Positions 1-64,000 of a stretch of 64,000 bases of DNA are shown here, piece by piece. The stretch is from assembly GCA_905250025.1 (NCBI GenBank), contig CAJNOJ010000314.1, positions 48,753 to 112,752 of the forward strand. The letters are read 5' to 3'. The translations under genes and the position numbers were made by a program. Position 1 is the stretch's first letter. Each line of letters starts with the position of its first letter. The notes below the pieces were generated by a model. It had not been told where the DNA came from and made no database searches. It was given only the letters and a program-made list of their open reading frames with translations. The DNA comes from Adineta ricciae (taxonomy: Eukaryota; Rotifera; Eurotatoria; Adinetida; Adinetidae).

Positions 1-1020
1 ACAATCAAGAACATTAAAATTTCTTTCTAAATAAAAGAGAATAATTGAAATAAAACAGAAATGCTTACAAAAAACTAATTGATGTTTGTGGCAATATAAT
101 GTGTGAGACGAAGAAAAGTCTTCATCTTTTCGCCGACATTAAGAATAAGAAGAACGATGTGAATAGAAATCTACCCATGTACTTTTTACAGTTGCAAAGA
201 AACGCGAAGAGCGAAGATGGATGAGAATAACAAATCTTAGCTGAGAAGCCTTTGTTTTGAAAGAACAAGCATAGATTAATTTCGTTTACTCATCCCTCAA
301 AAAATTTTCTTTCATTGTTTTCTAACATCAAATCATGTAACTGCATAAATATTCTTACTGAAAATGTTTTAATCTTCACCATGTTTCAAGAATACTTCTT
401 AAATCCGAGAAAAAAAGAAAAGAAAATTCTCTATTTCGGCAAGCTTTTCTTTTCTTTCTTCCAATGGAGATCGAATTTGTATATAACTTCGAATTGCACA
501 AGTAAAAATGAAAACACTATTCAATCATTTCTGCACACAACACATTCTTTGTTACTGGCATTGATATGAACAGTAAGTTTTCTTCCTCAAGATCGATTGC
601 GAAAAATCCACCAAAACAATTAGAAATTACTCACATAACGCAACCATGCAATGCGCCAACAAAAAAAATCCAAGTTCGTGTTCTCTCATAGCATTTATTT
701 GTATTCATCAAGTTCTTCTACTACTTAGATGTTGCATTTCACGCTGTATGTGTATTCAACTATTGATCCTGTTGACTCTTCTATCGCATTGGCAGCCCTG
801 GTCATCCCCATTGTTGTCATTATACTTGGCATAAGTCTACAACAAAGTACTTTCCCTCTCTCATTCATCGCTTTGTATTCCCTAGATACGATAAACTCAA
901 AACGTAAGTAATCGAACTGTGATATTTTCTAGTGCTAATACATGAAATCCTCTTTCGATAGCATGTGCAGTTTCATACAGTGATACTTTCGCGTATCTTG
1001 TAGTGCCAACAACAGCTATT
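1..1020 (+). pseudogene. Decayed third copy of the small membrane-protein gene
   Basis: From about position 470 this stretch follows the 5' flank and gene body of the intact copies at 10106 and 25149. An ATG at 566 opens a matching N-terminus (Ser-rich, then IAKNPPKQLEIT), but single-base indels break the frame around 650-730. The hydrophobic segment is recognisable near 760-835 in shifted frames. Remains of both introns can be followed to the start of exon 3 at about 960. Homology stops abruptly at about 1020, where the intact copies go on for another 350 bases. No continuous frame exists, so it is a truncated, frameshifted relic. It shows that this gene had at least one earlier duplication besides the block duplication. 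Confidence 0.7.
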
Positions 1021-1623
1021 TATCTTTCAGCGCGCCATCAATTGTAATTGTAATGTAAAAACGAAACGAATATTTTATCACGTAAACAGAGTGCAGAAAT
1101 TCAAGTAAAATGTTACCATTTTTCAAAATTCCATAATAGACTAGTATGCCGAAACTTTGAAAACACGATTACTGTGTGAGTTGAATGTAGAGTGATGTTC
1201 AAATTCACATTCAGAGCTATTGCATATATACAAATGACGAAAGTAGCCATGAAAAACATAGCCTCAAACGTAATATCACGTTCTTTTTCTCGAAGAAACA
1301 GCCAGTGGATGTTTTATTCAAATCGAATCATAATTATTGATGAGATTTCTTCATGACGAAAACTTGAAAGGACGTGTGTGCTGATACACAAATATATTCA
1401 CACCTTCATCCTCGAATTTCGCGTTTGTCGTTTCTATCATTTTTCAGTTCTGTTATGCTGTTCAGAAAAAAAACAACTTCACGTGGTAAACGCATAGGTA
1501 AAGCAATGAATGTTTCAATGTTCTTGCGAAAGAATCACTTCAGTGATGAAATGTATTAACCTATTTAGCACATTCCTTTTCGATATTTTTCATATGCAAA
1601 TAACCATAAAGTAAAATTTGACT
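1021..1623. other. AT-rich spacer; left edge of block I near 1355
   Basis: I see no gene here. From about 1355 the sequence matches 15830 onward, including the leader of the ATP-grasp gene, so the left end of the large duplicated block falls here. To its left the two copies are unrelated. Confidence 0.6.
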
Positions 1624-2580
1624 ATGAAAGTCAAATATGTTGATATTCATGCTACTACTCCATTAAATACGTGTAATGTAATGTCAGTAGCACCGATTCG
1701 AGAACTCAATGGTGACATCATTATATGGCGTCCGTTCTTCCAAAGTCTTCGACAATCTGTTTTGGACTATCTCACCACACGCCAGTATGAAGTAAAGGAT
1801 GATTTTACGTTTCCTTACACGCCTCAAACTCCGACGTCTGATGGATTCAATAATTTATTGATCTTATACCACGAATCTTTTGATTATCAGCATCATCATG
1901 ATGAGAAAACGATGGGACTTGCCAATATTATCCCTATTCCAAATAAACACAAAGGTGAAATGGGTGAGATCACTCTCATTCGAATGCAAACCGATCGTTC
2001 AATCACGAACTTTCTCGAACGAGATGCCATTGAATATTTACTACCATTGATAAGAGCAGCGATGGTCTCTCATCCAGCATGGTTCGTTAAACTATCTGCA
2101 CAGTCAAGTAAACATGATTTTAGTATCAAAAGTGTTCAAACGGCTGAAGATGTTCTAAATGTAATCACAAATAGTCCAACTCTGTACAAAGTCGAGTGGC
2201 AACATCGAAATAAACCTACTTACATCATCCTCAAACCATGGAACTCATCGATCACCAAACAGAATGAGTTTCGATTATTCATATGGTTAAATAAAGTCAC
2301 GGCTGCTACACAACAACATTGGTATGCAGAATTAGATCACTCACAAGAATATATTGATACAGTTGTGAATACTATTAACAACTATGAACATTCACCTAAA
2401 CTTCCATCAATTTGTGTTCTTGACGTTGTTATACTAGAAGATGGGACAATGATTATTATTGAACTGAATCCATGGATCTCCTCTGGTGGTGGTCTGTTTG
2501 ACTATACAATGGACTATAAAGTACTATATGGTCTTGAAGGTGATGCAGAATTGAGACTTGCTAAAACCACAATAACATAA
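1624..2580 (+). CDS. D123/CDC123-like ATP-grasp protein, copy 1
   Basis: Single-exon 318-residue protein. The ATG at 1624 is chosen because copy 2 (16104) starts at the same codon; a TTG two codons upstream is not conserved. The C-terminal half has the D123 pattern: FVKLSAQSS near residue 155, NEFRLFIW near 217, then a hydrophobic strand with VLDVV and IIIELNPW ending in LFDY near 265-292. In known family members these acidic and Asn residues bind Mg-ATP, and CDC123 helps assemble translation factor eIF2. This protein is diverged, so the eIF2 role should not be assumed; an amide-ligase-like use of the fold is equally possible. It sits next to, and convergent with, the GNAT gene. No signal peptide or membrane segment is seen. 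Confidence 0.65.
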   Translation: MKVKYVDIHATTPLNTCNVMSVAPIRELNGDIIIWRPFFQSLRQSVLDYLTTRQYEVKDDFTFPYTPQTPTSDGFNNLLILYHESFDYQHHHDEKTMGLANIIPIPNKHKGEMGEITLIRMQTDRSITNFLERDAIEYLLPLIRAAMVSHPAWFVKLSAQSSKHDFSIKSVQTAEDVLNVITNSPTLYKVEWQHRNKPTYIILKPWNSSITKQNEFRLFIWLNKVTAATQQHWYAELDHSQEYIDTVVNTINNYEHSPKLPSICVLDVVILEDGTMIIIELNPWISSGGGLFDYTMDYKVLYGLEGDAELRLAKTTIT

Positions 2581-2958
2581 GTTTTTTTCATGAGACTCAT
2601 TTGGGAAAACAAACTTAATAAACAGGAACGAAAGTCAGATATTTATTTGTCGAGGACATGGTTGTGTATGTAATGATCAGTAGAAGGAGCTCACATATAT
2701 CATCGCCCAGGCGAAAGATAAACATCTGATATTTCTATTAGCTCGCAAATGGCACATCCGCTTGTATATGAAATATCTGCTGACTAAATCATCCGGACAT
2801 GTTTAAGATGATATTCTGTCTAGCGAGTTTATCTCAAAGACGAATCGATTCTTCTTCTTGTACGTTATTAGAAACTATTTTTTATTATTTTTACATTATG
2901 TACATGAACAAAATGGAATCAAATGTGTACAAAGACAGATGTCTCTTTATTTCGTATA
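2581..2958. other. Shared 3' region of two convergent genes
   Basis: Short intergenic stretch between the convergent ATP-grasp and GNAT genes. It is conserved in copy 2 (17061-17492), and I see no coding signal. Confidence 0.5.
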
Positions 2959-3852
2959 TCAAGCAGAACCAATGGTGTGAATCATCCAAACGGCAGGGTC
3001 AAAGTAAATTCCTACGTTGTGTTCGTGATGTATGGTAACTGGTGTAAGAGCACCGCTAACTACATACTTTCCACTGTCCGGAAATTCCATGTTCGTCCAT
3101 TTCTGCCACTGAGACACCGTTCCTTTGACAAGAACGGCACGTGGAGAAACACCTATTAGTTTGGCACCTGCCCGAAAATGCACGCGCATCCAAGGATCAA
3201 ACGGTTCTCCGTTGCCATTTTCCCAGTATGCATATGTTTCAATAGGAATCAACGGGTAATTCATCTTGAGAATCGGACGGACGTTGACGGCGAACGAATG
3301 GAAACCATGCTGTCGACTTATGTTGAGTATTGTTTTAAGAATAAGAGCACTAATACCCTTCTTCTGCATTTGAGGATTCACCATAATTGCAAAAGCGGAC
3401 AGAGCTGTAGGTCTTTTTCCAGCAGCTAGATCATCTAGTCCTAGTTGAGTAGCAGCTTCCCAGCCGGAAGGTAATGTGTTGATATTGCCGTCCCAATGTA
3501 TTGGTACTGTTAGTCCGACGCCTATAAGTTTATCTCCATCGTTATCTACGATTACTACTTGATATTCGTTCCATTCCTTGAACAGAACATCCCATGCATC
3601 ATTCGTAACAATGTCTTGCGCTAGAAACTTTGGCCATGAAATCGTATTAAGTTCTTCAATAGATGCACGGAGATCGTATCGCTCCTTTAAAGTATGAATT
3701 GTGTATCCGAATTTGTCATCCTAAAAGATAAAACGAACAAATCTTGCTGCTTTCAACTTTTGAAGAGTATCCTTTGTCTGACATCTAGATCAGAAATATG
3801 GTAGAAAACAATTTCGTCTTACTCTCGTCGCCTCGACTTGCTTGTTTGCCAT
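2959..3852 (-). CDS. Bacterial-type GNAT-family acyltransferase, copy 1 (two exons)
   Basis: Exon 1 is 3852-3823 (10 codons, MANKQVEATR). The intron is 3822-3721 with GTAAG and TTTTAG ends, and exon 2 is 3720-2959, giving 263 residues. The splice sites and frame agree in copy 2. The middle of the protein (about residues 120-150) has the GNAT acyl-CoA loop pattern, a hydrophobic strand followed by Q-x-x-G-I-S and a helix. The C-terminal part carries YPLIPIETY, PFDPWMRVHFR and GTVSQW, a combination I associate with bacterial acetyltransferase-like proteins; this is recall, not a search. Substrate unknown. Its start region faces the EFE-like gene across a 1-kb shared upstream region, which suggests divergent transcription from a common control region. 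The intron together with a bacterial-type sequence points to an old transfer. Confidence 0.65.
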
Positions 3853-4926
3853 TGTTGTTGTCTCGCGTATCTAAAATAAAAAAAGCAATTATATTTCGAT
3901 TTCCATTCCCTACGAGTTCGTCCAAGCGTAATGGTATCATCCTTAGACTTCTCAACAGGATTTGTTTATTTTCCTAAATGTTTTTAAGGACAGCTAAATA
4001 TTCTATAAAAAAAATTACATCGACCCATCGAAGTACGAGCATAAAGCTTGACTCGAAAGTTAAAAACTGTGTACAAGGGCATAGCGAGATTTTAATGAAA
4101 TGGACAAGCTAATGAACAACAACTCTATGATATTCATAGAACCATATTCCACAACTTGAAATATAAGCGCATGTTCGAGTTCAGTTCATGGAATTGTATC
4201 CAATTAAATAGAGAGCGCACGAAAAAGACGCTCCAGTTGTGTATATTTCTTATCTTACCGTACAATGCGTTCTCTATCACGTGTCAACCGTCTTTGTTAT
4301 ATAGCGGATGGTCATATGAGATTATATACGAAGGATAATGGTGGTGTGTTCTCTTTCGCGTGACCGTAGTCTCTTCTATATAGAGCGTAGCCGGGTATGT
4401 GCACTGACTGACCTTATGCGATTATAAATGAAGGTCAAGGACGATACGCCTTCCTTCATTCGACTGCATCCTCTCTATATGGAAGTATAATCATAATAGA
4501 CGTTCGTTTAAAGTAGCTAAATCAGGTAAGTTGAGTTACTTATTGAACTAAAATATTCATTCGAATGACATGCTTTGAAAGCTGATGGTATAGAACATTC
4601 TCACTGCTAATGGAATCTATTTCAATTTTTACTTATGCGACTCTTCTTCAGATTCATTGATATCGTCTTTATTTATCTTTGTTGATAGAAATCGATTAAA
4701 ATTTCGTATGCTCCACGGAAAGAAAACAAGTAAGAATAAAAGCTGGATACACAAACTGAAAGTCATTTTGTGCATAAAAATTATGAGTGTTATATTCGTC
4801 GGTCAGACATTCTACTGTGCGAAAGAAAAAGGTTCTCGTTCGAATGTCCAAGACACGAAGAACACATCTTATTCGATGATGTTACGCAGCTTTGAATCAG
4901 TGTACTTTTCAATTCTAGATTAAAAA
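3853..4926. promoter_or_regulatory. Divergent upstream region of the GNAT and EFE-like genes
   Basis: A 1.07-kb gene-free stretch between divergent genes. From about 4270 to 4450 it holds two diverged copies of a promoter-like unit, each with TTCTCT, a CACGTG-like core, CCGTCT and TATATAG. The first copy begins at 4270 and the second at 4349. In the other block the same pair is spaced 104 bases apart (18976 and 19080), so this copy has lost about 24 bases from its first unit. The TATATAG boxes are good TATA-box candidates; which gene they serve is inferred from orientation only. Confidence 0.45.
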
Positions 4927-6463
4927 ATGACTGATGATTCGAATATTGCACCAATTTCAACTGTCACTCCACGTATAGCTGATTGGTCTAATAGACTGAA
5001 CCGTATGGCAAATCTGAAAACATTCTATATTCCGCCAGTGGTTGTTGGCAACGCAGCAGATATTGAATTGGGTAAAAGTATGGTATTAGAGTGGCAGACA
5101 GAAGGAATGTTTCAAGTCGCATGTACTCCCGACGTATATACATCTTCGCAGCTGGCATTTAAAGCGTCCCGTGAATTCTTTGCACGTCCGACGTCCGAAA
5201 AGTTGTCATATGTGTCGGATCTCACCTTTGCAGGATATGTCGCTAGTGGAGAAGAATTAACAGCCGGTGAAGCTGACTCCAGCGAAATCTTTACTCTCGT
5301 TAAAGATTTGCCACTGACCGATAAACGCGTGCAAGATGGATGGCCAGGACATGGACCTGTCCCATGGCCTAGTTCTACCTTCAAAGAAGCTCTTCAGAAA
5401 TATCTACGAGAGCTTGGCTCTATTGGTGACCGTTTGTTACAACTCATTTCATTGGGGTTGGGTCTTCAAAATCTCAATTCTCTTAAATCAATAGCTACCG
5501 ATGGTTGGCATCATGCACGTCTTCTTCGATACCCTTCTACTTCCTCTCAGTCGTTACGTGGAACTGGTTCACATACAGATTATGGTTTTCTCGTCATTAT
5601 TACCCAGGACGATGCTGGTGGATTGTTTATTCGACCGCCCATCGATGGAGAAATTCGTCATCGTAATTGGCTACCTTCAGAATCCAGTGCTGGAATGTAT
5701 GAAGATTCTGAAGAATGGAACTATGTCAAACCAGTCCGTTCTACTCTAGTGGTGTTTCCAGGTGACATGTTTCAATTACTCACTGATGGTGCTCTACTCT
5801 CTACTCCTCACAAAGTACACCTTACTCAAAAAGAGAGATATAGCCTGGCATACTTTCATGAGCCGAATTTCCAACAAATTATTAAATCGCTCAACAATGT
5901 AGATAGCATGGATTTCGTGCACTATGGAGAAGTAAGCAGTAAATGAAATAGTAGTTTTATTTACTGAAAAGGGTATATAAGGAGAAAAAGTGTATTGGAT
6001 TTGATTGTAGTAGATTGAAGGTCAGCGTTAGCCTTTTCAAATAAGAGGAAGATCACATGAACAAAATACAAACTTTATGTTTACGATCTGTGCATCGAGA
6101 AAAGCATCGACGAGAAAGAATTCTAAAATTTCAATCAGGTTAAACATCCTGTGTGCCTAATCGATCATGAACCATTGCGTAAATAGCACTGATTTTAATC
6201 GCAATGTACGAAGAGATCATTAACACCCACGACGAGAACGACTTCAGTGCAAAATTTTTTTTCTTTGGTATTACTTTCATCTATTTAAATACTCACTCAT
6301 TTTTGCCGATTTTTAGCACGTTACAAATATGTTCCTTCGTGGTTATCCTGAACGCATTACGAGCAAACGTATCAACCGTGAGAATCGCATGAATACACTT
6401 GTCAAATTGAAGAAAAAGTCTATATCAGACTTCGCACGAATGCACAACGTACAAAATCGTTAG
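4927..6463 (+). CDS. Ethylene-forming-enzyme-like 2-oxoglutarate/Fe(II) oxygenase, copy 1 (two exons)
   Basis: Exon 1 is 4927-5931, the intron 5932-6316 (GTAAGC...TTTTAG), exon 2 6317-6463; 383 residues. Stopping at the in-frame stop at 5946 would lose the conserved C-terminus. The Fe(II) ligands are H216, D218 (HTDYG) and H295 (STPHKV); R304 and R198 are the 2-oxoglutarate-binding arginines. These equal bacterial EFE H189, D191, H268, R277 and R171 at a constant offset of 27. Exon 2 supplies R343 and Y345, matching EFE R316 and Y318 of the arginine/2-oxoglutarate pocket. GEELTAGE (about 109-116) and the NWLPSESSAGM loop also match. EFE converts 2-oxoglutarate to ethylene and hydroxylates L-arginine to guanidine and pyrroline-5-carboxylate. 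Differences from EFE are a 27-residue N-terminal extension, F310 replaced by Val and F278 by Tyr. Activity is not proven. Confidence 0.85.
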
Positions 6464-6802
6464 CTGCGAAAAGATATGACTTGTGACATGCAAGTAAACT
6501 AATGAAAACTGAATTCAGATTAGATCTTTCCACTAAATAAATATTCAGTTCATTCTTGAATAAAAATAAAACTGTCAAAAACGCATCATCTGTCAGACAT
6601 AAGCAGATCAAGTCACAGGATACATATGAATAGATTTCAAAATTAACCCTGTTGTGGAACATGACTTGCTTGATAAAATGAAGTGTTTCTATATGGGACA
6701 TAATTCGGAGAGATTATTTTGTTTCTACGTAGCATTTTGAATATTTATGTTCATCAAAAGAAAACTACTTTATTATCTAATCTGAGATTTAATCTAAAAA
6801 TA

Positions 6803-6955
6803 ATGGAAACGATCGACGTGATGCCTACGTCAACATGGAAGATAATTGGTTCTTTTTATAGAACTTTTCTCGTGATCATCTTGTCTGCACAGCTGAGCTT
6901 CACTGCAACTGTTTCGACAGGAGAAATATTGGTAGGTGAACGTGTATTCTTTTAG
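6803..6955 (+). CDS. Short conserved ORF, possible first exon of a membrane or secreted protein
   Basis: 50 codons starting METIDVMPTST, with one hydrophobic stretch (about residues 15-35). It recurs at 21530 with the same start and mostly conservative changes. A GTAGGT right after the hydrophobic part could be a splice donor. No family recognised, and no continuation exon was identified. It may be only a relic. Confidence 0.25.
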   Translation: METIDVMPTSTWKIIGSFYRTFLVIILSAQLSFTATVSTGEILVGERVFF

Positions 6956-7026
6956 ATATCTTTTGTAGAAAAGCTATCCTCTGGTTAAAAGCTTTTATTC
7001 GCATAAGTTCTGTATATAGTATGCTA

Positions 7027-7280
7027 ATGTTTATGTTCTTTATTCGTTCCTTGATGCGCTTGATTTGAAGAGATATGCGTGATCTAATAAGAATCTGCTA
7101 GATCGTCGACTCAAACGTGGTTCTACGAAAGGAAACGAGTCGCATATTGTTAATCGCGAAGGATCAGACATACAGAGACTATCAAACAACGTTTAAGTCG
7201 ACAATCCCACAGATTCTTATTAGATCACGCATATCTTTTCAAATCAAGCGCATCAAGGAACGAATAAAGAACATAAACAT
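7027..7280. repeat. Inverted repeat with 71-bp arms, only in block I copy 1
   Basis: The left arm (7027-7097) and right arm (7210-7280) are reverse complements with one mismatch, and pairing extends weakly inward. The spacer is about 110 bases. The matching place in the other block (near 21740) has unrelated sequence, so this is an insertion or replacement polymorphism. It looks like a foldback or MITE-type non-autonomous element; no clear target-site duplication could be fixed. Confidence 0.75.
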
Positions 7281-8309
7281 CACAATAGGAGAGTTTTCAA
7301 GCTACGAGTTCATGTCGAGTTCTTTGAGTAGGAAATTATTCGCCATCACAGTTCTTTTGAATTAGAACTGCTTAAAAGTTCTAGTTTGATGAACTAAACT
7401 GGAACTGTCGTAGGCCTATTCCGTATCAAATGGTAATATTTTTTTCGACACGAAAACGGTTGGAAAAATTTTATATAATTCTTTTGTTTCGTGATACCAA
7501 TTTCACATTGATTAAAAGCAATGAATACATCATTTTAGTGGTTATTCCTTTAAGTCGATTATAAAAATGTCCTCAACATAGGAAAGTCATAGTCTACAAA
7601 TTCGAAGCGTTGTCTTTCTGAGTATGCTCGCTGATTAATCAAAACTAGTTACATAGTGACACCATGTTTTCTAGAAGAAAATATCCGATTGAGCCATTCT
7701 GAAAGTTTTCATCATATGCTAAAAGTAAGTGATGATCTTATTACTAGACAGATTATATAGAGATAATGTTTAGAGCTTCTCACAGCAACAACGCTATAAT
7801 GTAATAAGCTTACATCACATGTTGAAAGACTAGTTGAAAATAGTACCAAAGAAATTATCTGTTAGGAGAATGGCGGAGTGTCACATCGTCATGTGTTTAT
7901 ATCTCGTGTCTAGATAATCCTTTAAGAGTGTTTTCTTCACCTATATTGACTAAAGAGGCAAAATCAAATTTTGTAAAGTAAGACGAATGATGTTTCATAC
8001 ATTCGATCTCCTTTTAGACTGTCTCTGAGTCTGCTTGTCTCAGATGAACGTCAACTGTCATGTTTGACTGTTGGCACAAAAGCAGTAAGAACGAGTGGAA
8101 CAGAGAGATTGTCTGTTAATCTTGTTTTTCAAAGTGAAAAACAATCTAAAAGTATACTGAAAAACCTGTAATGAGAAAAGGACACTTTGTACTACTTGAC
8201 GGTAAGAGTGAAGATGAAGAAAAGAGTAGCACTCCTATGTCACTCTTTTTCTGCGATGCGAGTGTTTGTTGAATAAAGAACTGTGTTGTCATAATTTAGA
8301 TTTTTCATT

Positions 8310-9311
8310 ATGTCAACATTCAGTAATCTTACGACAACGACAACGATCGCTCCTTATATTCCAACGAGCCGACCTGTTCAGTTCAGTATCTTATTAACAA
8401 TTGCAATTTTTTCCGTACCATGTTCAATTTTTGTTCTTCATCACTTCTTATCAACGAAAACGCTTTATCGCGCTGCTAACAATCATGTCATCATTCTTTT
8501 ACTTATTAGCAATTGTCTTCAAACTCTAACCGATGTACCGGGACAGCTGAGTTACTATATCTTAGGTGTAAATCGGCCTCTGACACTCAGCTATTGTTAT
8601 TACTTTTATTTCATTGATTTTTATTTATTTACAACCTGCTTTTTACTTTTGACATGGTCATCATTCGAACGGCATATTCTCATTTTCCATACGTATGTCT
8701 TCAACACACATCGAAAACGTGTGGCTTATCATTATACACCTTTGATGATTTGCGTAACTTATCCAATGATTTATTACGTTTACTTTATATTTTTCTACCC
8801 ATGTGAAAATTACTATGATGAATATACATCATACTGTGTTCCAGCTTGTTATTTGCGGACAAATGCTGTGATGGCTTTATATGAGCAGATTGCTCACGGT
8901 TTTGCATTGATGCTGCTGATTTTCATTTTTAATGTTTTACTGTTTATTCGAGTTGTTCAGCAAAAGACTCGAATGGGCAGACAAATGACGTGGAAGAAGA
9001 ATCGTAAAATGGCAGTGCAATTATTCAGCATGTGTTTCTTATTTCTTTTGACAAATGGTGGTTACTTCGTCGTTCAAATAGGACAAATGCTGTATGATCC
9101 AACTTTTGGAGTAGACTTCAGTCTATGGGCAATCCCGGTAGCTATGTGCATGCCACCACTGTTTCCTTTTGTATGTTTGAGCACTTTGGATGAGTTACAT
9201 GGAAAAGTGAGAAAAGCAATTTCGTGTTGCAATCGTTTTGCCGTAGTACCTATCATAGGCACAGAGTTACAACACTTGCCAACGACCACTTCGAGACGCC
9301 GTGATTTTTAA
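8310..9311 (+). CDS. Seven-transmembrane receptor (rhodopsin-like, diverged), copy 1
   Basis: Single exon, 333 residues. A Thr/Ser-rich N-terminus with an N-glycosylation site (NLT) precedes seven hydrophobic segments at about 23-46, 58-80, 97-118, 140-163, 192-216, 236-260 and 272-294. The end of TM3 reads ERH where class-A receptors have DRY, and the TM7 NPxxY motif is absent (PPLFPFVCL instead). A Lys/Arg-rich loop (RMGRQMTWKKNRK) lies before TM6, as in G-protein-coupled receptors. A Cys near 95 at the top of TM3 and Cys residues in the second extracellular loop could form the usual disulfide. Ligand unknown; bdelloids carry large families of such receptors. The partner copy at 22964 is nearly the same except for its C-terminus. 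Confidence 0.75.
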   Translation: MSTFSNLTTTTTIAPYIPTSRPVQFSILLTIAIFSVPCSIFVLHHFLSTKTLYRAANNHVIILLLISNCLQTLTDVPGQLSYYILGVNRPLTLSYCYYFYFIDFYLFTTCFLLLTWSSFERHILIFHTYVFNTHRKRVAYHYTPLMICVTYPMIYYVYFIFFYPCENYYDEYTSYCVPACYLRTNAVMALYEQIAHGFALMLLIFIFNVLLFIRVVQQKTRMGRQMTWKKNRKMAVQLFSMCFLFLLTNGGYFVVQIGQMLYDPTFGVDFSLWAIPVAMCMPPLFPFVCLSTLDELHGKVRKAISCCNRFAVVPIIGTELQHLPTTTSRRRDF

Positions 9312-10105
9312 AAGATGGTTGAGTACACAACTGAACTATCGATATACATTCCCTTGATGTTGTTTTTGTGAGCTTAATCAGAATACGAATCATTTGTCTT
9401 TTATATACGTGAATTCTTTTTCTTTGTATGTTGTTTATATTTATACCGTTTCCGTTTTGATGTCGTTTTTGTCAAGTACTTCGTTTACTATTCGATGTTA
9501 GTTAGAAGAAATAAATATTATCGATCAATACACTAAAGAAAGTATTCTAACTAGTATCGGACATTCGACCTTTAGACAAATACCCTACACATAATTGATC
9601 TTGATCATTTTCATGATCACTTTAATATCGATTAGAAAGTAAGTAACGTTAAACGTCAGCTCAAGAACTTGTGCTTGTAAAATATCTCTCCGCGTGAAAG
9701 AGAGCAATCGAAACAAAAGAGAAGTGCTCAGAAAATATTCACTAGTATTAACGGGATAAGCGAGAATGGGAGGGCATGAAAATGCTGAGCTAAAAGCTCT
9801 CATACGTTATGAGAGCATAAGTACAGAAATATTTACCTTACTTATCCTTTAAATGAATGCAAGCATTTCTCGCATTGTGTGTTGCAACATCCAAATCATG
9901 TCACTACAGTAACATTGCCGCTGAAAAACACGTTTGTTTCATTCATCTCTGTGCATCACGAATACAATTTTCTACTTTGACAAACGCTTCATTTTCTTTC
10001 TTCCAGAGAAAAGTTGAGTGCATTGCATTTTGAGTGGTGAAAGTACAAAGAAAATAATCTTCAATCATTTCTGCACAGAATACATTTGTTGTTAATCACA
10101 TTGAC
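9312..10105. other. Intergenic region before the small membrane-protein gene
   Basis: AT-rich and non-coding as far as I can see. The last 400 bases match both 24590-25148 and, more weakly, 1-565, so they travel with the small membrane-protein gene and probably include its promoter. The second block carries extra insertions here (about 24230-24590). Confidence 0.45.
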
Positions 10106-10906
10106 ATGAACAGTACTATGTCTTCTTCGAGACCGATTGCGAAAAAACCACCAAAACAATTAGAAATTACTAACATAACTCAACTAACCAATGCCTCAAC
10201 AACAAGAAAATCCAAGTCTGTCTTTTATATCACTTGTTTATCTTCACCAATTTTTCGACTACTTAGATGTTCCATTTCACGATGTATGTGCCTGCAACTA
10301 TTGATTCTATTGGCCCTTGTTGCATTGGCAGCTTTGGTCATTCCCATTGTTGTCATTGTACTTGGTAAGTCTACAACAAAGTACTTGTCTTACTCCCTCA
10401 TTCACTCATTACTTTATATTTCGTAGACGCGACCAATTCAACTCGTAAGTGATCGAATTGAGATATTTTCTTCTAGTAGTACATTGTATTATCTTTCGAT
10501 AGCATGCGCAGCTTCGTATAGTGATACTTTCACGTATCTTGTAGTACCAACAACAGCTCAATGCACAACTTGGCAAACATTTACAAGCAGTTTGAATTGT
10601 AAGAGTTATTCGAAAATGCACATTTATGGATCAAATGATGCCACGGGAGTGACTATAACAGATTCATTTCTCGTTACTGAGCTTGCAGCAGCTTTAAAAT
10701 ACAACGGTACCATTACTATTAATTCAAATGGAGCTATTTGGAGTATTAATACATGTTGGGGTGGTTTTAGTATAAATTCGAATGGTGTCTGCTCTTGTAA
10801 CGCAGGTTATGCTATTAGACCGTGTGTGGGAAACACCTACTGGGGAGGTATATCTGGTACAACGTGTAATTCACAGTCACAAACGTTGTCACTTTATTTT
10901 GAATGA
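10106..10906 (+). CDS. Small single-pass membrane protein with Cys-rich ectodomain, copy 1 (three exons)
   Basis: Exons 10106-10364, 10427-10444 (18-nt microexon) and 10503-10906; 226 residues. Introns are 62 and 58 nt with GTAAG donors and TAG acceptors, in phase, and are the same in the copy at 25149. The N-terminus (about 55 residues) is Ser/Lys-rich and lacks a signal peptide. One long hydrophobic segment at about 65-87 (LLILLALVALAALVIPIVV) suggests type II membrane topology. The outer part holds several Cys residues, possible N-glycosylation sites (NGT) and an EGF-like end (CWGGFSINSNGVCSCNAGY). No named family recognised. A broken third copy lies at 566-1020. Confidence 0.7.
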
Positions 10907-11598
10907 GAGTGAAGGCGTTATTTTGGGTGTGCATATTAATGAGCTAAGTATATCATACTATTTGAATGATAACTGTGTTTCATATGAAAGTATATACATA
11001 AATTATACAACATATAAACAAATAGTGTTGATATGATTAGAAAACCGAGAGAAAAGTCGGAAAGATCGTCTAATCTATCTTGCTTTTCGATTTCACTTAC
11101 AACAAACCGAACTTCTATCTATACGTCGTCCTAATTCTACAAGAGTGAACTTCAACATGCATAATACGGATGAGCGACACATAAGGAGGAAAAGCTGTGA
11201 TGGTAAAAAATTTACAGCATAATATTTTGACATTACGAAATTGTCAGACTTGATTGGAAGCAAATCCTATGTAAAGAGTTTTAATTATTGTTATATTTAT
11301 TTATTCAAACTCGAGCAAATGATGCATTCTGTTAAACTTTTAAATCAGAAAACGATGGTAAATTACATGGTTTAACTTTCGAATGCTTTTGAACTCGCTG
11401 TGATTTATCATCTGTAATACACAAACATAGAATAGCGGGAAAAGTTCATATTGATTTGACTGCAAGAAGCTGTATGTTTGATTGAACTTTTGCGCAATCG
11501 ATGGTTAAAACAGTATCGATGAGACATTTTTTTCTGAGAATACATATTTTGTTTATTGAAAATGATCACATATTATACAGATGAAAGAATTTAGTCTA
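10907..11598. other. Convergent 3' region
   Basis: Gene-free stretch between the 3' ends of the membrane-protein and P450-fusion genes. It is AT-rich. The second block carries about 300 extra bases here (about 26200-26500). No gene seen. Confidence 0.5.
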
Positions 11599-14500
11599 TC
11601 ATGTGAAAACATCAACACTGTATCGATCCTGAGAAATTTCTTCTAAAATCTTTGATGCTTCCTCTTCATCGCATTGTTTAACATCTTGAATGATCTTAAT
11701 AAAACACGTTTTCACGGATGCGCCGACTTTCCTTGCACTTCCACATGTATAAAAACGTGCACCATTACAATATAAATTCTTAATCTCATCCCGATCTTCC
11801 CATAATAAATCCTGTACATATCTTTTCTCACTGGTCGCTTGTCGAGAAAAAACAATTCGTAGTTTAACAGCGCCAAGCTTTGACCATTGATCGAGTTCAT
11901 CAAAATATAAGTTATCATCTTGCGATCGACATCCATAATAAAGAACTGTTGGTCCAACTTTTCTGCCACATACTAATTGTGCTGCTCGCTCCTGAATAAA
12001 ACCGCGAAATGGTGCAATGCCAGTTCCAGCTGCAATCAACACCATGGGTATTTTCGTATCTTCTGGCGGATGAAATCGAGCATTACTCGTTCGAACGGCA
12101 CAACTGATTCGATCACCTTCTTTCAAATTCCCTAAATAATTCGATGCTACACCAATATGCTGTCCTACTCCACTCAATGCAGGAGTGTTCAGTATATCAA
12201 TTGTCAAAGTAACAACTTCAGCATTCCACAATGGCGTTGAAGAGATGCTGTATTGTCGAACACGAAGTGATGGTAGCATGCGAAGGTATTGTGCGAATGA
12301 AAGTTCACATGATGGATATAATTCAAGTACATCCAATATACTTGCACGTTTGTTTAAAACTTCGGTTTCATATAAATTTTCACCCAAACGAAGAAGTTGT
12401 TCTTGTTCTTTTTCATTTTTACATAATATTGCTAGAATTTCGACTTGTTTTTTACTAATTGGTTGTGATAATTCTACATAACCACTGAGAATATCAAAAA
12501 CACTGATTGGATTGTTAGTTGGAAAGAAAGTACTTGTCGAGGATAGAATTCTGATTTGCGTATCTGTAGCTAAATTAAAGCGTTTGAGAACACGATAAAC
12601 AATTTCAATTGGATTGGATGGTAATATTGCAAGATAATCCCCAGTATGATAAGTTTGTCCTTTCGGAAGTTTAATTTCCAAATGTCGTATTGTCGGTACA
12701 ATCTCATTTGCTTGAACGAGAATTTTGTTTTCAAGAACAAAACCGATATCCATTGTTATCTGCCCGAAATTTCTTTTCGAATTAACAACTTCAATTGAAA
12801 GTTTCTCTTCGCTAATAACGTTTTCTTCACCCGTGCCTTTTCGTAACATTTGAAACAGATTTTCTTTCCAACTTTCAAACGCACCATAGAAATCTCCTCC
12901 AGCATCACCTTCACCAAGTTCAATAATTCGCTGACCTCCGGCATTTTCCAATAATTGATCAATATAAAGTGGTATTTTTTGATAAGTTTTTACCCAGTCA
13001 TGATGGCCAGCACCAAATATACCATAGTTTACACCTTCTAGTTTCGGTTTTGATTCTAGATAAGCAACGAATTGTTTTGCATTTTCGCATGGTTTACCTT
13101 CATACGATGCTGTAATGATGATAACAGGTTGGTCAAGAGGAAGAGAACCCACAGCAGAATCAAGAGTAGATACAGTAGCATTATAACCATATAAGGGCGC
13201 TTCGGATGCTAATGTTTCTGCAAATGATTGACATGAGCCAGAATTACTTCCAAAAAGAATGGCCATTGGTCGAAGATTTCTCGTGTCGTTCGATTTAGCT
13301 TTTTCGAACGTGTTTTCCAATTGTTTAACATCTTTTCTCAACGAAATATCAATTTGTTGTCGCGATCGAACCCGTATTTTGAAACCTTCTGGTTTAATAG
13401 TTAACGTTTGTTTAATGCGAAGATTATACGATGGATCGACAAATTCAAGGTTGAAATGTTTCAAAATAAGCGCAATTGTTAGAAGACTTTCTTGCCACGC
13501 GAAAGGTCGACCGATACAACCACGTTGACCATTGCCGAATGGTTTCCAGGCGTTCGCTGGAAGATTTTCATATCCACCGTTTAGCATACGTTCAGGAATG
13601 AACTCTTCGGGTTGATCCCAAATTTTTGGATCACGATGTAATTTATGTAAAAGGACGATGATGGAATCATCTTTTCGAATTTCATATCCACCAGGTAAGA
13701 CAACACGATCCTCTTTCGATTGTAGAATAAATCCTGGTGCCGTTGGTTGCAAACGAAGTGTTTCTTTTAAGACAGCATCGATATACTTTAATTTGTTTAA
13801 CGTGTCGATTTTTATTTCATCGTATTGATCAACTTCTGCTTGTGCTTTTTGTAATGTGTGCGGATTTTTCAGTAAATAGTACAAAGCGAACGAAAGTAGA
13901 CCGGATGTTGTTTCATGGCCAGCTACTAAAAATGTCAACATTTGGTAACGAATATTTTCATCAGATAATTGATAACCACTATCGGGATCTTTGCCGTGAA
14001 TCATACGATTGAGTAAATCTTTAACATCGTTGGGATTTTCTCGTCTTTCTTTCACAATTTCATCGCATAGATTATGAAGATGAGCTATTTCATTATAATA
14101 CCACCGTGTTGTTGTTACCATCAAAGTATTTTGTAAAGAAAGTCGTTGAGAACGTCGGCCACTTTCCATAAGTACATTGATCATTGCTTCGACAAATCGA
14201 TGCATTTTACTATGATAAAAGCTATTGAACCGATAATTGAAACTACACAAAGCAATTGTATCTAATGTCAATCGTGTAAGATTGTCACAAACGTCAATTT
14301 CTTCTCCATGGAATCGCTCCCATCGAAGGATCAGTTGAGATGCGATGTCCATCATACTAGGAAACATATCTCGAATTGCTTGTGGCCCAAAAGCGGGCAT
14401 TAGGATTTTATGAGCAAGTTTCCAATTCGGTTCCGATGTATGAGCTGTGAAAAGACCATCACCGCCTGCGTTTCGTAGTTCTGATATAGCTGCCGCCACT

Positions 14501-14709
14501 TTTTTATCAAATTTCGATTCGTCACATACGAAATTGATAAGCTCATGGCTGGATACAACTATAACGTTATCTTTAAAAAAAGTCAATCGAAAAATTTCAC
14601 CATATAGCTCTTGAAGTCTTTGCAATGATTCTACAAAGAAATCTGGATCAACATCTTTGACATTGCCGATTAAAAATGTTTCTTGAGGTTGTGGAATTGG
14701 TTTACTCAT
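11599..14709 (-). CDS. Self-sufficient cytochrome P450 / NADPH-P450 reductase fusion (CYP102/CYP505 type)
   Basis: One uninterrupted frame of 1036 residues, close to the 1049 of bacterial P450 BM3. The P450 half has the I-helix oxygen-activation motif AGHETT near 263-268, the K-helix ExxR in ETLR, and the haem-binding loop FGNGQRGCIGR with the ligand Cys near 398. The reductase half starts near 482 with the flavodoxin-like FMN loop (FGSNSGSCQSFAETLA), followed by the FAD motif RQYSIS, the NADPH motif AAGTGIAPFRGF and a C-terminus ending in an aromatic-containing YSVDVFT. Enzymes of this type hydroxylate or epoxidise fatty acids and similar substrates with NADPH. Animals normally use separate P450 and reductase genes, so a bacterial or fungal origin is likely. 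There is no N-terminal membrane anchor, so it is probably soluble. Confidence 0.92.
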   Translation of the reverse strand: MSKPIPQPQETFLIGNVKDVDPDFFVESLQRLQELYGEIFRLTFFKDNVIVVSSHELINFVCDESKFDKKVAAAISELRNAGGDGLFTAHTSEPNWKLAHKILMPAFGPQAIRDMFPSMMDIASQLILRWERFHGEEIDVCDNLTRLTLDTIALCSFNYRFNSFYHSKMHRFVEAMINVLMESGRRSQRLSLQNTLMVTTTRWYYNEIAHLHNLCDEIVKERRENPNDVKDLLNRMIHGKDPDSGYQLSDENIRYQMLTFLVAGHETTSGLLSFALYYLLKNPHTLQKAQAEVDQYDEIKIDTLNKLKYIDAVLKETLRLQPTAPGFILQSKEDRVVLPGGYEIRKDDSIIVLLHKLHRDPKIWDQPEEFIPERMLNGGYENLPANAWKPFGNGQRGCIGRPFAWQESLLTIALILKHFNLEFVDPSYNLRIKQTLTIKPEGFKIRVRSRQQIDISLRKDVKQLENTFEKAKSNDTRNLRPMAILFGSNSGSCQSFAETLASEAPLYGYNATVSTLDSAVGSLPLDQPVIIITASYEGKPCENAKQFVAYLESKPKLEGVNYGIFGAGHHDWVKTYQKIPLYIDQLLENAGGQRIIELGEGDAGGDFYGAFESWKENLFQMLRKGTGEENVISEEKLSIEVVNSKRNFGQITMDIGFVLENKILVQANEIVPTIRHLEIKLPKGQTYHTGDYLAILPSNPIEIVYRVLKRFNLATDTQIRILSSTSTFFPTNNPISVFDILSGYVELSQPISKKQVEILAILCKNEKEQEQLLRLGENLYETEVLNKRASILDVLELYPSCELSFAQYLRMLPSLRVRQYSISSTPLWNAEVVTLTIDILNTPALSGVGQHIGVASNYLGNLKEGDRISCAVRTSNARFHPPEDTKIPMVLIAAGTGIAPFRGFIQERAAQLVCGRKVGPTVLYYGCRSQDDNLYFDELDQWSKLGAVKLRIVFSRQATSEKRYVQDLLWEDRDEIKNLYCNGARFYTCGSARKVGASVKTCFIKIIQDVKQCDEEEASKILEEISQDRYSVDVFT

Positions 14710-14804
14710 AACGGTCCGTTTAACGTGAGTAATCCTTCAAGAAAGATATGTTTTAAACGAGATGCACCTGAATCGTCGTTGACAGAAGAAAAAACCTTGT
14801 TGAA
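14656..14804. repeat. Contig-end overlap, identical to 33175-33323
   Basis: These 149 bases (P450 N-terminus and leader) end at a single N (14805) and recur without a visible change right after the N at 33174. The third copy (28874-29022) differs by one base I can see. This is the pattern of an unmerged overlap between contigs of one haplotype. Confidence 0.8.
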
Positions 14805-14805
14805 N

Positions 14806-15594
14806 TTAACGCAAGATCTTCGTCCTTCGAGATATCCTCATTTTATGGAGAACAAATTCAAAGAAAGTTATCATGCGACAAGTATATTTGGTCAATTATA
14901 CGACGATGTTAAACAATTCGAAGAACGTCTACATTCAAGTCAAGAAACCAACGACACGAATCTGTTGAATTTTCCTTATCAAACATTAATTGTTCGCGGA
15001 TCAGATGCTTATATGGAATCAGCGTTGACAACAAAGAATGAATATGATTTCGAGCTGAGACAAGTTATGCGACAATATGGAATTCACAGTGAAGCGGAAC
15101 TTGTCTCTGGATACATTCTTAAATTTACTTCGAAACCATACGCGAAACAATCGAAATTATTCGATCTAAGAAATGAGATCAGCTATGCGGTACATGTCAT
15201 ACAAGATAAGTAAGTAACTCATTTATTCGACGACAGTTTTCACTCTTGTGTTAGATATTTACGCATCTTTTATGAGGAACTTTACCGTCAAGAAGAAGTC
15301 GATGACGATTTTCAATGGTCAGATGTAACGAAAAAGTTAACTTGGCAAAAGCAATTTACCTTATTTGAGTTTTATGCTCGAAATGAAATAACAAAGAATA
15401 GTGAAATCATGAAGAAAGCATCGGCATGGTTTCGTGTTACATATAAATGGCTAATCGGAGAAAATCGATCGAATAAAAACTCACAGCGAAAGCGTCGAAA
15501 ACAAGAAGAAAACAATGAACAACAACGTTTCCTTAGTTTTGCTTGGATTGTTTACCCAGTGCTCATGGTAATGTACGATAAACGCGAACAATAA
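14806..15594 (+). CDS. C-terminal fragment of a eukaryotic RNA-dependent RNA polymerase (two exons)
   Basis: An open frame begins directly at the N (14805), so the 5' part of the gene is missing. Exons are 14806-15209 and 15255-15594; the intron is 45 nt (GTAAGT...TTAG), phase 2. The protein part, about 247 residues, has the C-terminal features of QDE-1/EGO-1-type cellular RdRPs as I recall them: GIHSEAELVSGYILKF, then KKASAWFRVTYKW, and LSFAWIVYPVLMVM near the stop. These enzymes make double-stranded RNA for small-RNA silencing, and bdelloids are known to have many. The catalytic DxDGD region would be upstream and is not in the window. This is a piece of a gene that does not belong beside the P450 in the other copies. 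Confidence 0.7.
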
Positions 15595-16103
15595 ACCGAT
15601 ATACAATTCATTTTATAATCACGAATAAATCTGAGTGAATTTTTTCGTTTGTTTTCCCAAGGGTGAGGGTGTGAACTTAATCGAATTTTGATCTCGTCCA
15701 TTAATACGATACACCAGATCGTTCGATAAAATTCTAGCTGCAATATATCGCAAGAAAATATGCCCATCGTTTCAATTCTATTCTTGAAGCTGTAGGACAA
15801 ATCTAATGACATCCTTTTAGCAGAGGATTCCAGACAGAAAATTCGAAAGAGGTGTGTGTGCTGAGGCACAAATATATTCACACCTTTACCTTCGAATTTG
15901 GCGTTTGTCGTTCCTCTTTTTTCAGTTCTGTTATGCTGTTTAGAAAAAACAACAACTTCACGTGGTAAACGCATAGGTAAAGCAGTGAAAGTTTCAATGT
16001 TGTTTCGAAAGAATCGCTCCAGTTATCAAGAATCAATCTATTCATCATCTTTCTTTTAGATATTTTTCCTTGTGCAAATAGCTGCGTCAAGTAAAATTGA
16101 ACT
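15595..16103. other. Junction zone before block I copy 2
   Basis: Contains a short telomere-like stretch (AAGGGTGAGGGTGTG, about 15658-15673) after the RdRP stop. From about 15830 it matches 1355 onward, so the second large block starts here. No gene seen. Confidence 0.5.
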
Positions 16104-17060
16104 ATGCAAGTCAAATATGTTGATATTCAGGCTACTAGTCCATTAAATACGTGTAACGTTATGTCAGTAGCACCGATCCGAGAACTCAATGATGAAATTA
16201 TCTTATGGCGTCCTTTCTTCAAAAGTCTTTCGCAATCTGTTTTAGACTATCTCATCGCACAAAAATATAGAGTAGAGGATGATTTTACGTTTCCTTACAC
16301 GCCTCAAACTCCCGCGTCCGATCGATTCAATAATTTATTGATCTTATACCACGAATCTTTTGATTATCAGCATCATCATGATGAGAAAACGATGGGATTA
16401 GCCAATATTATCCCTATTCCAAATAAACACAAAGGTGAAATGGGTGAGATTACTCTCATTCGAATGCAAACCGATCGTTCAATCACGAACTTTCTCGAAC
16501 GAGATGCCATTGAATATTTACTACCATTGATAAGAGCAGCAATGGTCTCTCATCCAACATGGTTCGTTAAACTATCTGCACAGTCAAGTAAACATGATTT
16601 CAATGTCAAAAGCGTTCAAACGGCTGAAGATGTTCTAAATGTAATTACAAATAGTCCGACTCTGTACAAAGTCGAGTGGCAACATCGAAATAAACCTACT
16701 TACATCATCCTCAAACCATGGAATTCATTGATCACTAAACAGAATGAATTTCGTTTATTCATATGGTTAAATCAAGTCACAGCGGCTACGCAACAACATT
16801 GGTATGCAGAATTAGATCATTCACAAGAATATATTGATACAGTTGTAAATACTATTAACAACTATGCACATTCACCTAAACTTCCATCAATTTGTGTTCT
16901 TGACGTTGTTATACTAGAAGATGGGACAATGATTATTATTGAACTCAATCCATGGATCTGCTCGGGTGGTGGTCTATTCGACTATGCAGTGGACTATAAA
17001 GTACTATATGGTCTTGAAGACGATGCAGAATTGAGACTTGCCAAAACCACAACAGCATAA
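16104..17060 (+). CDS. D123/CDC123-like ATP-grasp protein, copy 2
   Basis: 318 residues, the same length and start as the gene at 1624. Most differences fall in the first 70 residues; the core from FVKLSAQSS to ELNPW is almost unchanged, and the putative ATP/Mg-binding residues near the C-terminus are kept. Stronger conservation of the core than of the N-terminus suggests that the protein is under selection in both copies. The order of neighbours (GNAT, EFE-like) is the same as in copy 1. Confidence 0.65.
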   Translation: MQVKYVDIQATSPLNTCNVMSVAPIRELNDEIILWRPFFKSLSQSVLDYLIAQKYRVEDDFTFPYTPQTPASDRFNNLLILYHESFDYQHHHDEKTMGLANIIPIPNKHKGEMGEITLIRMQTDRSITNFLERDAIEYLLPLIRAAMVSHPTWFVKLSAQSSKHDFNVKSVQTAEDVLNVITNSPTLYKVEWQHRNKPTYIILKPWNSLITKQNEFRLFIWLNQVTAATQQHWYAELDHSQEYIDTVVNTINNYAHSPKLPSICVLDVVILEDGTMIIIELNPWICSGGGLFDYAVDYKVLYGLEDDAELRLAKTTTA

Positions 17061-17492
17061 GTTTTCTTATGAAGCTCATTTGATAAAAGAAACTTAATAA
17101 ACAGGAACAAAACTCAGATATTTATTTTTCGAGGACATGGTTGTGTATGTAATCATCAGTAGAAGGAGCTCACATATATCGTCGCCTAGGCGAAAGATAA
17201 ACATCTGATATTTCTATTATCTCGCGAATAGTACATCCGCTTGTATATGAAATATCAGCTGACTAAATCATCCGGTCATGTTTAAGATGATATCCTGTCT
17301 AGCGAGTTTATCTCAAAGACGTATCGTTTATTAAAATGGAGATGAAAGACAAAGTGCTCATGTCGATATGGAATTTAATCAATTCTTCTACTTGTAAGTT
17401 ATTAGAAACTATTTTTTATTATTTTTACATCATGTACATGAACAAAATGAAATCGAATGTATACAAAGGCAGATGTCCGTTTATTTCGTATA
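17061..17492. other. Shared 3' region of convergent genes, copy 2
   Basis: Matches 2581-2958 with a short insertion near 17330-17380. No coding signal seen. Confidence 0.45.
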
Positions 17493-18511
17493 TCAAACAG
17501 AACCAGTGGTGTGAATCATCCAAACGGCGGGATCAAAGTAAATTCCTAAGTTGTGTTCGTGTTGTATGGTAACTGATGTAAGAGCACCGCTAACTATATA
17601 CCTTCCACTGTCAGGGAATTCCATTTTAGTCCATTCCTGCCACTGGGATACCGTTCCTTTGACGAGAACGGCACGTGGAGAAACGCCTATTAGCTTTGCA
17701 CCTGCTCGGAAATGTACGCGCATCCAAGGATCAAATGGTTCTCCATTGTCATTTGTCCAGTATGCATATGTTTCAATAGGAATCAACGGGTAATTCATCT
17801 TGAGAATCGGACGGACGTTGACGGCGAACGAATGGAAACCATGTTGTCGACTTATGTTGAGTATTGTTTTAAGAATAAGAGCACTAATACCCTTCTTCTG
17901 CATTTGAGGGTTCACCATAATTGCAAAAGCAGACAGAGCTGTAGGTCTTTTTCCAGCAGCTAGATCATCTAGTCCTAGCTGAGTAGCAGCTTCCCAGCCG
18001 GAAGGTAATGTGTTGATATTGCCGTCCCAATGTATTGGTACTGTTAGTCCAACACCTATAAGTTTATCTCCATTGTTATCTACGATTACTACTTGATATT
18101 CGTTCCATTCCTTGAACAAAACGTCCCATGCATTGTTCGTAACGATGTCTTGCGCTAGAAACTTTGGCCATGAAATCATGTTAAGTTCTTCAATAGATGT
18201 ACGGAGATCGTGTCGATCCTTTAAAGTATGAATTGTGTATCCGAATTTATCATCCTAAAAGATAAAACAAACAAATCCTGCTGCTTTCAACTTTTGACAA
18301 GTATCCTTTGTCTCACATCTAGCTTAGAAACATAAAACAAAACTTTCATTCATCTATCTTCTGCGAGAAATCTTTGCGCCTACGATACAAGTGCTGTCGG
18401 GCTTTGAGTTGAATATGGTTTCAATAATCAATGATCATTCGAAAACGATTGCAGCAGAACAAGAAAAGCATTTCGTCTTACCCTCGTCGCCTCGACTTGC
18501 TTGTTTGCCAT
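17493..18511 (-). CDS. Bacterial-type GNAT-family acyltransferase, copy 2 (two exons)
   Basis: Exon 1 is 18511-18482 (MANKQVEATR), the intron 18481-18255, exon 2 18254-17493; 263 residues. Reading frame and splice sites match copy 1, but the intron is 227 nt instead of 102 because of an extra stretch of about 125 bases. Without the small first exon one would wrongly start at an internal Met (18179) that copy 1 lacks. The GNAT core and the C-terminal YPLIPIETY, PFDPWMRVH and GTVSQW motifs are retained. It faces the EFE-like gene across about 1.3 kb. Confidence 0.65.
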
Positions 18512-19787
18512 TGTTGTTGTCTCGTGTGTCTAAAACAAAAAAGCAATTATATTTCGATTTCCATTCCCCACGAGTTCGTCCAAGCGTAATGGTATCACAC
18601 TTTATCTTCTCAACAGAATTTGATTGTTTTTCTTAATGTTTTCAAGGGTAACTAAGTATTCTGTAAAAAGTTACATCGACCCATCGAAGCAGGAGCATAA
18701 AACTTGACCCGAAAGTTGAAAACTGTATACAAGGACATAACACGATTTTTTTAATTAAATGGACAAGCCAAATGAACCAGTAACTGTATGATATTCATAG
18801 AACCATCTTTCACAACTTGAAATATAAATCCATGATCTTTCGAAAAATAATGCGCATATTCGAGTTCAGTTCATGGAATTGTATCCAATTAAATAGAGAA
18901 TTCACGAAAAAGACGCTCCAGTTGCGTAGATTTATTATCTTACCGTAGTTGTATATAGAAAACAAGAACAATGCGTTCTCTATCACGTATCAACCGTCTT
19001 TCTTATATAGCGGATAGCCATCATTACATATGCACTGAATGGTCGTATGAGATTATATACGAAGGACAATGATGGCGTGTTCTCTTTCACGTGACCGCCG
19101 TCTCTTCTATATAGAGCGTAACTGGGTATCTGCACTGACTGACCTTATACGATTATAAATGAAGGACAAGGATGATACGCCTTCTTTCATTCGCCTACAT
19201 TCTCTCTATATGAAGTATAATCATAATAGACGTTTGTTTAAAGTAGCTAAATCAGGTAAGTTGCGTTACTTATTGAACTAAAATATCAAATCAAATGATG
19301 TGCTTTGAAAGTTGATGGTATAGAATATTCTCACTGCTAATGGAATCTATTTCAATTTTTACTTATGCGACTCTTCTTCATTAACACTCTGTTTTTGTCA
19401 TACCGAGTCTCCCAGACACACGTGTAGGTACCTCTGTTTTATACTTTCGTGGTATTTCTTCTTAATAGTTTGAGATTCATTGATATCGTCTTTGTTGATT
19501 TTTGTTGATAGAAATCGATTGAAATTTCGTATACTCCACGGAAAGAAAACAAGTAAGAATAAAAGTTGGATACACAAACTGAAACTCATTTTGTGAAGTT
19601 CTGAGAATTTGTCAGTGTAATTTACTTTTTGTGCATAAAAATTATAAGTGTTATTCGTCGGTCAGACTTTCTGCTGTGCGAAAGAAAAAGGCTCTCGTTC
19701 GAATGTCCAAGACGCAAAGAACACATCTTATTCCATGATGTTACACAGTTCTGAATCAGTGTACTTTTTTAATTTTAGATTAAGAAA
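18512..19787. promoter_or_regulatory. Divergent upstream region, copy 2, with full-length 104-bp tandem repeat
   Basis: Two units, starting at 18976 and 19080, each carry TTCTCT, a CACGT core, CCGTCT and TATATAG, then GCACTGA and an ATTATA-AAGGACAA tail. This is the fuller version of the repeat at 4270-4450. A segment near 19390-19470 is absent from the first block. The position between divergent genes and the conservation of the TATA-like elements support a promoter role. Confidence 0.45.
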
Positions 19788-21189
19788 ATGGCTGGTGATT
19801 CGAATATTGCACCAGTTTCAACTGTTACTCCACGTGCAGCTGATTGGTCTAATAGACTGAATCGTATCGCAAATCTGAAAACATTTCATATCCCGCCAGT
19901 GGTTGTTGGCAATGCAGCAGATATTAAGCTGGGTAAAAGTATGGTATTAGAGTGGCAGACAGAAGGAATGTTTCAAGTCGCATGTACTCCCGACGTATAT
20001 ACATCTTCACAGTTGGCATTTGAAGCTTCCCGTGAATTCTTTGCACGTCCGACGTCCGAAAAGTTGTCATATGTGTCGGATCTCACCTTTGCAGGATATA
20101 TCGCTAGTGGAGAAGAATTAACAGCAGGTGAGGCTGACTCCAGCGAAATCTTTACTCTCGTTAAAGATTTGCCGCTGACCGATAAACGCGTGCAAGATGG
20201 ATGGCCAGGACATGGACCTGTCCCATGGCCTAGTTCTACCTTCAAGGAAGCTCTTCAGAAATATCTACGAGAGCTTGGCTCTATTGGTGACCGCCTGTTA
20301 CAACTCATTTCATTGGGATTGGGTCTTCAAAATCTTAATGCTCTTAAATCAATAGCTAACGATGGTTGGCATCATGCACGTGTTCTTCGATACCCTCCTA
20401 CTTCCTCTCAGTCGTCGCGTGGAACTGGTTCACATACCGATTATGGTTTTCTCGTCATTATTACCCAGGACGACGCTGGCGGATTGTCTATTCGACCACC
20501 TATCAATGGAGAGATTCGTAATCGTAATTGGCTACCCTCAGAATCCAGTGCTGGAATGTATGAAGATTCTGAAGAATGGAACTATGTCAAACCAGTCCGT
20601 TCTACTCTAGTGGTGTTTCCAGGTGACATGTTTCAATTACTCCCCCATACTACTCTACTCTCTACCCCTCACAAAGTACACCTTACTCAAAAAGAGAGAT
20701 ATAGTCTGGCATACTTTCACGAACCGAATTTCCAGCAAATTATTAAGCCGTTCAACAATGCAGATAGCATGGATTTCGTGCACTATGGAGAAGTAAGTAG
20801 TGAATGAAATAGTATATAGTTTTCTTTACTGAAGAGGGTATATAAGGAGGAAACGTGTGCGCGGTTTGATTGTAGTAGATTGAAAGTCAGCGTGAGTCTT
20901 TTCAACCAAGAGGAAAATCATGTAAACAATCATCTGTGCATGGAGAAATGCACCGATGAGAACGACTTCAGTGCAAAAATCTTCTTTTCTTTGCTATTAT
21001 TTTCATCTATTTAAATACTGACTCGTTTTTGTCGATTTTTAGCACGTCACAAATATGTTCCTTCGTGGTTATCCTGAACGCATTACGAGCAAACGTATCA
21101 ACCATGAGAATCGCATGGATACACTTGTTAAATTGAAGACAAAGTCTATATCAAACTTCGCACGAATGCACAACGTACGAAATCGTTAG
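19788..21189 (+). CDS. Ethylene-forming-enzyme-like 2-oxoglutarate/Fe(II) oxygenase, copy 2 (two exons)
   Basis: Exon 1 is 19788-20792, the intron 20793-21042 (GTAAGT...TTTTTAG), exon 2 21043-21189; 383 residues. All metal ligands (H216, D218, H295), the 2-oxoglutarate arginines (R198, R304) and the exon-2 Arg/Tyr pair (R343, Y345) are kept. The intron is about 135 bases shorter than in copy 1, while both exons have exactly the same length, which strongly supports the two-exon model. Most substitutions are at the N-terminus and in the loop before the distal His (LLPHTTLL here, LLTDGALL in copy 1). Confidence 0.85.
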
Positions 21190-22963
21190 CTGCGAAAAGA
21201 TCTGACTTATGACATGCAAGTAAACTAATGAAAACTGAATTCAGATTAGATCTTTTCACTAAATAAATGTTTAATTCGTTCTTGAATAAAAATAAAACTG
21301 TCAAAAACGCGTCATCTGTCAAATATAAGCAGATCAAGTCACAGGATATATACGAATAGATTTCAATGTTAACCCTGTTGTACAAGATGACTTGCTCGAT
21401 GAAATGAAGTGTTTCTATATGAGATATAATCCGTAGAGACTATTTTGTTTCTATTGTAGCATTTTGTATATTAATGTACATCAAAGGAAAGCTACTTTAT
21501 GATCTAATCTGCGATTCAATCTAAAAATAATGGAAACGATCGACGTAATGCCTACGTCAACATGCGAGATAATTAGTTTTTTTTATAGAACTTTTCTCGT
21601 GATCATTTTGACTACACGGATGAGTTTCACTGCAACTGTTTCAACAGGACAAATATTGGTATATGAACGTGTATTCTTTCAGATATCTTTTGTAGAAAAA
21701 CTATCCTCTAGTTAAAAGTTTTTACTCGCATAAGTTCTCTATAGTATGCTAGTATTTTGATCAGCATTAGTTTCTAAGTAGCTGAAAAATGAATTGACAA
21801 CATGATACATGCACACATATATATTTCATGTTAATGATTCGATAGACCAAATAAACCAAAAATAGACAGAGAAATAATTATCCTCTGACGTCTTTCTCAA
21901 CAAAAAAGTAGATCAGTGTGAAAATAGTACCACTATACAAAAAACTATACTTAAATGAATTTCCGTCCATAAAAATAATTCCGTATCGAATGGTAGTATT
22001 TTTATTGATGGGAAAACTTGTATATAATTCTTTTGTTTTGTGATGCCAACTTCACATTGATAAAAAGCAATTAATACATCATTTTTGTGGTTATTCTTTT
22101 TCAGTTACGCCTTTAAGTCGATTATAAAATGTCCTCAACATAGGAAAGTCATAGTCTACAATTAAGATTGTACTGTTTTATTTTATCAGTCATCTTCTAT
22201 TTTTACTAAGCAATGGAATTTATCGCTAATTTGTAATGTTTGCTGCTTCGTCAACAATCGAAGCGTTGTCTTTCTGAGTATGCTCGCCGATTAATCAAAA
22301 CTAGTTACATAGTGACACTCTGTTTTCCAGAAGAAAACATCCGATTGAGCCATTTTGAAAGCTTTTGTCATATGCTAAAAGTGAGTGATGATCTTATTAC
22401 TAGACAGATTATATAGAGATAATGTTTAGAGCTTCTCACAGCAATAACGCTATAATGTAATAAGCTTACATCACATGTTGAAAGACTAGATAAATAAAGT
22501 ACCAAAGAATTTGTCTGTTAGGAGAGTGGTGGAATGCAACATCGTCATGTGTTTATATCGCGTGTCTAGATAATCCTTTAAGAGTGTTTTCTTCATCTCT
22601 ATTAACTGAAAGGACAAAGTCAAATTTTGTAAAGCAAGACGAACGACGTTTCATACACTCGATCTCCTTTTAGATTGTCTCTGAGTGTGTTTTTCTCAGA
22701 CAAACGTCAACTGTCATGTTTGACTACTCACACAAAAGCAGTAAGAACGAGTAGAACAGAGAGATTGTCTGTTAATCTTGTTTTTCAAGGGGAAAAACAA
22801 TCTAAAAGTATACTGAAAAACCTATGATGAGAAAATGACACTTTGCAATACTTGACGGTAAGAGTCAAGATGAAGAAGAATAGCACTCCTATGTCACTCT
22901 TTTTTTGTGATGCGGATGTTTGTTGAATAAAGAACTCTGTCGTCATAATTTAGATTTTTCATT
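21190..22963. other. Intergenic region, copy 2
   Basis: Matches 6464-8309 except near 21745-21975, where unrelated sequence replaces the inverted repeat and following stretch of copy 1, and at an additional segment near 22160-22260. The rest is conserved up to the receptor start. Confidence 0.5.
21530..21715 (+). CDS. Short conserved ORF, copy 2
   Basis: Starts METIDVMPTST like the ORF at 6803 and keeps its hydrophobic segment, but runs 11 codons longer because the first stop is lost. No family recognised; it could be a relic or a first exon. Confidence 0.25.
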   Translation: METIDVMPTSTCEIISFFYRTFLVIILTTRMSFTATVSTGQILVYERVFFQISFVEKLSSS

Positions 22964-23977
22964 ATGTCGACATTCGGCAATCTTACGACGACGACAACGA
23001 TCGCTCCCTATATTCCAACGAGCCGACCTGTTCAGTTCAGTATCTTATTAACAATTGCAATTTTTTCCCTACCGTGTTCAATTTTTGTTCTTCATCACTT
23101 CTTATCAACGAAAACGCTCTATCGTGCTGCCAACAATCATGTCATCATTCTTTTACTTATTAGCAATTGTCTTCAAACTCTAACCGATGTACCAGGGCAG
23201 CTTAGTTACTATATCCTAGGTGTAAATCGGCCTCTGACGCTCAGCTATTGTTATTACTTTTATTTTATTGATTTCTATTTATTTACAACCTGCTTTTTAC
23301 TTTTGACGTGGTCCTCATTCGAACGGCATATTCTCATTTTCCATATATATGTCTTCAACACACATCGTAAACGTGTGGCTTATCATTATATACCTTTGAT
23401 GATTTGCGTAACTTATCCAATGATTTATTACGTTTACTTTATATTTTTCTACCCATGTGAAAATTACTATGATGAATATACATCATACTGTGTTCCAGCT
23501 TGTTATTTGAGAACAAATGCTATGATGGCTTTGTATGAGCAGATTGCTCACGGTTTTGCATTGATGCTGCTGATTTTCATTTTTAATGTTTTATTATTTA
23601 TTCGAGTTGTTCAGCAAAAGGCTCGAATGGGCAGACAAATGACGTGGAAGAAGAATCGTAAAATGGCAGTGCAATTATTCAGCATGTGTTTCTTATTTCT
23701 TTTGACAAATGGTGGTTACTTCGTCGTTCAAATAGGACAAATGTTGTATGATCCAACTTTTGGAGTAGAATTTAGTCTATGGGCAATCCCGGTGGCTATG
23801 TGCATGCCACCACTGTTTCCTTTTGTATGTTTGAGCACTTTGGATGAATTACACGGAAAACTGAAAAGAGCAACTCCGTGTTGGAATCGTTGGGCCGTAG
23901 TACCTATTACAGGCACAGAATTACAACACTTGCCAACAACCACTTCGAGACGCCGTGATTATTTAAAAAATGGTTGA
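22964..23977 (+). CDS. Seven-transmembrane receptor, copy 2
   Basis: 337 residues, collinear with the receptor at 8310. The seven membrane segments and the ERH triplet after TM3 are unchanged. Differences cluster in the cytoplasmic tail after TM7, and a changed stop adds a few residues (DYLKNG in place of DF). Conserved membrane core with a drifting tail fits a functional receptor pair. Ligand unknown. Confidence 0.75.
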   Translation: MSTFGNLTTTTTIAPYIPTSRPVQFSILLTIAIFSLPCSIFVLHHFLSTKTLYRAANNHVIILLLISNCLQTLTDVPGQLSYYILGVNRPLTLSYCYYFYFIDFYLFTTCFLLLTWSSFERHILIFHIYVFNTHRKRVAYHYIPLMICVTYPMIYYVYFIFFYPCENYYDEYTSYCVPACYLRTNAMMALYEQIAHGFALMLLIFIFNVLLFIRVVQQKARMGRQMTWKKNRKMAVQLFSMCFLFLLTNGGYFVVQIGQMLYDPTFGVEFSLWAIPVAMCMPPLFPFVCLSTLDELHGKLKRATPCWNRWAVVPITGTELQHLPTTTSRRRDYLKNG

Positions 23978-25148
23978 GTACACGTCTGAGCTATCGATAT
24001 ATACTCGATTGATGTTGTTTTTGTGAGCTTAATCAGAGTCCGATTCATTTCTCTTTTATAGACATGAATTCCCTTTTTGTATGTTGTTTATATTTATACC
24101 ATTTCCGTTTTGATGTCGTTTTCGTCAAGTTCTTCGTTTACTATTCGATGTTAGTTACAAGAAATAAACATTATCGATCAATACACTAAAGAGAGAATTC
24201 TATATACCCTACACATAATTGATCTTGATCAATTTCGAATCGAAACGGATTCTGCAATATTTAACATTATAGAATAAAGCGATTATCCTGAGATTTATAA
24301 TTAACATATTTTACTTGTAAACGTCTATTAAAAATGTCGAACATGAAGAACAAAAGTGCCGCTAATTTTAGTGTATCTTAAAAGCGGATATGATCATTTT
24401 CACGATTACTTTAATATCGCTCTTCTGTGGTTGTTATATTTTCTTTGGATATTTTATAATATCACACTCTTCGATCCTGACTATCCTTTGGTTGTTAATC
24501 CTTACAAAGAATGATGGTTATAATTTCATTTTTTTTTCGACCGAATAGTAATGTGTCCACACATAAGCAAACAAGGAAACCAGCAACTTGTGTTTGTAAA
24601 ATATCTCTTCGCGTGAAAGAGAGTAATCGAAACAAAAGAGAAGTACTCAGAAAATATTGATTAGTATTTATGGGAACATAAGATGTCTTAGTCAGAGAAG
24701 AAAAATTTTTTCGTCATTTTGTTGCCGAAATTGGAGACGAGGAAAGTCATGTCGAACAAAACCTATTTACGCACTTTCTTGCACCGTGAAAGAAACGGGA
24801 TAAGCGAGAATAGGAGAGCATGAGAATGCTGAGCTAAAAGCTCTCATATGTTTTGAGAGAATAAGTGAAGAAATATTTACCTTACCTATCCTTTAAATGA
24901 ATGCAAGCTTTTTCTCGCATTGTGTTACAACGTCCAAAACATGTCACTACAGTAACATTGTTGCCGAAAAACACGTTTGTTTCATTCATCTCTGTGCACT
25001 ACTAATGCAATTTTCTATTTTGACAAACGCTTCGTTTTCTTTCTTCCTGAGAAAAGTTAAGTGCATTTCATTTTGAGTGGTAAAAGTACAAAGAAAATAG
25101 TCTTCAATCATTTCTGCATAGAACACATTTTTCGGTAATCACATTGAC
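23978..25148. other. Intergenic region, copy 2, with extra insertions
   Basis: Matches 9312-10105 but is about 380 bases longer, with added stretches at about 24230-24590 and 24670-24790. No gene seen in the insertions. Confidence 0.45.
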
Positions 25149-25947
25149 ATGAACAGTACTCTTTCTTCTTCGAGACCGATTGCGAAAAATCCACCAAAAC
25201 AATTAGAAATTACCAATATAACTCAACTAACCAATGTCTCAACAACAAGAAAATCCAAGTTTGTTTTTTATATCACTCGTTTATCTTCACCTATTTTTCA
25301 ACTACTTAGATGTTCCATTTCACGATGTATGTGCATTCAACTATTGATTCTATTGGCCCTTATTGCATTGGCAGCTTTGGTCATTCCCATTGTTGTCATT
25401 GTACTTGGTAAGTCTACAACAAAGTATTTTTCTTTCTCTCACTCGCTCATTACTTTATATTTCTTAGATGCGACTAGTTCAACTCGTAAGTGATCGACCT
25501 GAGATATTTTCTTGTAGTAATACATCATATTATCTTTCGATAGCATGTGCAGCTTCATACAGTGATACTTTCACGTATCTTGTAGTACCAACAACAGCTC
25601 AATGCACAACTTGGCAAACGTTTACAAGTAGTTTGAATTGTAAGAGTTATTCGAAAATGCACATCTATGGATCAAATGATGCCACAGGTGTGACTATAAC
25701 AGATTCATTTCTCGTTACTGAACTTGCCGCAGCTTTAAAATACAACGGTACCATTACTATTAATTCAAATGGAGCTGTTTGGAGTATCAATACATGTTGG
25801 GGTGGTTTTAGTATAAATTCGAATGGTGTCTGCTCTTGTAACGCAGGTTATGCTATTAGACCATGTGTGGGAAACGCCTACTGGGGAGGAATATCTGGTA
25901 CAACGTGTAATTCACAGTCACAAACTTTATCGCTTTATTTTGAATGA
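25149..25947 (+). CDS. Small single-pass membrane protein with Cys-rich ectodomain, copy 2 (three exons)
   Basis: Exons 25149-25407, 25468-25485 (18-nt microexon) and 25544-25947; 226 residues. Exon lengths are identical to those at 10106, while intron sequence differs. The hydrophobic segment and all ectodomain Cys residues are kept (CWGGFSINSNGVCSCNAGY near the end). Equal exon lengths in both copies are the main support for the splice model. Confidence 0.7.
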
Positions 25948-26939
25948 GAGTGAAGGTGTTATTTTGGGTGTGCATATTGATGAACTAAGTACATTATACT
26001 ATTAGAATGATAACTGTGTTTCATATGAAAGTATATATATATATAAATTATACAATAGATATACAAATAGTGTTGATATGGTTAGAAAACCGAGAGAAAA
26101 GTTGGAAAGATCGTCTAATCTATCTTGCTGTTCGATTTCACTTACAACAAACCGAACTCCTATCTATATGTCGTCCTAATTCTGCAAGAGTGAACATCCA
26201 TGTTGTGAAAGAAGATACCCAAAATGTGTACTCCAACATGCATAATATGGATGTACGACACATAAGGAGGAAAAGCGAGATGTCAGACTTCACCTGTACT
26301 TCATTTGATTTCACGCAGAATGTGAAGTAGATGAAGACTAGCTTTTCTCCCCTTGTATCAGATGACCACGCTGTGGATTGAATAAAATCGAACATCAGCG
26401 TTCAAGAAAATGAAATATTGTGCATACTGGCATAGTATTGAATCGTAAGAATCTTTGTCAATGACAGCGAGTAATATTCAGGCATGTGCTGTAAGCAAGG
26501 CGTGATGTTAAAACATGTATAGTATAATATTTTGATATTATGAAATAGTCAGACTTCATTGGAAGAAAAACCTCAAGTAAAAACGCTCAAGAACAGAAGA
26601 AATGAATACGATGTAAAGAGTTTTAATTATTATTATATTTATTTATTCAAATTCGAGCAAATGATGCATTCTGTTAAAAAGTTTAAATCGGAAAACAGTG
26701 GTAAATTATGTGGTTTAACTTCCCAATGCTTTAGAACTCGCTGTGAATTATCATCTATAATATACAAACATAGAATAGCGAAAAAATTCTGTATTGATTT
26801 GACTGTAAGAAACCGTACGTTTGATTAGACTTTCGTGCAATCGATAATTAAAACAGTATCGATGAGACATTTTCTTGAGAATACATATTTTGTTTATTGA
26901 AAATGATCACATATTATACAGATGAAAGAAGTTAGTCTA
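25948..26939. other. Convergent 3' region, copy 2
   Basis: Matches 10907-11598 with an extra stretch at about 26200-26510. No gene seen. Confidence 0.45.
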
Positions 26940-28927
26940 TCATGTGAAAACATCAACACTGTATCGATCCTGAGAAATTTCTTCTAAAATCTTTGATGCT
27001 TCCTCTTCATCGCATTGTTTAACATCTTGAATGATTTTAACAAAACACGTTTTCACGGATGCACCGACTTTCCTTGCACTTCCACATGTATAAAAACGTG
27101 CACCATTACAATATAAATTCTTAATCTCATCCCGATCTTCCCATAATAAATCTTGTACATATCTTTTCTCACTGACCGTTTGACGAGAAAAAACAATTCG
27201 TAGTTTAACAGCGCCAAGTTTGGACCATTGATCGAGTTCATCAAAATATAAGTTATCATCCTGCGATCGCCACCCATAATAAACAACGGTTGGTCCAACT
27301 TTTCTGCCACATACTAATTGTGCTGCTCGCTCCTGAATAAAACCGCGAAATGGTGCAATGCCAGTTCCAGCTGCAATCAACACCATGGGTATCTTCGTAT
27401 CTTCTGGCGGATGAAATCGAGCATTACTCGTTCGAACGGCACAACTGATTCGATCACCTTCTTTCAAATTTCCTAAATAATTCGATGCTACACCAATATG
27501 CTGTCCTACTCCACTCAATGCAGGAGTGTTCAGTATATCAATTGTCAATGTAACAACTTCAGCATTCCACAATGGCGTTGAAGAGATGCTGTATTGACGA
27601 ACACGAAGTGATGGTAGCATGCGAAGGTATTGTGCGAATGAAAGTTCACATGATGGATATAATTCAAGTACATCCAATATACTTGCACGTTTGTTTAAAA
27701 CTTCGGTTTCATATAAATTTTCACNCATATAAATTTTCACCCAGATGAAGAAGTTGTTCTTGTTCTTTTTCATTTTTACATAATACTGCAAGAATTTCGA
27801 CTTGTTTTTTACTAATCGGTTGTGATAATTCTACATAACCACTGAGAATATCAAAAACACTGATTGGATTGTTAGTTGGAAAGAAAGTACTTGTCGAGGA
27901 TAGAATTCTGATTTGCGTATCTGTAGCTAAATTGAATCGTTTGAGAACGCGATACACAATTTCAATTGGATTTGATGGTAATATTGCAAGATAATCTCCA
28001 GTATGATAAGTTTGTCCTTTCGGAAGTTTAATTTCCAAATGTCGTATTGTCGGTGCAATGTCATTTGCTTGAACGAGAATTTTGTTTTCAAGAACAAAAC
28101 CAATATCCATTGTTATCTGCCCGAAATTTCTTTTCGAATTAACAATTTCAATTGAAAGTTTCTCTTCACTAATAACGTTTTCTTCACCCGTGTCTTTTCT
28201 TAACATTTGAAACAGATTTTCTTTCCAACTTTCAAACGCACCATAGAAATCTCCTCCAGCATCGCCTTGACCAAGTTCAATAATTCGCTTACCTCCGGCA
28301 TTTTCCAATAATTGATCAATATAAAGTGGTATCTTTTGATAAGTTTTTACCCAGTCATGATGACCAGCGCCGAAAATACCATAGTTTACACCTTCTAATT
28401 TTGGTTTTGATTCTAGATAAGCAACGAATTGTTTCGCATTTTCGCATGGTTTACCTTCATATGATGCTGTAATGATGATAACAGGTTGGTTAAGAGGAAG
28501 AGAACCCACAGCAGAATCAAGAGTAGATACAGTAGCATTATAACCATATAAGGGCGCTTCGGATGCTAATGTTTCTGCAAATGATTGACATGAACCAGAA
28601 TTACTTCCAAAAAGAATAACCATTGGTCGAAGATTTCTCGTGTCGTTCGATTTAGCTTTTTCGGATATGTTTTCCAATTGCTTAACATCTTTTCTCAACG
28701 AAATATCAATTTGTTGCCGCGATCGAACCCGTATTTTGAAACCTTCTGGTTTAATTGTCAATGTTTGTTTAATGCGAAGATTATACGATGGATCAACAAA
28801 TTCAAGATTGAAATGTTTCAAAATAAGCGCAATAGTTAGAAGACTTTCTTGCCATGCGAAAGGTCGGCCTATNTTTGACATTGCCGATTAAAAATGTTTC
28901 TTGAGGTTGTGGAATTGGTTTACTCAT
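26940..28927 (-). CDS. P450-reductase fusion, copy 2, interrupted at two sequence gaps
   Basis: Three pieces of the gene at 11599-14709 lie in order: the reductase C-terminal part (26940-27724), the rest of the reductase with the very end of the haem domain (27741-28872), and the first 18 codons (28874-28927). At the N at 27725 the same 15 bases stand on both sides, so this break is an unmerged overlap and not a frameshift in the organism. At the N at 28873 about 1.14 kb is absent, covering residues from about 19 to the haem-ligand Cys near 398. The frame on either side is open and similar to copy 1, with no other stop, so I regard the gene as incompletely assembled rather than dead. A real internal deletion cannot be excluded. 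Confidence 0.75.
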
Positions 28928-30061
28928 AACGGTCCGTTTAACGTGAGTAATCCTTCAAGAAAGATATGTTTTAAACGAGATGCACCTGAATCGTTGTTGA
29001 CAGAAGAAAAAACCTTGTTGAAAGTACACCTTTTCTGTTTTCTTATCATGGAGAATAACTAACAACACGTTCTTATATATAAATCATTCTTTGTCATGTG
29101 TGTTTGCATTGAGTACGAACGACGAGTTCGTACGAAGCGTACGTATACAAAGTGTGTGTACACGTGTATGAAAAATATTTCAACGTCGACACTCTTAGTC
29201 TCTATGAGTTTGCTTGGATGGATAAATAAGGAAACTACATGGTGCTCTACAACGTTCATTTTAGTGGTCAATTAGTTTTGACTAATTATTGATAGTTAAT
29301 TAACTAGCTGTCAACGAGACATCAAATATTAATACATGGGGTAAGGATTGACTGAAGAGTATAATCGATGTCAAAGAATTCAGATCTGAACTAGGTTATA
29401 ATTTCTTATTCACCTAGCTTCAACTTCTTCCTTTCGTTTTCTAAAATAGATGTTTTTCGGAGATCTTTTGTAGACAGTAATGAATGGGTTGTTTGTGAAT
29501 ATAGTAGTTTAAAAGCTTACATTATAATGTTTGTAATTGTTAAAGAACACCCGAATTCGTGCATATTAACAGTTTATTAAGAGAATAACGATAATTGAGA
29601 ATTTGATGAGACTTGATTTCATATCTAACTTTATTGGGATCGTTATCAGCGTGTGGTTAACAGCGGAAAATGTCGAAGTTCATCTATAGTCAAAGAAATT
29701 CCATCTGTTGATAATCTGAAAGTCAATCATTTAGCATTTGAAACATGAAAATCGCCAAAAAATTCGATGAATGGTGAAGAAAAAAATGTATGCATAAGCA
29801 AATCTTTTGTTGTGATTTATTGTGTTACAAAAAATTGTAAAAGAAAAGTGTTGGAGAAGAAGTTGATGAAATGAAATCATGTTATTCCATTGGTTTCTTC
29901 AATTTCTTCATCAAAGAAAATGATTTCATCCAAAACCATTTACAATGAAGTTCTTTTCTTACCGTCACTTAACGACCTCTGTTCTCTTCTTCTCTTGTGA
30001 ATATCATTGCAGGATGAATGAATGATGAAATTACAACTCTTTCTTTGTGTTATTTGAAGAG
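28928..30061. promoter_or_regulatory. P450 upstream region with TATA-like site and 8-bp dyad; spacer to the LRR gene
   Basis: On the minus strand a TATATAA-like site lies near 29068-29080, about 145 bases before the P450 start. A perfect dyad GTACGAAC-5-GTTCGTAC stands at 29113-29133, and both are conserved at 33370-33434. The remainder is AT-rich and matches 33229-34189 with indels. An acceptor-like ATTGCAG at about 30006-30012 could precede an upstream exon of the LRR gene. Confidence 0.4.
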
Positions 30062-31723
30062 ATGACTTGTATGTTGAATAAATTTCCTTGTGAAATTCTT
30101 CATTGTATTTTTGATTATTTTCATCCTGCTAATCTTTTCTACTCATTTGATCAAATTAATCCTGAAATCGATGAAATTCTTCATTCATATCAACGAATTC
30201 GATTGAATTTCAAGTTAACCCGTAAATCTGAATTTTTATTTCTTTGTGAAAATGTCTTGGCTGAACAAATTCAATTTTTATTTCTTTCAAATCAATTTGA
30301 AACTCCAAATCAAATTCAATCATTTCTTGCTTTGATTCCATTGATCAAATGTGTTCATCTTCAACATTTAACACTTTCTCATCTTGATGATCCCAAATTA
30401 TTCTGCTTAATTCTTTCTTATCTCGAGGAACATTCTCGACTTCGTTTTTTAGCGATTAAAAATTGTTCATTTGGATTAAATCAACGGATTAGTCGACAAA
30501 TCGTAGATGTTTTGATCACTTTATCTTCTTTGAAATATTTGACATTATTCGATAGTCGAGGATTGAAAAATCTTTGTCAATCATTGATGAAATTGACTCA
30601 TTTAACAATTGAATCTTGTGATACAACAGATCTCTCGCGAATTCTTCGATTTCTACCCAATTTAACACATTTCAATGTTGGTTTCTCGTCTGGACAACTG
30701 TCAATGATTGATTATTTTCCATCTCAATTGAAATCTTTACAAATCAAATCAAAAATTTGGATTTTATTTGAAGATTTAGAAAATCTTCTTTCACTGGTTC
30801 CTTCGCTTCAATCTTTTCTCTTAGAAACTAATGGTGATCATTCTTTACTCAATGGACAACGATGGAAAACATTAATAAAGGAAAAATTACAAAATTTAAA
30901 AGAATTTCACATTGATATTTCAGTTGACGAAAACACGATGAGTGGTGATGAAGTTTTAAATTTATTTCAAAATTCTTTTTGGACCAATGAAAAACATTGT
31001 GAAATAGGTTGTCTCATTTCAACTTCAAGTCAATCGTGTGTTCGAATCTTTTCTCTTCCTTATTTTTCACCTCGTCATCATTGGTTTCCATCAACAAATT
31101 TGGGTTTTTATGAATATTCTTTATCATCATTTCCATTCGATCAACATTACAAAGAATTGAACGTCTTTGATTGTTCGCAACACAATTCAATTTCTTCACG
31201 TTTTCCTCAAATAGAAACGTTGATTTTACAAGGTTCAACTCCTCAAATTGATGCATTGAAATCTATGGTGAATCTTTTCTCAGTGAAACATTTGAAAATT
31301 GAACCAATCGATGATTTATCTTCTGTAGCATTCGATGAAATTTTCTATTCAGCACCAAATCTCAATAAATTAACTTTGAAAAGTTCGACTTCACTCAAGC
31401 TCAATGGTTGTCGTCTATCGGAAAATGTCATTTATGAACAAATAAAGTGTTTAACAATAACAAATATCGTCGACGGAAATGATGTGGATGAAATCAGTCG
31501 TATATTTCCAAAAGTTGAACGAATTACTTTGTGCGGAAAAGAACGAGATGAGATTCTTCCAATTTTGACTCAACTTCAATGTTTAGTCAGTGCAAATATT
31601 CAATGGTCTCATCCAATGAAAACATCTACAGAAATCATAGACAAATATTTACAACAGAATCAAATTTGTAGTGATGGAACATATTATTTTCATTGGAATC
31701 AGTTGTATGTCTGGATGGATTGA
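30062..31723 (+). CDS. F-box-like / leucine-rich-repeat protein A, copy 1
   Basis: 553 residues from the ATG at 30062, the first ATG in the frame. The N-terminus (LNKFPCEILHCIFDYFHPANLFYSF) has the F-box pattern, a Pro-containing helix start followed by I-x-x-Y/F. The rest is a run of irregular leucine-rich repeats (for example LKYLTLFDSRGL, LTHLTIESCDTTDL, LTHFNVGFS), ending in a Trp-rich tail (HWNQLYVWMD). Such proteins usually select substrates for SCF ubiquitin ligases through the LRR part, and bdelloid genomes hold many. No membrane segment. The partner at 34190 is collinear over the full length. Confidence 0.65.
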   Translation: MTCMLNKFPCEILHCIFDYFHPANLFYSFDQINPEIDEILHSYQRIRLNFKLTRKSEFLFLCENVLAEQIQFLFLSNQFETPNQIQSFLALIPLIKCVHLQHLTLSHLDDPKLFCLILSYLEEHSRLRFLAIKNCSFGLNQRISRQIVDVLITLSSLKYLTLFDSRGLKNLCQSLMKLTHLTIESCDTTDLSRILRFLPNLTHFNVGFSSGQLSMIDYFPSQLKSLQIKSKIWILFEDLENLLSLVPSLQSFLLETNGDHSLLNGQRWKTLIKEKLQNLKEFHIDISVDENTMSGDEVLNLFQNSFWTNEKHCEIGCLISTSSQSCVRIFSLPYFSPRHHWFPSTNLGFYEYSLSSFPFDQHYKELNVFDCSQHNSISSRFPQIETLILQGSTPQIDALKSMVNLFSVKHLKIEPIDDLSSVAFDEIFYSAPNLNKLTLKSSTSLKLNGCRLSENVIYEQIKCLTITNIVDGNDVDEISRIFPKVERITLCGKERDEILPILTQLQCLVSANIQWSHPMKTSTEIIDKYLQQNQICSDGTYYFHWNQLYVWMD

Positions 31724-32154
31724 TTATCAACATTCGGAATAACAACATTAAAGAATATGAGAAGATTTCAGTTATTTTGTATATTTTTGCACTTTGAATA
31801 AATACGAGAAACTAAATAATCAGAAACGATGATCAATGGTAGAATGTCATTACAAAATTGAAAATGATATTTGACGAATAATTCGGCAATATGAACAGAA
31901 TCTTTCGATCAGCTTGTGGAAGAACACACAAGAATGGTTAAATCAAATACCAAAATCTAGAGGATCTTGGCGGCGAGTACTTCTATGAAGAGTAAGAAGT
32001 TGGGTTATATTTATAGTTTTCAAAACAAATGTAATCATCAGTTGAAAATGAAACATTTTCAAAAAGATTTCTTATCACAATCAAATAAATAAATAGAAAT
32101 TAAAGCGAATGTTATCTACCTTAACTGTGTTTCTATTTGGTTTCATCGTCAAAG
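31724..32154. other. Spacer between two LRR genes
   Basis: Contains an AATAAA-type signal near 31796 for the upstream gene and the AT-rich leader of the next. Conserved at 35852-36199. No gene seen. Confidence 0.4.
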
Positions 32155-33173
32155 ATGTTAACTCGACACATATTTTCTCTTCAAAGAAATAACGACGGGA
32201 AAGCATTGATTGCCGGCAATTGTCACATGAAAATAGATCGATTTCCAACAGAATTATTTCATCATTTATTTGAGTATTTTTGGGCTGATGAAATTCTTCA
32301 TTCATTTTCAAATCTTAATGATCGAATCGATTCAATTCTTAAATTTTATTCCGCATATCGAATCAATTTTCAATCTATTCGAAAATCCACCTTTCATCTG
32401 GTTTGTAAACAAATTCGACCTGAACAAGTGTTATCACTTGTAATCTCAGATGAAAACGATACAATTGGTCAATCGGAATTATTTTTATCCTATTTTCAAA
32501 TTGAACAATTCACAAATTTACGATCACTTTCTTTGATACATATGAAAAAGGAATCATTACACCGATTCTTACAAAATTTATCAAACCTTAAACAATTAGA
32601 TTCTCTTTCATTTGACAGTTCATATCGAAAGAGAATATTTACTGACATTAGCAGTACATCCATTGAAAATAATATTCCTATTCAGATCAATTTACCAAAA
32701 TATTATCCAGAACTATTACCCCGATTGAAATATTTCAGTACATGTTATTGGGATGAATTAACATCAATTGAATTTCGAAATCTACGTCAATTAAGATTAT
32801 ATTCATTTACATTTCATCGTGTGAATGAAATTCTTTATCATGCGCCTCAACTTCATTCTCTTACTTTGCTTCTCGAATATATTCGAGGTTTTCATCAAAT
32901 ACAATCATGTTCTTCATTACGAAAACTCACTTTGATCATTTCAAGTAAGAACTGAAACAAAAGAATATCAGTCAAATTCATCTATTTTCTCTTGAATTCA
33001 TATAGATACAGAAATATCCATGTATAACATTGAGCAACTTTTACAGAACTTTCCAAATTTAATCCATTTTGAAATCAAATGTTTGTCGAAATCAGTTGAT
33101 ATGAGTTTTGTTGATGGATATCGATGGCAACTAATCGCACAGTCATTTCTTTCTTTCAATTTCTTCTTTCATG
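32155..33173 (+). CDS. F-box-like / LRR protein B, copy 1, cut by a sequence gap
   Basis: Exon 1 is 32155-32944, the intron 32945-33005 (GTAAGA...ATATAG), and exon 2 starts at 33006. The frame is open until the N at 33174, where the sequence jumps to the P450 5' end. About 875 bases of exon 2 present in the copy at 36200 are missing. IDRFPTELFHHLFEYFWADEILHSF near residue 25 is the F-box-like part. The break coincides with the N and is most likely an assembly end. Confidence 0.65.
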
Positions 33174-33174
33174 N

Positions 33175-33323
33175 TTTGACATTGCCGATTAAAAATGTTT
33201 CTTGAGGTTGTGGAATTGGTTTACTCATAACGGTCCGTTTAACGTGAGTAATCCTTCAAGAAAGATATGTTTTAAACGAGATGCACCTGAATCGTCGTTG
33301 ACAGAAGAAAAAACCTTGTTGAA
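33175..33323. repeat. Third copy of the P450 5' end, identical to 14656-14804
   Basis: Encodes the first 18 residues of the P450 on the minus strand (start codon complement at 33226-33228) plus leader, with nothing of the gene body. It stands directly after the N at 33174 and continues into the P450 upstream region, so it marks where the contig ending at 14804 would continue. Confidence 0.8.
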
Positions 33324-34189
33324 AGTACACCTTTTCTGTTTGCTTGTCATGGAGAATAACTAACAGCACGTTCTTATATATAAATCATTCTTTGTCATTT
33401 CTGTTTGCGTTGAGTACGAACGACGAGTTCGTACGAAGCGGACGTATACAAAGTGCGTGTACACGTGTGAAAAGTATTTTTCAACGTCGACACTCTTAGT
33501 CTCTATGAGTTTGTTCGAATGGATAGATAAGGAAACTACATGATGCTGGACAACGTTTATTTTAGCGGTTAATTAACTAGCTGTCAACTAGACATCAAAT
33601 ATTAATACATAGATTAAGGATTGGCTGAAGAGTCTAATCGATGTCAAAAAATTCAGATCTGAGGTTATAGTTTTTTTCTTATTCACCTAGCTTAGACTTC
33701 TTTTTCCAAAAGAGATGTTTTTCGGAGATCTGTTGTAGGCGGTAATGAATGGGTTGTTTGTGAATATAGTAAAAATATTTACTATATCTTACATTATAAT
33801 GTTTGTATTTTTGCTAAGGAACACCGAATTCGTACATATTAACAGTTTATTAAGAGAATGACGATGATTGAGAATTTGATTTCATATCTAACTTTATTGG
33901 GATCGTTACCAGCGTGTGGTTAACAGCGGGAAATGTCGAAGTTTATCTAGTCAAAGAAATTCCCTCTGTTGATAATCTGAAAGTCAATCATTTAGCATTT
34001 TAAATCATGTTATTTCATTGATTTCTTCACTTTCTTCATCAAGGAAAATGATTTCATCCAAAACCATTTACAATGAAGTTCTTTTCTTATCGTCGCTTAA
34101 CGACCTCTTTTCTCGTCTTCTCTTGTGAATATCATTACAGGATGAATGAGTGATGAAATTACAACTCTTTCATTTTGTTATTTGAAGAG
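33324..34189. promoter_or_regulatory. P450 upstream region, second version
   Basis: Matches 29023-30061 with several small deletions. It retains the TATA-like site (about 33370-33382) and the dyad GTACGAAC-5-GTTCGTAC (33414-33434). An acceptor-like ATTACAG lies just before the LRR gene. No gene seen. Confidence 0.4.
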
Positions 34190-35851
34190 ATGGTTTGTGC
34201 GTTGAATAAATTTCCTTGTGAACTTCTTCATTGTATTTTTGATTATTTCCATCCTGCTGATCTTTTCTATTCATTTAATGAAATTAATCCTGAAATCGAT
34301 GAAATTCTTCATTCATATCAACGAATTCGATTGAATTTCAAATCAACCCGTAAATCTGAATTTCTATTTATTTGTGAAAATGTCTTGGCTGAACAAATTC
34401 AATTTTTATTTCTTTCAAATCAATACGAAACTCCAAATCAAATCCAATCATTCCTTGCTTTGGTCCCATTGATCAAATGTGTTCATCTTCGACATTTAAC
34501 ACTTTCTCATCTTGACGATCCAAAATTATTCGGCTTAATTCTCTCTTATCTCGAGGAACATTCTCAACTTCGTTTTTTAGCGATTAAAAATTGTTCATTT
34601 GGGTTAAATCAACGGATTGGTCGACAAATCGTAGATGTTTTAATCACTTTATCTTCTTTGAAACATTTGACATTGTTCGATAGTCGAGGATTGAAAAATC
34701 TTTGTCAATCATTGATGAAATTGACTCATTTAACAATTGAATCTTGTGATACAACAGATCTCTCACGAATTCTTCGATTTGTACCCAATTTAACACATTT
34801 CAATGTTTGTTTTTCATCTGGACAAATGTCAATCATTGATTATTTTCCATCTCGATTGAAATCTTTACAAATCAAATCAAAACTTTGGATTTTATTTGAA
34901 GATTTAGAAAATGTTCTTCCACTGGTTCCTTCACTTCAATCTTTTCTCTTAGAAACTAATGGTGATCATTCTTTACTCAATGGACAACGATGGGAAACAT
35001 TAATAAAGGAAAAATTACAAAATTTAAAAGAATTTCACATTGATATTTCAGTTGACGAAAACACGATGAGTGGCGATGAAGTTTTAAATTTATTTCAAAA
35101 TTCTTTTTGGATCAATGAAAAACATTGTGAAATGGGTTGTCTCATTTCATCTTCAAGTCAATCGTGTGTTCGAATCTTTTCTCTTCCTTCTTTTTCACCT
35201 CGTCATCATTGGTTTCCATCACTAAATTTGGGTTTTTATGAATATTCTTTATCGTCATTTCCATTCGATCAACATTACAAAGAATTGAACATCTTTGATT
35301 GTTCGCAACACAATTCAATTTCTTCATGTTTTCCTCAAATAGAAACGTTGATTTTACAAGGTTCAACTCCTCAAATTGATGCATTGCAATCTATAATGAA
35401 TCTTTTCTCAGTGAAACATTTGAAAATTGAATCAATCGATGATTTATCTTCTGCGGCATTCGATGAAATTTTATATTCAGCACCAAATCTCAACGAATTG
35501 ACTTTGAAAAGTTCGACTTCACTCAAGCTCAACGGTTGTCGTCTATCGGAAAATGTCATTTATGAACAAATAAAGTGTTTAACAATAACAAATATCGTCG
35601 ACAGAAATGATCTGGATGAAATCAGTCGTATATTTCCAAAAGTTGAACGAATTACTTTGTGTGGAAAAGAACGAGACGAGATTCTTCCAATTTTGACTCA
35701 ACTTCAATGTTTAGTCAGTGCAACGATTCAATGGTCTCATCCAATGAAAACACCTAAAGAAATCATAGACAAATATTTACAACAGAATCACATTTGTAGT
35801 GATGGAACATATTATTTTCAGTGGAACCAGTTATATGTCTGGATGGATTGA
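34190..35851 (+). CDS. F-box-like / leucine-rich-repeat protein A, copy 2
   Basis: 553 residues, collinear with 30062-31723 and without indels. The F-box-like N-terminus reads LNKFPCELLHCIFDYFHPADLFYSF. Substitutions are scattered over the repeats, and the Trp-rich C-terminus (QWNQLYVWMD) is kept. Preserved length and open frame argue that both copies are functional. Confidence 0.65.
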   Translation: MVCALNKFPCELLHCIFDYFHPADLFYSFNEINPEIDEILHSYQRIRLNFKSTRKSEFLFICENVLAEQIQFLFLSNQYETPNQIQSFLALVPLIKCVHLRHLTLSHLDDPKLFGLILSYLEEHSQLRFLAIKNCSFGLNQRIGRQIVDVLITLSSLKHLTLFDSRGLKNLCQSLMKLTHLTIESCDTTDLSRILRFVPNLTHFNVCFSSGQMSIIDYFPSRLKSLQIKSKLWILFEDLENVLPLVPSLQSFLLETNGDHSLLNGQRWETLIKEKLQNLKEFHIDISVDENTMSGDEVLNLFQNSFWINEKHCEMGCLISSSSQSCVRIFSLPSFSPRHHWFPSLNLGFYEYSLSSFPFDQHYKELNIFDCSQHNSISSCFPQIETLILQGSTPQIDALQSIMNLFSVKHLKIESIDDLSSAAFDEILYSAPNLNELTLKSSTSLKLNGCRLSENVIYEQIKCLTITNIVDRNDLDEISRIFPKVERITLCGKERDEILPILTQLQCLVSATIQWSHPMKTPKEIIDKYLQQNHICSDGTYYFQWNQLYVWMD

Positions 35852-36199
35852 TCATCAGCTTTTGGAATAACAACATTAAAGAATGTGAGAAGATTTCAGT
35901 TATTTTGTATATTTTTGCACTTTGAATAAATACGAGAAACTAAATAATCAGAAACGATGATCAATGGTAGAATGTCATTACAAAATTGAAAATGATTTTT
36001 GACGAATAACTCGGCAATATGAACAGAGCCTTTCTATCAGCTTGTAGAAGAACACACAATTATAGTTTTCAAAACAAATGTAATCATCAGTTGAAAACGA
36101 AACATTTTCAAAAAGATTTCTTATCACAATCAAATAAATGGAAATTAAAGCGAATGTTATCTACCTTAACTGAGTTTCTATTCGGTTTCATCGTCAAAG

Positions 36200-38091
36200 A
36201 TGTTAACTCGACACAGATTTTCTCTTAAAAGAAATAACGACGGGAAAGCATTGATCGCCGGCAATTGTCACATGAAAATAGATCGATTTCCAACAGAATT
36301 ATTTCATCTTTTATTTGAGTACTTTTGGGCTGATGAAATTCTTCATTCATTTTCCAATCTTAATGATCGAATCGATTCAATTCTCAAATCTTATTCCGCA
36401 TATCGAATCAATTTTCAATCTATTCGAAAATCCACCTTTCATCTGGTTTGTAAACAAATTCGACCTGAACAAGTGATGTCACTTGTAATCTCAGATGAAA
36501 ACGATACAACTGGTCAATCGGATTTATTTTTATCCTGTTTTCAAATTGAACAATTCACAAATTTACGATCACTTTCTTTGGTACATATGAAAAAGGAATC
36601 GTTACATCGATTCTTACAAAATTTATCAAACCTTAAACGATTAGATTCTCTTTCATTTGACAGTTCATATCGAAAGAGAATATTTACTGAGATTAGCAGT
36701 ACATCCGTCGAAAATAAGATTCCTATTCAGATAAATTTACCAAAATATTATCCAGAACTGTTATCCCAATTGAAATATTTCAGTACATGTTATTGGGATG
36801 AATTAACATCAATTGACTTTCGAAATCTACGTCAATTAAAATTATATTCATCCACATTTCATCGTGTGAATGACATTCTTTATCATACACCTCGACTTCA
36901 TGCTCTTACTTTGCTTCTCGAATATTTTCGAGGTTTTCATCAAATACAATCATGTTCTTCATTACGAAAACTCACTTTGATCATTTCAAGTAAGAACTGA
37001 AACAAAAGAATATAATTCAAACACATCTATGCTCTCTTGAATTCATAGACACCGAAATATCCATGAATAACATTGAGCAACTCTTACAAAACTTTCCAAA
37101 TTTAATCCATTTTGAAATCAAATGTTTGTCGGAATCAGTTGATATGAGTTTTGTTGATGGATATCGATGGCAACGAATCGCACAGTCATTTCTTTCTTTC
37201 AACTTCTTCTTTCATGTCAAAGATTTTCTAAATGGTCAAAATCTCGACTCATTTCGAACACCATTTTGGATTGAAGACAAACATTGGTTTATTGCTGCTT
37301 ACGATAAATGTTTATTCACCGTTTCTGTTACTGATTTTGGTTTCCCATTTCTGACTTTATCTTCTTCTACAACTTTATATTCAACAATCCCAAACCATAG
37401 TGTTCTATATGAACCTCAATACATGATTTTTCAAAAAAGAATTTCTCTTACTAATACATTTCGATTTACTTCGATAAAAAGTCTTCGAGTTGATTGGAAT
37501 GATTCATTTAAAATGTTATCATCGATTGTGGATTTAAATCAAGTTGAAGTGTTGACAATTTCTCCCAAATCATATCATTTATTAGCGGATATTCAATGTC
37601 ATATGAAAAAACTTTATCTTTTGAATATTGAAAGAAAAACGCCATATGAACTTCATACGTTCGAAGACGAGTATCATGAAAATGTAGAATTGAAACAAAT
37701 TCGTTCATTAAATGTGGGATCATTAGCATATTCAAATGGAATTATATATGATTTGAACAAATTCAGTCATTCATTTCCAAATATTGAACATTTAAATGGA
37801 TGGCCAATTCAATCCCGATCAGATATGATTTATAGTATTGGTCAATTCAAACAATTATCGAGTATAACATTTTATGTTCACTGGTCATTAGGTGATCAGC
37901 TCAGATGTTCAGAATTTCGTGCGGATTTAATTGTTAATGATATTAAAGAATTTCTTCATCGTTCTGCAATATGTCAAATAGATTTTATATCAGCGCAGAG
38001 TGGCATACCTGAGCGTATTCATTTATGGCTTGGAGAAGAAGTAAGCAGAAAGCTTTTTGAATATATCAGATCAATTTCGATTATTGTTTAG
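36200..38091 (+). CDS. F-box-like / LRR protein B, copy 2 (two exons)
   Basis: Exon 1 is 36200-36989, the intron 36990-37048 (GTAAGA...TCATAG), exon 2 37049-38091; 610 residues. The splice joins exon 1 in phase 1 to NTEISMNNIEQLLQNFPNL, and the same junction is found in the partial copy at 32155. The F-box-like segment is IDRFPTELFHLLFEYFWADEIL, followed by irregular leucine-rich repeats. It is organised like protein A just upstream but the sequence is clearly different, so the A-B pair is an older tandem duplication. Confidence 0.65.
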
Positions 38092-39721
38092 TTATCAAAC
38101 AGAGTTTCTTCTGCTTATCAACGACCACGATTTGAATATTTGCGGTATAAAATGCGAGAAATATTTGTATCTAAAACTAAACATAGAAACCTGGGAACTT
38201 TGGTGGTATCGATAAACGCTGTTTACACGAATCGCATTATGGATAAACTTGTATTTCCGCGATATTCAATTAATCCTTGGTTAGCTCTTTTTATTAAAGT
38301 TTGTATCAGTTATTTGATTTCTTGTATCGTTTATCATAAAATTTTCAAAAATCGCCGAACTTTTATTCGTTTTATTTTTATAAGTTTAATTTTTACCATG
38401 ATTTTTTCGTTTATAGTCCAGCAGATTTAGTTTGATGAAGCTATAATTATATTTACATTACGTCTTTTGACTGTATGATTTCTAATGATTTTCTCTTAAA
38501 AGAAATAACGACCGGAGAACATTGTTCATCAATAGTTTTGCTTTTTTTTGAAAAAATACTGAACATTTTTAGAGTTTTAATCTTTCATAAAAATGCTCAC
38601 TAATGTTGATTTTCCTTCTCTTTGCCAAGTATTCGATTATAAAAATTTCGACAAGAAAAATCTATTGGTGCACAGTATATCGGTGATCTTTTTGCGTTAT
38701 AATACCATAATTGTTTTCTTTCCGATTTACATTTTACATATGAAAATTCATGAAACTGATTGGACTAGAATCAATTATTTCAAATAGGTATCAATGTATT
38801 AAATGATCAAGTAAATGTTTTGTTTTTGAAAATTCTCCTAGATTTCATTCGGCTCAAAGACACTTCCTCCGTGAAAAACAATGGTTATCTTTCATTCATT
38901 TTCTATCCTGATTTCTCCATGAAATATAGGCACTAAAAATTTTTAATATTACGATTAATAAAATCGAATGCCCGTGGAGCAAAGTATCTTGCTGTTGCTT
39001 TAGAGAAAAACACAGTAGACTTCGATTCTCCTTTAGGCACTCGAGCAACTCGATGTTTTGAGAAGTTGAAATGAATCATCTTCGAGAGTTACTGAAATTT
39101 AACTATGCAATTCAATTCTAATTATACTAAGTGGTAACCCAAATAAAAGAAAAAGTGATGCATTTTCCAATCTACATGCCGATGGAGCAGTTGTTTCTGT
39201 CGTATGGAACGACTAAGTAGATTTACATTAAAAAAGGTAAGCAAAAGAGTAGGAATAACGTTAAGCCCAAGTTTCGACTACATATTCTGCAGGTAATCAT
39301 GAAGAAAACACGGATACACTCCACAAGTATATGCTAATAGAAGAATCAATGGCATTTAGTGAATGACTGTTCGTTGTAGACGCGTCAAAGAAGGGCCATC
39401 CATTTCAGAGCGTTGAGGGACTGTATAGAGTCACTGTTAAATGATAAAATAAAAAATAATTACATCCTTTTCTTGTTAATTTTATTATATAAATTTCTGG
39501 AGCTGGATGTTTCCAGTATAAAATTTTAAAATGAGAGTGTGTTCTATTTTAATTCTCGCTCTGAGCCGACGTACTATAACGGCCATCAGAATAATTCAGT
39601 GTAGAGCACTGGATAAGCCATTGATATCCACACCGATTGTTTTATACACGCGTTTAAATATGGAGCGATCATGACACTCTGACCTACCCTAATAGTTTGC
39701 GATAAGTTTATTTTACATTTA
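38092..39721. other. Spacer with possible small hydrophobic ORF and F-box relic
   Basis: An ORF starting at the ATG at 38152 and ending at 38430 would encode about 92 residues with two hydrophobic segments; it has no partner and I do not trust it. At about 38478-38525 there is a short relic of the F-box protein B leader (GATTTTCTCTTAAAAGAAAT), repeated in altered form near 42455. From about 38800 the sequence matches 42490 onward. No supported gene. Confidence 0.4.
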
Positions 39722-40739
39722 CTATGCGTCGGTCTGATTTGGAATAATTCGATTTTCAACACATCGCACAAGATGCATCTTAGATAAAACATGATAAAAC
39801 TGTCGACGAAATCGTTGAGATACACACACGTACGTGTAGAACGAACACTAAAATTGTGTTCGGTCAAAACTATATTAGATCAGAAGTTCGTCTTACCCCA
39901 TTACTGTAAACGGAAATGATGTAAACAACAGCATTTATGAAATTCATCTCGGCCAAATAGACAGAACTAGGGTTTGCTTTTAATGCTGATACTATACTAA
40001 TAGTAGCGAATGGTAGATAAGTGCACACATGAATTGTGGTTTGTACAAGCACCATGACTGTTAATTGCTTTTCTAAATCGCGGCGAACGAGAGGGATTGT
40101 TCGATGTGTTAAATGTCGTACATTATGAAAAGCCATCACGCCAAATATAACTGTTACCAATGGCAAAAGATTATTGTAAATAATAAAATAACCGTAGATA
40201 TGATATTGAAGAAAGATATAATTGGACGTCACACAAGTGGCTCGGCTGGCTGGGGAGATGTTGTTAAAAAATATGACATAGAAAATTCCGTTGAGTATCC
40301 AAAATAGAGTGGTGATGAGTGTCACGCGATAAGCGATATTTTTATTAGCCCATTGTTGCCATCGTGGACGAAAACAGGTAGCAAAGTATTGATCGATGAC
40401 CGCCATGCCTAAACAAGTAATTGAACCCATGTTACATGTAGTAACAACGAAATTTCGTAGTTGACAAAAGAAGAATATTGAAATGGAGTAATCGATTTCA
40501 AACGATATGGACATTATAACAAAAACTGAACTTAAACAAAGACGAATCAGATTAAATATTGACATATTTAGAAGATAAAAGCCACAAGAACTTTGTCGGA
40601 ATGTTTTTAAACTAAGAAGTACAATAATACTTAACACTTCTCCGATGACACTCATAATAAATACTGGAATACCAAAATACAAGCCAATCTGGTTTCTAGC
40701 ATAATTAAGTGAGGCGATATATGCGGTGGACATTTTCAT
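39722..40739 (-). CDS. Seven-transmembrane receptor (class-A-like), copy 1 (two exons)
   Basis: Exon 1 is 40739-39897, the intron 39896-39848 (49 nt, GTAAGA...TTTTAG), exon 2 39847-39722; 322 residues. Without exon 2 the protein would lose TM7. Exon 2 supplies CSFYTYVCVSQRFRRQF, the usual TM7-helix 8 ending of this receptor type. TM segments lie at about 20-43, 52-75, 88-116, 136-158, 178-202, 224-247 and 262-292. DQY stands at the DRY position after TM3. Cys residues at the top of TM3 and in the second outer loop may form a disulfide. Ligand unknown. The copy at 43418 has the same exon lengths. Confidence 0.75.
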
Positions 40740-42165
40740 CTACAAAAGTCCTTTTAAAAGCTATTCAGTTCAAAATTTAAATGTCGACAGTGTCAGCATC
40801 TCATCTGTAGTTCATTAAGAATGAGCCGGAAATCCTCTTTTTTAATGCAACATAAGAAAGAGCAGTAGCAAGTCATCGTCATGAAAGCTAAGTGTTAGTT
40901 TATTTGAATTGCTATAGAAATAAGACTCAGATTATAGAAAAAAAAGTTCTTTTTAATAAAGAAGAAGGTATTTCCTCCAAGTGAAGAGATGCATTCGTTT
41001 GTGATGATAATTTGTATTGAACTTTTTTAGAATTCTCCTAAGGTATAAGTCTAAAGCTCTCCTCCGATCTTTTTTGTCTTTCTATCAGATTTATTTACTA
41101 ACAGATCTTTATCTCCAAAACTGTATAGAAAAGAAAATGATCATAGGATGAAGAACGACAAAACAATATCTGAATGATATTTGAAAAGCATCTATACAAT
41201 AACTAGCAAAATCAGTCTTGTGTTGTATTACTAACATAATTCTTGTTGTTCTTTCTCTTTTGTTATGTCGGATTGTTGCTAACCATTATGTGTTTTCTTA
41301 ACGAGATGCTTCGCCTGTCTACAATGAAACAGTAATATGTCAAAATGATGTTCTATTAACAAACTTTTCTCTCTCATAAATGCAGTACTAGCCATGAGTA
41401 TTGAACACTAACGAGCTTTATTTTACCGTTTTTTTCTGTTTCGACGTTGACGATTTCTCTTGTTGTCTCCATTTTCTGTAGTGGTCGTAGTTAATTCGGC
41501 ATCCATGCACTGTTGGAATATTTTCTCAAACAGATATGCGTCTGCGAAATCTTCGAGCTACATATGATTATGATCCAATTCGTTTCTTAAGCGATTACGC
41601 ATTTCTTGTATGCATATATTATAAAGTAAACAAAAGTTTTTGTGGCCCTTTGGTATTCTCGATTACAATGCTAACAATGCACATCTTCTTTCAATAAGTG
41701 ATCTTCTATTTTAGTTGACATTTCCATCAGAGTAACTATTGGACATAAATAAACTTCAAGTCAGTTCAGTCGTTCGACACGGAGTCCATGAGTCCTGTCG
41801 AAAAACCAATGTTGATGACCATAGCGAACGCAAAACGTATGCTCATCTTTTAGCTCTTTGAAATCAAAACTTGTAGGATTGACAGAGTAATCAACATAAT
41901 TAGAACGAAGATGGCGATGTTTTTCTCATCGTCAATATCTTTAACTACGTAGTACCTGATTACGCATGAAGGGGGTTTGTGTCGTGGTATTATGAATTAT
42001 TTCTCCTAAGAAACACTCATGAACGTATGGCAACCATATTTCTTCTAATGATCGGAAATATTTACGATTCATAAATAGGAGTTTGCCCAAATGTTCCAAT
42101 GGTCGACTAACAGATATAATTGAGTGTCAACCATACGGGTTCGAACTTTATCCTGAATCCTATGA
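40740..42165 (-). pseudogene. Upstream region with decayed unidentified gene (about 41400-42130)
   Basis: On the minus strand, pieces of a coding sequence can be read in different frames: NRKYFRSLEEIWLPYVHE (about 42075-42015), HTFCVRYGHQHWFFDRTHG (about 41860-41795) and QEMRNRLRNELDHNH, followed by a basic tail ending in RRNRKKR (about 41610-41430). Stops and frame changes separate them. The matching part of copy B (45080-45640) is even more broken and lacks the middle. Family not recognised. The stretch 40740-41400 is AT-rich spacer and probably receptor promoter. The region stops at the N (42166). Confidence 0.4.
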
Positions 42166-42166
42166 N

Positions 42167-42410
42167 CGCTCAGACGGCCTTCGGCCGCCTTCGCTATTAA
42201 TTTCCTCAATTTGGGAAATCTCGCAATCCTATTGGTCCGTTTCATATATTGCCTGCAGCAAACGGCTGGCTCCTTTGTTCTCGGGGAAAAGTAGATGTCG
42301 ACCTTCCTCTGGGTCTCAGGAAGCATTGTGGAAAGTTCCACGCCGATAGCTGCTACAGGGACTGAATGCATAGCGAACAGACAGACAAACTTTCTTCTTT
42401 ATATATATAG
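42167..42410. mobile_element. GC-richer stray segment, possible retroelement tail
   Basis: Right after the N the base composition changes sharply. The segment contains GGCCTTCGGCC, an open frame on the minus strand (about 65 codons) and ends in GACAGACAGACAAACTTTC followed by a TATATATA run, an ending I associate with LINE-like or SINE-like 3' tails. It has no counterpart in the other copy. Family uncertain; it may simply be a misplaced read at the join. Confidence 0.3.
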
Positions 42411-43417
42411 ATTATGTATTTTAGCTGTATGATTTCTAATAAAATTCACCTGCAAAGATTTTCTCTTGAAAGAAACAATGCATTAAAGGATCAAGTAAAT
42501 GTTTTGTTTTTGAAAATTCTTCCAGATTTCATTCGGCTCAAAGACACTTCCTCCGTCAAAAACAATGGTTATCTTTCGTTCATTTTCTATCTTGATTTCT
42601 CCGTGAAATATCGGCACTAAAAAATTTTAATATTAGGATTAATAAAATCGATGCTCGTGGAGCAAAGTATCTTGCTGTTGCTTTAGAGGAAAACACAGTA
42701 GACTTCGATTCTCCCTTAGGCACTCGAGCAACTCGATGTTTAGAGAAGTTGAAATGAATCATCTTCGAGAGTTACTGAAATTTAACCATGTAATTCAACT
42801 CTATTTTCATTATCAAGGAAAAAATCTTGTCAACAACACAAGTTTATACAGACCAGTTTCCTTTGAATAAACACATTCATGTAAGAAGAAAAATACAATA
42901 TCTTCATCCCCGCTATTATTTTATTTTGCTCTCGGAAAACATGTGTGAAGCGGTGAGAAAATAGAAATAAGATGCGACTTCGGATGCCCAATTTGGACAT
43001 CCAGATATTTGAAAGATACTAAATATACTAAGTGGTAAACCAAATAAAAGAAAAAGTGATGCATTTTCCAATATACATGCCGATGGAACAGTTGATTCGG
43101 TCGTATGGAACGAACAAGTAGACTTACATTGAAAAAGGTAAGCAGAAGAGTAGGGATAACGTTAAGACCAAGCGTCGACTACATATTCCACAGATAATCA
43201 TCAAGAAAATGGTATAAAATTTTAAAATACGAGTGTTTTCTATTTTAATTCTCGCTCTGAGACGACGTACTATAACGACCATCAGAATAATTCAGTGTAG
43301 AGCATTGGATAAGCCATTGATATCCACACCAATTGTTTTATACACGCGTTTAAGTATGGAGCGATGATGGCACCCTGACCCACCCTAATAGTTTGCGATA
43401 AGTTTATTTTACATTTG
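42411..43417. other. Spacer, block III copy 2
   Basis: Matches about 38455-39721 with large indels (for example 42800-43020 is unique). No gene seen. Confidence 0.4.
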
Positions 43418-44435
43418 CTATGCGTCGATCTGATTTGGAAAAATTCGATTTTCACCACATAGCACAAGATGCATCTTAGATAAAACATGATAAAACTGTC
43501 GACGAAACCGTTGAGATACACACACGTATGTGTAGAACGAACACTAAAATTGTGTCTGGTGAAAACTATATCAGATCAGAAGTTCGTCTTACCCCATTAC
43601 TGTAAACGGAAATGATATGAACAACAGCATTGATGAGATTCATCTCGGCTAAATAAACAGAACTAGAGTTTGCTTTTAACGCTGATACTATACTGATAGT
43701 AGCGAATGGTAGATAAGTGCACACATGAATTGTCGTTTGTACAAGTACCATGACAGTTAATTGTTTTTCTAAATCGCGGCGAACGAGAGGGATTGTTCGA
43801 TGTGTTAAATGTCGTACATTATGAAAAGCCATCATGCCAAATATAACTGTTACCAATGGCAATAGATTATTGTAAATAATAAAATAACCGTAGATATGAT
43901 ATTGAAGAAAGATATAATTGGACGTCGCACAAGCAGCTCGGCTAGTTGGGGAGATGTTGTTAAAAAATATGATATAGAGAATTCCGTTGAGTATCCAAAA
44001 TAGAGTGGTGATGAGTGTCACGCGATAAGCGATATTTTTATTAGCCCATTGTTGCCATCGTGGACGAAAACAGGTAGCAAAGTATTGATCGATGACCGCC
44101 ATGCCTAAACAAGTAATTGAACCCATGTTACATGTAGTAACAACGAAATTTCGTAATCGACAAAAGAAGAATATTGAAATGGAGTAATCGATTTCAAACG
44201 ATATGGACATGATAACAAAAACTGAACTTAGACAAAGACGAATCAGATTAAATATTGACATATTTAGAAGATAAAAGCCACAAGAACTCTGTCGGAATGT
44301 TTTTAAACTAAGAAGTACAATAATACTTAACGCTTCTCCGATGACACTCATAATAAATACTGGAATACCAAAATACAAGCCAATCTGGTTTCTAGCAGAA
44401 TTAAGTGAGGCGATATATGCGGTGGACATTTTCAT
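43418..44435 (-). CDS. Seven-transmembrane receptor (class-A-like), copy 2 (two exons)
   Basis: Exon 1 is 44435-43593, the intron 43592-43544 (49 nt), exon 2 43543-43418; 322 residues. Exon and intron lengths equal those of the gene at 39722. TM7 and helix 8 (SFYTYVCVSQRFRRQF) come from exon 2. Substitutions are few and mostly conservative in the membrane core, with more in the last 15 residues. The DQY triplet after TM3 is kept. Confidence 0.75.
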
Positions 44436-46007
44436 CTACAAAAGTCCTATTAAAAGTGCTTCACTTAAAGTTTAGATGTCGACAGCGTCAACATCTCATC
44501 CGTAGTTCATTAAGAATGAGCCGGAAATCCTCCTTTCTCTAATGCAATATAAAAAAAGAGCAGTAGCAAGTCATCGTCATGAAAGCTATATGTTAATTTA
44601 TTTCAATTGCTATTATAGAAAAAAAAAAGTTCTTTTTAATAAAGAAGAAGGCATTTTCTCCAAGTGAAGAGATGCATTCGTTTGTGGTGACAATTTGTAT
44701 TGGACTTTTTTAGAATTCTCTTAACGTATAAGTCTAAAGCTCTCCTCCGATCTTTTTTGTCTTTCTATCAGATTTATTTATTGACAGATCTTTATCTCCA
44801 AAAATTGTATAGAAAAGAAAATGATCATACTAAGAAGAACGACAAAATAATATCTGAATGATATATGAAAAGCATCTATATATTGATTAGCAAAATCAGT
44901 CTTGTGTTGTATTACTAACATAATTCTTGTTGTTCTTTCTCTTTTGTTACGTCTGATTGTTGCTAAACATTATGTGTTTTTTTAACGAGATGCTTCGCCT
45001 TCGTACAATGAAACAGTAATATGTCAAAATGACGTTCTATTAACAACCTTGTCTCTCTCATAAATGCAGTACTAACCATGAGTATTGAGCACTGGCGAGC
45101 TTGGTTTTACCGTTTTTTTCTATTTCGACGTCGACGATTTCTCATTTTCAGTAATGGTCGTAGTTAATTCGTCATCCATGTTACTGTTGGAATGTTTGCA
45201 CAAGCAGATTTAATGCACCTGTGAAATCTTCGAGCTAACTTATGATTATGATCCAATTCGTTTCTTAAGCGATTACGCATTTGTTGTATGCATATGTTAT
45301 AAAGTAAACAAAAGTTTTTGTGGCCCTTTGGTATTCTCGATTACAATACCAATGTTGATGGCCATAGCGAACGCAAAACGTATGTTCGTCTTTTAGCGCT
45401 TTGGAATCAAAATTTGTAGGATTAACAGAGTAATCAACGTAATTAGAACGAAGATGGCGATGTTTTTCTCATCGTCAATATCTTTAATTATGAATTATTT
45501 CTCCTAAGAAACACTCATGAACGTATGGCAACCATATTTCTTCTAATGATCGGAAATATTTACGATTCATAAATAGGAGTTTGCCCAAACGTTCCAATGG
45601 TCAACTAACAGATGTAATTGATTGTCAACCACGGGTTCGACTTTTATCCACAATCGTAAAGTCTATTATGTATCTACAACGCGTCTGACAGTTATAGTTT
45701 TTCTTCCCAAAGTCAACAGTCACATTTCTCTTTCGTTCTCCTTTCTCTGGCAACATAGAAAGTATTTACACATCAAAAGAGTTAAGAATGTAAATGCAAA
45801 TGAACTCATTTCATTCTATTATCTCCTTCGACAATCATCAGCTGTGAGTTCACAGCTAAATAAAATTATCAGGCAACCCGATCGTGCCAAATCAACAACA
45901 TGTACTGCAAACAGAAGTGCAATTGATTTAAACAACACTTAGTATAATTATTTATTTCAAAATCGATAGTATCTTTAAAAGCATTCTCTGTCGCATAACG
46001 CTACCAT
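44436..46007. other. Spacer, gene relic and single-copy stretch
   Basis: 44436-45655 matches 40740-42165 and holds the more decayed copy of the unidentified gene (minus strand, about 45640-45080). 45656-46007 has no partner in the window; it would be the natural continuation of the sequence that ends at the N at 42166. No supported gene. Confidence 0.4.
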
Positions 46008-47042
46008 TTAGCGAAGTAAAAATCTCGGATTAATAAATATTCTCGCTCGATTCTTCTCTCGCATACATAAATGGAATGGAACATGTTCGCAAGTTGCACC
46101 ACTACCGTTGTATTTGCATCCATACGTCGAGTTCACTTTGTACAATCCAGCACCGCCGAAAGCAGAGCGCACTTCAATTAGATCACGTTCGATAGGAATC
46201 TGTTTCTTATGAGTGAGAATGATCAGCTCAATAAAGTTATGATTGCAGTACTTTTCTCGAGCACGTTCTAACTGCCATATGCGATGCCAGACATCGTAGT
46301 TCATCACGTCGTCGGATAGTGTCCGCAACGCCCATATGTCATAATAACCACCAGTAACCGATGCTGTCATCACAGACCAATCATCTGTATTGTAATAAAA
46401 ATTTGATAGAAACGAAGCAACACTAGTTGAAAACATATCTACATCAGTAACCAAGATGAAATCAGGTACGTAGTTGTATGCTCTAGTGAGAAGTGTATTT
46501 CGACAGAGAGCAAGTCGATCGGTACGAGATGCATACTGTTTAACTAACACTCCTTGTGAAAATATTTCTGCTCTAGCCCAGTTATTCAGCTTTGAAACCG
46601 TTTTATCAGTCGAATCGCTTTCGAATATCAATATGCGCGATGATGGATGGAAAAGCTCGATGATTTGTTCGATGTGATTTCGGTAGCCATTGAGATTAGC
46701 TTCGACATCGCGCGCACATCCTACGACAACTAACCGAAGAGATCGCAGTTGTTGAACTACTTGTTCATAGGACGAGTTGGACAGTTTCCGTGGCAGATTT
46801 GATTGAGACTGCTCTCGCTCAAAGAATGGCCGAGAATCTGGTATAGTAAATGAAACGCAAGTCGAGTTTTTACGTGCCGATGTCGATGAAGCAATCATGG
46901 TAGTTGTGGATGACGCAAATATTGGAATATTATTTGGTGAGTGAACGAAAGACGCGTAGATGATAACGGTCAGAGACATAACAAGCGTACAAAATAATAA
47001 GTACTTTTTTTTCAAAAAACTAGGATTAGTGGATGCAGTCAT
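46008..47042 (-). CDS. Type II membrane glycosyltransferase-like protein, copy 1
   Basis: 344 residues. The ATG at 47042 is chosen because the frame upstream of it is not kept in copy 2. A short cytoplasmic tail with KKK precedes one hydrophobic anchor at about 11-31 (LLFCTLVMSLTVIIYASF) and a Ser/Thr-rich stem, as in Golgi enzymes. The catalytic part starts near 105 with LVVVGCARDVEANL, then RILIFESDSTDKT, a conserved RLALCRN, and DFILVTDVDMF, where DVD is the likely metal-binding DxD motif of a GT-A fold. Cys-rich ending with GGAGLYKV. The closest family I can suggest is the CAP59/GT69-like or related GT-A enzymes, but this is uncertain. Donor and acceptor sugars unknown. Confidence 0.6.
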   Translation of the reverse strand: MTASTNPSFLKKKYLLFCTLVMSLTVIIYASFVHSPNNIPIFASSTTTMIASSTSARKNSTCVSFTIPDSRPFFEREQSQSNLPRKLSNSSYEQVVQQLRSLRLVVVGCARDVEANLNGYRNHIEQIIELFHPSSRILIFESDSTDKTVSKLNNWARAEIFSQGVLVKQYASRTDRLALCRNTLLTRAYNYVPDFILVTDVDMFSTSVASFLSNFYYNTDDWSVMTASVTGGYYDIWALRTLSDDVMNYDVWHRIWQLERAREKYCNHNFIELIILTHKKQIPIERDLIEVRSAFGGAGLYKVNSTYGCKYNGSGATCEHVPFHLCMREKNRARIFINPRFLLR

Positions 47043-48364
47043 TGGACAGGTATATGCGTTGTTTAATGAAAGTTGATATCTTTCTGTGAATAGTGAAATC
47101 TTGAACACAAGAAGAAATACATTCTTATCACAGATGAGGGTGTGGACATAATGACAACTAAATCCTGACCCACAAGCTAATGATATCATCGAAGCATGAG
47201 TAACATAAAAAATTCGCGATGTTGAGTATTACAATGAGATGTGAATCAGTTTCAGCATGAGAGAAACCTCATCTTTCTTAATGCTACTTTTACGAATTTC
47301 TCCTTACAAGGCGCGATCTCCTGATCTCCTCAAACGATTATATTATTCTAAAATTCTCGGAAAAAAACACTCAGTAAGTCGAAGTACAAGGCAAATATTA
47401 TAGAGATATACACGTCAATACGAAACTTGAGTAAATGATTGCTTAATCTAAATTTATATGTCGTAGAAAGATGGTCATATATTAAATAAGTATTATATCT
47501 ATGCAGAGAAAGAAGTGAACATGTCTTTATTATGTTGAAGAATTTCTTCTGACTAAAAATGTTTGAGATAATGTATCAAAATGAAGTCACATTTTACCGT
47601 AAAACTTTCTCGCACGTCCGAGTGTTTAACTTTGAACGAGAAGCTAAGCAATTTTTACAAAGTAAAGAAAAAAACAAACATACCTATTCAAGCATTGCTA
47701 ATACATAATTAATTTTTTTCTCTTTTAGCATAGCGTCATGTACGTTTTATGAATTTGTTGAAAACGTTTGATAGCCGACAATTGTTCTGATTCTTTCATT
47801 CAGTCGACTGTTAATAAGAACTTCATGTACTGTGCCTTGAAGTGTCCTGTACTATAACTGTAGATTACTACGATTTCTTGAAAAAAATCGTCAGAATTCT
47901 AAAGCATCACCACTAGAGTAGCTTTCATGCTCTTGCAACCTTATTAAATTTTTTAGGTCTATGAAAATTCAGGTATGTCTGTAGAATAGTATTTATGTGT
48001 ATTTTTGGTTAGAGCTTTACACGTACAATAAATAAAAATAGGTATACAACTAGACTTTACATGACTGCACAATATTGCGGTTTATCAACTGTATAATTTA
48101 ATAAGCTCTGGTTACTATTTATCAGGATAGATCATGTATTTGTACGCTAATAATGATTAGTATTTAATATATATACAAAACTGCTTTTAATTTTCATACA
48201 ACTGATTGTCAACATTGATACCTCAGAAATTTTTGGTAAAATTACAGATACGATATAAGTAGTCCTAATAACTGCTAGACTTTTATAAAGCTACGACAAT
48301 AAAAAAAATGTATTCTTCATGTTAATCTTCATTAATATTTTCTTTTCTGATAATGTAAGAATAA
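47043..48364. other. Conserved non-coding interval between glycosyltransferase and secreted-protein genes
   Basis: 1.3 kb conserved base by base with 57319-58627, with few indels, although I find no frame. A GTATGT donor-like site (minus strand, near 47680) could end a 5' untranslated exon of the glycosyltransferase. Otherwise AT-rich. Confidence 0.4.
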
Positions 48365-49732
48365 TTACGAAGGGGAAAATCGAATATAGTCAATAATAAA
48401 GTCGGTAGTATTGTCTTGTCGCACAGAGTCAATCCGGAATCGACGTACAATACCATACCAATGAGGATGATTCGATAAGTCCAAGATATGTTCTTTGCAC
48501 TTTCCGTCATTTTCCAATTCACTTCGAAAACGATCGTTTTTATTGAATAATTCTTTATGATTTCTAGTCCAGTGTAATTGCAACATGTTATAATTAGTAC
48601 GAATTATGACTTTCTTTACTACTGATGCATCAATCATAACTTCTGGACTTGATACATATGAATATTCATTCGGCAAGGATAAAATCCATTTGCCATTGGA
48701 AGGATTGCTTCCACTTGCATTTGAATTAAAAGCAAGTTTCCATCCTTCTGTATCTCCGTCTTGATTAAATTCATATGATTTCGGATTTTGTGCTGTATAC
48801 TGTTTCAAACTGAAATTTCCGATTTCAATGGTACCATTATTTAATCCAGTCACTTCCCATCCGATGTTCATTCCTCCGACATAATATTTGCTAAGATCAG
48901 TTGAATTTAGAAATCCACGTTCAACAGCTGCTTCAAGTCCTAATCGAACAAATGGCATCATATTTCCAGTAACGTGTACAATACTTCCATTTTGTACAGA
49001 TACATTCGCAAAATTTGAAAAGGCAGGTTGATATATTAATGCTCCTGTACCTTTGTCGCCATTGACATATAAAGGACTCATCGGGAAACGATCATCATAC
49101 AGGCAAATTCCTAGCCAAAAGTATTTTCCATAATCTGGATCACCTGGAGATAAATTTTGAATAGTCATGTATAGAGGAAATTGTCCTGCATGAATATTCG
49201 GATTGTAGCCGGGTTGAATGTGTTGATCCATATATAAAAGTTGAATATCTAAATTCCATCGTAGTTCAGTAACCTGATTTAATGATACAGAACCAGCTGA
49301 TTTGCCGATACTTTGTTGTATTAAAAGCGCCACCCATGGCTCATCTGGTGTTCTGTATTTACCCTGATATTCGTGGTATCCGTTGACTGATATTTGTAAA
49401 CGACTGTCTTGGAAAAGTATAAAACGTTTATCTTCTGACAACCATTGCATACCTTCAATCTTTCCATCGTGAACAAATGTGCCATTCGTAGATATATTTG
49501 AGTGGCTATCCCATTGTGCCATTTGCCATGATGCACTTGCATTTGGTGCAGTGGAAAATGGATTATATAAACGAAATTGAGGTCCTTTGGCGCATGCGTC
49601 TGGATTGACAAAACAGGCTGGAATAACGCTAAAACCTTGTGTGTAGTTCACGTCAGAGAGAAGTTCAACTCCTTGAAAATATGAATGACTACCTAACGAC
49701 GATTGGATTAAAACTAAAAGCAATAAAAACAT
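48365..49732 (-). CDS. Secreted glycoprotein with C-terminal lectin/CBM-like module, copy 1
   Basis: 455 residues in one exon. Residues 1-15 (MFLLLLVLIQSSLGS) form a signal peptide. At least ten N-glycosylation sites (for example NYT, NAS, NIS, NGT, NVS, NGS) indicate an extracellular product. The middle part has many Trp/Tyr/Asp residues (ELRWNLDIQLLY, YFWLGICLYDDRFP) as in beta-sandwich carbohydrate-binding or hydrolase folds. The end (YEFNQDGDTEGW ... HWYGIVRRFRID ... FIIDYIRF) looks like a jelly-roll module of the galactose-binding type, which is inference from pattern. No catalytic pair could be assigned. It is transcribed in the same direction as the glycosyltransferase. Confidence 0.6.
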   Translation of the reverse strand: MFLLLLVLIQSSLGSHSYFQGVELLSDVNYTQGFSVIPACFVNPDACAKGPQFRLYNPFSTAPNASASWQMAQWDSHSNISTNGTFVHDGKIEGMQWLSEDKRFILFQDSRLQISVNGYHEYQGKYRTPDEPWVALLIQQSIGKSAGSVSLNQVTELRWNLDIQLLYMDQHIQPGYNPNIHAGQFPLYMTIQNLSPGDPDYGKYFWLGICLYDDRFPMSPLYVNGDKGTGALIYQPAFSNFANVSVQNGSIVHVTGNMMPFVRLGLEAAVERGFLNSTDLSKYYVGGMNIGWEVTGLNNGTIEIGNFSLKQYTAQNPKSYEFNQDGDTEGWKLAFNSNASGSNPSNGKWILSLPNEYSYVSSPEVMIDASVVKKVIIRTNYNMLQLHWTRNHKELFNKNDRFRSELENDGKCKEHILDLSNHPHWYGIVRRFRIDSVRQDNTTDFIIDYIRFSPS

Positions 49733-49884
49733 TCGGAAATTAAATAAGAATAATACTCTATTCTTCTTTCTTCAAATACAAATATATAAGTATTGCAAGA
49801 TGCTATTCTTCTCACACAAGCGATTACTGACATTAGAATATGGAACACCTGTTAAAATAAATTCTACACAAGATATTTCTTTAC

Positions 49885-50205
49885 TCAATAATTAAAAGAG
49901 CGAGGGTATGAGAACGTGAAAATAAATACTTTTATTTCTGAATTATTACTCGAGTTATATAACTCAACAGTTAGGTTTTTTAAACGGTCAATAAATAAAT
50001 AGCGGATGTTGTTTGAAATTGTTCGTTGACTGATACTTTTGATTTCAGGAAATACACCTTGTATATCCGAGGTTAACCATTCTAACATTTGCTCTTCCCT
50101 TAACATCTCATCCGAATTAGATCCGTCGTGCAGACATCGGACATATAGTATCTGAAGATTGGTCAAATTTGTAATAAGATCACATACACATGCCGAATTT
50201 TGCAC
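49885..50205 (-). pseudogene. C-terminal relic of an LRR/F-box-type gene, copy 1
   Basis: About 106 codons containing LITNLTNLQILYVRC, EEQMLEWLTSDIQ and IRYLFIDRLKNLTVEL, resembling the end of bdelloid F-box/LRR proteins. The frame has no N-terminal domain, and the upstream sequence does not continue it. The partner (about 60144-60460) is interrupted. I read both as the tail of a truncated gene. Confidence 0.4.
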
Positions 50206-50890
50206 ATCGATAGTAAGAATTCTATATTGAATAGCAAGGATTGAATGACTGAATAGAGCACATTGCTCTTGACTGTACCAAGATGCCTCGCCCGGACGAC
50301 ACCGTAGATTCAGCTTGAATACTGAAACCTTCTCTTAGCGTCATCATGTACTCATGATGACCTTTGTGTTTTTTCTTTTTTCTTTATTGCGTCGTTAGAT
50401 TTCTCTTTGTCTAGCCGCTATCGTTTCCGTTATATAGAGTGGTTATCTCGTTTCGTTGTTGTCGATTTTTTCTCCCGAAATAAACCGACATCGGATCACC
50501 TCGGATTTCTCTTCATCACATCGATATACGGTAGGTGATAGGTGATATTTTCATTTTTGTTGTGGGTATTACGACGATTTGTTCGCATCCCCGAATTCAA
50601 GACTCACAGCATGTTTCGTTTAACTGGTCTCCTTCTGTTCTGTGTCTTGTTTGGTTTGTTTTAATGTATATCTTCTGTTATCGAGTAAATTTCGACACGG
50701 TGGATATTTCGTGTTGTGAATATGATATTCACTCATCAATAATACGGTGTTGCTTAGACGTAAACAAGAGAAACTATATACAATAATAAACACGTAAAAG
50801 TTTGAATCTATTATTTGAAATTATGTTAATGTTGCGTACTTTAGACGCTCGCATTATTCAAAAAAAGTAGCATAGGTTGTTAAGTTACAG
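50206..50890. other. Right edge of block IV copy 1 with a short palindrome
   Basis: Homology with 60369-60592 ends near 50335. At 50339-50360 a hairpin GTCATCATG-4-CATGATGAC stands right at the edge. From there to 50890 no gene is seen. Confidence 0.5.
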
Positions 50891-51990
50891 ATGCCTCAAA
50901 GCAATAAGAAGTGGAGCGCTCATCCGATCTCTCACCAAGGTTCAAGAAAGTCGGGTCCAGGCGCTCTTTGTCCACGTGGAGATCGACCTATTGAAAATGA
51001 TTTGGCTGCATTTATCACGCAAGAATATTATCAAGCGCATACGATTGTTGGATTTGCTCTACCTGAAGGCGATCTTCTCTGCCGAACTTGTTATGAGAGA
51101 GAATCCAGTCGATTCACCATTATCTGCAGGAAGTCATAGCATGATAGAGAGTGCCGAAACCAGTTACAAATGTGAACAATCCAAAGAACTGCTGAACCAA
51201 GTGTTTGATACATTGGGAATTGCCAAGATTAGAGATGTGTAAGTAGACCCTCGTATATTCCATTTCTTACCTTGATTTCCGTTTAGACGACAGACAAATC
51301 AACTAGACAAACAAGTGACGATGGCTGTTGAACTGATTCGATCCACAGCAGAAGTCTTACGGCACCCCCAAAGATGTCGCACAGTTTTCAAGTCACTCAT
51401 CGCTTAAACTCGATGAAAAAGAATATCTTCTCGACGGCTTCAATGTTCTAATTAAATCTAGTGACGAAGATGAGCAGGTTCATCTCTTTACCCTAGCTCC
51501 ACCTGAATGGGGACGCGTAAAAATTGAAGAATACTCCGAAGTCTCTCGCTATCTGGCTCAAAAGAGTATTTCTCTTCATGTGTCATACGTGATGTGATAT
51601 ACATTCGAAAAAATCCCATTGCCATTCGACACATGTCAATGACTGTAGGCCAAGCCTATCAACTCTCTGTCCAAAAGCTACAAGCGAAGCAGGGAACAAG
51701 TTCTGTGAAAAAATCGAGCTTTTATAACCTATGTCCAAAATGAATTAAAATTAAGAAGCTGCATGATGTTTGTACCTGCATCTGTCATGAGAACTTTGAA
51801 CTACTCATGCAGGTAGAATTTCACATGAAGGAATCAGAGTTCATTTTATTTGATAGAGTTGGAACAAACTGGGTGTCAACACTATGGATATGAAAAGTCT
51901 TATTGCTGACTGCGTATGTTCTTCGCAAACAGAAACGTGCTATTTTCAGGAATGTGATGACTTAAAGTGGTTGCAGCCTGGTAGATTTCT
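50891..51990 (+). pseudogene. Decayed multicopy (probably transposon-linked) gene with Cys-rich motif
   Basis: Starts at ATG 50891 with LCPRGDRPIENDLAAFITQEYYQAHTIVGF and LPEGDLLCRTCYERE. A frameshift near 51095 moves coding into another frame (SYKCEQSKELLNQVFDTLGIAKI). An intron-like GTAAGT...TTTAG follows at about 51239-51286, then FTLAPPEWGRVKIEEYSEVSRYLAQKS after another frameshift. KKLHDVCTCICHENFELLM comes at about 51750, preceded by a stop where Trp is expected, and the last part is SLIADCVCSSQTETCYFQEC. I have seen this order of motifs in uncharacterised multicopy invertebrate proteins, often near transposons (recall, not a search). At least three frame or stop lesions make it a pseudogene. 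It ends about 30 bases before a telomere-like tract. Confidence 0.5.
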
Positions 51991-52018
51991 GTTTAGTGAG
52001 CTTGTGTGTTGTCAAAAT

Positions 52019-52064
52019 GGGTGTGGGTGTGGGTGAGGGTGGGTGAGGGTGGGTGTGGGTGTGA
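52019..52064 (+). repeat. Telomere-like tract (GTGTGGGTG/GTGAGGGTG)
   Basis: 46 bases made only of GGGTGTGGGTGAGGGTGGG-type units, close to the TGTGGG telomere repeat known from bdelloids. The G-rich strand runs left to right here. It abuts a decayed gene on one side and a hammerhead motif on the other. Confidence 0.75.
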
Positions 52065-52077
52065 GTTCTGGAAAGAT

Positions 52078-52127
52078 AGCTACGACTATAGTTTCGATCT
52101 TTCTCAAGGGTCGTTCATCAGGTAGCT
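52078..52127 (-). ncRNA. Hammerhead ribozyme motif 1
   Basis: On the minus strand: stem I AGCUAC/GUAGCU (6 perfect pairs), core CUGAUGA, an imperfect stem II, GAAA, the palindrome CUAUAG as stem III, and cleavage triplet GUC. Stem II has mismatches, so activity is uncertain, but every core nucleotide is present. Confidence 0.6.
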
Positions 52128-52428
52128 GAATAATTCGAATTTATGGTAGAAAGTTAGTACGTGATTTAGTTTGCAGTTGTGGTATGATCTTGTTTTAAAG
52201 TGTTTGTTGATTCAATATGTGGTGGTTATGTCTTTATTCTGTTAGTGGATATAATTCTTCCACAAGGCTTTTACGAGCGGTACGCAGTTCTTAAGGGCAA
52301 TTTGCGGTTTGCTATACTTGCGCTGGGTGAGTGAAGAAAATTGAAATTTATTTTGGTCATGGGATGATGTGGCTCAATAGTATAGAAAACTGCAAAAGAA
52401 AAAATGTACAGGTCGATTGTGAAGTTTT

Positions 52429-52450
52429 GGGTGAGGGTGTGGGTGTGAGT
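52429..52450 (+). repeat. Telomere-like tract
   Basis: GGGTGAGGGTGTGGGTGTGAG, immediately left of hammerhead motif 2. Same repeat type as 52019-52064. Confidence 0.6.
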
Positions 52451-52458
52451 CAAGCATT

Positions 52459-52507
52459 ACTACGATCGCGATTTCGATCCTTGCTTAAGGGATCATCATC
52501 AGGTAGT
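52459..52507 (-). ncRNA. Hammerhead ribozyme motif 2
   Basis: Minus strand: stem I ACUAC/GUAGU, core CUGAUGA followed by one extra U, stem II GAUCC/GGAUC with a 9-nt loop, GAAA, stem-III palindrome UCGCGA, cleavage triplet AUC. All three stems pair perfectly. The 80 bases upstream on the ribozyme strand recur at motifs 3 and 5. Confidence 0.75.
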
Positions 52508-52645
52508 TTTTGACTTCATAGTCATCCAGATGATCCGAAGATCATAGATAGGCTATATGATCTACATAGTTCGACAACATAGTGAACGAATCACTAGTTG
52601 TTTTAGTAGAGATCGCATTTTAGTTACAGTGGTGAGTCAAAGCTT

Positions 52646-52690
52646 GCCATTATCGCGATTTCGTCCCTGCTAGAGGACTCATCAGATGGC
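52646..52690 (-). ncRNA. Hammerhead ribozyme motif 3
   Basis: Minus strand: stem I GCCAU/AUGGC, core CUGAUGA, stem II GUCCU/GGGAC, GAAA, stem-III palindrome UCGCGA, cleavage triplet AUA. There is no extra base in the core. It is head-to-tail with motif 2, about 190 bases away. Confidence 0.78.
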
Positions 52691-52760
52691 TTTAGACTGC
52701 ATAAGCTATCCAAATGATCCGAAGATAACAGATAAGCCTACATAAACTGCGTAGCTCGAC

Positions 52761-53860
52761 AGATAGCCGATAAGAAGCTTTTTGATGTACCGCTCATATG
52801 GTTGGGAACGGTACAATATATATTATCTTCGCGTTGTTTATATATTGAATTCTGGTGCTGAGAAACAATGAGGCGAATGGGTAGTAACATCGTATTAGGG
52901 TGACATCTTGTGGAAGATCAGAGATCTTGTGTTTAGTTGTTTATTGGAGAGTGGCGTTGGCACGTGGCTTTTTGATATGAGATATATTATATCGGTGCTG
53001 GTTTGACTTGAGTGTGATGTTGCGCAGCTGTTTAAACTTGAAATCTGATTTTGGGTGCTTAGATACGTATTCAAAGGTTGAAGGATTTTTTTTGGAAATA
53101 TTTAAGTAGTGTAGTACTCGTGTCGTACGGTTGCAGTAGTTGTACACTGTCCCTGCGCATTGATGATCCTCACTTCACTCTTAAGCTCTCCGCACTTATT
53201 CTGCGCCCTCATTAGCATGCTATCACCGCTGTGCTAAGCTCTTGACACCCACCACACACTCTCATTTTGCTTATAATCCTTCTGTACTCATCGGGCACCC
53301 ACACATTGATACCAACGCCTCCACGCCCACCCCACACCCTCAAGATTTTTCATTCATATCATTCAAACTTATACTGTGCTAATATAACTACGATCTCATT
53401 TCCTTATTCACATCCACAACTTTTCCATTTTCTACAATAATACTGATCGGTTTCGTTTCTTCTAGATTCCTAATAATTATACTATCTAATTAAATCAAAT
53501 TTTCCTTCAACAACGACCACAATTACAAACAAACGCCTCGTTCTAACAGGATCTCAAAACCAAATCCCTTTATCAATTGACCTCACTATGTCAGCACCTC
53601 TTTCCACACAAACCGGCTATAAACTTCCGCATATTATAAAACCATTAACCTCTCCGTCTATTTTTATTTCCACGCCAATATAATTAAAATCACTACCGTA
53701 CAACAAACAAGACTACAATACCACCAATATGCCCCGCAAATTCGTATATTCAACAGCGAATTTCCACACCAAACGTAGAAGATTAATATCTTTGTTTTGG
53801 ATTCTTTTGAATTCAGATTAGACAAGCCATTCGTAAATCGTCTTAGCAGACGTGAAACTA
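52761..53860. other. Subtelomere-like spacer with degenerate C-rich stretches
   Basis: No gene seen. About 53160-53350 is rich in CACCC-like words (for example CACCCACCACACACTCTC and CCCACCCCACACCCTC), like decayed telomere repeats. The rest is AT-rich. Confidence 0.4.
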
Positions 53861-53861
53861 G

Positions 53862-53935
53862 TCATGGGAGCTGATCTCACCAGCATGTTCACACCGGTTA
53901 TCGGAAGATGTGGGTTCGAGTCCTGCTTTGATTTA
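53862..53935 (+). other. tRNA-like segment with B-box
   Basis: GGTTCGAGTCC (about 53913-53923) fits the pol III B-box consensus. A GUGGG/CCUGC T-arm and an AGCTGATCTCACCAGC D-arm-like stretch can be drawn, but no proper acceptor stem closes. It is probably a tRNA relic or SINE head. Confidence 0.25.
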
Positions 53936-54070
53936 ATGATCTACGTTAACAAATTGTTCGTATTTGTTAAAACATATCTCTGTGGCTTCCTTTGAGTAGC
54001 TTGACATCCATACAATCGTGGACAAGTGGAAAGATTTCTAATTATCGATTCTTTTATACCTATTTTCAAA

Positions 54071-54144
54071 CTCACCCCACCCACACCCTCACCCACCCTC
54101 ATCCACACCCTCACCCTCACCCTCACCCACACCCTCACCCTATG
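54071..54144 (-). repeat. Telomere-like tract (C-rich strand on +)
   Basis: About 74 bases of CACCCACACCCTCACCC-type units. The orientation is opposite to the tracts at 52019 and 52429. It leads directly into hammerhead motif 4. Confidence 0.7.
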
Positions 54145-54154
54145 CAGAATATTT

Positions 54155-54204
54155 TCCTACCTGATGAAAGACCCTTGAAAAAGGTCGAAATCTAGATCGT
54201 AGGA
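54155..54204 (+). ncRNA. Hammerhead ribozyme motif 4
   Basis: Plus strand: stem I UCCUAC/GUAGGA (6 perfect pairs), core CUGAUGA followed by AA, stem II GACC/GGUC, GAAA, stem-III palindrome UCUAGA, cleavage triplet AUC. It has telomere-like C-rich tracts on both sides. Like the other motifs it lies on the C-rich strand. Confidence 0.75.
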
Positions 54205-54222
54205 TTCTACTGTATGATACAC

Positions 54223-54268
54223 ACCCACAACCTCACCCTCATCCTCACCCTCACCCTCACTCACCCTT
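54223..54268 (-). repeat. Telomere-like tract (C-rich strand on +)
   Basis: CACACCCACAACCTCACCCTCATCC-type sequence, about 46 bases, directly downstream of hammerhead motif 4. Confidence 0.65.
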
Positions 54269-54988
54269 TCGTACCAACATATACCCATGGGATCCCTCCT
54301 AGAAGGCATATCTTTGAGTTTTGAGAATTTCAATAAATCTTGACCTTTGACCCTGACACAAACATACATACAGACACACAAACGAATTTTTTTCATAGGA
54401 CCCTCCTTTCAGTCGAGGGAATAAAGATCCACAATGATAAAAACATTTTTTCGTGGATCTATGAATATTTTTCTTTGGAGTCGATAGAACTCGTCGAATT
54501 CTGGCTTGAAACGCACGGCAACAGATTTAAATTGCATATCATAACAAATAAATCCTGGAAGAGTCGAATCTGTTGCAAAAATGTCCTACGTTAGATAAAC
54601 ATTCATTATAATAACACATTCTCCTTTATGCTGCCTCAATCCTTTTTTTCTCCTACATTGAACAGAAAGAAAATGAATGTGCAGTTTCGCCCACTATCTG
54701 TGCAGCTACTATGAAACAAGAGTGTTTTTTGAGCGCATCACTTATTCAAAATGTTTGAAAGAAATTAGTGCATCGTTCTCGTCATGAATATTTCATATGG
54801 TAATTTTGAATATTACATCAAGACATGACTTTTTTAAAAAACTATTGGTGCAGAGAAAAGTAGGTTTTTATTACGGAAGAGAGAGAAAAAAAACAGAATA
54901 AAAAGACATCTACTAGTAGCAGATGCTATTCATTTTATTTTAAATACAATTGTTGTTGTTGTCAAGTGAAAGTTTGACTGCAATAGTT
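54269..54988. other. Spacer
   Basis: AT-rich. A frame at 54340-54594 has no recognisable content. No supported gene. Confidence 0.35.
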
Positions 54989-55327
54989 ATGGACTGGATA
55001 AGAATTTCAATGCTACTTTTGTTTGCTCTTTTCGAACAATCGCTCATGCAAGATATAAAGTCCGTTAAAATGACAATCATGAACGGATTGGAACTTCAGT
55101 GTGCTAACTCAAACTGTTTACCATTCGTTACTACTACTGCGCCAAACATCCTCCAATGTCAAATTCACTGTTTACGGCAATCCCAATGTAAAGCAACCAC
55201 TTTTCAAGAGACAACTTACAAATGTCAATTGTTTAACAACAGCGCAGATCACAATAGCAATTTGCAAGCAAACATACAAGCCACAACAATGATAGTCATC
55301 TCCGGAACACGAATTCCACTAGGTTAG
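54989..55327 (+). CDS. Small secreted PAN/Apple-like protein
   Basis: 112 residues from the ATG at 54989. Residues 1-20 (MDWIRISMLLLFALFEQSLM) look like a signal peptide. The following part has a spaced Cys pattern with CQIHCLRQSQCKATTF and YKCQLFNN, typical of PAN/Apple domains that bind proteins or sugars outside the cell. It stops after IPLG; a weak donor (GTTAGT) at the stop could mean more exons follow, as PAN domains are usually joined to others. No partner copy in the window. Confidence 0.45.
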   Translation: MDWIRISMLLLFALFEQSLMQDIKSVKMTIMNGLELQCANSNCLPFVTTTAPNILQCQIHCLRQSQCKATTFQETTYKCQLFNNSADHNSNLQANIQATTMIVISGTRIPLG

Positions 55328-55647
55328 TATAGTTATGATAAACCATAGATAATACACAGCATATTCGCATCGCATACGGATTGATTCGCACTTAGCTAGT
55401 ATCAACTTTGGGTTGCCTCATCCAGAAGAAAATGTTTTCGCTAAAAACCGCAGTAAACCGCGGTTTAGGTAACAATAAACGAATTGCTGTAAAAACCCCG
55501 AAAAAAGGAAGGTCGAAATAAGAAAACTCGAAAGGCAAAATCTCGAAAAAGCATGATTCTGAACAGAAAATATCGAAACTAAAAATGTAGAATATTGAAT
55601 GTTTTGGTACCGTCATTATCACCCTTACACACTCGCCTCTACTCCTA
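55328..55647. other. Left flank of minisatellite
   Basis: Contains AACCGCGGTT and several TCGAAA/ATCTCGAAAAA words that recur inverted on the right side of the minisatellite (about 55825-55890), so the array sits between loosely inverted flanks. No gene. Confidence 0.4.
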
Positions 55648-55802
55648 CCCCTCACCCACACTCTTATGCTCACCCTCACCCCTCACCCACACTCTTATGC
55701 TCACCCTCACCCCTCACCCACACTCTTATGCTCACCCTCACTCCTCACCCACACTCTTATGCTCACCCTCACTCCTCACCCACACTCTTATGCTCACTCT
55801 CA
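55648..55802. repeat. Minisatellite, 5 x 31 bp, telomere-like unit
   Basis: Five contiguous 31-bp units (starts 55648, 55679, 55710, 55741, 55772) of the form CCCCTCACCCACACTCTTATG plus CTCACCCTCA. Units 4 and 5 carry CTCC for CCCC, and unit 5 carries one more change. C-rich telomere-like words with a fixed CTTATG insert. The open frames through it are by-products. Confidence 0.9.
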
Positions 55803-56545
55803 CCCTCAATTTCGCCATATAAATATTTCGAAATTTCAGTTTTTTGGAGGTTTTAATCTTTCGAGATTTTGTTTTTCGAGATTTTTTTCCGTGGGATGAG
55901 GGTCATTGTAGACATGTCAAACCTTCAATAAAGCTTGTGTAGAACTAGATCTGAATACAATCTAGAAAGCTGATGAACGAACAGTTTACAAAAGATATAG
56001 GAGTTTGTGGTCATTAACATCAAACACCTCCAGCTCGTCACACTACGTCTGTTGACAAATGGGGAATAGAAGATTGCAATTTGATCTCTATTTTGGTCTT
56101 GATGAAATCCACGCAACTTATTTCCAAATCATTTTCGCTGTTTTGTTTTTTACTAGAACTATATTTTCACGGATTATTTATTCTCGTTTTACGAGACAAA
56201 TAGATTTCATTACACTCAATAGACTAGGACAATACATTTTTCATGAGTATATCTAAAACTGATAGCATGTGAAACAACTATTTTGACCTGCAAGAAAATG
56301 ACTTCCACACTCTATACTGTAAGTGCAGTATGCGTGTGGATAGGTGTTGTCGTTATCTTAATCTGCACCCTCATTCTTGTAGAAAGGGAGAATTAGAAGA
56401 CATCAAGGTAAACATGAGAAGTTACCGTTATTCATTAAAAGTGAGAGATATTCATAGTGTCCAGAAAAAACAATACCAATTTGAAATTATGCCTTGTTGA
56501 ATCCTTTCTTCTCATTTTGATGTTTATTTTTCATACAAAAAAGAA
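55803..56545. other. Right flank of minisatellite and unresolved stretch before a gap
   Basis: AT-rich, no supported gene. It ends at the single N (56546), after which the glycosyltransferase copy starts inside its coding region. Confidence 0.4.
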
Positions 56546-56546
56546 N

Positions 56547-57318
56547 ACTGCCATATGCGATGCCAAACATCGTAGTTCATTACGTCGTCGGATAGTGTCC
56601 GCAATGCCCATATGTCATAATAACCGCCAGTAATCGATGCTGTCATCACAGACCAATCATCTGTATTGTAATAAAAATTTGATAGAAACGAAGCAACACT
56701 AGTTGAAAACATATCTACATCAGTAACCAAGATGAAATCAGGTACGTAGTTATATGCTCTAGTGAGAAGTGTATTTCGACAGAGAGCAAGTCGATCGGTA
56801 CGAGATGCATACTGTTTAACTAACATTCCTTGTGAAAATATTTCTGCTCTAGCCCAGTTATTCAGCTTTGAAACAGTTTTATCAGTCGAATCGCTTTCGA
56901 ATATCAATATGCGCGATGATGGATGGAAAAGCTCGATGATTTGTTCGATGTGAGTTCGGTAGCCATTGAGATTAGCTTCGACATCGCGCGCACATCCTAC
57001 GACAACCAACCGAAGAGATCGCAGTTGTTGAACTACTTGTTCATAAGACGAGTTGGACAGTTTCCGTGGCAGATTTGATTGAGACTGCTCTCGCTCAAAG
57101 AATGGCCGAGAATCTGGTATAGTAAATGAAATGCAAGTCGAGTTTTTACGTGCCGATGTCGATGCAGCAATCATGGTAGTTGTGGATGACGCAAATATTG
57201 GAATATTGTTTGGTGAGTGGACGAAAGACGCGTAGATGATAACGGTCAGAGACATAACAAGCGTACAAAATAATAAGTACTTTTTTTTCAAAAAACTAGG
57301 ATTAGTGGATGAAGTCAT
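56547..57318 (-). CDS. Glycosyltransferase-like protein, copy 2, C-terminus missing at a gap
   Basis: The first 257 residues of the protein at 46008-47042, with start, membrane anchor, ESDSTDKT and the TDVDMF metal-binding motif. The remaining 87 codons are replaced by unrelated sequence beyond the N at 56546. The frame is open up to the N, so incomplete assembly is the likely cause. Confidence 0.6.
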
Positions 57319-58627
57319 TGGACAGGTATATGCGTTGTTTAATGAAAGTTGTTATATTCCTGTGAATAGTGAAATCTTGAACACAAGAAGAAATACATTC
57401 TCATCACGGATGAGGGTGTGGACATAATGAAAACTAAATCCTGACCCACAAAAGCTAATGATATTATCGAAGCATGAGCAACGTAAAAAATCCGTGATGT
57501 CGAGTATTACAATAAGATGTGAATCAGTTTCAGCATGAGAGAAACCTCATCTTTCTTAATGCTATTTTTACGAATTTCTCCTTACAAGGTGCGATCTCCT
57601 GATTTCCTCAAAGGATTATATTATTCTAAAACTCTCACAAAAAAAAACTCAGTAAGTCGAAATACAAGGCAAATATTACAGAGATATACACGTCAATACG
57701 AGACTCGATTAAACGATTGTTTAGTCGTAGAAAGATGGTCATATATTAAATAAGTATTATATCTATGCAGAGAAAGAAGTGAGCATGTCTTTATTATGTT
57801 GAAGAATTTCTTCGGACTAAAAATGTTTGAGGGAATGTATCAAAATGAAGTCACTTTTTGCCATAAAACTTTCTCGCACGTCCGAGTGTTTAACTTTGAA
57901 CGAGAAGCTAAGCAATTTTTACAAAGTAAAGAAAAAAACAAACATACCTATTCAAGCATTGCTAATACATAATTAATTTTTTTCTCTTTTAGCATAGCGT
58001 CATGTACGTTTTTATAAATTTGTTGAAAACGTTTGATAGCCGACAATTGTTCTGATTCTTTCATTCAGTCGACTGTTAATAAGAACTTCATATACTGTGC
58101 CTTGAAATGTCCTGTACTATAACTGTAGATTACTACGATTTCTTGAAAAAAATCGTCAGAATTCTAAAGCATCACTACCGTAGTAGCTTTTATGCTCTTG
58201 GAGCCTTATTAAATTTTTTAGATCTATGAAAATTCAGGTATATCGGTAGAATAGTATTTATGTGTATTTTTGGTTAGAGCTTTACACATACACTAAATAA
58301 GAATAGGTATACAACTAGACTTTACATGATTGAACAATATTGTGATTTATCAACTGTATAATTTAATAAGCTCTGGTTACTATTTACTAGGATAGATCAT
58401 GTATTTGTACGCTAATAATGATTAGTATTTATTATATATACAAAACTGCTTTTAATTTCTATACAACTTATTGTCAACGTTGATATCTCAGAAACTTTGA
58501 TAAAATTACAGATACGATGTAAGTGATCCTAATAACTGTTAGACTTATTATAAAGCTACTACAATAAAAAATTTACTCCTCATGTTAATCTTCATTAATA
58601 TTTTCTTTTCTGATAATGTAAGAATAA
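57319..58627. other. Conserved non-coding interval, copy 2
   Basis: Matches 47043-48364. Upstream of the ATG a one-base change breaks the longer frame seen in copy 1, which helps to fix the glycosyltransferase start. Confidence 0.4.
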
Positions 58628-59995
58628 TTACGAAGGGGAAAATCGAATATAGTCAATAATAAAGTCGGTAATATTGTCTTGTCGCACAGAGTCAATCCGG
58701 AATCGACGTACAATACCATACCAATGAGGATGATTCGATAAGTCTAAGATATGTTCTTTGCACTTTCCGTCATTTTCTAATTCACTTCGAAAACGATCGT
58801 TTTTATTGAATAATTCTTTATGATTTCTAGTCCAGTGTAATTGCAGCATGTTGTAATTAGTACGAATTATGACTTTCTTTACTACTGATGTATCAATCAT
58901 AACTTCTGGACTTGATACATATGAATATTCATTCGGCAAGGATAAAATCCATTTGCCATTGGAAGGATTGCTTCCACTTTTATTTGAATTAAAAGCAAGT
59001 TTCCATCCTTCTGTATCCCCGTCTTGATTAAATTCATATGATTTCGGATTTTGTGCTGTATACTGTTTCAAACTGAAATTGCCGATTTCAATGGTACCAT
59101 TATTTAATCCAGTCACTTCCCATCCGATGTTCATTCCTCCGACATAATATTTGCTAAGATCAGTTGAATTTAGAAATCCACGTTCAACAGCTGCTTCGAG
59201 TCCTAATCGAACAAATGGCATCATATTTCCAGTAACATGTACAATACTTCCATTTTGTACAGATACATTCGCAAAATTTGAAAAGGCAGGTTGATATATT
59301 AATGCTCCTGTACCTTTGTCACCATTGACATATAAAGGACTCATCGGGAAACGATCATCATACAGGCAGATTCCTAGCCAAAAATATTTTCCATAATCTG
59401 GATCACCTGGAGATAAATTTTGAATAGTCATGTACAGAGGAAATTGTCCTGCATGAATATTTGGATTGTAGCCGGGTTGAATATGTTGATCCATATATAA
59501 AAGTTGAATATCTAAATTCCATCGTAGTTCAGTAACCTGATTTAATGATACAGAACCAGCTGATTTGCCGATACTTTGTTGTATTAAAAGCGCCACCCAC
59601 GGTTCATCTGGCGTTCTGTATTTACCCTGATATTCGTGGTATCCGTTGACTGATATTTGTAAACGACTGTCTTCGAAAAGTATAAAACGTTTATCTTCTG
59701 ACAACCACTGCATACCTTCACTCTTTCCATCGTGAACAAATGTGCCATTCGTAGATATATTTGAGTGGCTATCCCATTGTGCCATTTGCCATGACGCACT
59801 TGCATTTGGTGCAGTGGAAAATGGATTATATAAACGGAATTGAGGTCCTTTGGCGCATGCGTCTGGATTGACAAAACAGGCTGGAATAACGCTAAAACCT
59901 TGTGTGTAGTTCACGTCAGAGAGAAGTTCAAGTCCTTGAAAATATGAATGACTACCTAACGACGATTGGATTAAAGCTAAAAGCAATAAAAACAT
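58628..59995 (-). CDS. Secreted glycoprotein with C-terminal lectin/CBM-like module, copy 2
   Basis: 455 residues, the same length as at 48365 and differing at only about ten positions (for example V22L, N-A-S to N-K-S near 340, A to T near 370). Signal peptide, glycosylation sites and the HWYGIVRRFRID / FIIDYIRF end are kept. It is the best-conserved gene pair in the window, which suggests strong constraint. Confidence 0.6.
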   Translation of the reverse strand: MFLLLLALIQSSLGSHSYFQGLELLSDVNYTQGFSVIPACFVNPDACAKGPQFRLYNPFSTAPNASASWQMAQWDSHSNISTNGTFVHDGKSEGMQWLSEDKRFILFEDSRLQISVNGYHEYQGKYRTPDEPWVALLIQQSIGKSAGSVSLNQVTELRWNLDIQLLYMDQHIQPGYNPNIHAGQFPLYMTIQNLSPGDPDYGKYFWLGICLYDDRFPMSPLYVNGDKGTGALIYQPAFSNFANVSVQNGSIVHVTGNMMPFVRLGLEAAVERGFLNSTDLSKYYVGGMNIGWEVTGLNNGTIEIGNFSLKQYTAQNPKSYEFNQDGDTEGWKLAFNSNKSGSNPSNGKWILSLPNEYSYVSSPEVMIDTSVVKKVIIRTNYNMLQLHWTRNHKELFNKNDRFRSELENDGKCKEHILDLSNHPHWYGIVRRFRIDSVRQDNITDFIIDYIRFSPS

Positions 59996-60143
59996 TTTGA
60001 AATTAAATCAGAATAATACTCTATTCTTTTTTCTTCAAATACAGATATATAAGTATTGCAAGATGCTATTCTTCTCACACAAGCGATTACTGACATCAGA
60101 ATATAGAACACCTGTTAAAATAAATTCTACACAAGATATTTCT

Positions 60144-60460
60144 TTACTCAATAATCAAAAGATGAGGGTATGAGAACGTGAAAATGAATACTTTTATTTC
60201 TGAATTATTACTCGAGTTGTATAACTCAACAGTTAGGCTTTTTAAACGATCAATAAATAAATAGTGGATGTTGTTTGAAATTGTTCGCTGGCTGATACTT
60301 TTGATTTCAGAAAATATACCTTGTATATTCGAGGTTAACCATTCTAACATTTGGTCTTCCCTTAACACCTCATCAGAGTTAGGTCCGTCGTGTAGACATC
60401 AAACATCTAGCATCTGAAGATTGGTCAACTTTGTAATAAGGTCACATACACATGTTCAAT
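60144..60460 (-). pseudogene. C-terminal relic of an LRR/F-box-type gene, copy 2
   Basis: Matches 49885-50205; the upstream part of the frame contains stops. It keeps DQMLEWLTSNIQ and IHYLFIDRLKSLTVEL. Confidence 0.4.
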
Positions 60461-61744
60461 TTTACACATCGATAGTAAGAATTCTATATTGAATAGCAAG
60501 GATTGAATGACTGAATAGAGCACATTGCTCTTGACTGTACCAATATGCCTCGTCCGGATGACACCGTAGATTCAGCTTGAATACTGAAACTTTCTTAACA
60601 TTATATTGAGGCATGTTCAGAATTGCCAAAGGCCATCCACAGAAATGTAACGAAGTTAAACAGTGATATCGTTCAAGTATATGTTATAATTTGTTTAGAC
60701 AATTTAATTCATCACCAGAAGCCGATGAGAGGTTTTGCCATTTGTCACAACAGAAATCCTTTGCCCAAAGAGAGATCGACTGTGCATTTTTGTATGAAAA
60801 AAGCTTAAAAAGTTTACTTCTGGTAGTCAGGGATGCCGCAACATTTTGTGAAATCCAACTAGGTCAAAATGATCGTCTCGTCGAGCTCTACAAACCCTGA
60901 AATTTTCGCGTTGAAATGAAAACCTTCTGTATAAAGTGGTAGAAACCCCATGGAAATACCCAACTATGGAAATTTTCGTAATCTTTTTCTAACATTTTTT
61001 TTCTTTGAAACGAAAAATAGGAAAAACAAGAAATTGGATTTCGACACGCACATAATTATGCATTTTACATACTGCAAAGGAATGGAAATTTTCCCGTCAA
61101 TTTTCTATACAAAATGGGATGAGATGTTCGCTGAATTAGCGATATCATCGGTCGGACCGATAATCGGCTTCCGCAATTGCGACTCACTACTCAAAAAACT
61201 AATGAAGAAAAAACCCAGACGAGTTTTTCTCAGTGCAGCACCACATTCCATACAAACTTCCTGACAGATCCCAAACAAGAAGATTGCCTATATACGGTTT
61301 TCAATGGTTTACAATGATTTCTTATTGAAAATATTCTTTTCGATGTCATTCTCCCGGTGTCTTGATCCTGGTGTTTCAGAACAAGAAGAGATTTTTATTT
61401 GCCATTTGCTTATTCGTGTTTTTTCTGTCTTTAAATTGGTTGATATCACGTTTTTTGTTAAATCCTGATGAAGTTTTGTTATCAATAAACTGAAACCGGT
61501 CGAATAAACAAGAAACTATCAACTTTCTTTCTTTCTTTCTCCTCGGGTTTTTCCACGCTTTTCTCTCTCTCTCTTCTGCTATACAGAAAAAAGGAAATAC
61601 TTTGAACATAACATATACTTGTCTTTTCTCTCTTCTTCTCTTCTCTTCTATCGATATAGTTTTTCATTGCATCAGATGTTTATTTGAGACCAGTACGCAC
61701 AACATCGAAAACTAGCTACACATCAGTTTAGAACTTTAGTTGAA
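60461..61744. other. Spacer after block IV copy 2
   Basis: Homology to copy 1 ends near 60592. Frames at 60691-60900 and 60950-61264 have no recognised content. A pyrimidine-rich run (CTTTCTTTCTTTC, CTCTCTCTCTCTT) lies at about 61520-61645, near the 3' end of the receptor gene. Confidence 0.4.
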
Positions 61745-62692
61745 TTATATTTGTTGTGGAGGGACGATTTGATTTGAAATTGGCTTTTTACAAAGTAAAA
61801 ATAGAAGATTTTCACGAAATATACGAGAACTACACAAATATGTATAAAACGACGAACTGTGAATAATAAAGCCAACTAATAGAAATGCACTGTTGAGAAG
61901 AGTGTCTTGCGCTATTTCAAGTGCATTCCTTACTACGTTCATTTGATACAGTGCATAACTGCGTCTTGATGCAAACGCCATTGCTGCTATAAGAACCATT
62001 ATAATTTGTGCAAAAATTAAACGGGTTAATGTTTGTTCTATCATTGTAGTTCGTACCAATTTCTTTCGAACATTTCTCCATGTGAGTAAAGAAAATAGTG
62101 ATAGAACAACGATTGGAATGATGCTATATGCAACTAATCCGCTATACGTATCATATTTTCCACCAAAAGGATCAGTCACACCACATTGTGTCTTATTAAG
62201 TGAATTAGTTATATGTTTATAAAATACCAAATTTGGAACAACTATTCCCATACAAAATATGACAGCACATATACTCATCAGTAATGCCCGTTTTCGATTG
62301 ATCCACCGATGGTGTCGAAAGTTGTGAGATGTAAGAAGATATTGATTGATAGCTGCCAAACATAAACAATAAAGTCCGATAGTGGCACTACTGCTTCCAA
62401 TAAACCATCGTAATTTACAAAGAATAAGATAGGTAACAAGTGGATCAACTCCACTAAGTTGAGCAACGATTTGAGCCAGCAAAATAGTAAGCAGATTTAC
62501 TTGACTACCAAAGAATGAAAATCGAAGGAAAATGGATGATGGACCTTTATTAAATTGAGGGAGATAAGAAAATATGACCATGTTGATGGAATTGCCAATT
62601 GTACCAAGGATGAGGAGTATTAGACCCCCATATCCAACGGTAGCTCGAGATAAATAGTTGAGATAAGCTATTTCACTCGATGAGTTGCTCAT
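61745..62692 (-). CDS. Seven-transmembrane receptor (class-A-like), single copy
   Basis: Complete single-exon protein of 315 residues. N-glycosylation site (NSS) at the N-terminus. TM segments at about 20-43, 54-77, 92-114, 132-154, 183-206, 225-247 and 263-287. NQY is at the DRY position, a Cys lies at the top of TM3 and another in the second outer loop (QCGV). It ends with SSFYTYLCSSRIFRENL, the same TM7-helix 8 pattern as the two-exon receptors at 39722 and 43418, but without the intron. Ligand unknown. Confidence 0.75.
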   Translation of the reverse strand: MSNSSSEIAYLNYLSRATVGYGGLILLILGTIGNSINMVIFSYLPQFNKGPSSIFLRFSFFGSQVNLLTILLAQIVAQLSGVDPLVTYLILCKLRWFIGSSSATIGLYCLCLAAINQYLLTSHNFRHHRWINRKRALLMSICAVIFCMGIVVPNLVFYKHITNSLNKTQCGVTDPFGGKYDTYSGLVAYSIIPIVVLSLFSLLTWRNVRKKLVRTTMIEQTLTRLIFAQIIMVLIAAMAFASRRSYALYQMNVVRNALEIAQDTLLNSAFLLVGFIIHSSSFYTYLCSSRIFRENLLFLLCKKPISNQIVPPQQI

Positions 62693-63467
62693 TCCAATTT
62701 TAACATCAAAATGACATAAAGTAGCTCCTTTTAATGATGTGTAATATTATTCCATTAATAAAAAAGCATGCTCTTTAGAAAAATCTAGAAAACTAAAGAG
62801 TCTTAACTATCCGAGCAAGCCAGAATTGGCAAAAAATGCATGAAAATAGGAAAGTTCTTCTACCTGCTTGGAATGAAGACATGGTTAAGTGAAAGCTCTA
62901 GAAGAAATGAGCCATGTATTCTAAAAGCAATCGCCTTTTATACGGCATTAGAATAAATATTAGACGTTTAAATTTCTTAGGTTTGCTTATAATATACAGA
63001 AATCCAAATTTTACTATTTAGACGAAGGTTTATTCTCGGATGCTTGTTTATTAGAACACATATGTAGGATTATAAAGGGTTTTAGACTTGTCCTCTGGAG
63101 CTGGGGAAAAGGGTTTTAAGACTGGAACCCAAATATAAAAACTTTTTATAATTTAATGTGACCTGATGTTTTATTTCTATAGGATACTTATTGAAGATCA
63201 TGAACAGGTCAGATTTATTAGAAAAACAAAGTTACAAAAAAGTCGGCAACTTTGTGCACAATCTATAAAGTGGAAAGAGCAGAGATCTTTTCATCCCTAG
63301 ATATTTTACAACATCTTTTTAATGAAAAGTTCAAGTTAAAAAAAGGCAGCTGTTTTCTATGACCTACATCCGAGGAAAAGCGACCCTTCGTCAAAAGTTA
63401 GTTTTACGACAAAATGATGGAAATGTTCCTAATTCGAATAGGAGTATCGATACTTTCGACAATTTCA
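62693..63467. other. Spacer upstream of receptor
   Basis: AT-rich; no gene seen. Probably contains the receptor promoter near its left end. Confidence 0.4.
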
Positions 63468-63483
63468 GGGTGTGGGTGGGTGA
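63468..63483 (+). repeat. Short telomere-like tract
   Basis: GGGTGTGGGTGGGTGAG directly before hammerhead motif 5. Confidence 0.5.
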
Positions 63484-63491
63484 GTCAAGCA

Positions 63492-63536
63492 TTCTATGAC
63501 GCGTTTCGACTAAGCTCAATAGTCTCATCAGGTAGT
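63492..63536 (-). ncRNA. Hammerhead ribozyme motif 5
   Basis: Minus strand: core CUGAUGA, perfect stem II GACUA/UAGUC, GAAA, stem-III palindrome CGCG, cleavage triplet GUC. Stem I has a mismatch at its first pair, so this copy may be weakened. Confidence 0.65.
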
Positions 63537-63628
63537 TTCGACTTTGTAGTCATCCAAATGATCGGAAAATCATAGATAGGCTACATAACTAACTATATTT
63601 TCGAGGAAATTCAGATAAAAACTGAATA

Positions 63629-63643
63629 GGGTGTGGGTGTGAG
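63629..63643 (+). repeat. Short telomere-like tract
   Basis: GGGTGTGGGTGTGAG directly before hammerhead motif 6. Confidence 0.5.
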
Positions 63644-63650
63644 TTGAGCT

Positions 63651-63696
63651 ACCATGACTAGTTTCATCTTCCGCTCAAGAAGACTCGTCAGATGGC
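63651..63696 (-). ncRNA. Hammerhead ribozyme motif 6
   Basis: Minus strand: stem I GCCAU/AUGGU (the last pair is a wobble), core CUGACGA (the family allows any base at this U), stem II GUCUUC/GAAGAU, GAAA, stem-III palindrome CUAG, cleavage triplet GUC. Head-to-tail with motif 5. Confidence 0.75.
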
Positions 63697-63808
63697 TTAT
63701 GATTTTGTATGATTCAACTCAAAATAAACATTTTCAAAAGAAAAAAGCTTATTTCAAGCGGAATCACAGCAAAATTCTATTATTCGGTCCAAGGGGGAAA
63801 GTGCGGGC

Positions 63809-63930
63809 TAGGTGCCGTCAGCGCCTCGGTACCTGTTCGGCACCTCAGCACCTACTCGGCACCCACTGAGCACCTGGGCACCTGCTCGGCACCTTAGCAC
63901 CTACTCGGCACCTCAGCACCTACTACATAC
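63809..63930. repeat. GCACC minisatellite (about 19-20 bp dimeric unit)
   Basis: About six imperfect copies of a unit like GGCACCTCAGCACCTACTC, itself two GCACCT half-units. Much more GC-rich than its surroundings. Diverged copies extend left to the GGTGCCGTCAGCGCCTCGG stretch. Confidence 0.8.
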
Positions 63931-64000
63931 CTTACCGTGTACTATTCATGTGATAACACGAAGATAGAATTCAATTATACAAAATTAATTTTTGAAAATA

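Follow-up and report, generated by a model that had tools for sequence, protein, structure and literature searches.

An ethylene-forming-enzyme family gene, probably of bacterial origin, with a predicted second exon and an altered 2-oxoglutarate pocket in the bdelloid rotifer Adineta ricciae

The ethylene-forming enzyme (EFE), an Fe(II)/2-oxoglutarate (2OG) oxygenase, has been described from some bacteria and fungi (PMC10467617, PMC11025135). In the accessible text of several other papers that use the name (PMC11065753, PMC13106811, PMC11203926), it refers to plant enzymes only, and no animal EFE-family gene turned up in the open-access literature searched. Among bdelloid rotifers, 49 2OG-Fe(II) oxygenase genes have been counted in Adineta vaga, 20 of which were called horizontal, and some of the 2OG-Fe(II) oxygenase genes were over-expressed after rehydration or radiation; EFE is not named in the accessible part of that study (PMC10809525).

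The DNA analyzed here (the window) is a stretch of 64,000 nucleotides from A. ricciae, in which two tandem copies (A and B) of an EFE-like gene were found. Copy A is 53% identical to the EFE of Pseudomonas PK2 (PDB 5v2y, 6vp4) and shares with it the fold, the iron ligands, the arginines that bind the 2OG carboxylate and the L-Arg site including R316 and Y318 (PK2 numbering is used unless stated otherwise), whereas the bacterial gene has no intron and both window copies differ from PK2 in having Y175, T186, I198, S279, V310 and G317. The EFE of Penicillium digitatum Pd1 (PDB 9eir, 9eis) is a more distant match than PK2 (353 versus 414 bits) and is further set apart by N at position 317 and a mitochondrial targeting N-terminus (PMC12060275). 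The PK2 variants A198V and A198L resemble the rotifer proteins in having a bulky aliphatic residue at 198 (I in the window copies, V in A. vaga), but they are laboratory single mutants, to which Adineta-type rotifers (the window copies and A. vaga) add Y175, T186 and S279. Two non-EFE proteins, PaIPNS (6jyv) and the reconstructed Anc357 (9ovh), also carry Y175 and S279, with L198 where the rotifers have I or V; however, both have K in place of R316, which is kept in the rotifer protein, and Anc357 has a short loop instead of the E215 loop, whose E215 the rotifer protein keeps (PMC12329707). Plant homoarginine-6-hydroxylases (Din11), which are set beside the rotifer protein by description, are 2OG oxygenases giving guanidine and have Y at the F175 position, but are only 18-19% identical to EFEs and carry T for R316 (PMC12329707).

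The original prediction proposed a two-exon gene, in which a GTAAG donor joins to an exon starting at position 6317. The relevant features of the window are as follows.

1358..13515, forward strand: first unit of a tandem segmental duplication, carrying copy A (window self-BLAST)
4906..4918, forward strand: acceptor-like sequence TTTTCAATTCTAG, 8 nt 5' of the copy A start codon (from the sequence)
4927..5931, forward strand: copy A exon 1 (1005 nt), EFE-like 2OG oxygenase, residues 1-335, with iron ligands H216, D218 and H295, arginines R198 and R304, and 2OG-pocket residues Y202, T213, I225 and S306 (copy A numbering)
5932..6316, forward strand: copy A intron (385 nt, phase 0, GTAAGC...TTTTTAG), predicted; the splice sites of copy B match
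6317..6463, forward strand: copy A exon 2 (147 nt with stop), C-terminal 48 residues, with R343 and Y345 (PK2 R316 and Y318)
6536-6541, 6559-6564 and 6565-6570, forward strand: AATAAA hexamers resembling polyadenylation signals, copy A (from the sequence)
15837..28872, forward strand: second unit of the tandem segmental duplication, carrying copy B (window self-BLAST)
19788..20792, forward strand: copy B exon 1, 93% protein identity with copy A exon 1
20793..21042, forward strand: copy B intron (250 nt), predicted
21043..21189, forward strand: copy B exon 2, found with a C-terminal profile of bacterial EFEs

If copy A is left unspliced, the GTAAGC donor at 5932 is followed by an in-frame stop at 5944-5946. 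Joining the two exons keeps the frame, uses GT-AG borders, supplies a homologous C-terminus and works in the same way in both copies, which agrees with the proposed structure and yields a protein of 383 residues from each of the two tandem genes. As had also been noted, the exons of the two copies are equal in length and the introns are not (250 versus 385 nt); in alignment, the exons are gap-free and the introns differ by large indels, and the aligned pieces of the two duplication units are 83-93% identical. All residues named in advance (H216, D218, H295, R198, R304, R343 and Y345) are present in spliced copy A. The offset of 27 to PK2 numbering, which had been given as constant, holds only for residues after a one-residue insertion; for those before it, the offset is 26 (E84 corresponds to E110 and T86 to T112).

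The sequence TTTTCAATTCTAG before copy A is a candidate acceptor for trans-splicing or for a 5'UTR intron, and copy B has a T-rich stretch with a terminal AG in the equivalent position, 9 nt ahead of the start codon. Matching AATAAA hexamers were also found 3' of the copy B stop, inside 21262-21296. A pattern which we take to be the bdelloid spliced leader was searched for in the 130-Mb assembly: 23 bases of it, with at most two mismatches, occur at 44 sites (none for the reversed-pattern control), and the exact 25-base pattern gave no site in the assembly. Together with the nearest named protein matches, the 44 sites speak for a rotifer host. The leader-like sites are often paired on opposite strands about 150 bases apart (for example on contigs C6, C8, C77 and C99 of this assembly, G000).

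The second exon was sought with a profile of bacterial EFE C-termini (PK2 309-343) among the 2747 fragments of a six-frame translation of the window, in which 6317-6460 (E 5.9e-16) and 21043-21186 (E 2.9e-15) stood out, the next best of the remaining fragments reaching only E 2 and the best reversed fragment E 0.63. By homology the second exon is real, and splicing at 5931/6317 would presumably take place in vivo. In both window copies this exon supplies M313, F314, R316 and Y318; the equivalents of R316 and Y318 come from exon 2 only, so that the arginine site is retained, as had been proposed, in the spliced form. In the Pd1 EFE, the L-Arg site is likewise formed partly by C-terminal helices (PMC12060275).

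The rotifer gene models examined (P0001, P0002, P0003 and P0032) miss this exon bearing the arginine site. P0001 (339 aa) is the unspliced frame of copy B, and P0032, of Rotaria type, is a partial sequence. P0003 (353 aa) reads GEVGG after the same residue, which, as a protein-level reading only, would fit a GT donor there. The A. vaga protein P0002 (I4U23_005040, 358 aa) has a different C-terminus, ending GEKCFTKRFSH..., unlike exon 2; the public model may be wrong after GE, the arginine-site exon being absent from it. When the 48-residue peptide of exon 2 was used as a protein query, no candidate exon appeared in other rotifers, and with P0003 as query no further rotifer sequence was recognizable among the best 120 of 1025 matches.

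The assignment to the EFE family, made in the original prediction, is borne out by the position of the window protein inside the EFE clade of the tree and by the PDB scores: spliced copy A matches PK2 EFE (5v2t) at E 4.5e-123, and the scores for PK2 and the fungal Pd1 enzyme contrast with 98.5 bits for the next chain, 9ovh. Neither exon 1 nor P0001-P0004 matched any NCBIfam entry at E 0.01. The 130-Mb assembly (1033 contigs) holds two EFE genes, both in the window, and four far weaker matches. An ordinary animal 2OG oxygenase was rejected as an identity, the distant matches of the genome, L003 and L004, scoring 59 and 37.5 bits compared to 766; the other two, L005 and L006, were left out as their longest frames are unrelated repeat proteins. 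In both window copies, the iron ligands H189, D191 and H268, the 2OG-carboxylate arginines R171 and R277, the L-Arg site residues E84, T86 and D91 together with the four from exon 2, and also A281 and F283 are kept, with three changes near the L-Arg site (C317 to G, V85 to L and F310 to V). Position 215, in the long beta-11 loop, is E in all five rotifer rows.

The nearest named matches, among the best 120 of 1152, are A. vaga (74% identity, with 90% of the query covered) and Rotaria sp. Silwood1 (71% identity, with 72% covered). For the tree, P0001 (the frame of copy B), L057 (partial) and L004-L006 were dropped, and thinning by shared 4-mers left 88 rows (24 loci and 64 proteins); the tree used all the loci but, of the proteins, just the first 45, P0004-P0008 included. 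In the resulting tree of 76 rows and 350 columns (LG+C20), which contains no fungal row and is rooted on one distant outgroup with a long branch (L003), the five rotifer rows group together (100/100), with P0004 and P0008, both from short contigs, as their sister (100/98), and the surrounding rows are EFE-clade sequences, bacterial where named. P0003 is placed with the rotifers by the tree alone and is called Rotaria-type because it stands beside P0032. Given this nesting of the rotifer rows, a single transfer from a bacterium before the split of the Adineta and Rotaria types is likely. Of the original prediction of a transfer from bacteria or fungi, the horizontal origin is supported and a bacterial source is likely from the nesting in the tree, and the fungal alternative is less favoured on scores. 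P0003 scores 392 bits with PK2 and 349 with Pd1, and with P0111 and P0145, two EFE-clade proteins, as queries the fungal chain ranked tenth of ten in PDB; a fungal donor is not suggested, as PK2 outscores Pd1, which is a comparison of scores and not a tree test. The proposal that the intron was gained agrees with the continuous, intron-free bacterial frames.

The pocket census covered 213 non-rotifer rows, namely 162 listed proteins (46 of them added after the tree, for the census only), 50 of 55 genome loci and PK2; the other five loci (L015, L045, L048, L058 and L060) had been dropped for stops or frame. F175 and I186 are kept in all 213 rows and A198 in 212. The exception, L055 of Streptomyces sp. 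SID12488, has E at 198 and may be broken, because it also lacks H268 and is therefore one iron ligand short. In both window copies and in A. vaga these residues are replaced by Y175, T186 and I198 (V198 in A. vaga), and position 279 is S, so that the hydrophobic and roomy EFE-type 2OG pocket (F175, I186, A198, A279) is absent from the Adineta-type proteins. In contrast, P0003 keeps the pocket at 175, 186, 198 and 279, and P0032 keeps F175, I186 and A198 as far as the partial sequence reaches. S279 taken alone says little, since position 279 is S in 6, T in 58 and A in 149 of the non-rotifer rows. Ordinary 2OG oxygenases (rotifer L003 and L004, Anc357, PaIPNS) carry Y175 and S279 together with a large aliphatic side chain at 198, which suggests that the Adineta-type pocket moved towards the ordinary state.

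Among the 106 exon 1 positions with at least 98% conservation, five (33, 35, 175, 186 and 198) are changed in all three Adineta-type rows; position 35 is also changed in both Rotaria-type rows, and position 33 in one of the two. The three Adineta-specific changes all fall among 15 conserved active-site or 2OG-pocket positions (P 0.002, post hoc), from a list based on published contact residues (PMC9101411, PMC12329707). The same post hoc test gave P 0.013 at 97% conservation, where 203 and 246 join, and a weaker Fisher P of 0.017 when all five changes were counted on a slightly different first list of 103 positions. The changed positions are those that the EFE field probes by mutation and ancestral reconstruction, and the two rotifer lineages, one with the pocket kept and the other with it changed, provide a natural experiment on the ethylene output of EFE.

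In the A198V variant of PK2, most 2OG becomes 3-hydroxypropionate, L-Arg is hydroxylated to a small extent and ethylene falls to a trace; A198L produces 3-hydroxypropionate at 0.435 per 2OG and far less ethylene than the parent enzyme (PMC12060275). Ethylene at trace or strongly lowered levels, with 3-hydroxypropionate being made, was also reported for both variants elsewhere (PMC10467617). The reconstructed Anc124, with Y, T and S at 175, 198 and 279, yields mainly succinate and almost no ethylene, a comparison that is limited by its differences from PK2 at many other sites (PMC12329707). Ethylene and guanidine had been predicted as possible products of the window enzyme. The inference of ethylene is weakened because F175, I186 and A198 are replaced in the Adineta-type proteins and PK2 A198V/L make little ethylene, and guanidine with P5C may still be formed. 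We are reasonably confident that the window protein would be an L-Arg/2OG oxygenase in which ethylene formation is largely lost. Its likely products would be guanidine and P5C, and 3-hydroxypropionate, with no firm ranking between these; guanidine may be outweighed by 3-hydroxypropionate or succinate, because A198V in PK2 keeps little L-Arg hydroxylation. The combination of A198I, F175Y and I186T is judged here by analogy with A198V/L, and compensation among the changes is possible. Only tentatively, the Adineta-type enzyme might be a natural counterpart of the A198V/L switch, turning 2OG into 3-hydroxypropionate and/or arginine into guanidine, with the Rotaria-type enzyme perhaps making ethylene. 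If the enzyme is active, guanidine, 3-hydroxypropionate or ethylene would be added to animal chemistry.

Taken as a whole, a functional, spliced EFE-family gene of bacterial derivation, with an altered pocket and at most trace ethylene, is the explanation we consider probable; family, exon 2, phylogeny, pocket changes and exon 1 constraint are drawn from the sequence, and splicing in vivo and the products of the window enzyme are predicted. A bdelloid ancestor would have acquired an EFE-family Fe(II)/2OG oxygenase gene from a bacterium, at a time when the Adineta-type and Rotaria-type lineages had not yet split, the gene would have gained an intron just 5' of the part encoding the arginine-binding C-terminal region, and the spliced, functional gene would have been duplicated in tandem. 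In the Adineta-type lineage, the 2OG pocket would then have changed at EFE-invariant positions towards the state of ordinary oxygenases, with no loss of the iron ligands, of the two arginines that bind the 2OG carboxylate or of the main L-Arg site. 2OG and L-Arg would bind as in EFE, and the bulkier pocket would disfavour the fragmentation that yields ethylene, directing flux to C5 hydroxylation of L-Arg (guanidine, P5C and succinate) and/or to 3-hydroxypropionate, with a trace of ethylene at most.

Two of the alternatives concern chemistry. In one, L-Arg has been replaced by a new substrate, a related guanidino compound or something else, which the enzyme would hydroxylate in the conventional way; we judge this unlikely. 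It would suit the likeness of the 2OG pocket to those of ordinary 2OG oxygenases and the changes around the L-Arg site (F310V and C317G), and uncoupled ancestral EFEs perhaps had another, unnamed substrate (PMC12329707), but E84, T86, D91, M313, F314, R316 and Y318 are all kept. An ordinary EFE in an animal, with ethylene still the main product and pocket changes that are compatible with it, would account for the retention of the ligands and of E84, T86, R171, E215, R277, A281, F283, M313, F314, R316 and Y318; moreover, both window copies carry F310V, a change associated with a larger proportion of ethylene in the ethylene-preferring ancestor Node 384 (PMC12329707), which speaks against ethylene loss. 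The low ethylene of PK2 A198V/L and the near invariance of positions 175, 186 and 198 in the 213 non-rotifer rows argue against it, and it appears quite unlikely.

The two remaining alternatives would deny a working rotifer gene. Decaying or non-functional copies, with only exon 1 expressed or nothing at all, would suit the four rotifer models that end without exon 2 and a block of changes at residues 286-289 of copy B. However, frame, splice sites and length are intact in both copies, the gene also occurs in A. vaga and Rotaria-type sequences, and dN/dS between the copies in exon 1 is well under 1 (dN 0.035, dS 0.156, NG86). Of 343 positions, the 116 with the highest conservation hold only 2 of the 22 aligned residue differences between the copies (P 0.007), i.e., the differences avoid conserved sites, while the seven differences in exon 2 (five nonsynonymous, two synonymous) are too few to speak of constraint there. 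Function has probably been kept in the window genes, and we regard decay as very unlikely. Bacterial contamination of the assembly would explain why the closest non-rotifer relatives are bacterial where named, yet it was rejected, as extremely improbable, because the gene has an intron, lies on a contig of 112,752 bases that also carries GPCR genes, has a GC3 (0.33) within the range of four neighbouring ORFs (0.24-0.37), and has a relative on an 18-Mb A. vaga contig.

Several other observations concern the surroundings of the functional, spliced gene favoured above. An ATP-grasp protein (D123 / R2K type) is duplicated together with the oxygenase (1615-2580 and 16101-17060, both forward strand), and its first copy had no NCBIfam match. 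On the reverse strand, a single frame at 11602-14736 encodes a fusion of cytochrome P450 with a flavodoxin/FAD/NAD reductase, the layout of a self-sufficient P450, and 26943-28887 is its duplicate, where two overlapping frames were found to cover reductase parts only. Self-BLAST of the window revealed four pairs of tandem blocks (1358-13515/15837-28872, 28874-33173/33175-37216, 39516-41669/43212-45347 and 46271-50333/56547-60595), whose pieces are 83-96% identical and which occupy most of the window; they represent either true tandem duplication or haplotypes joined end to end by the assembler. Elsewhere in the genome, L003 (contig C67, 296970-297674) is a rotifer 2OG oxygenase close to PaIPNS and Anc357 (369 and 426 bits), and possibly represents a second acquired oxygenase family.
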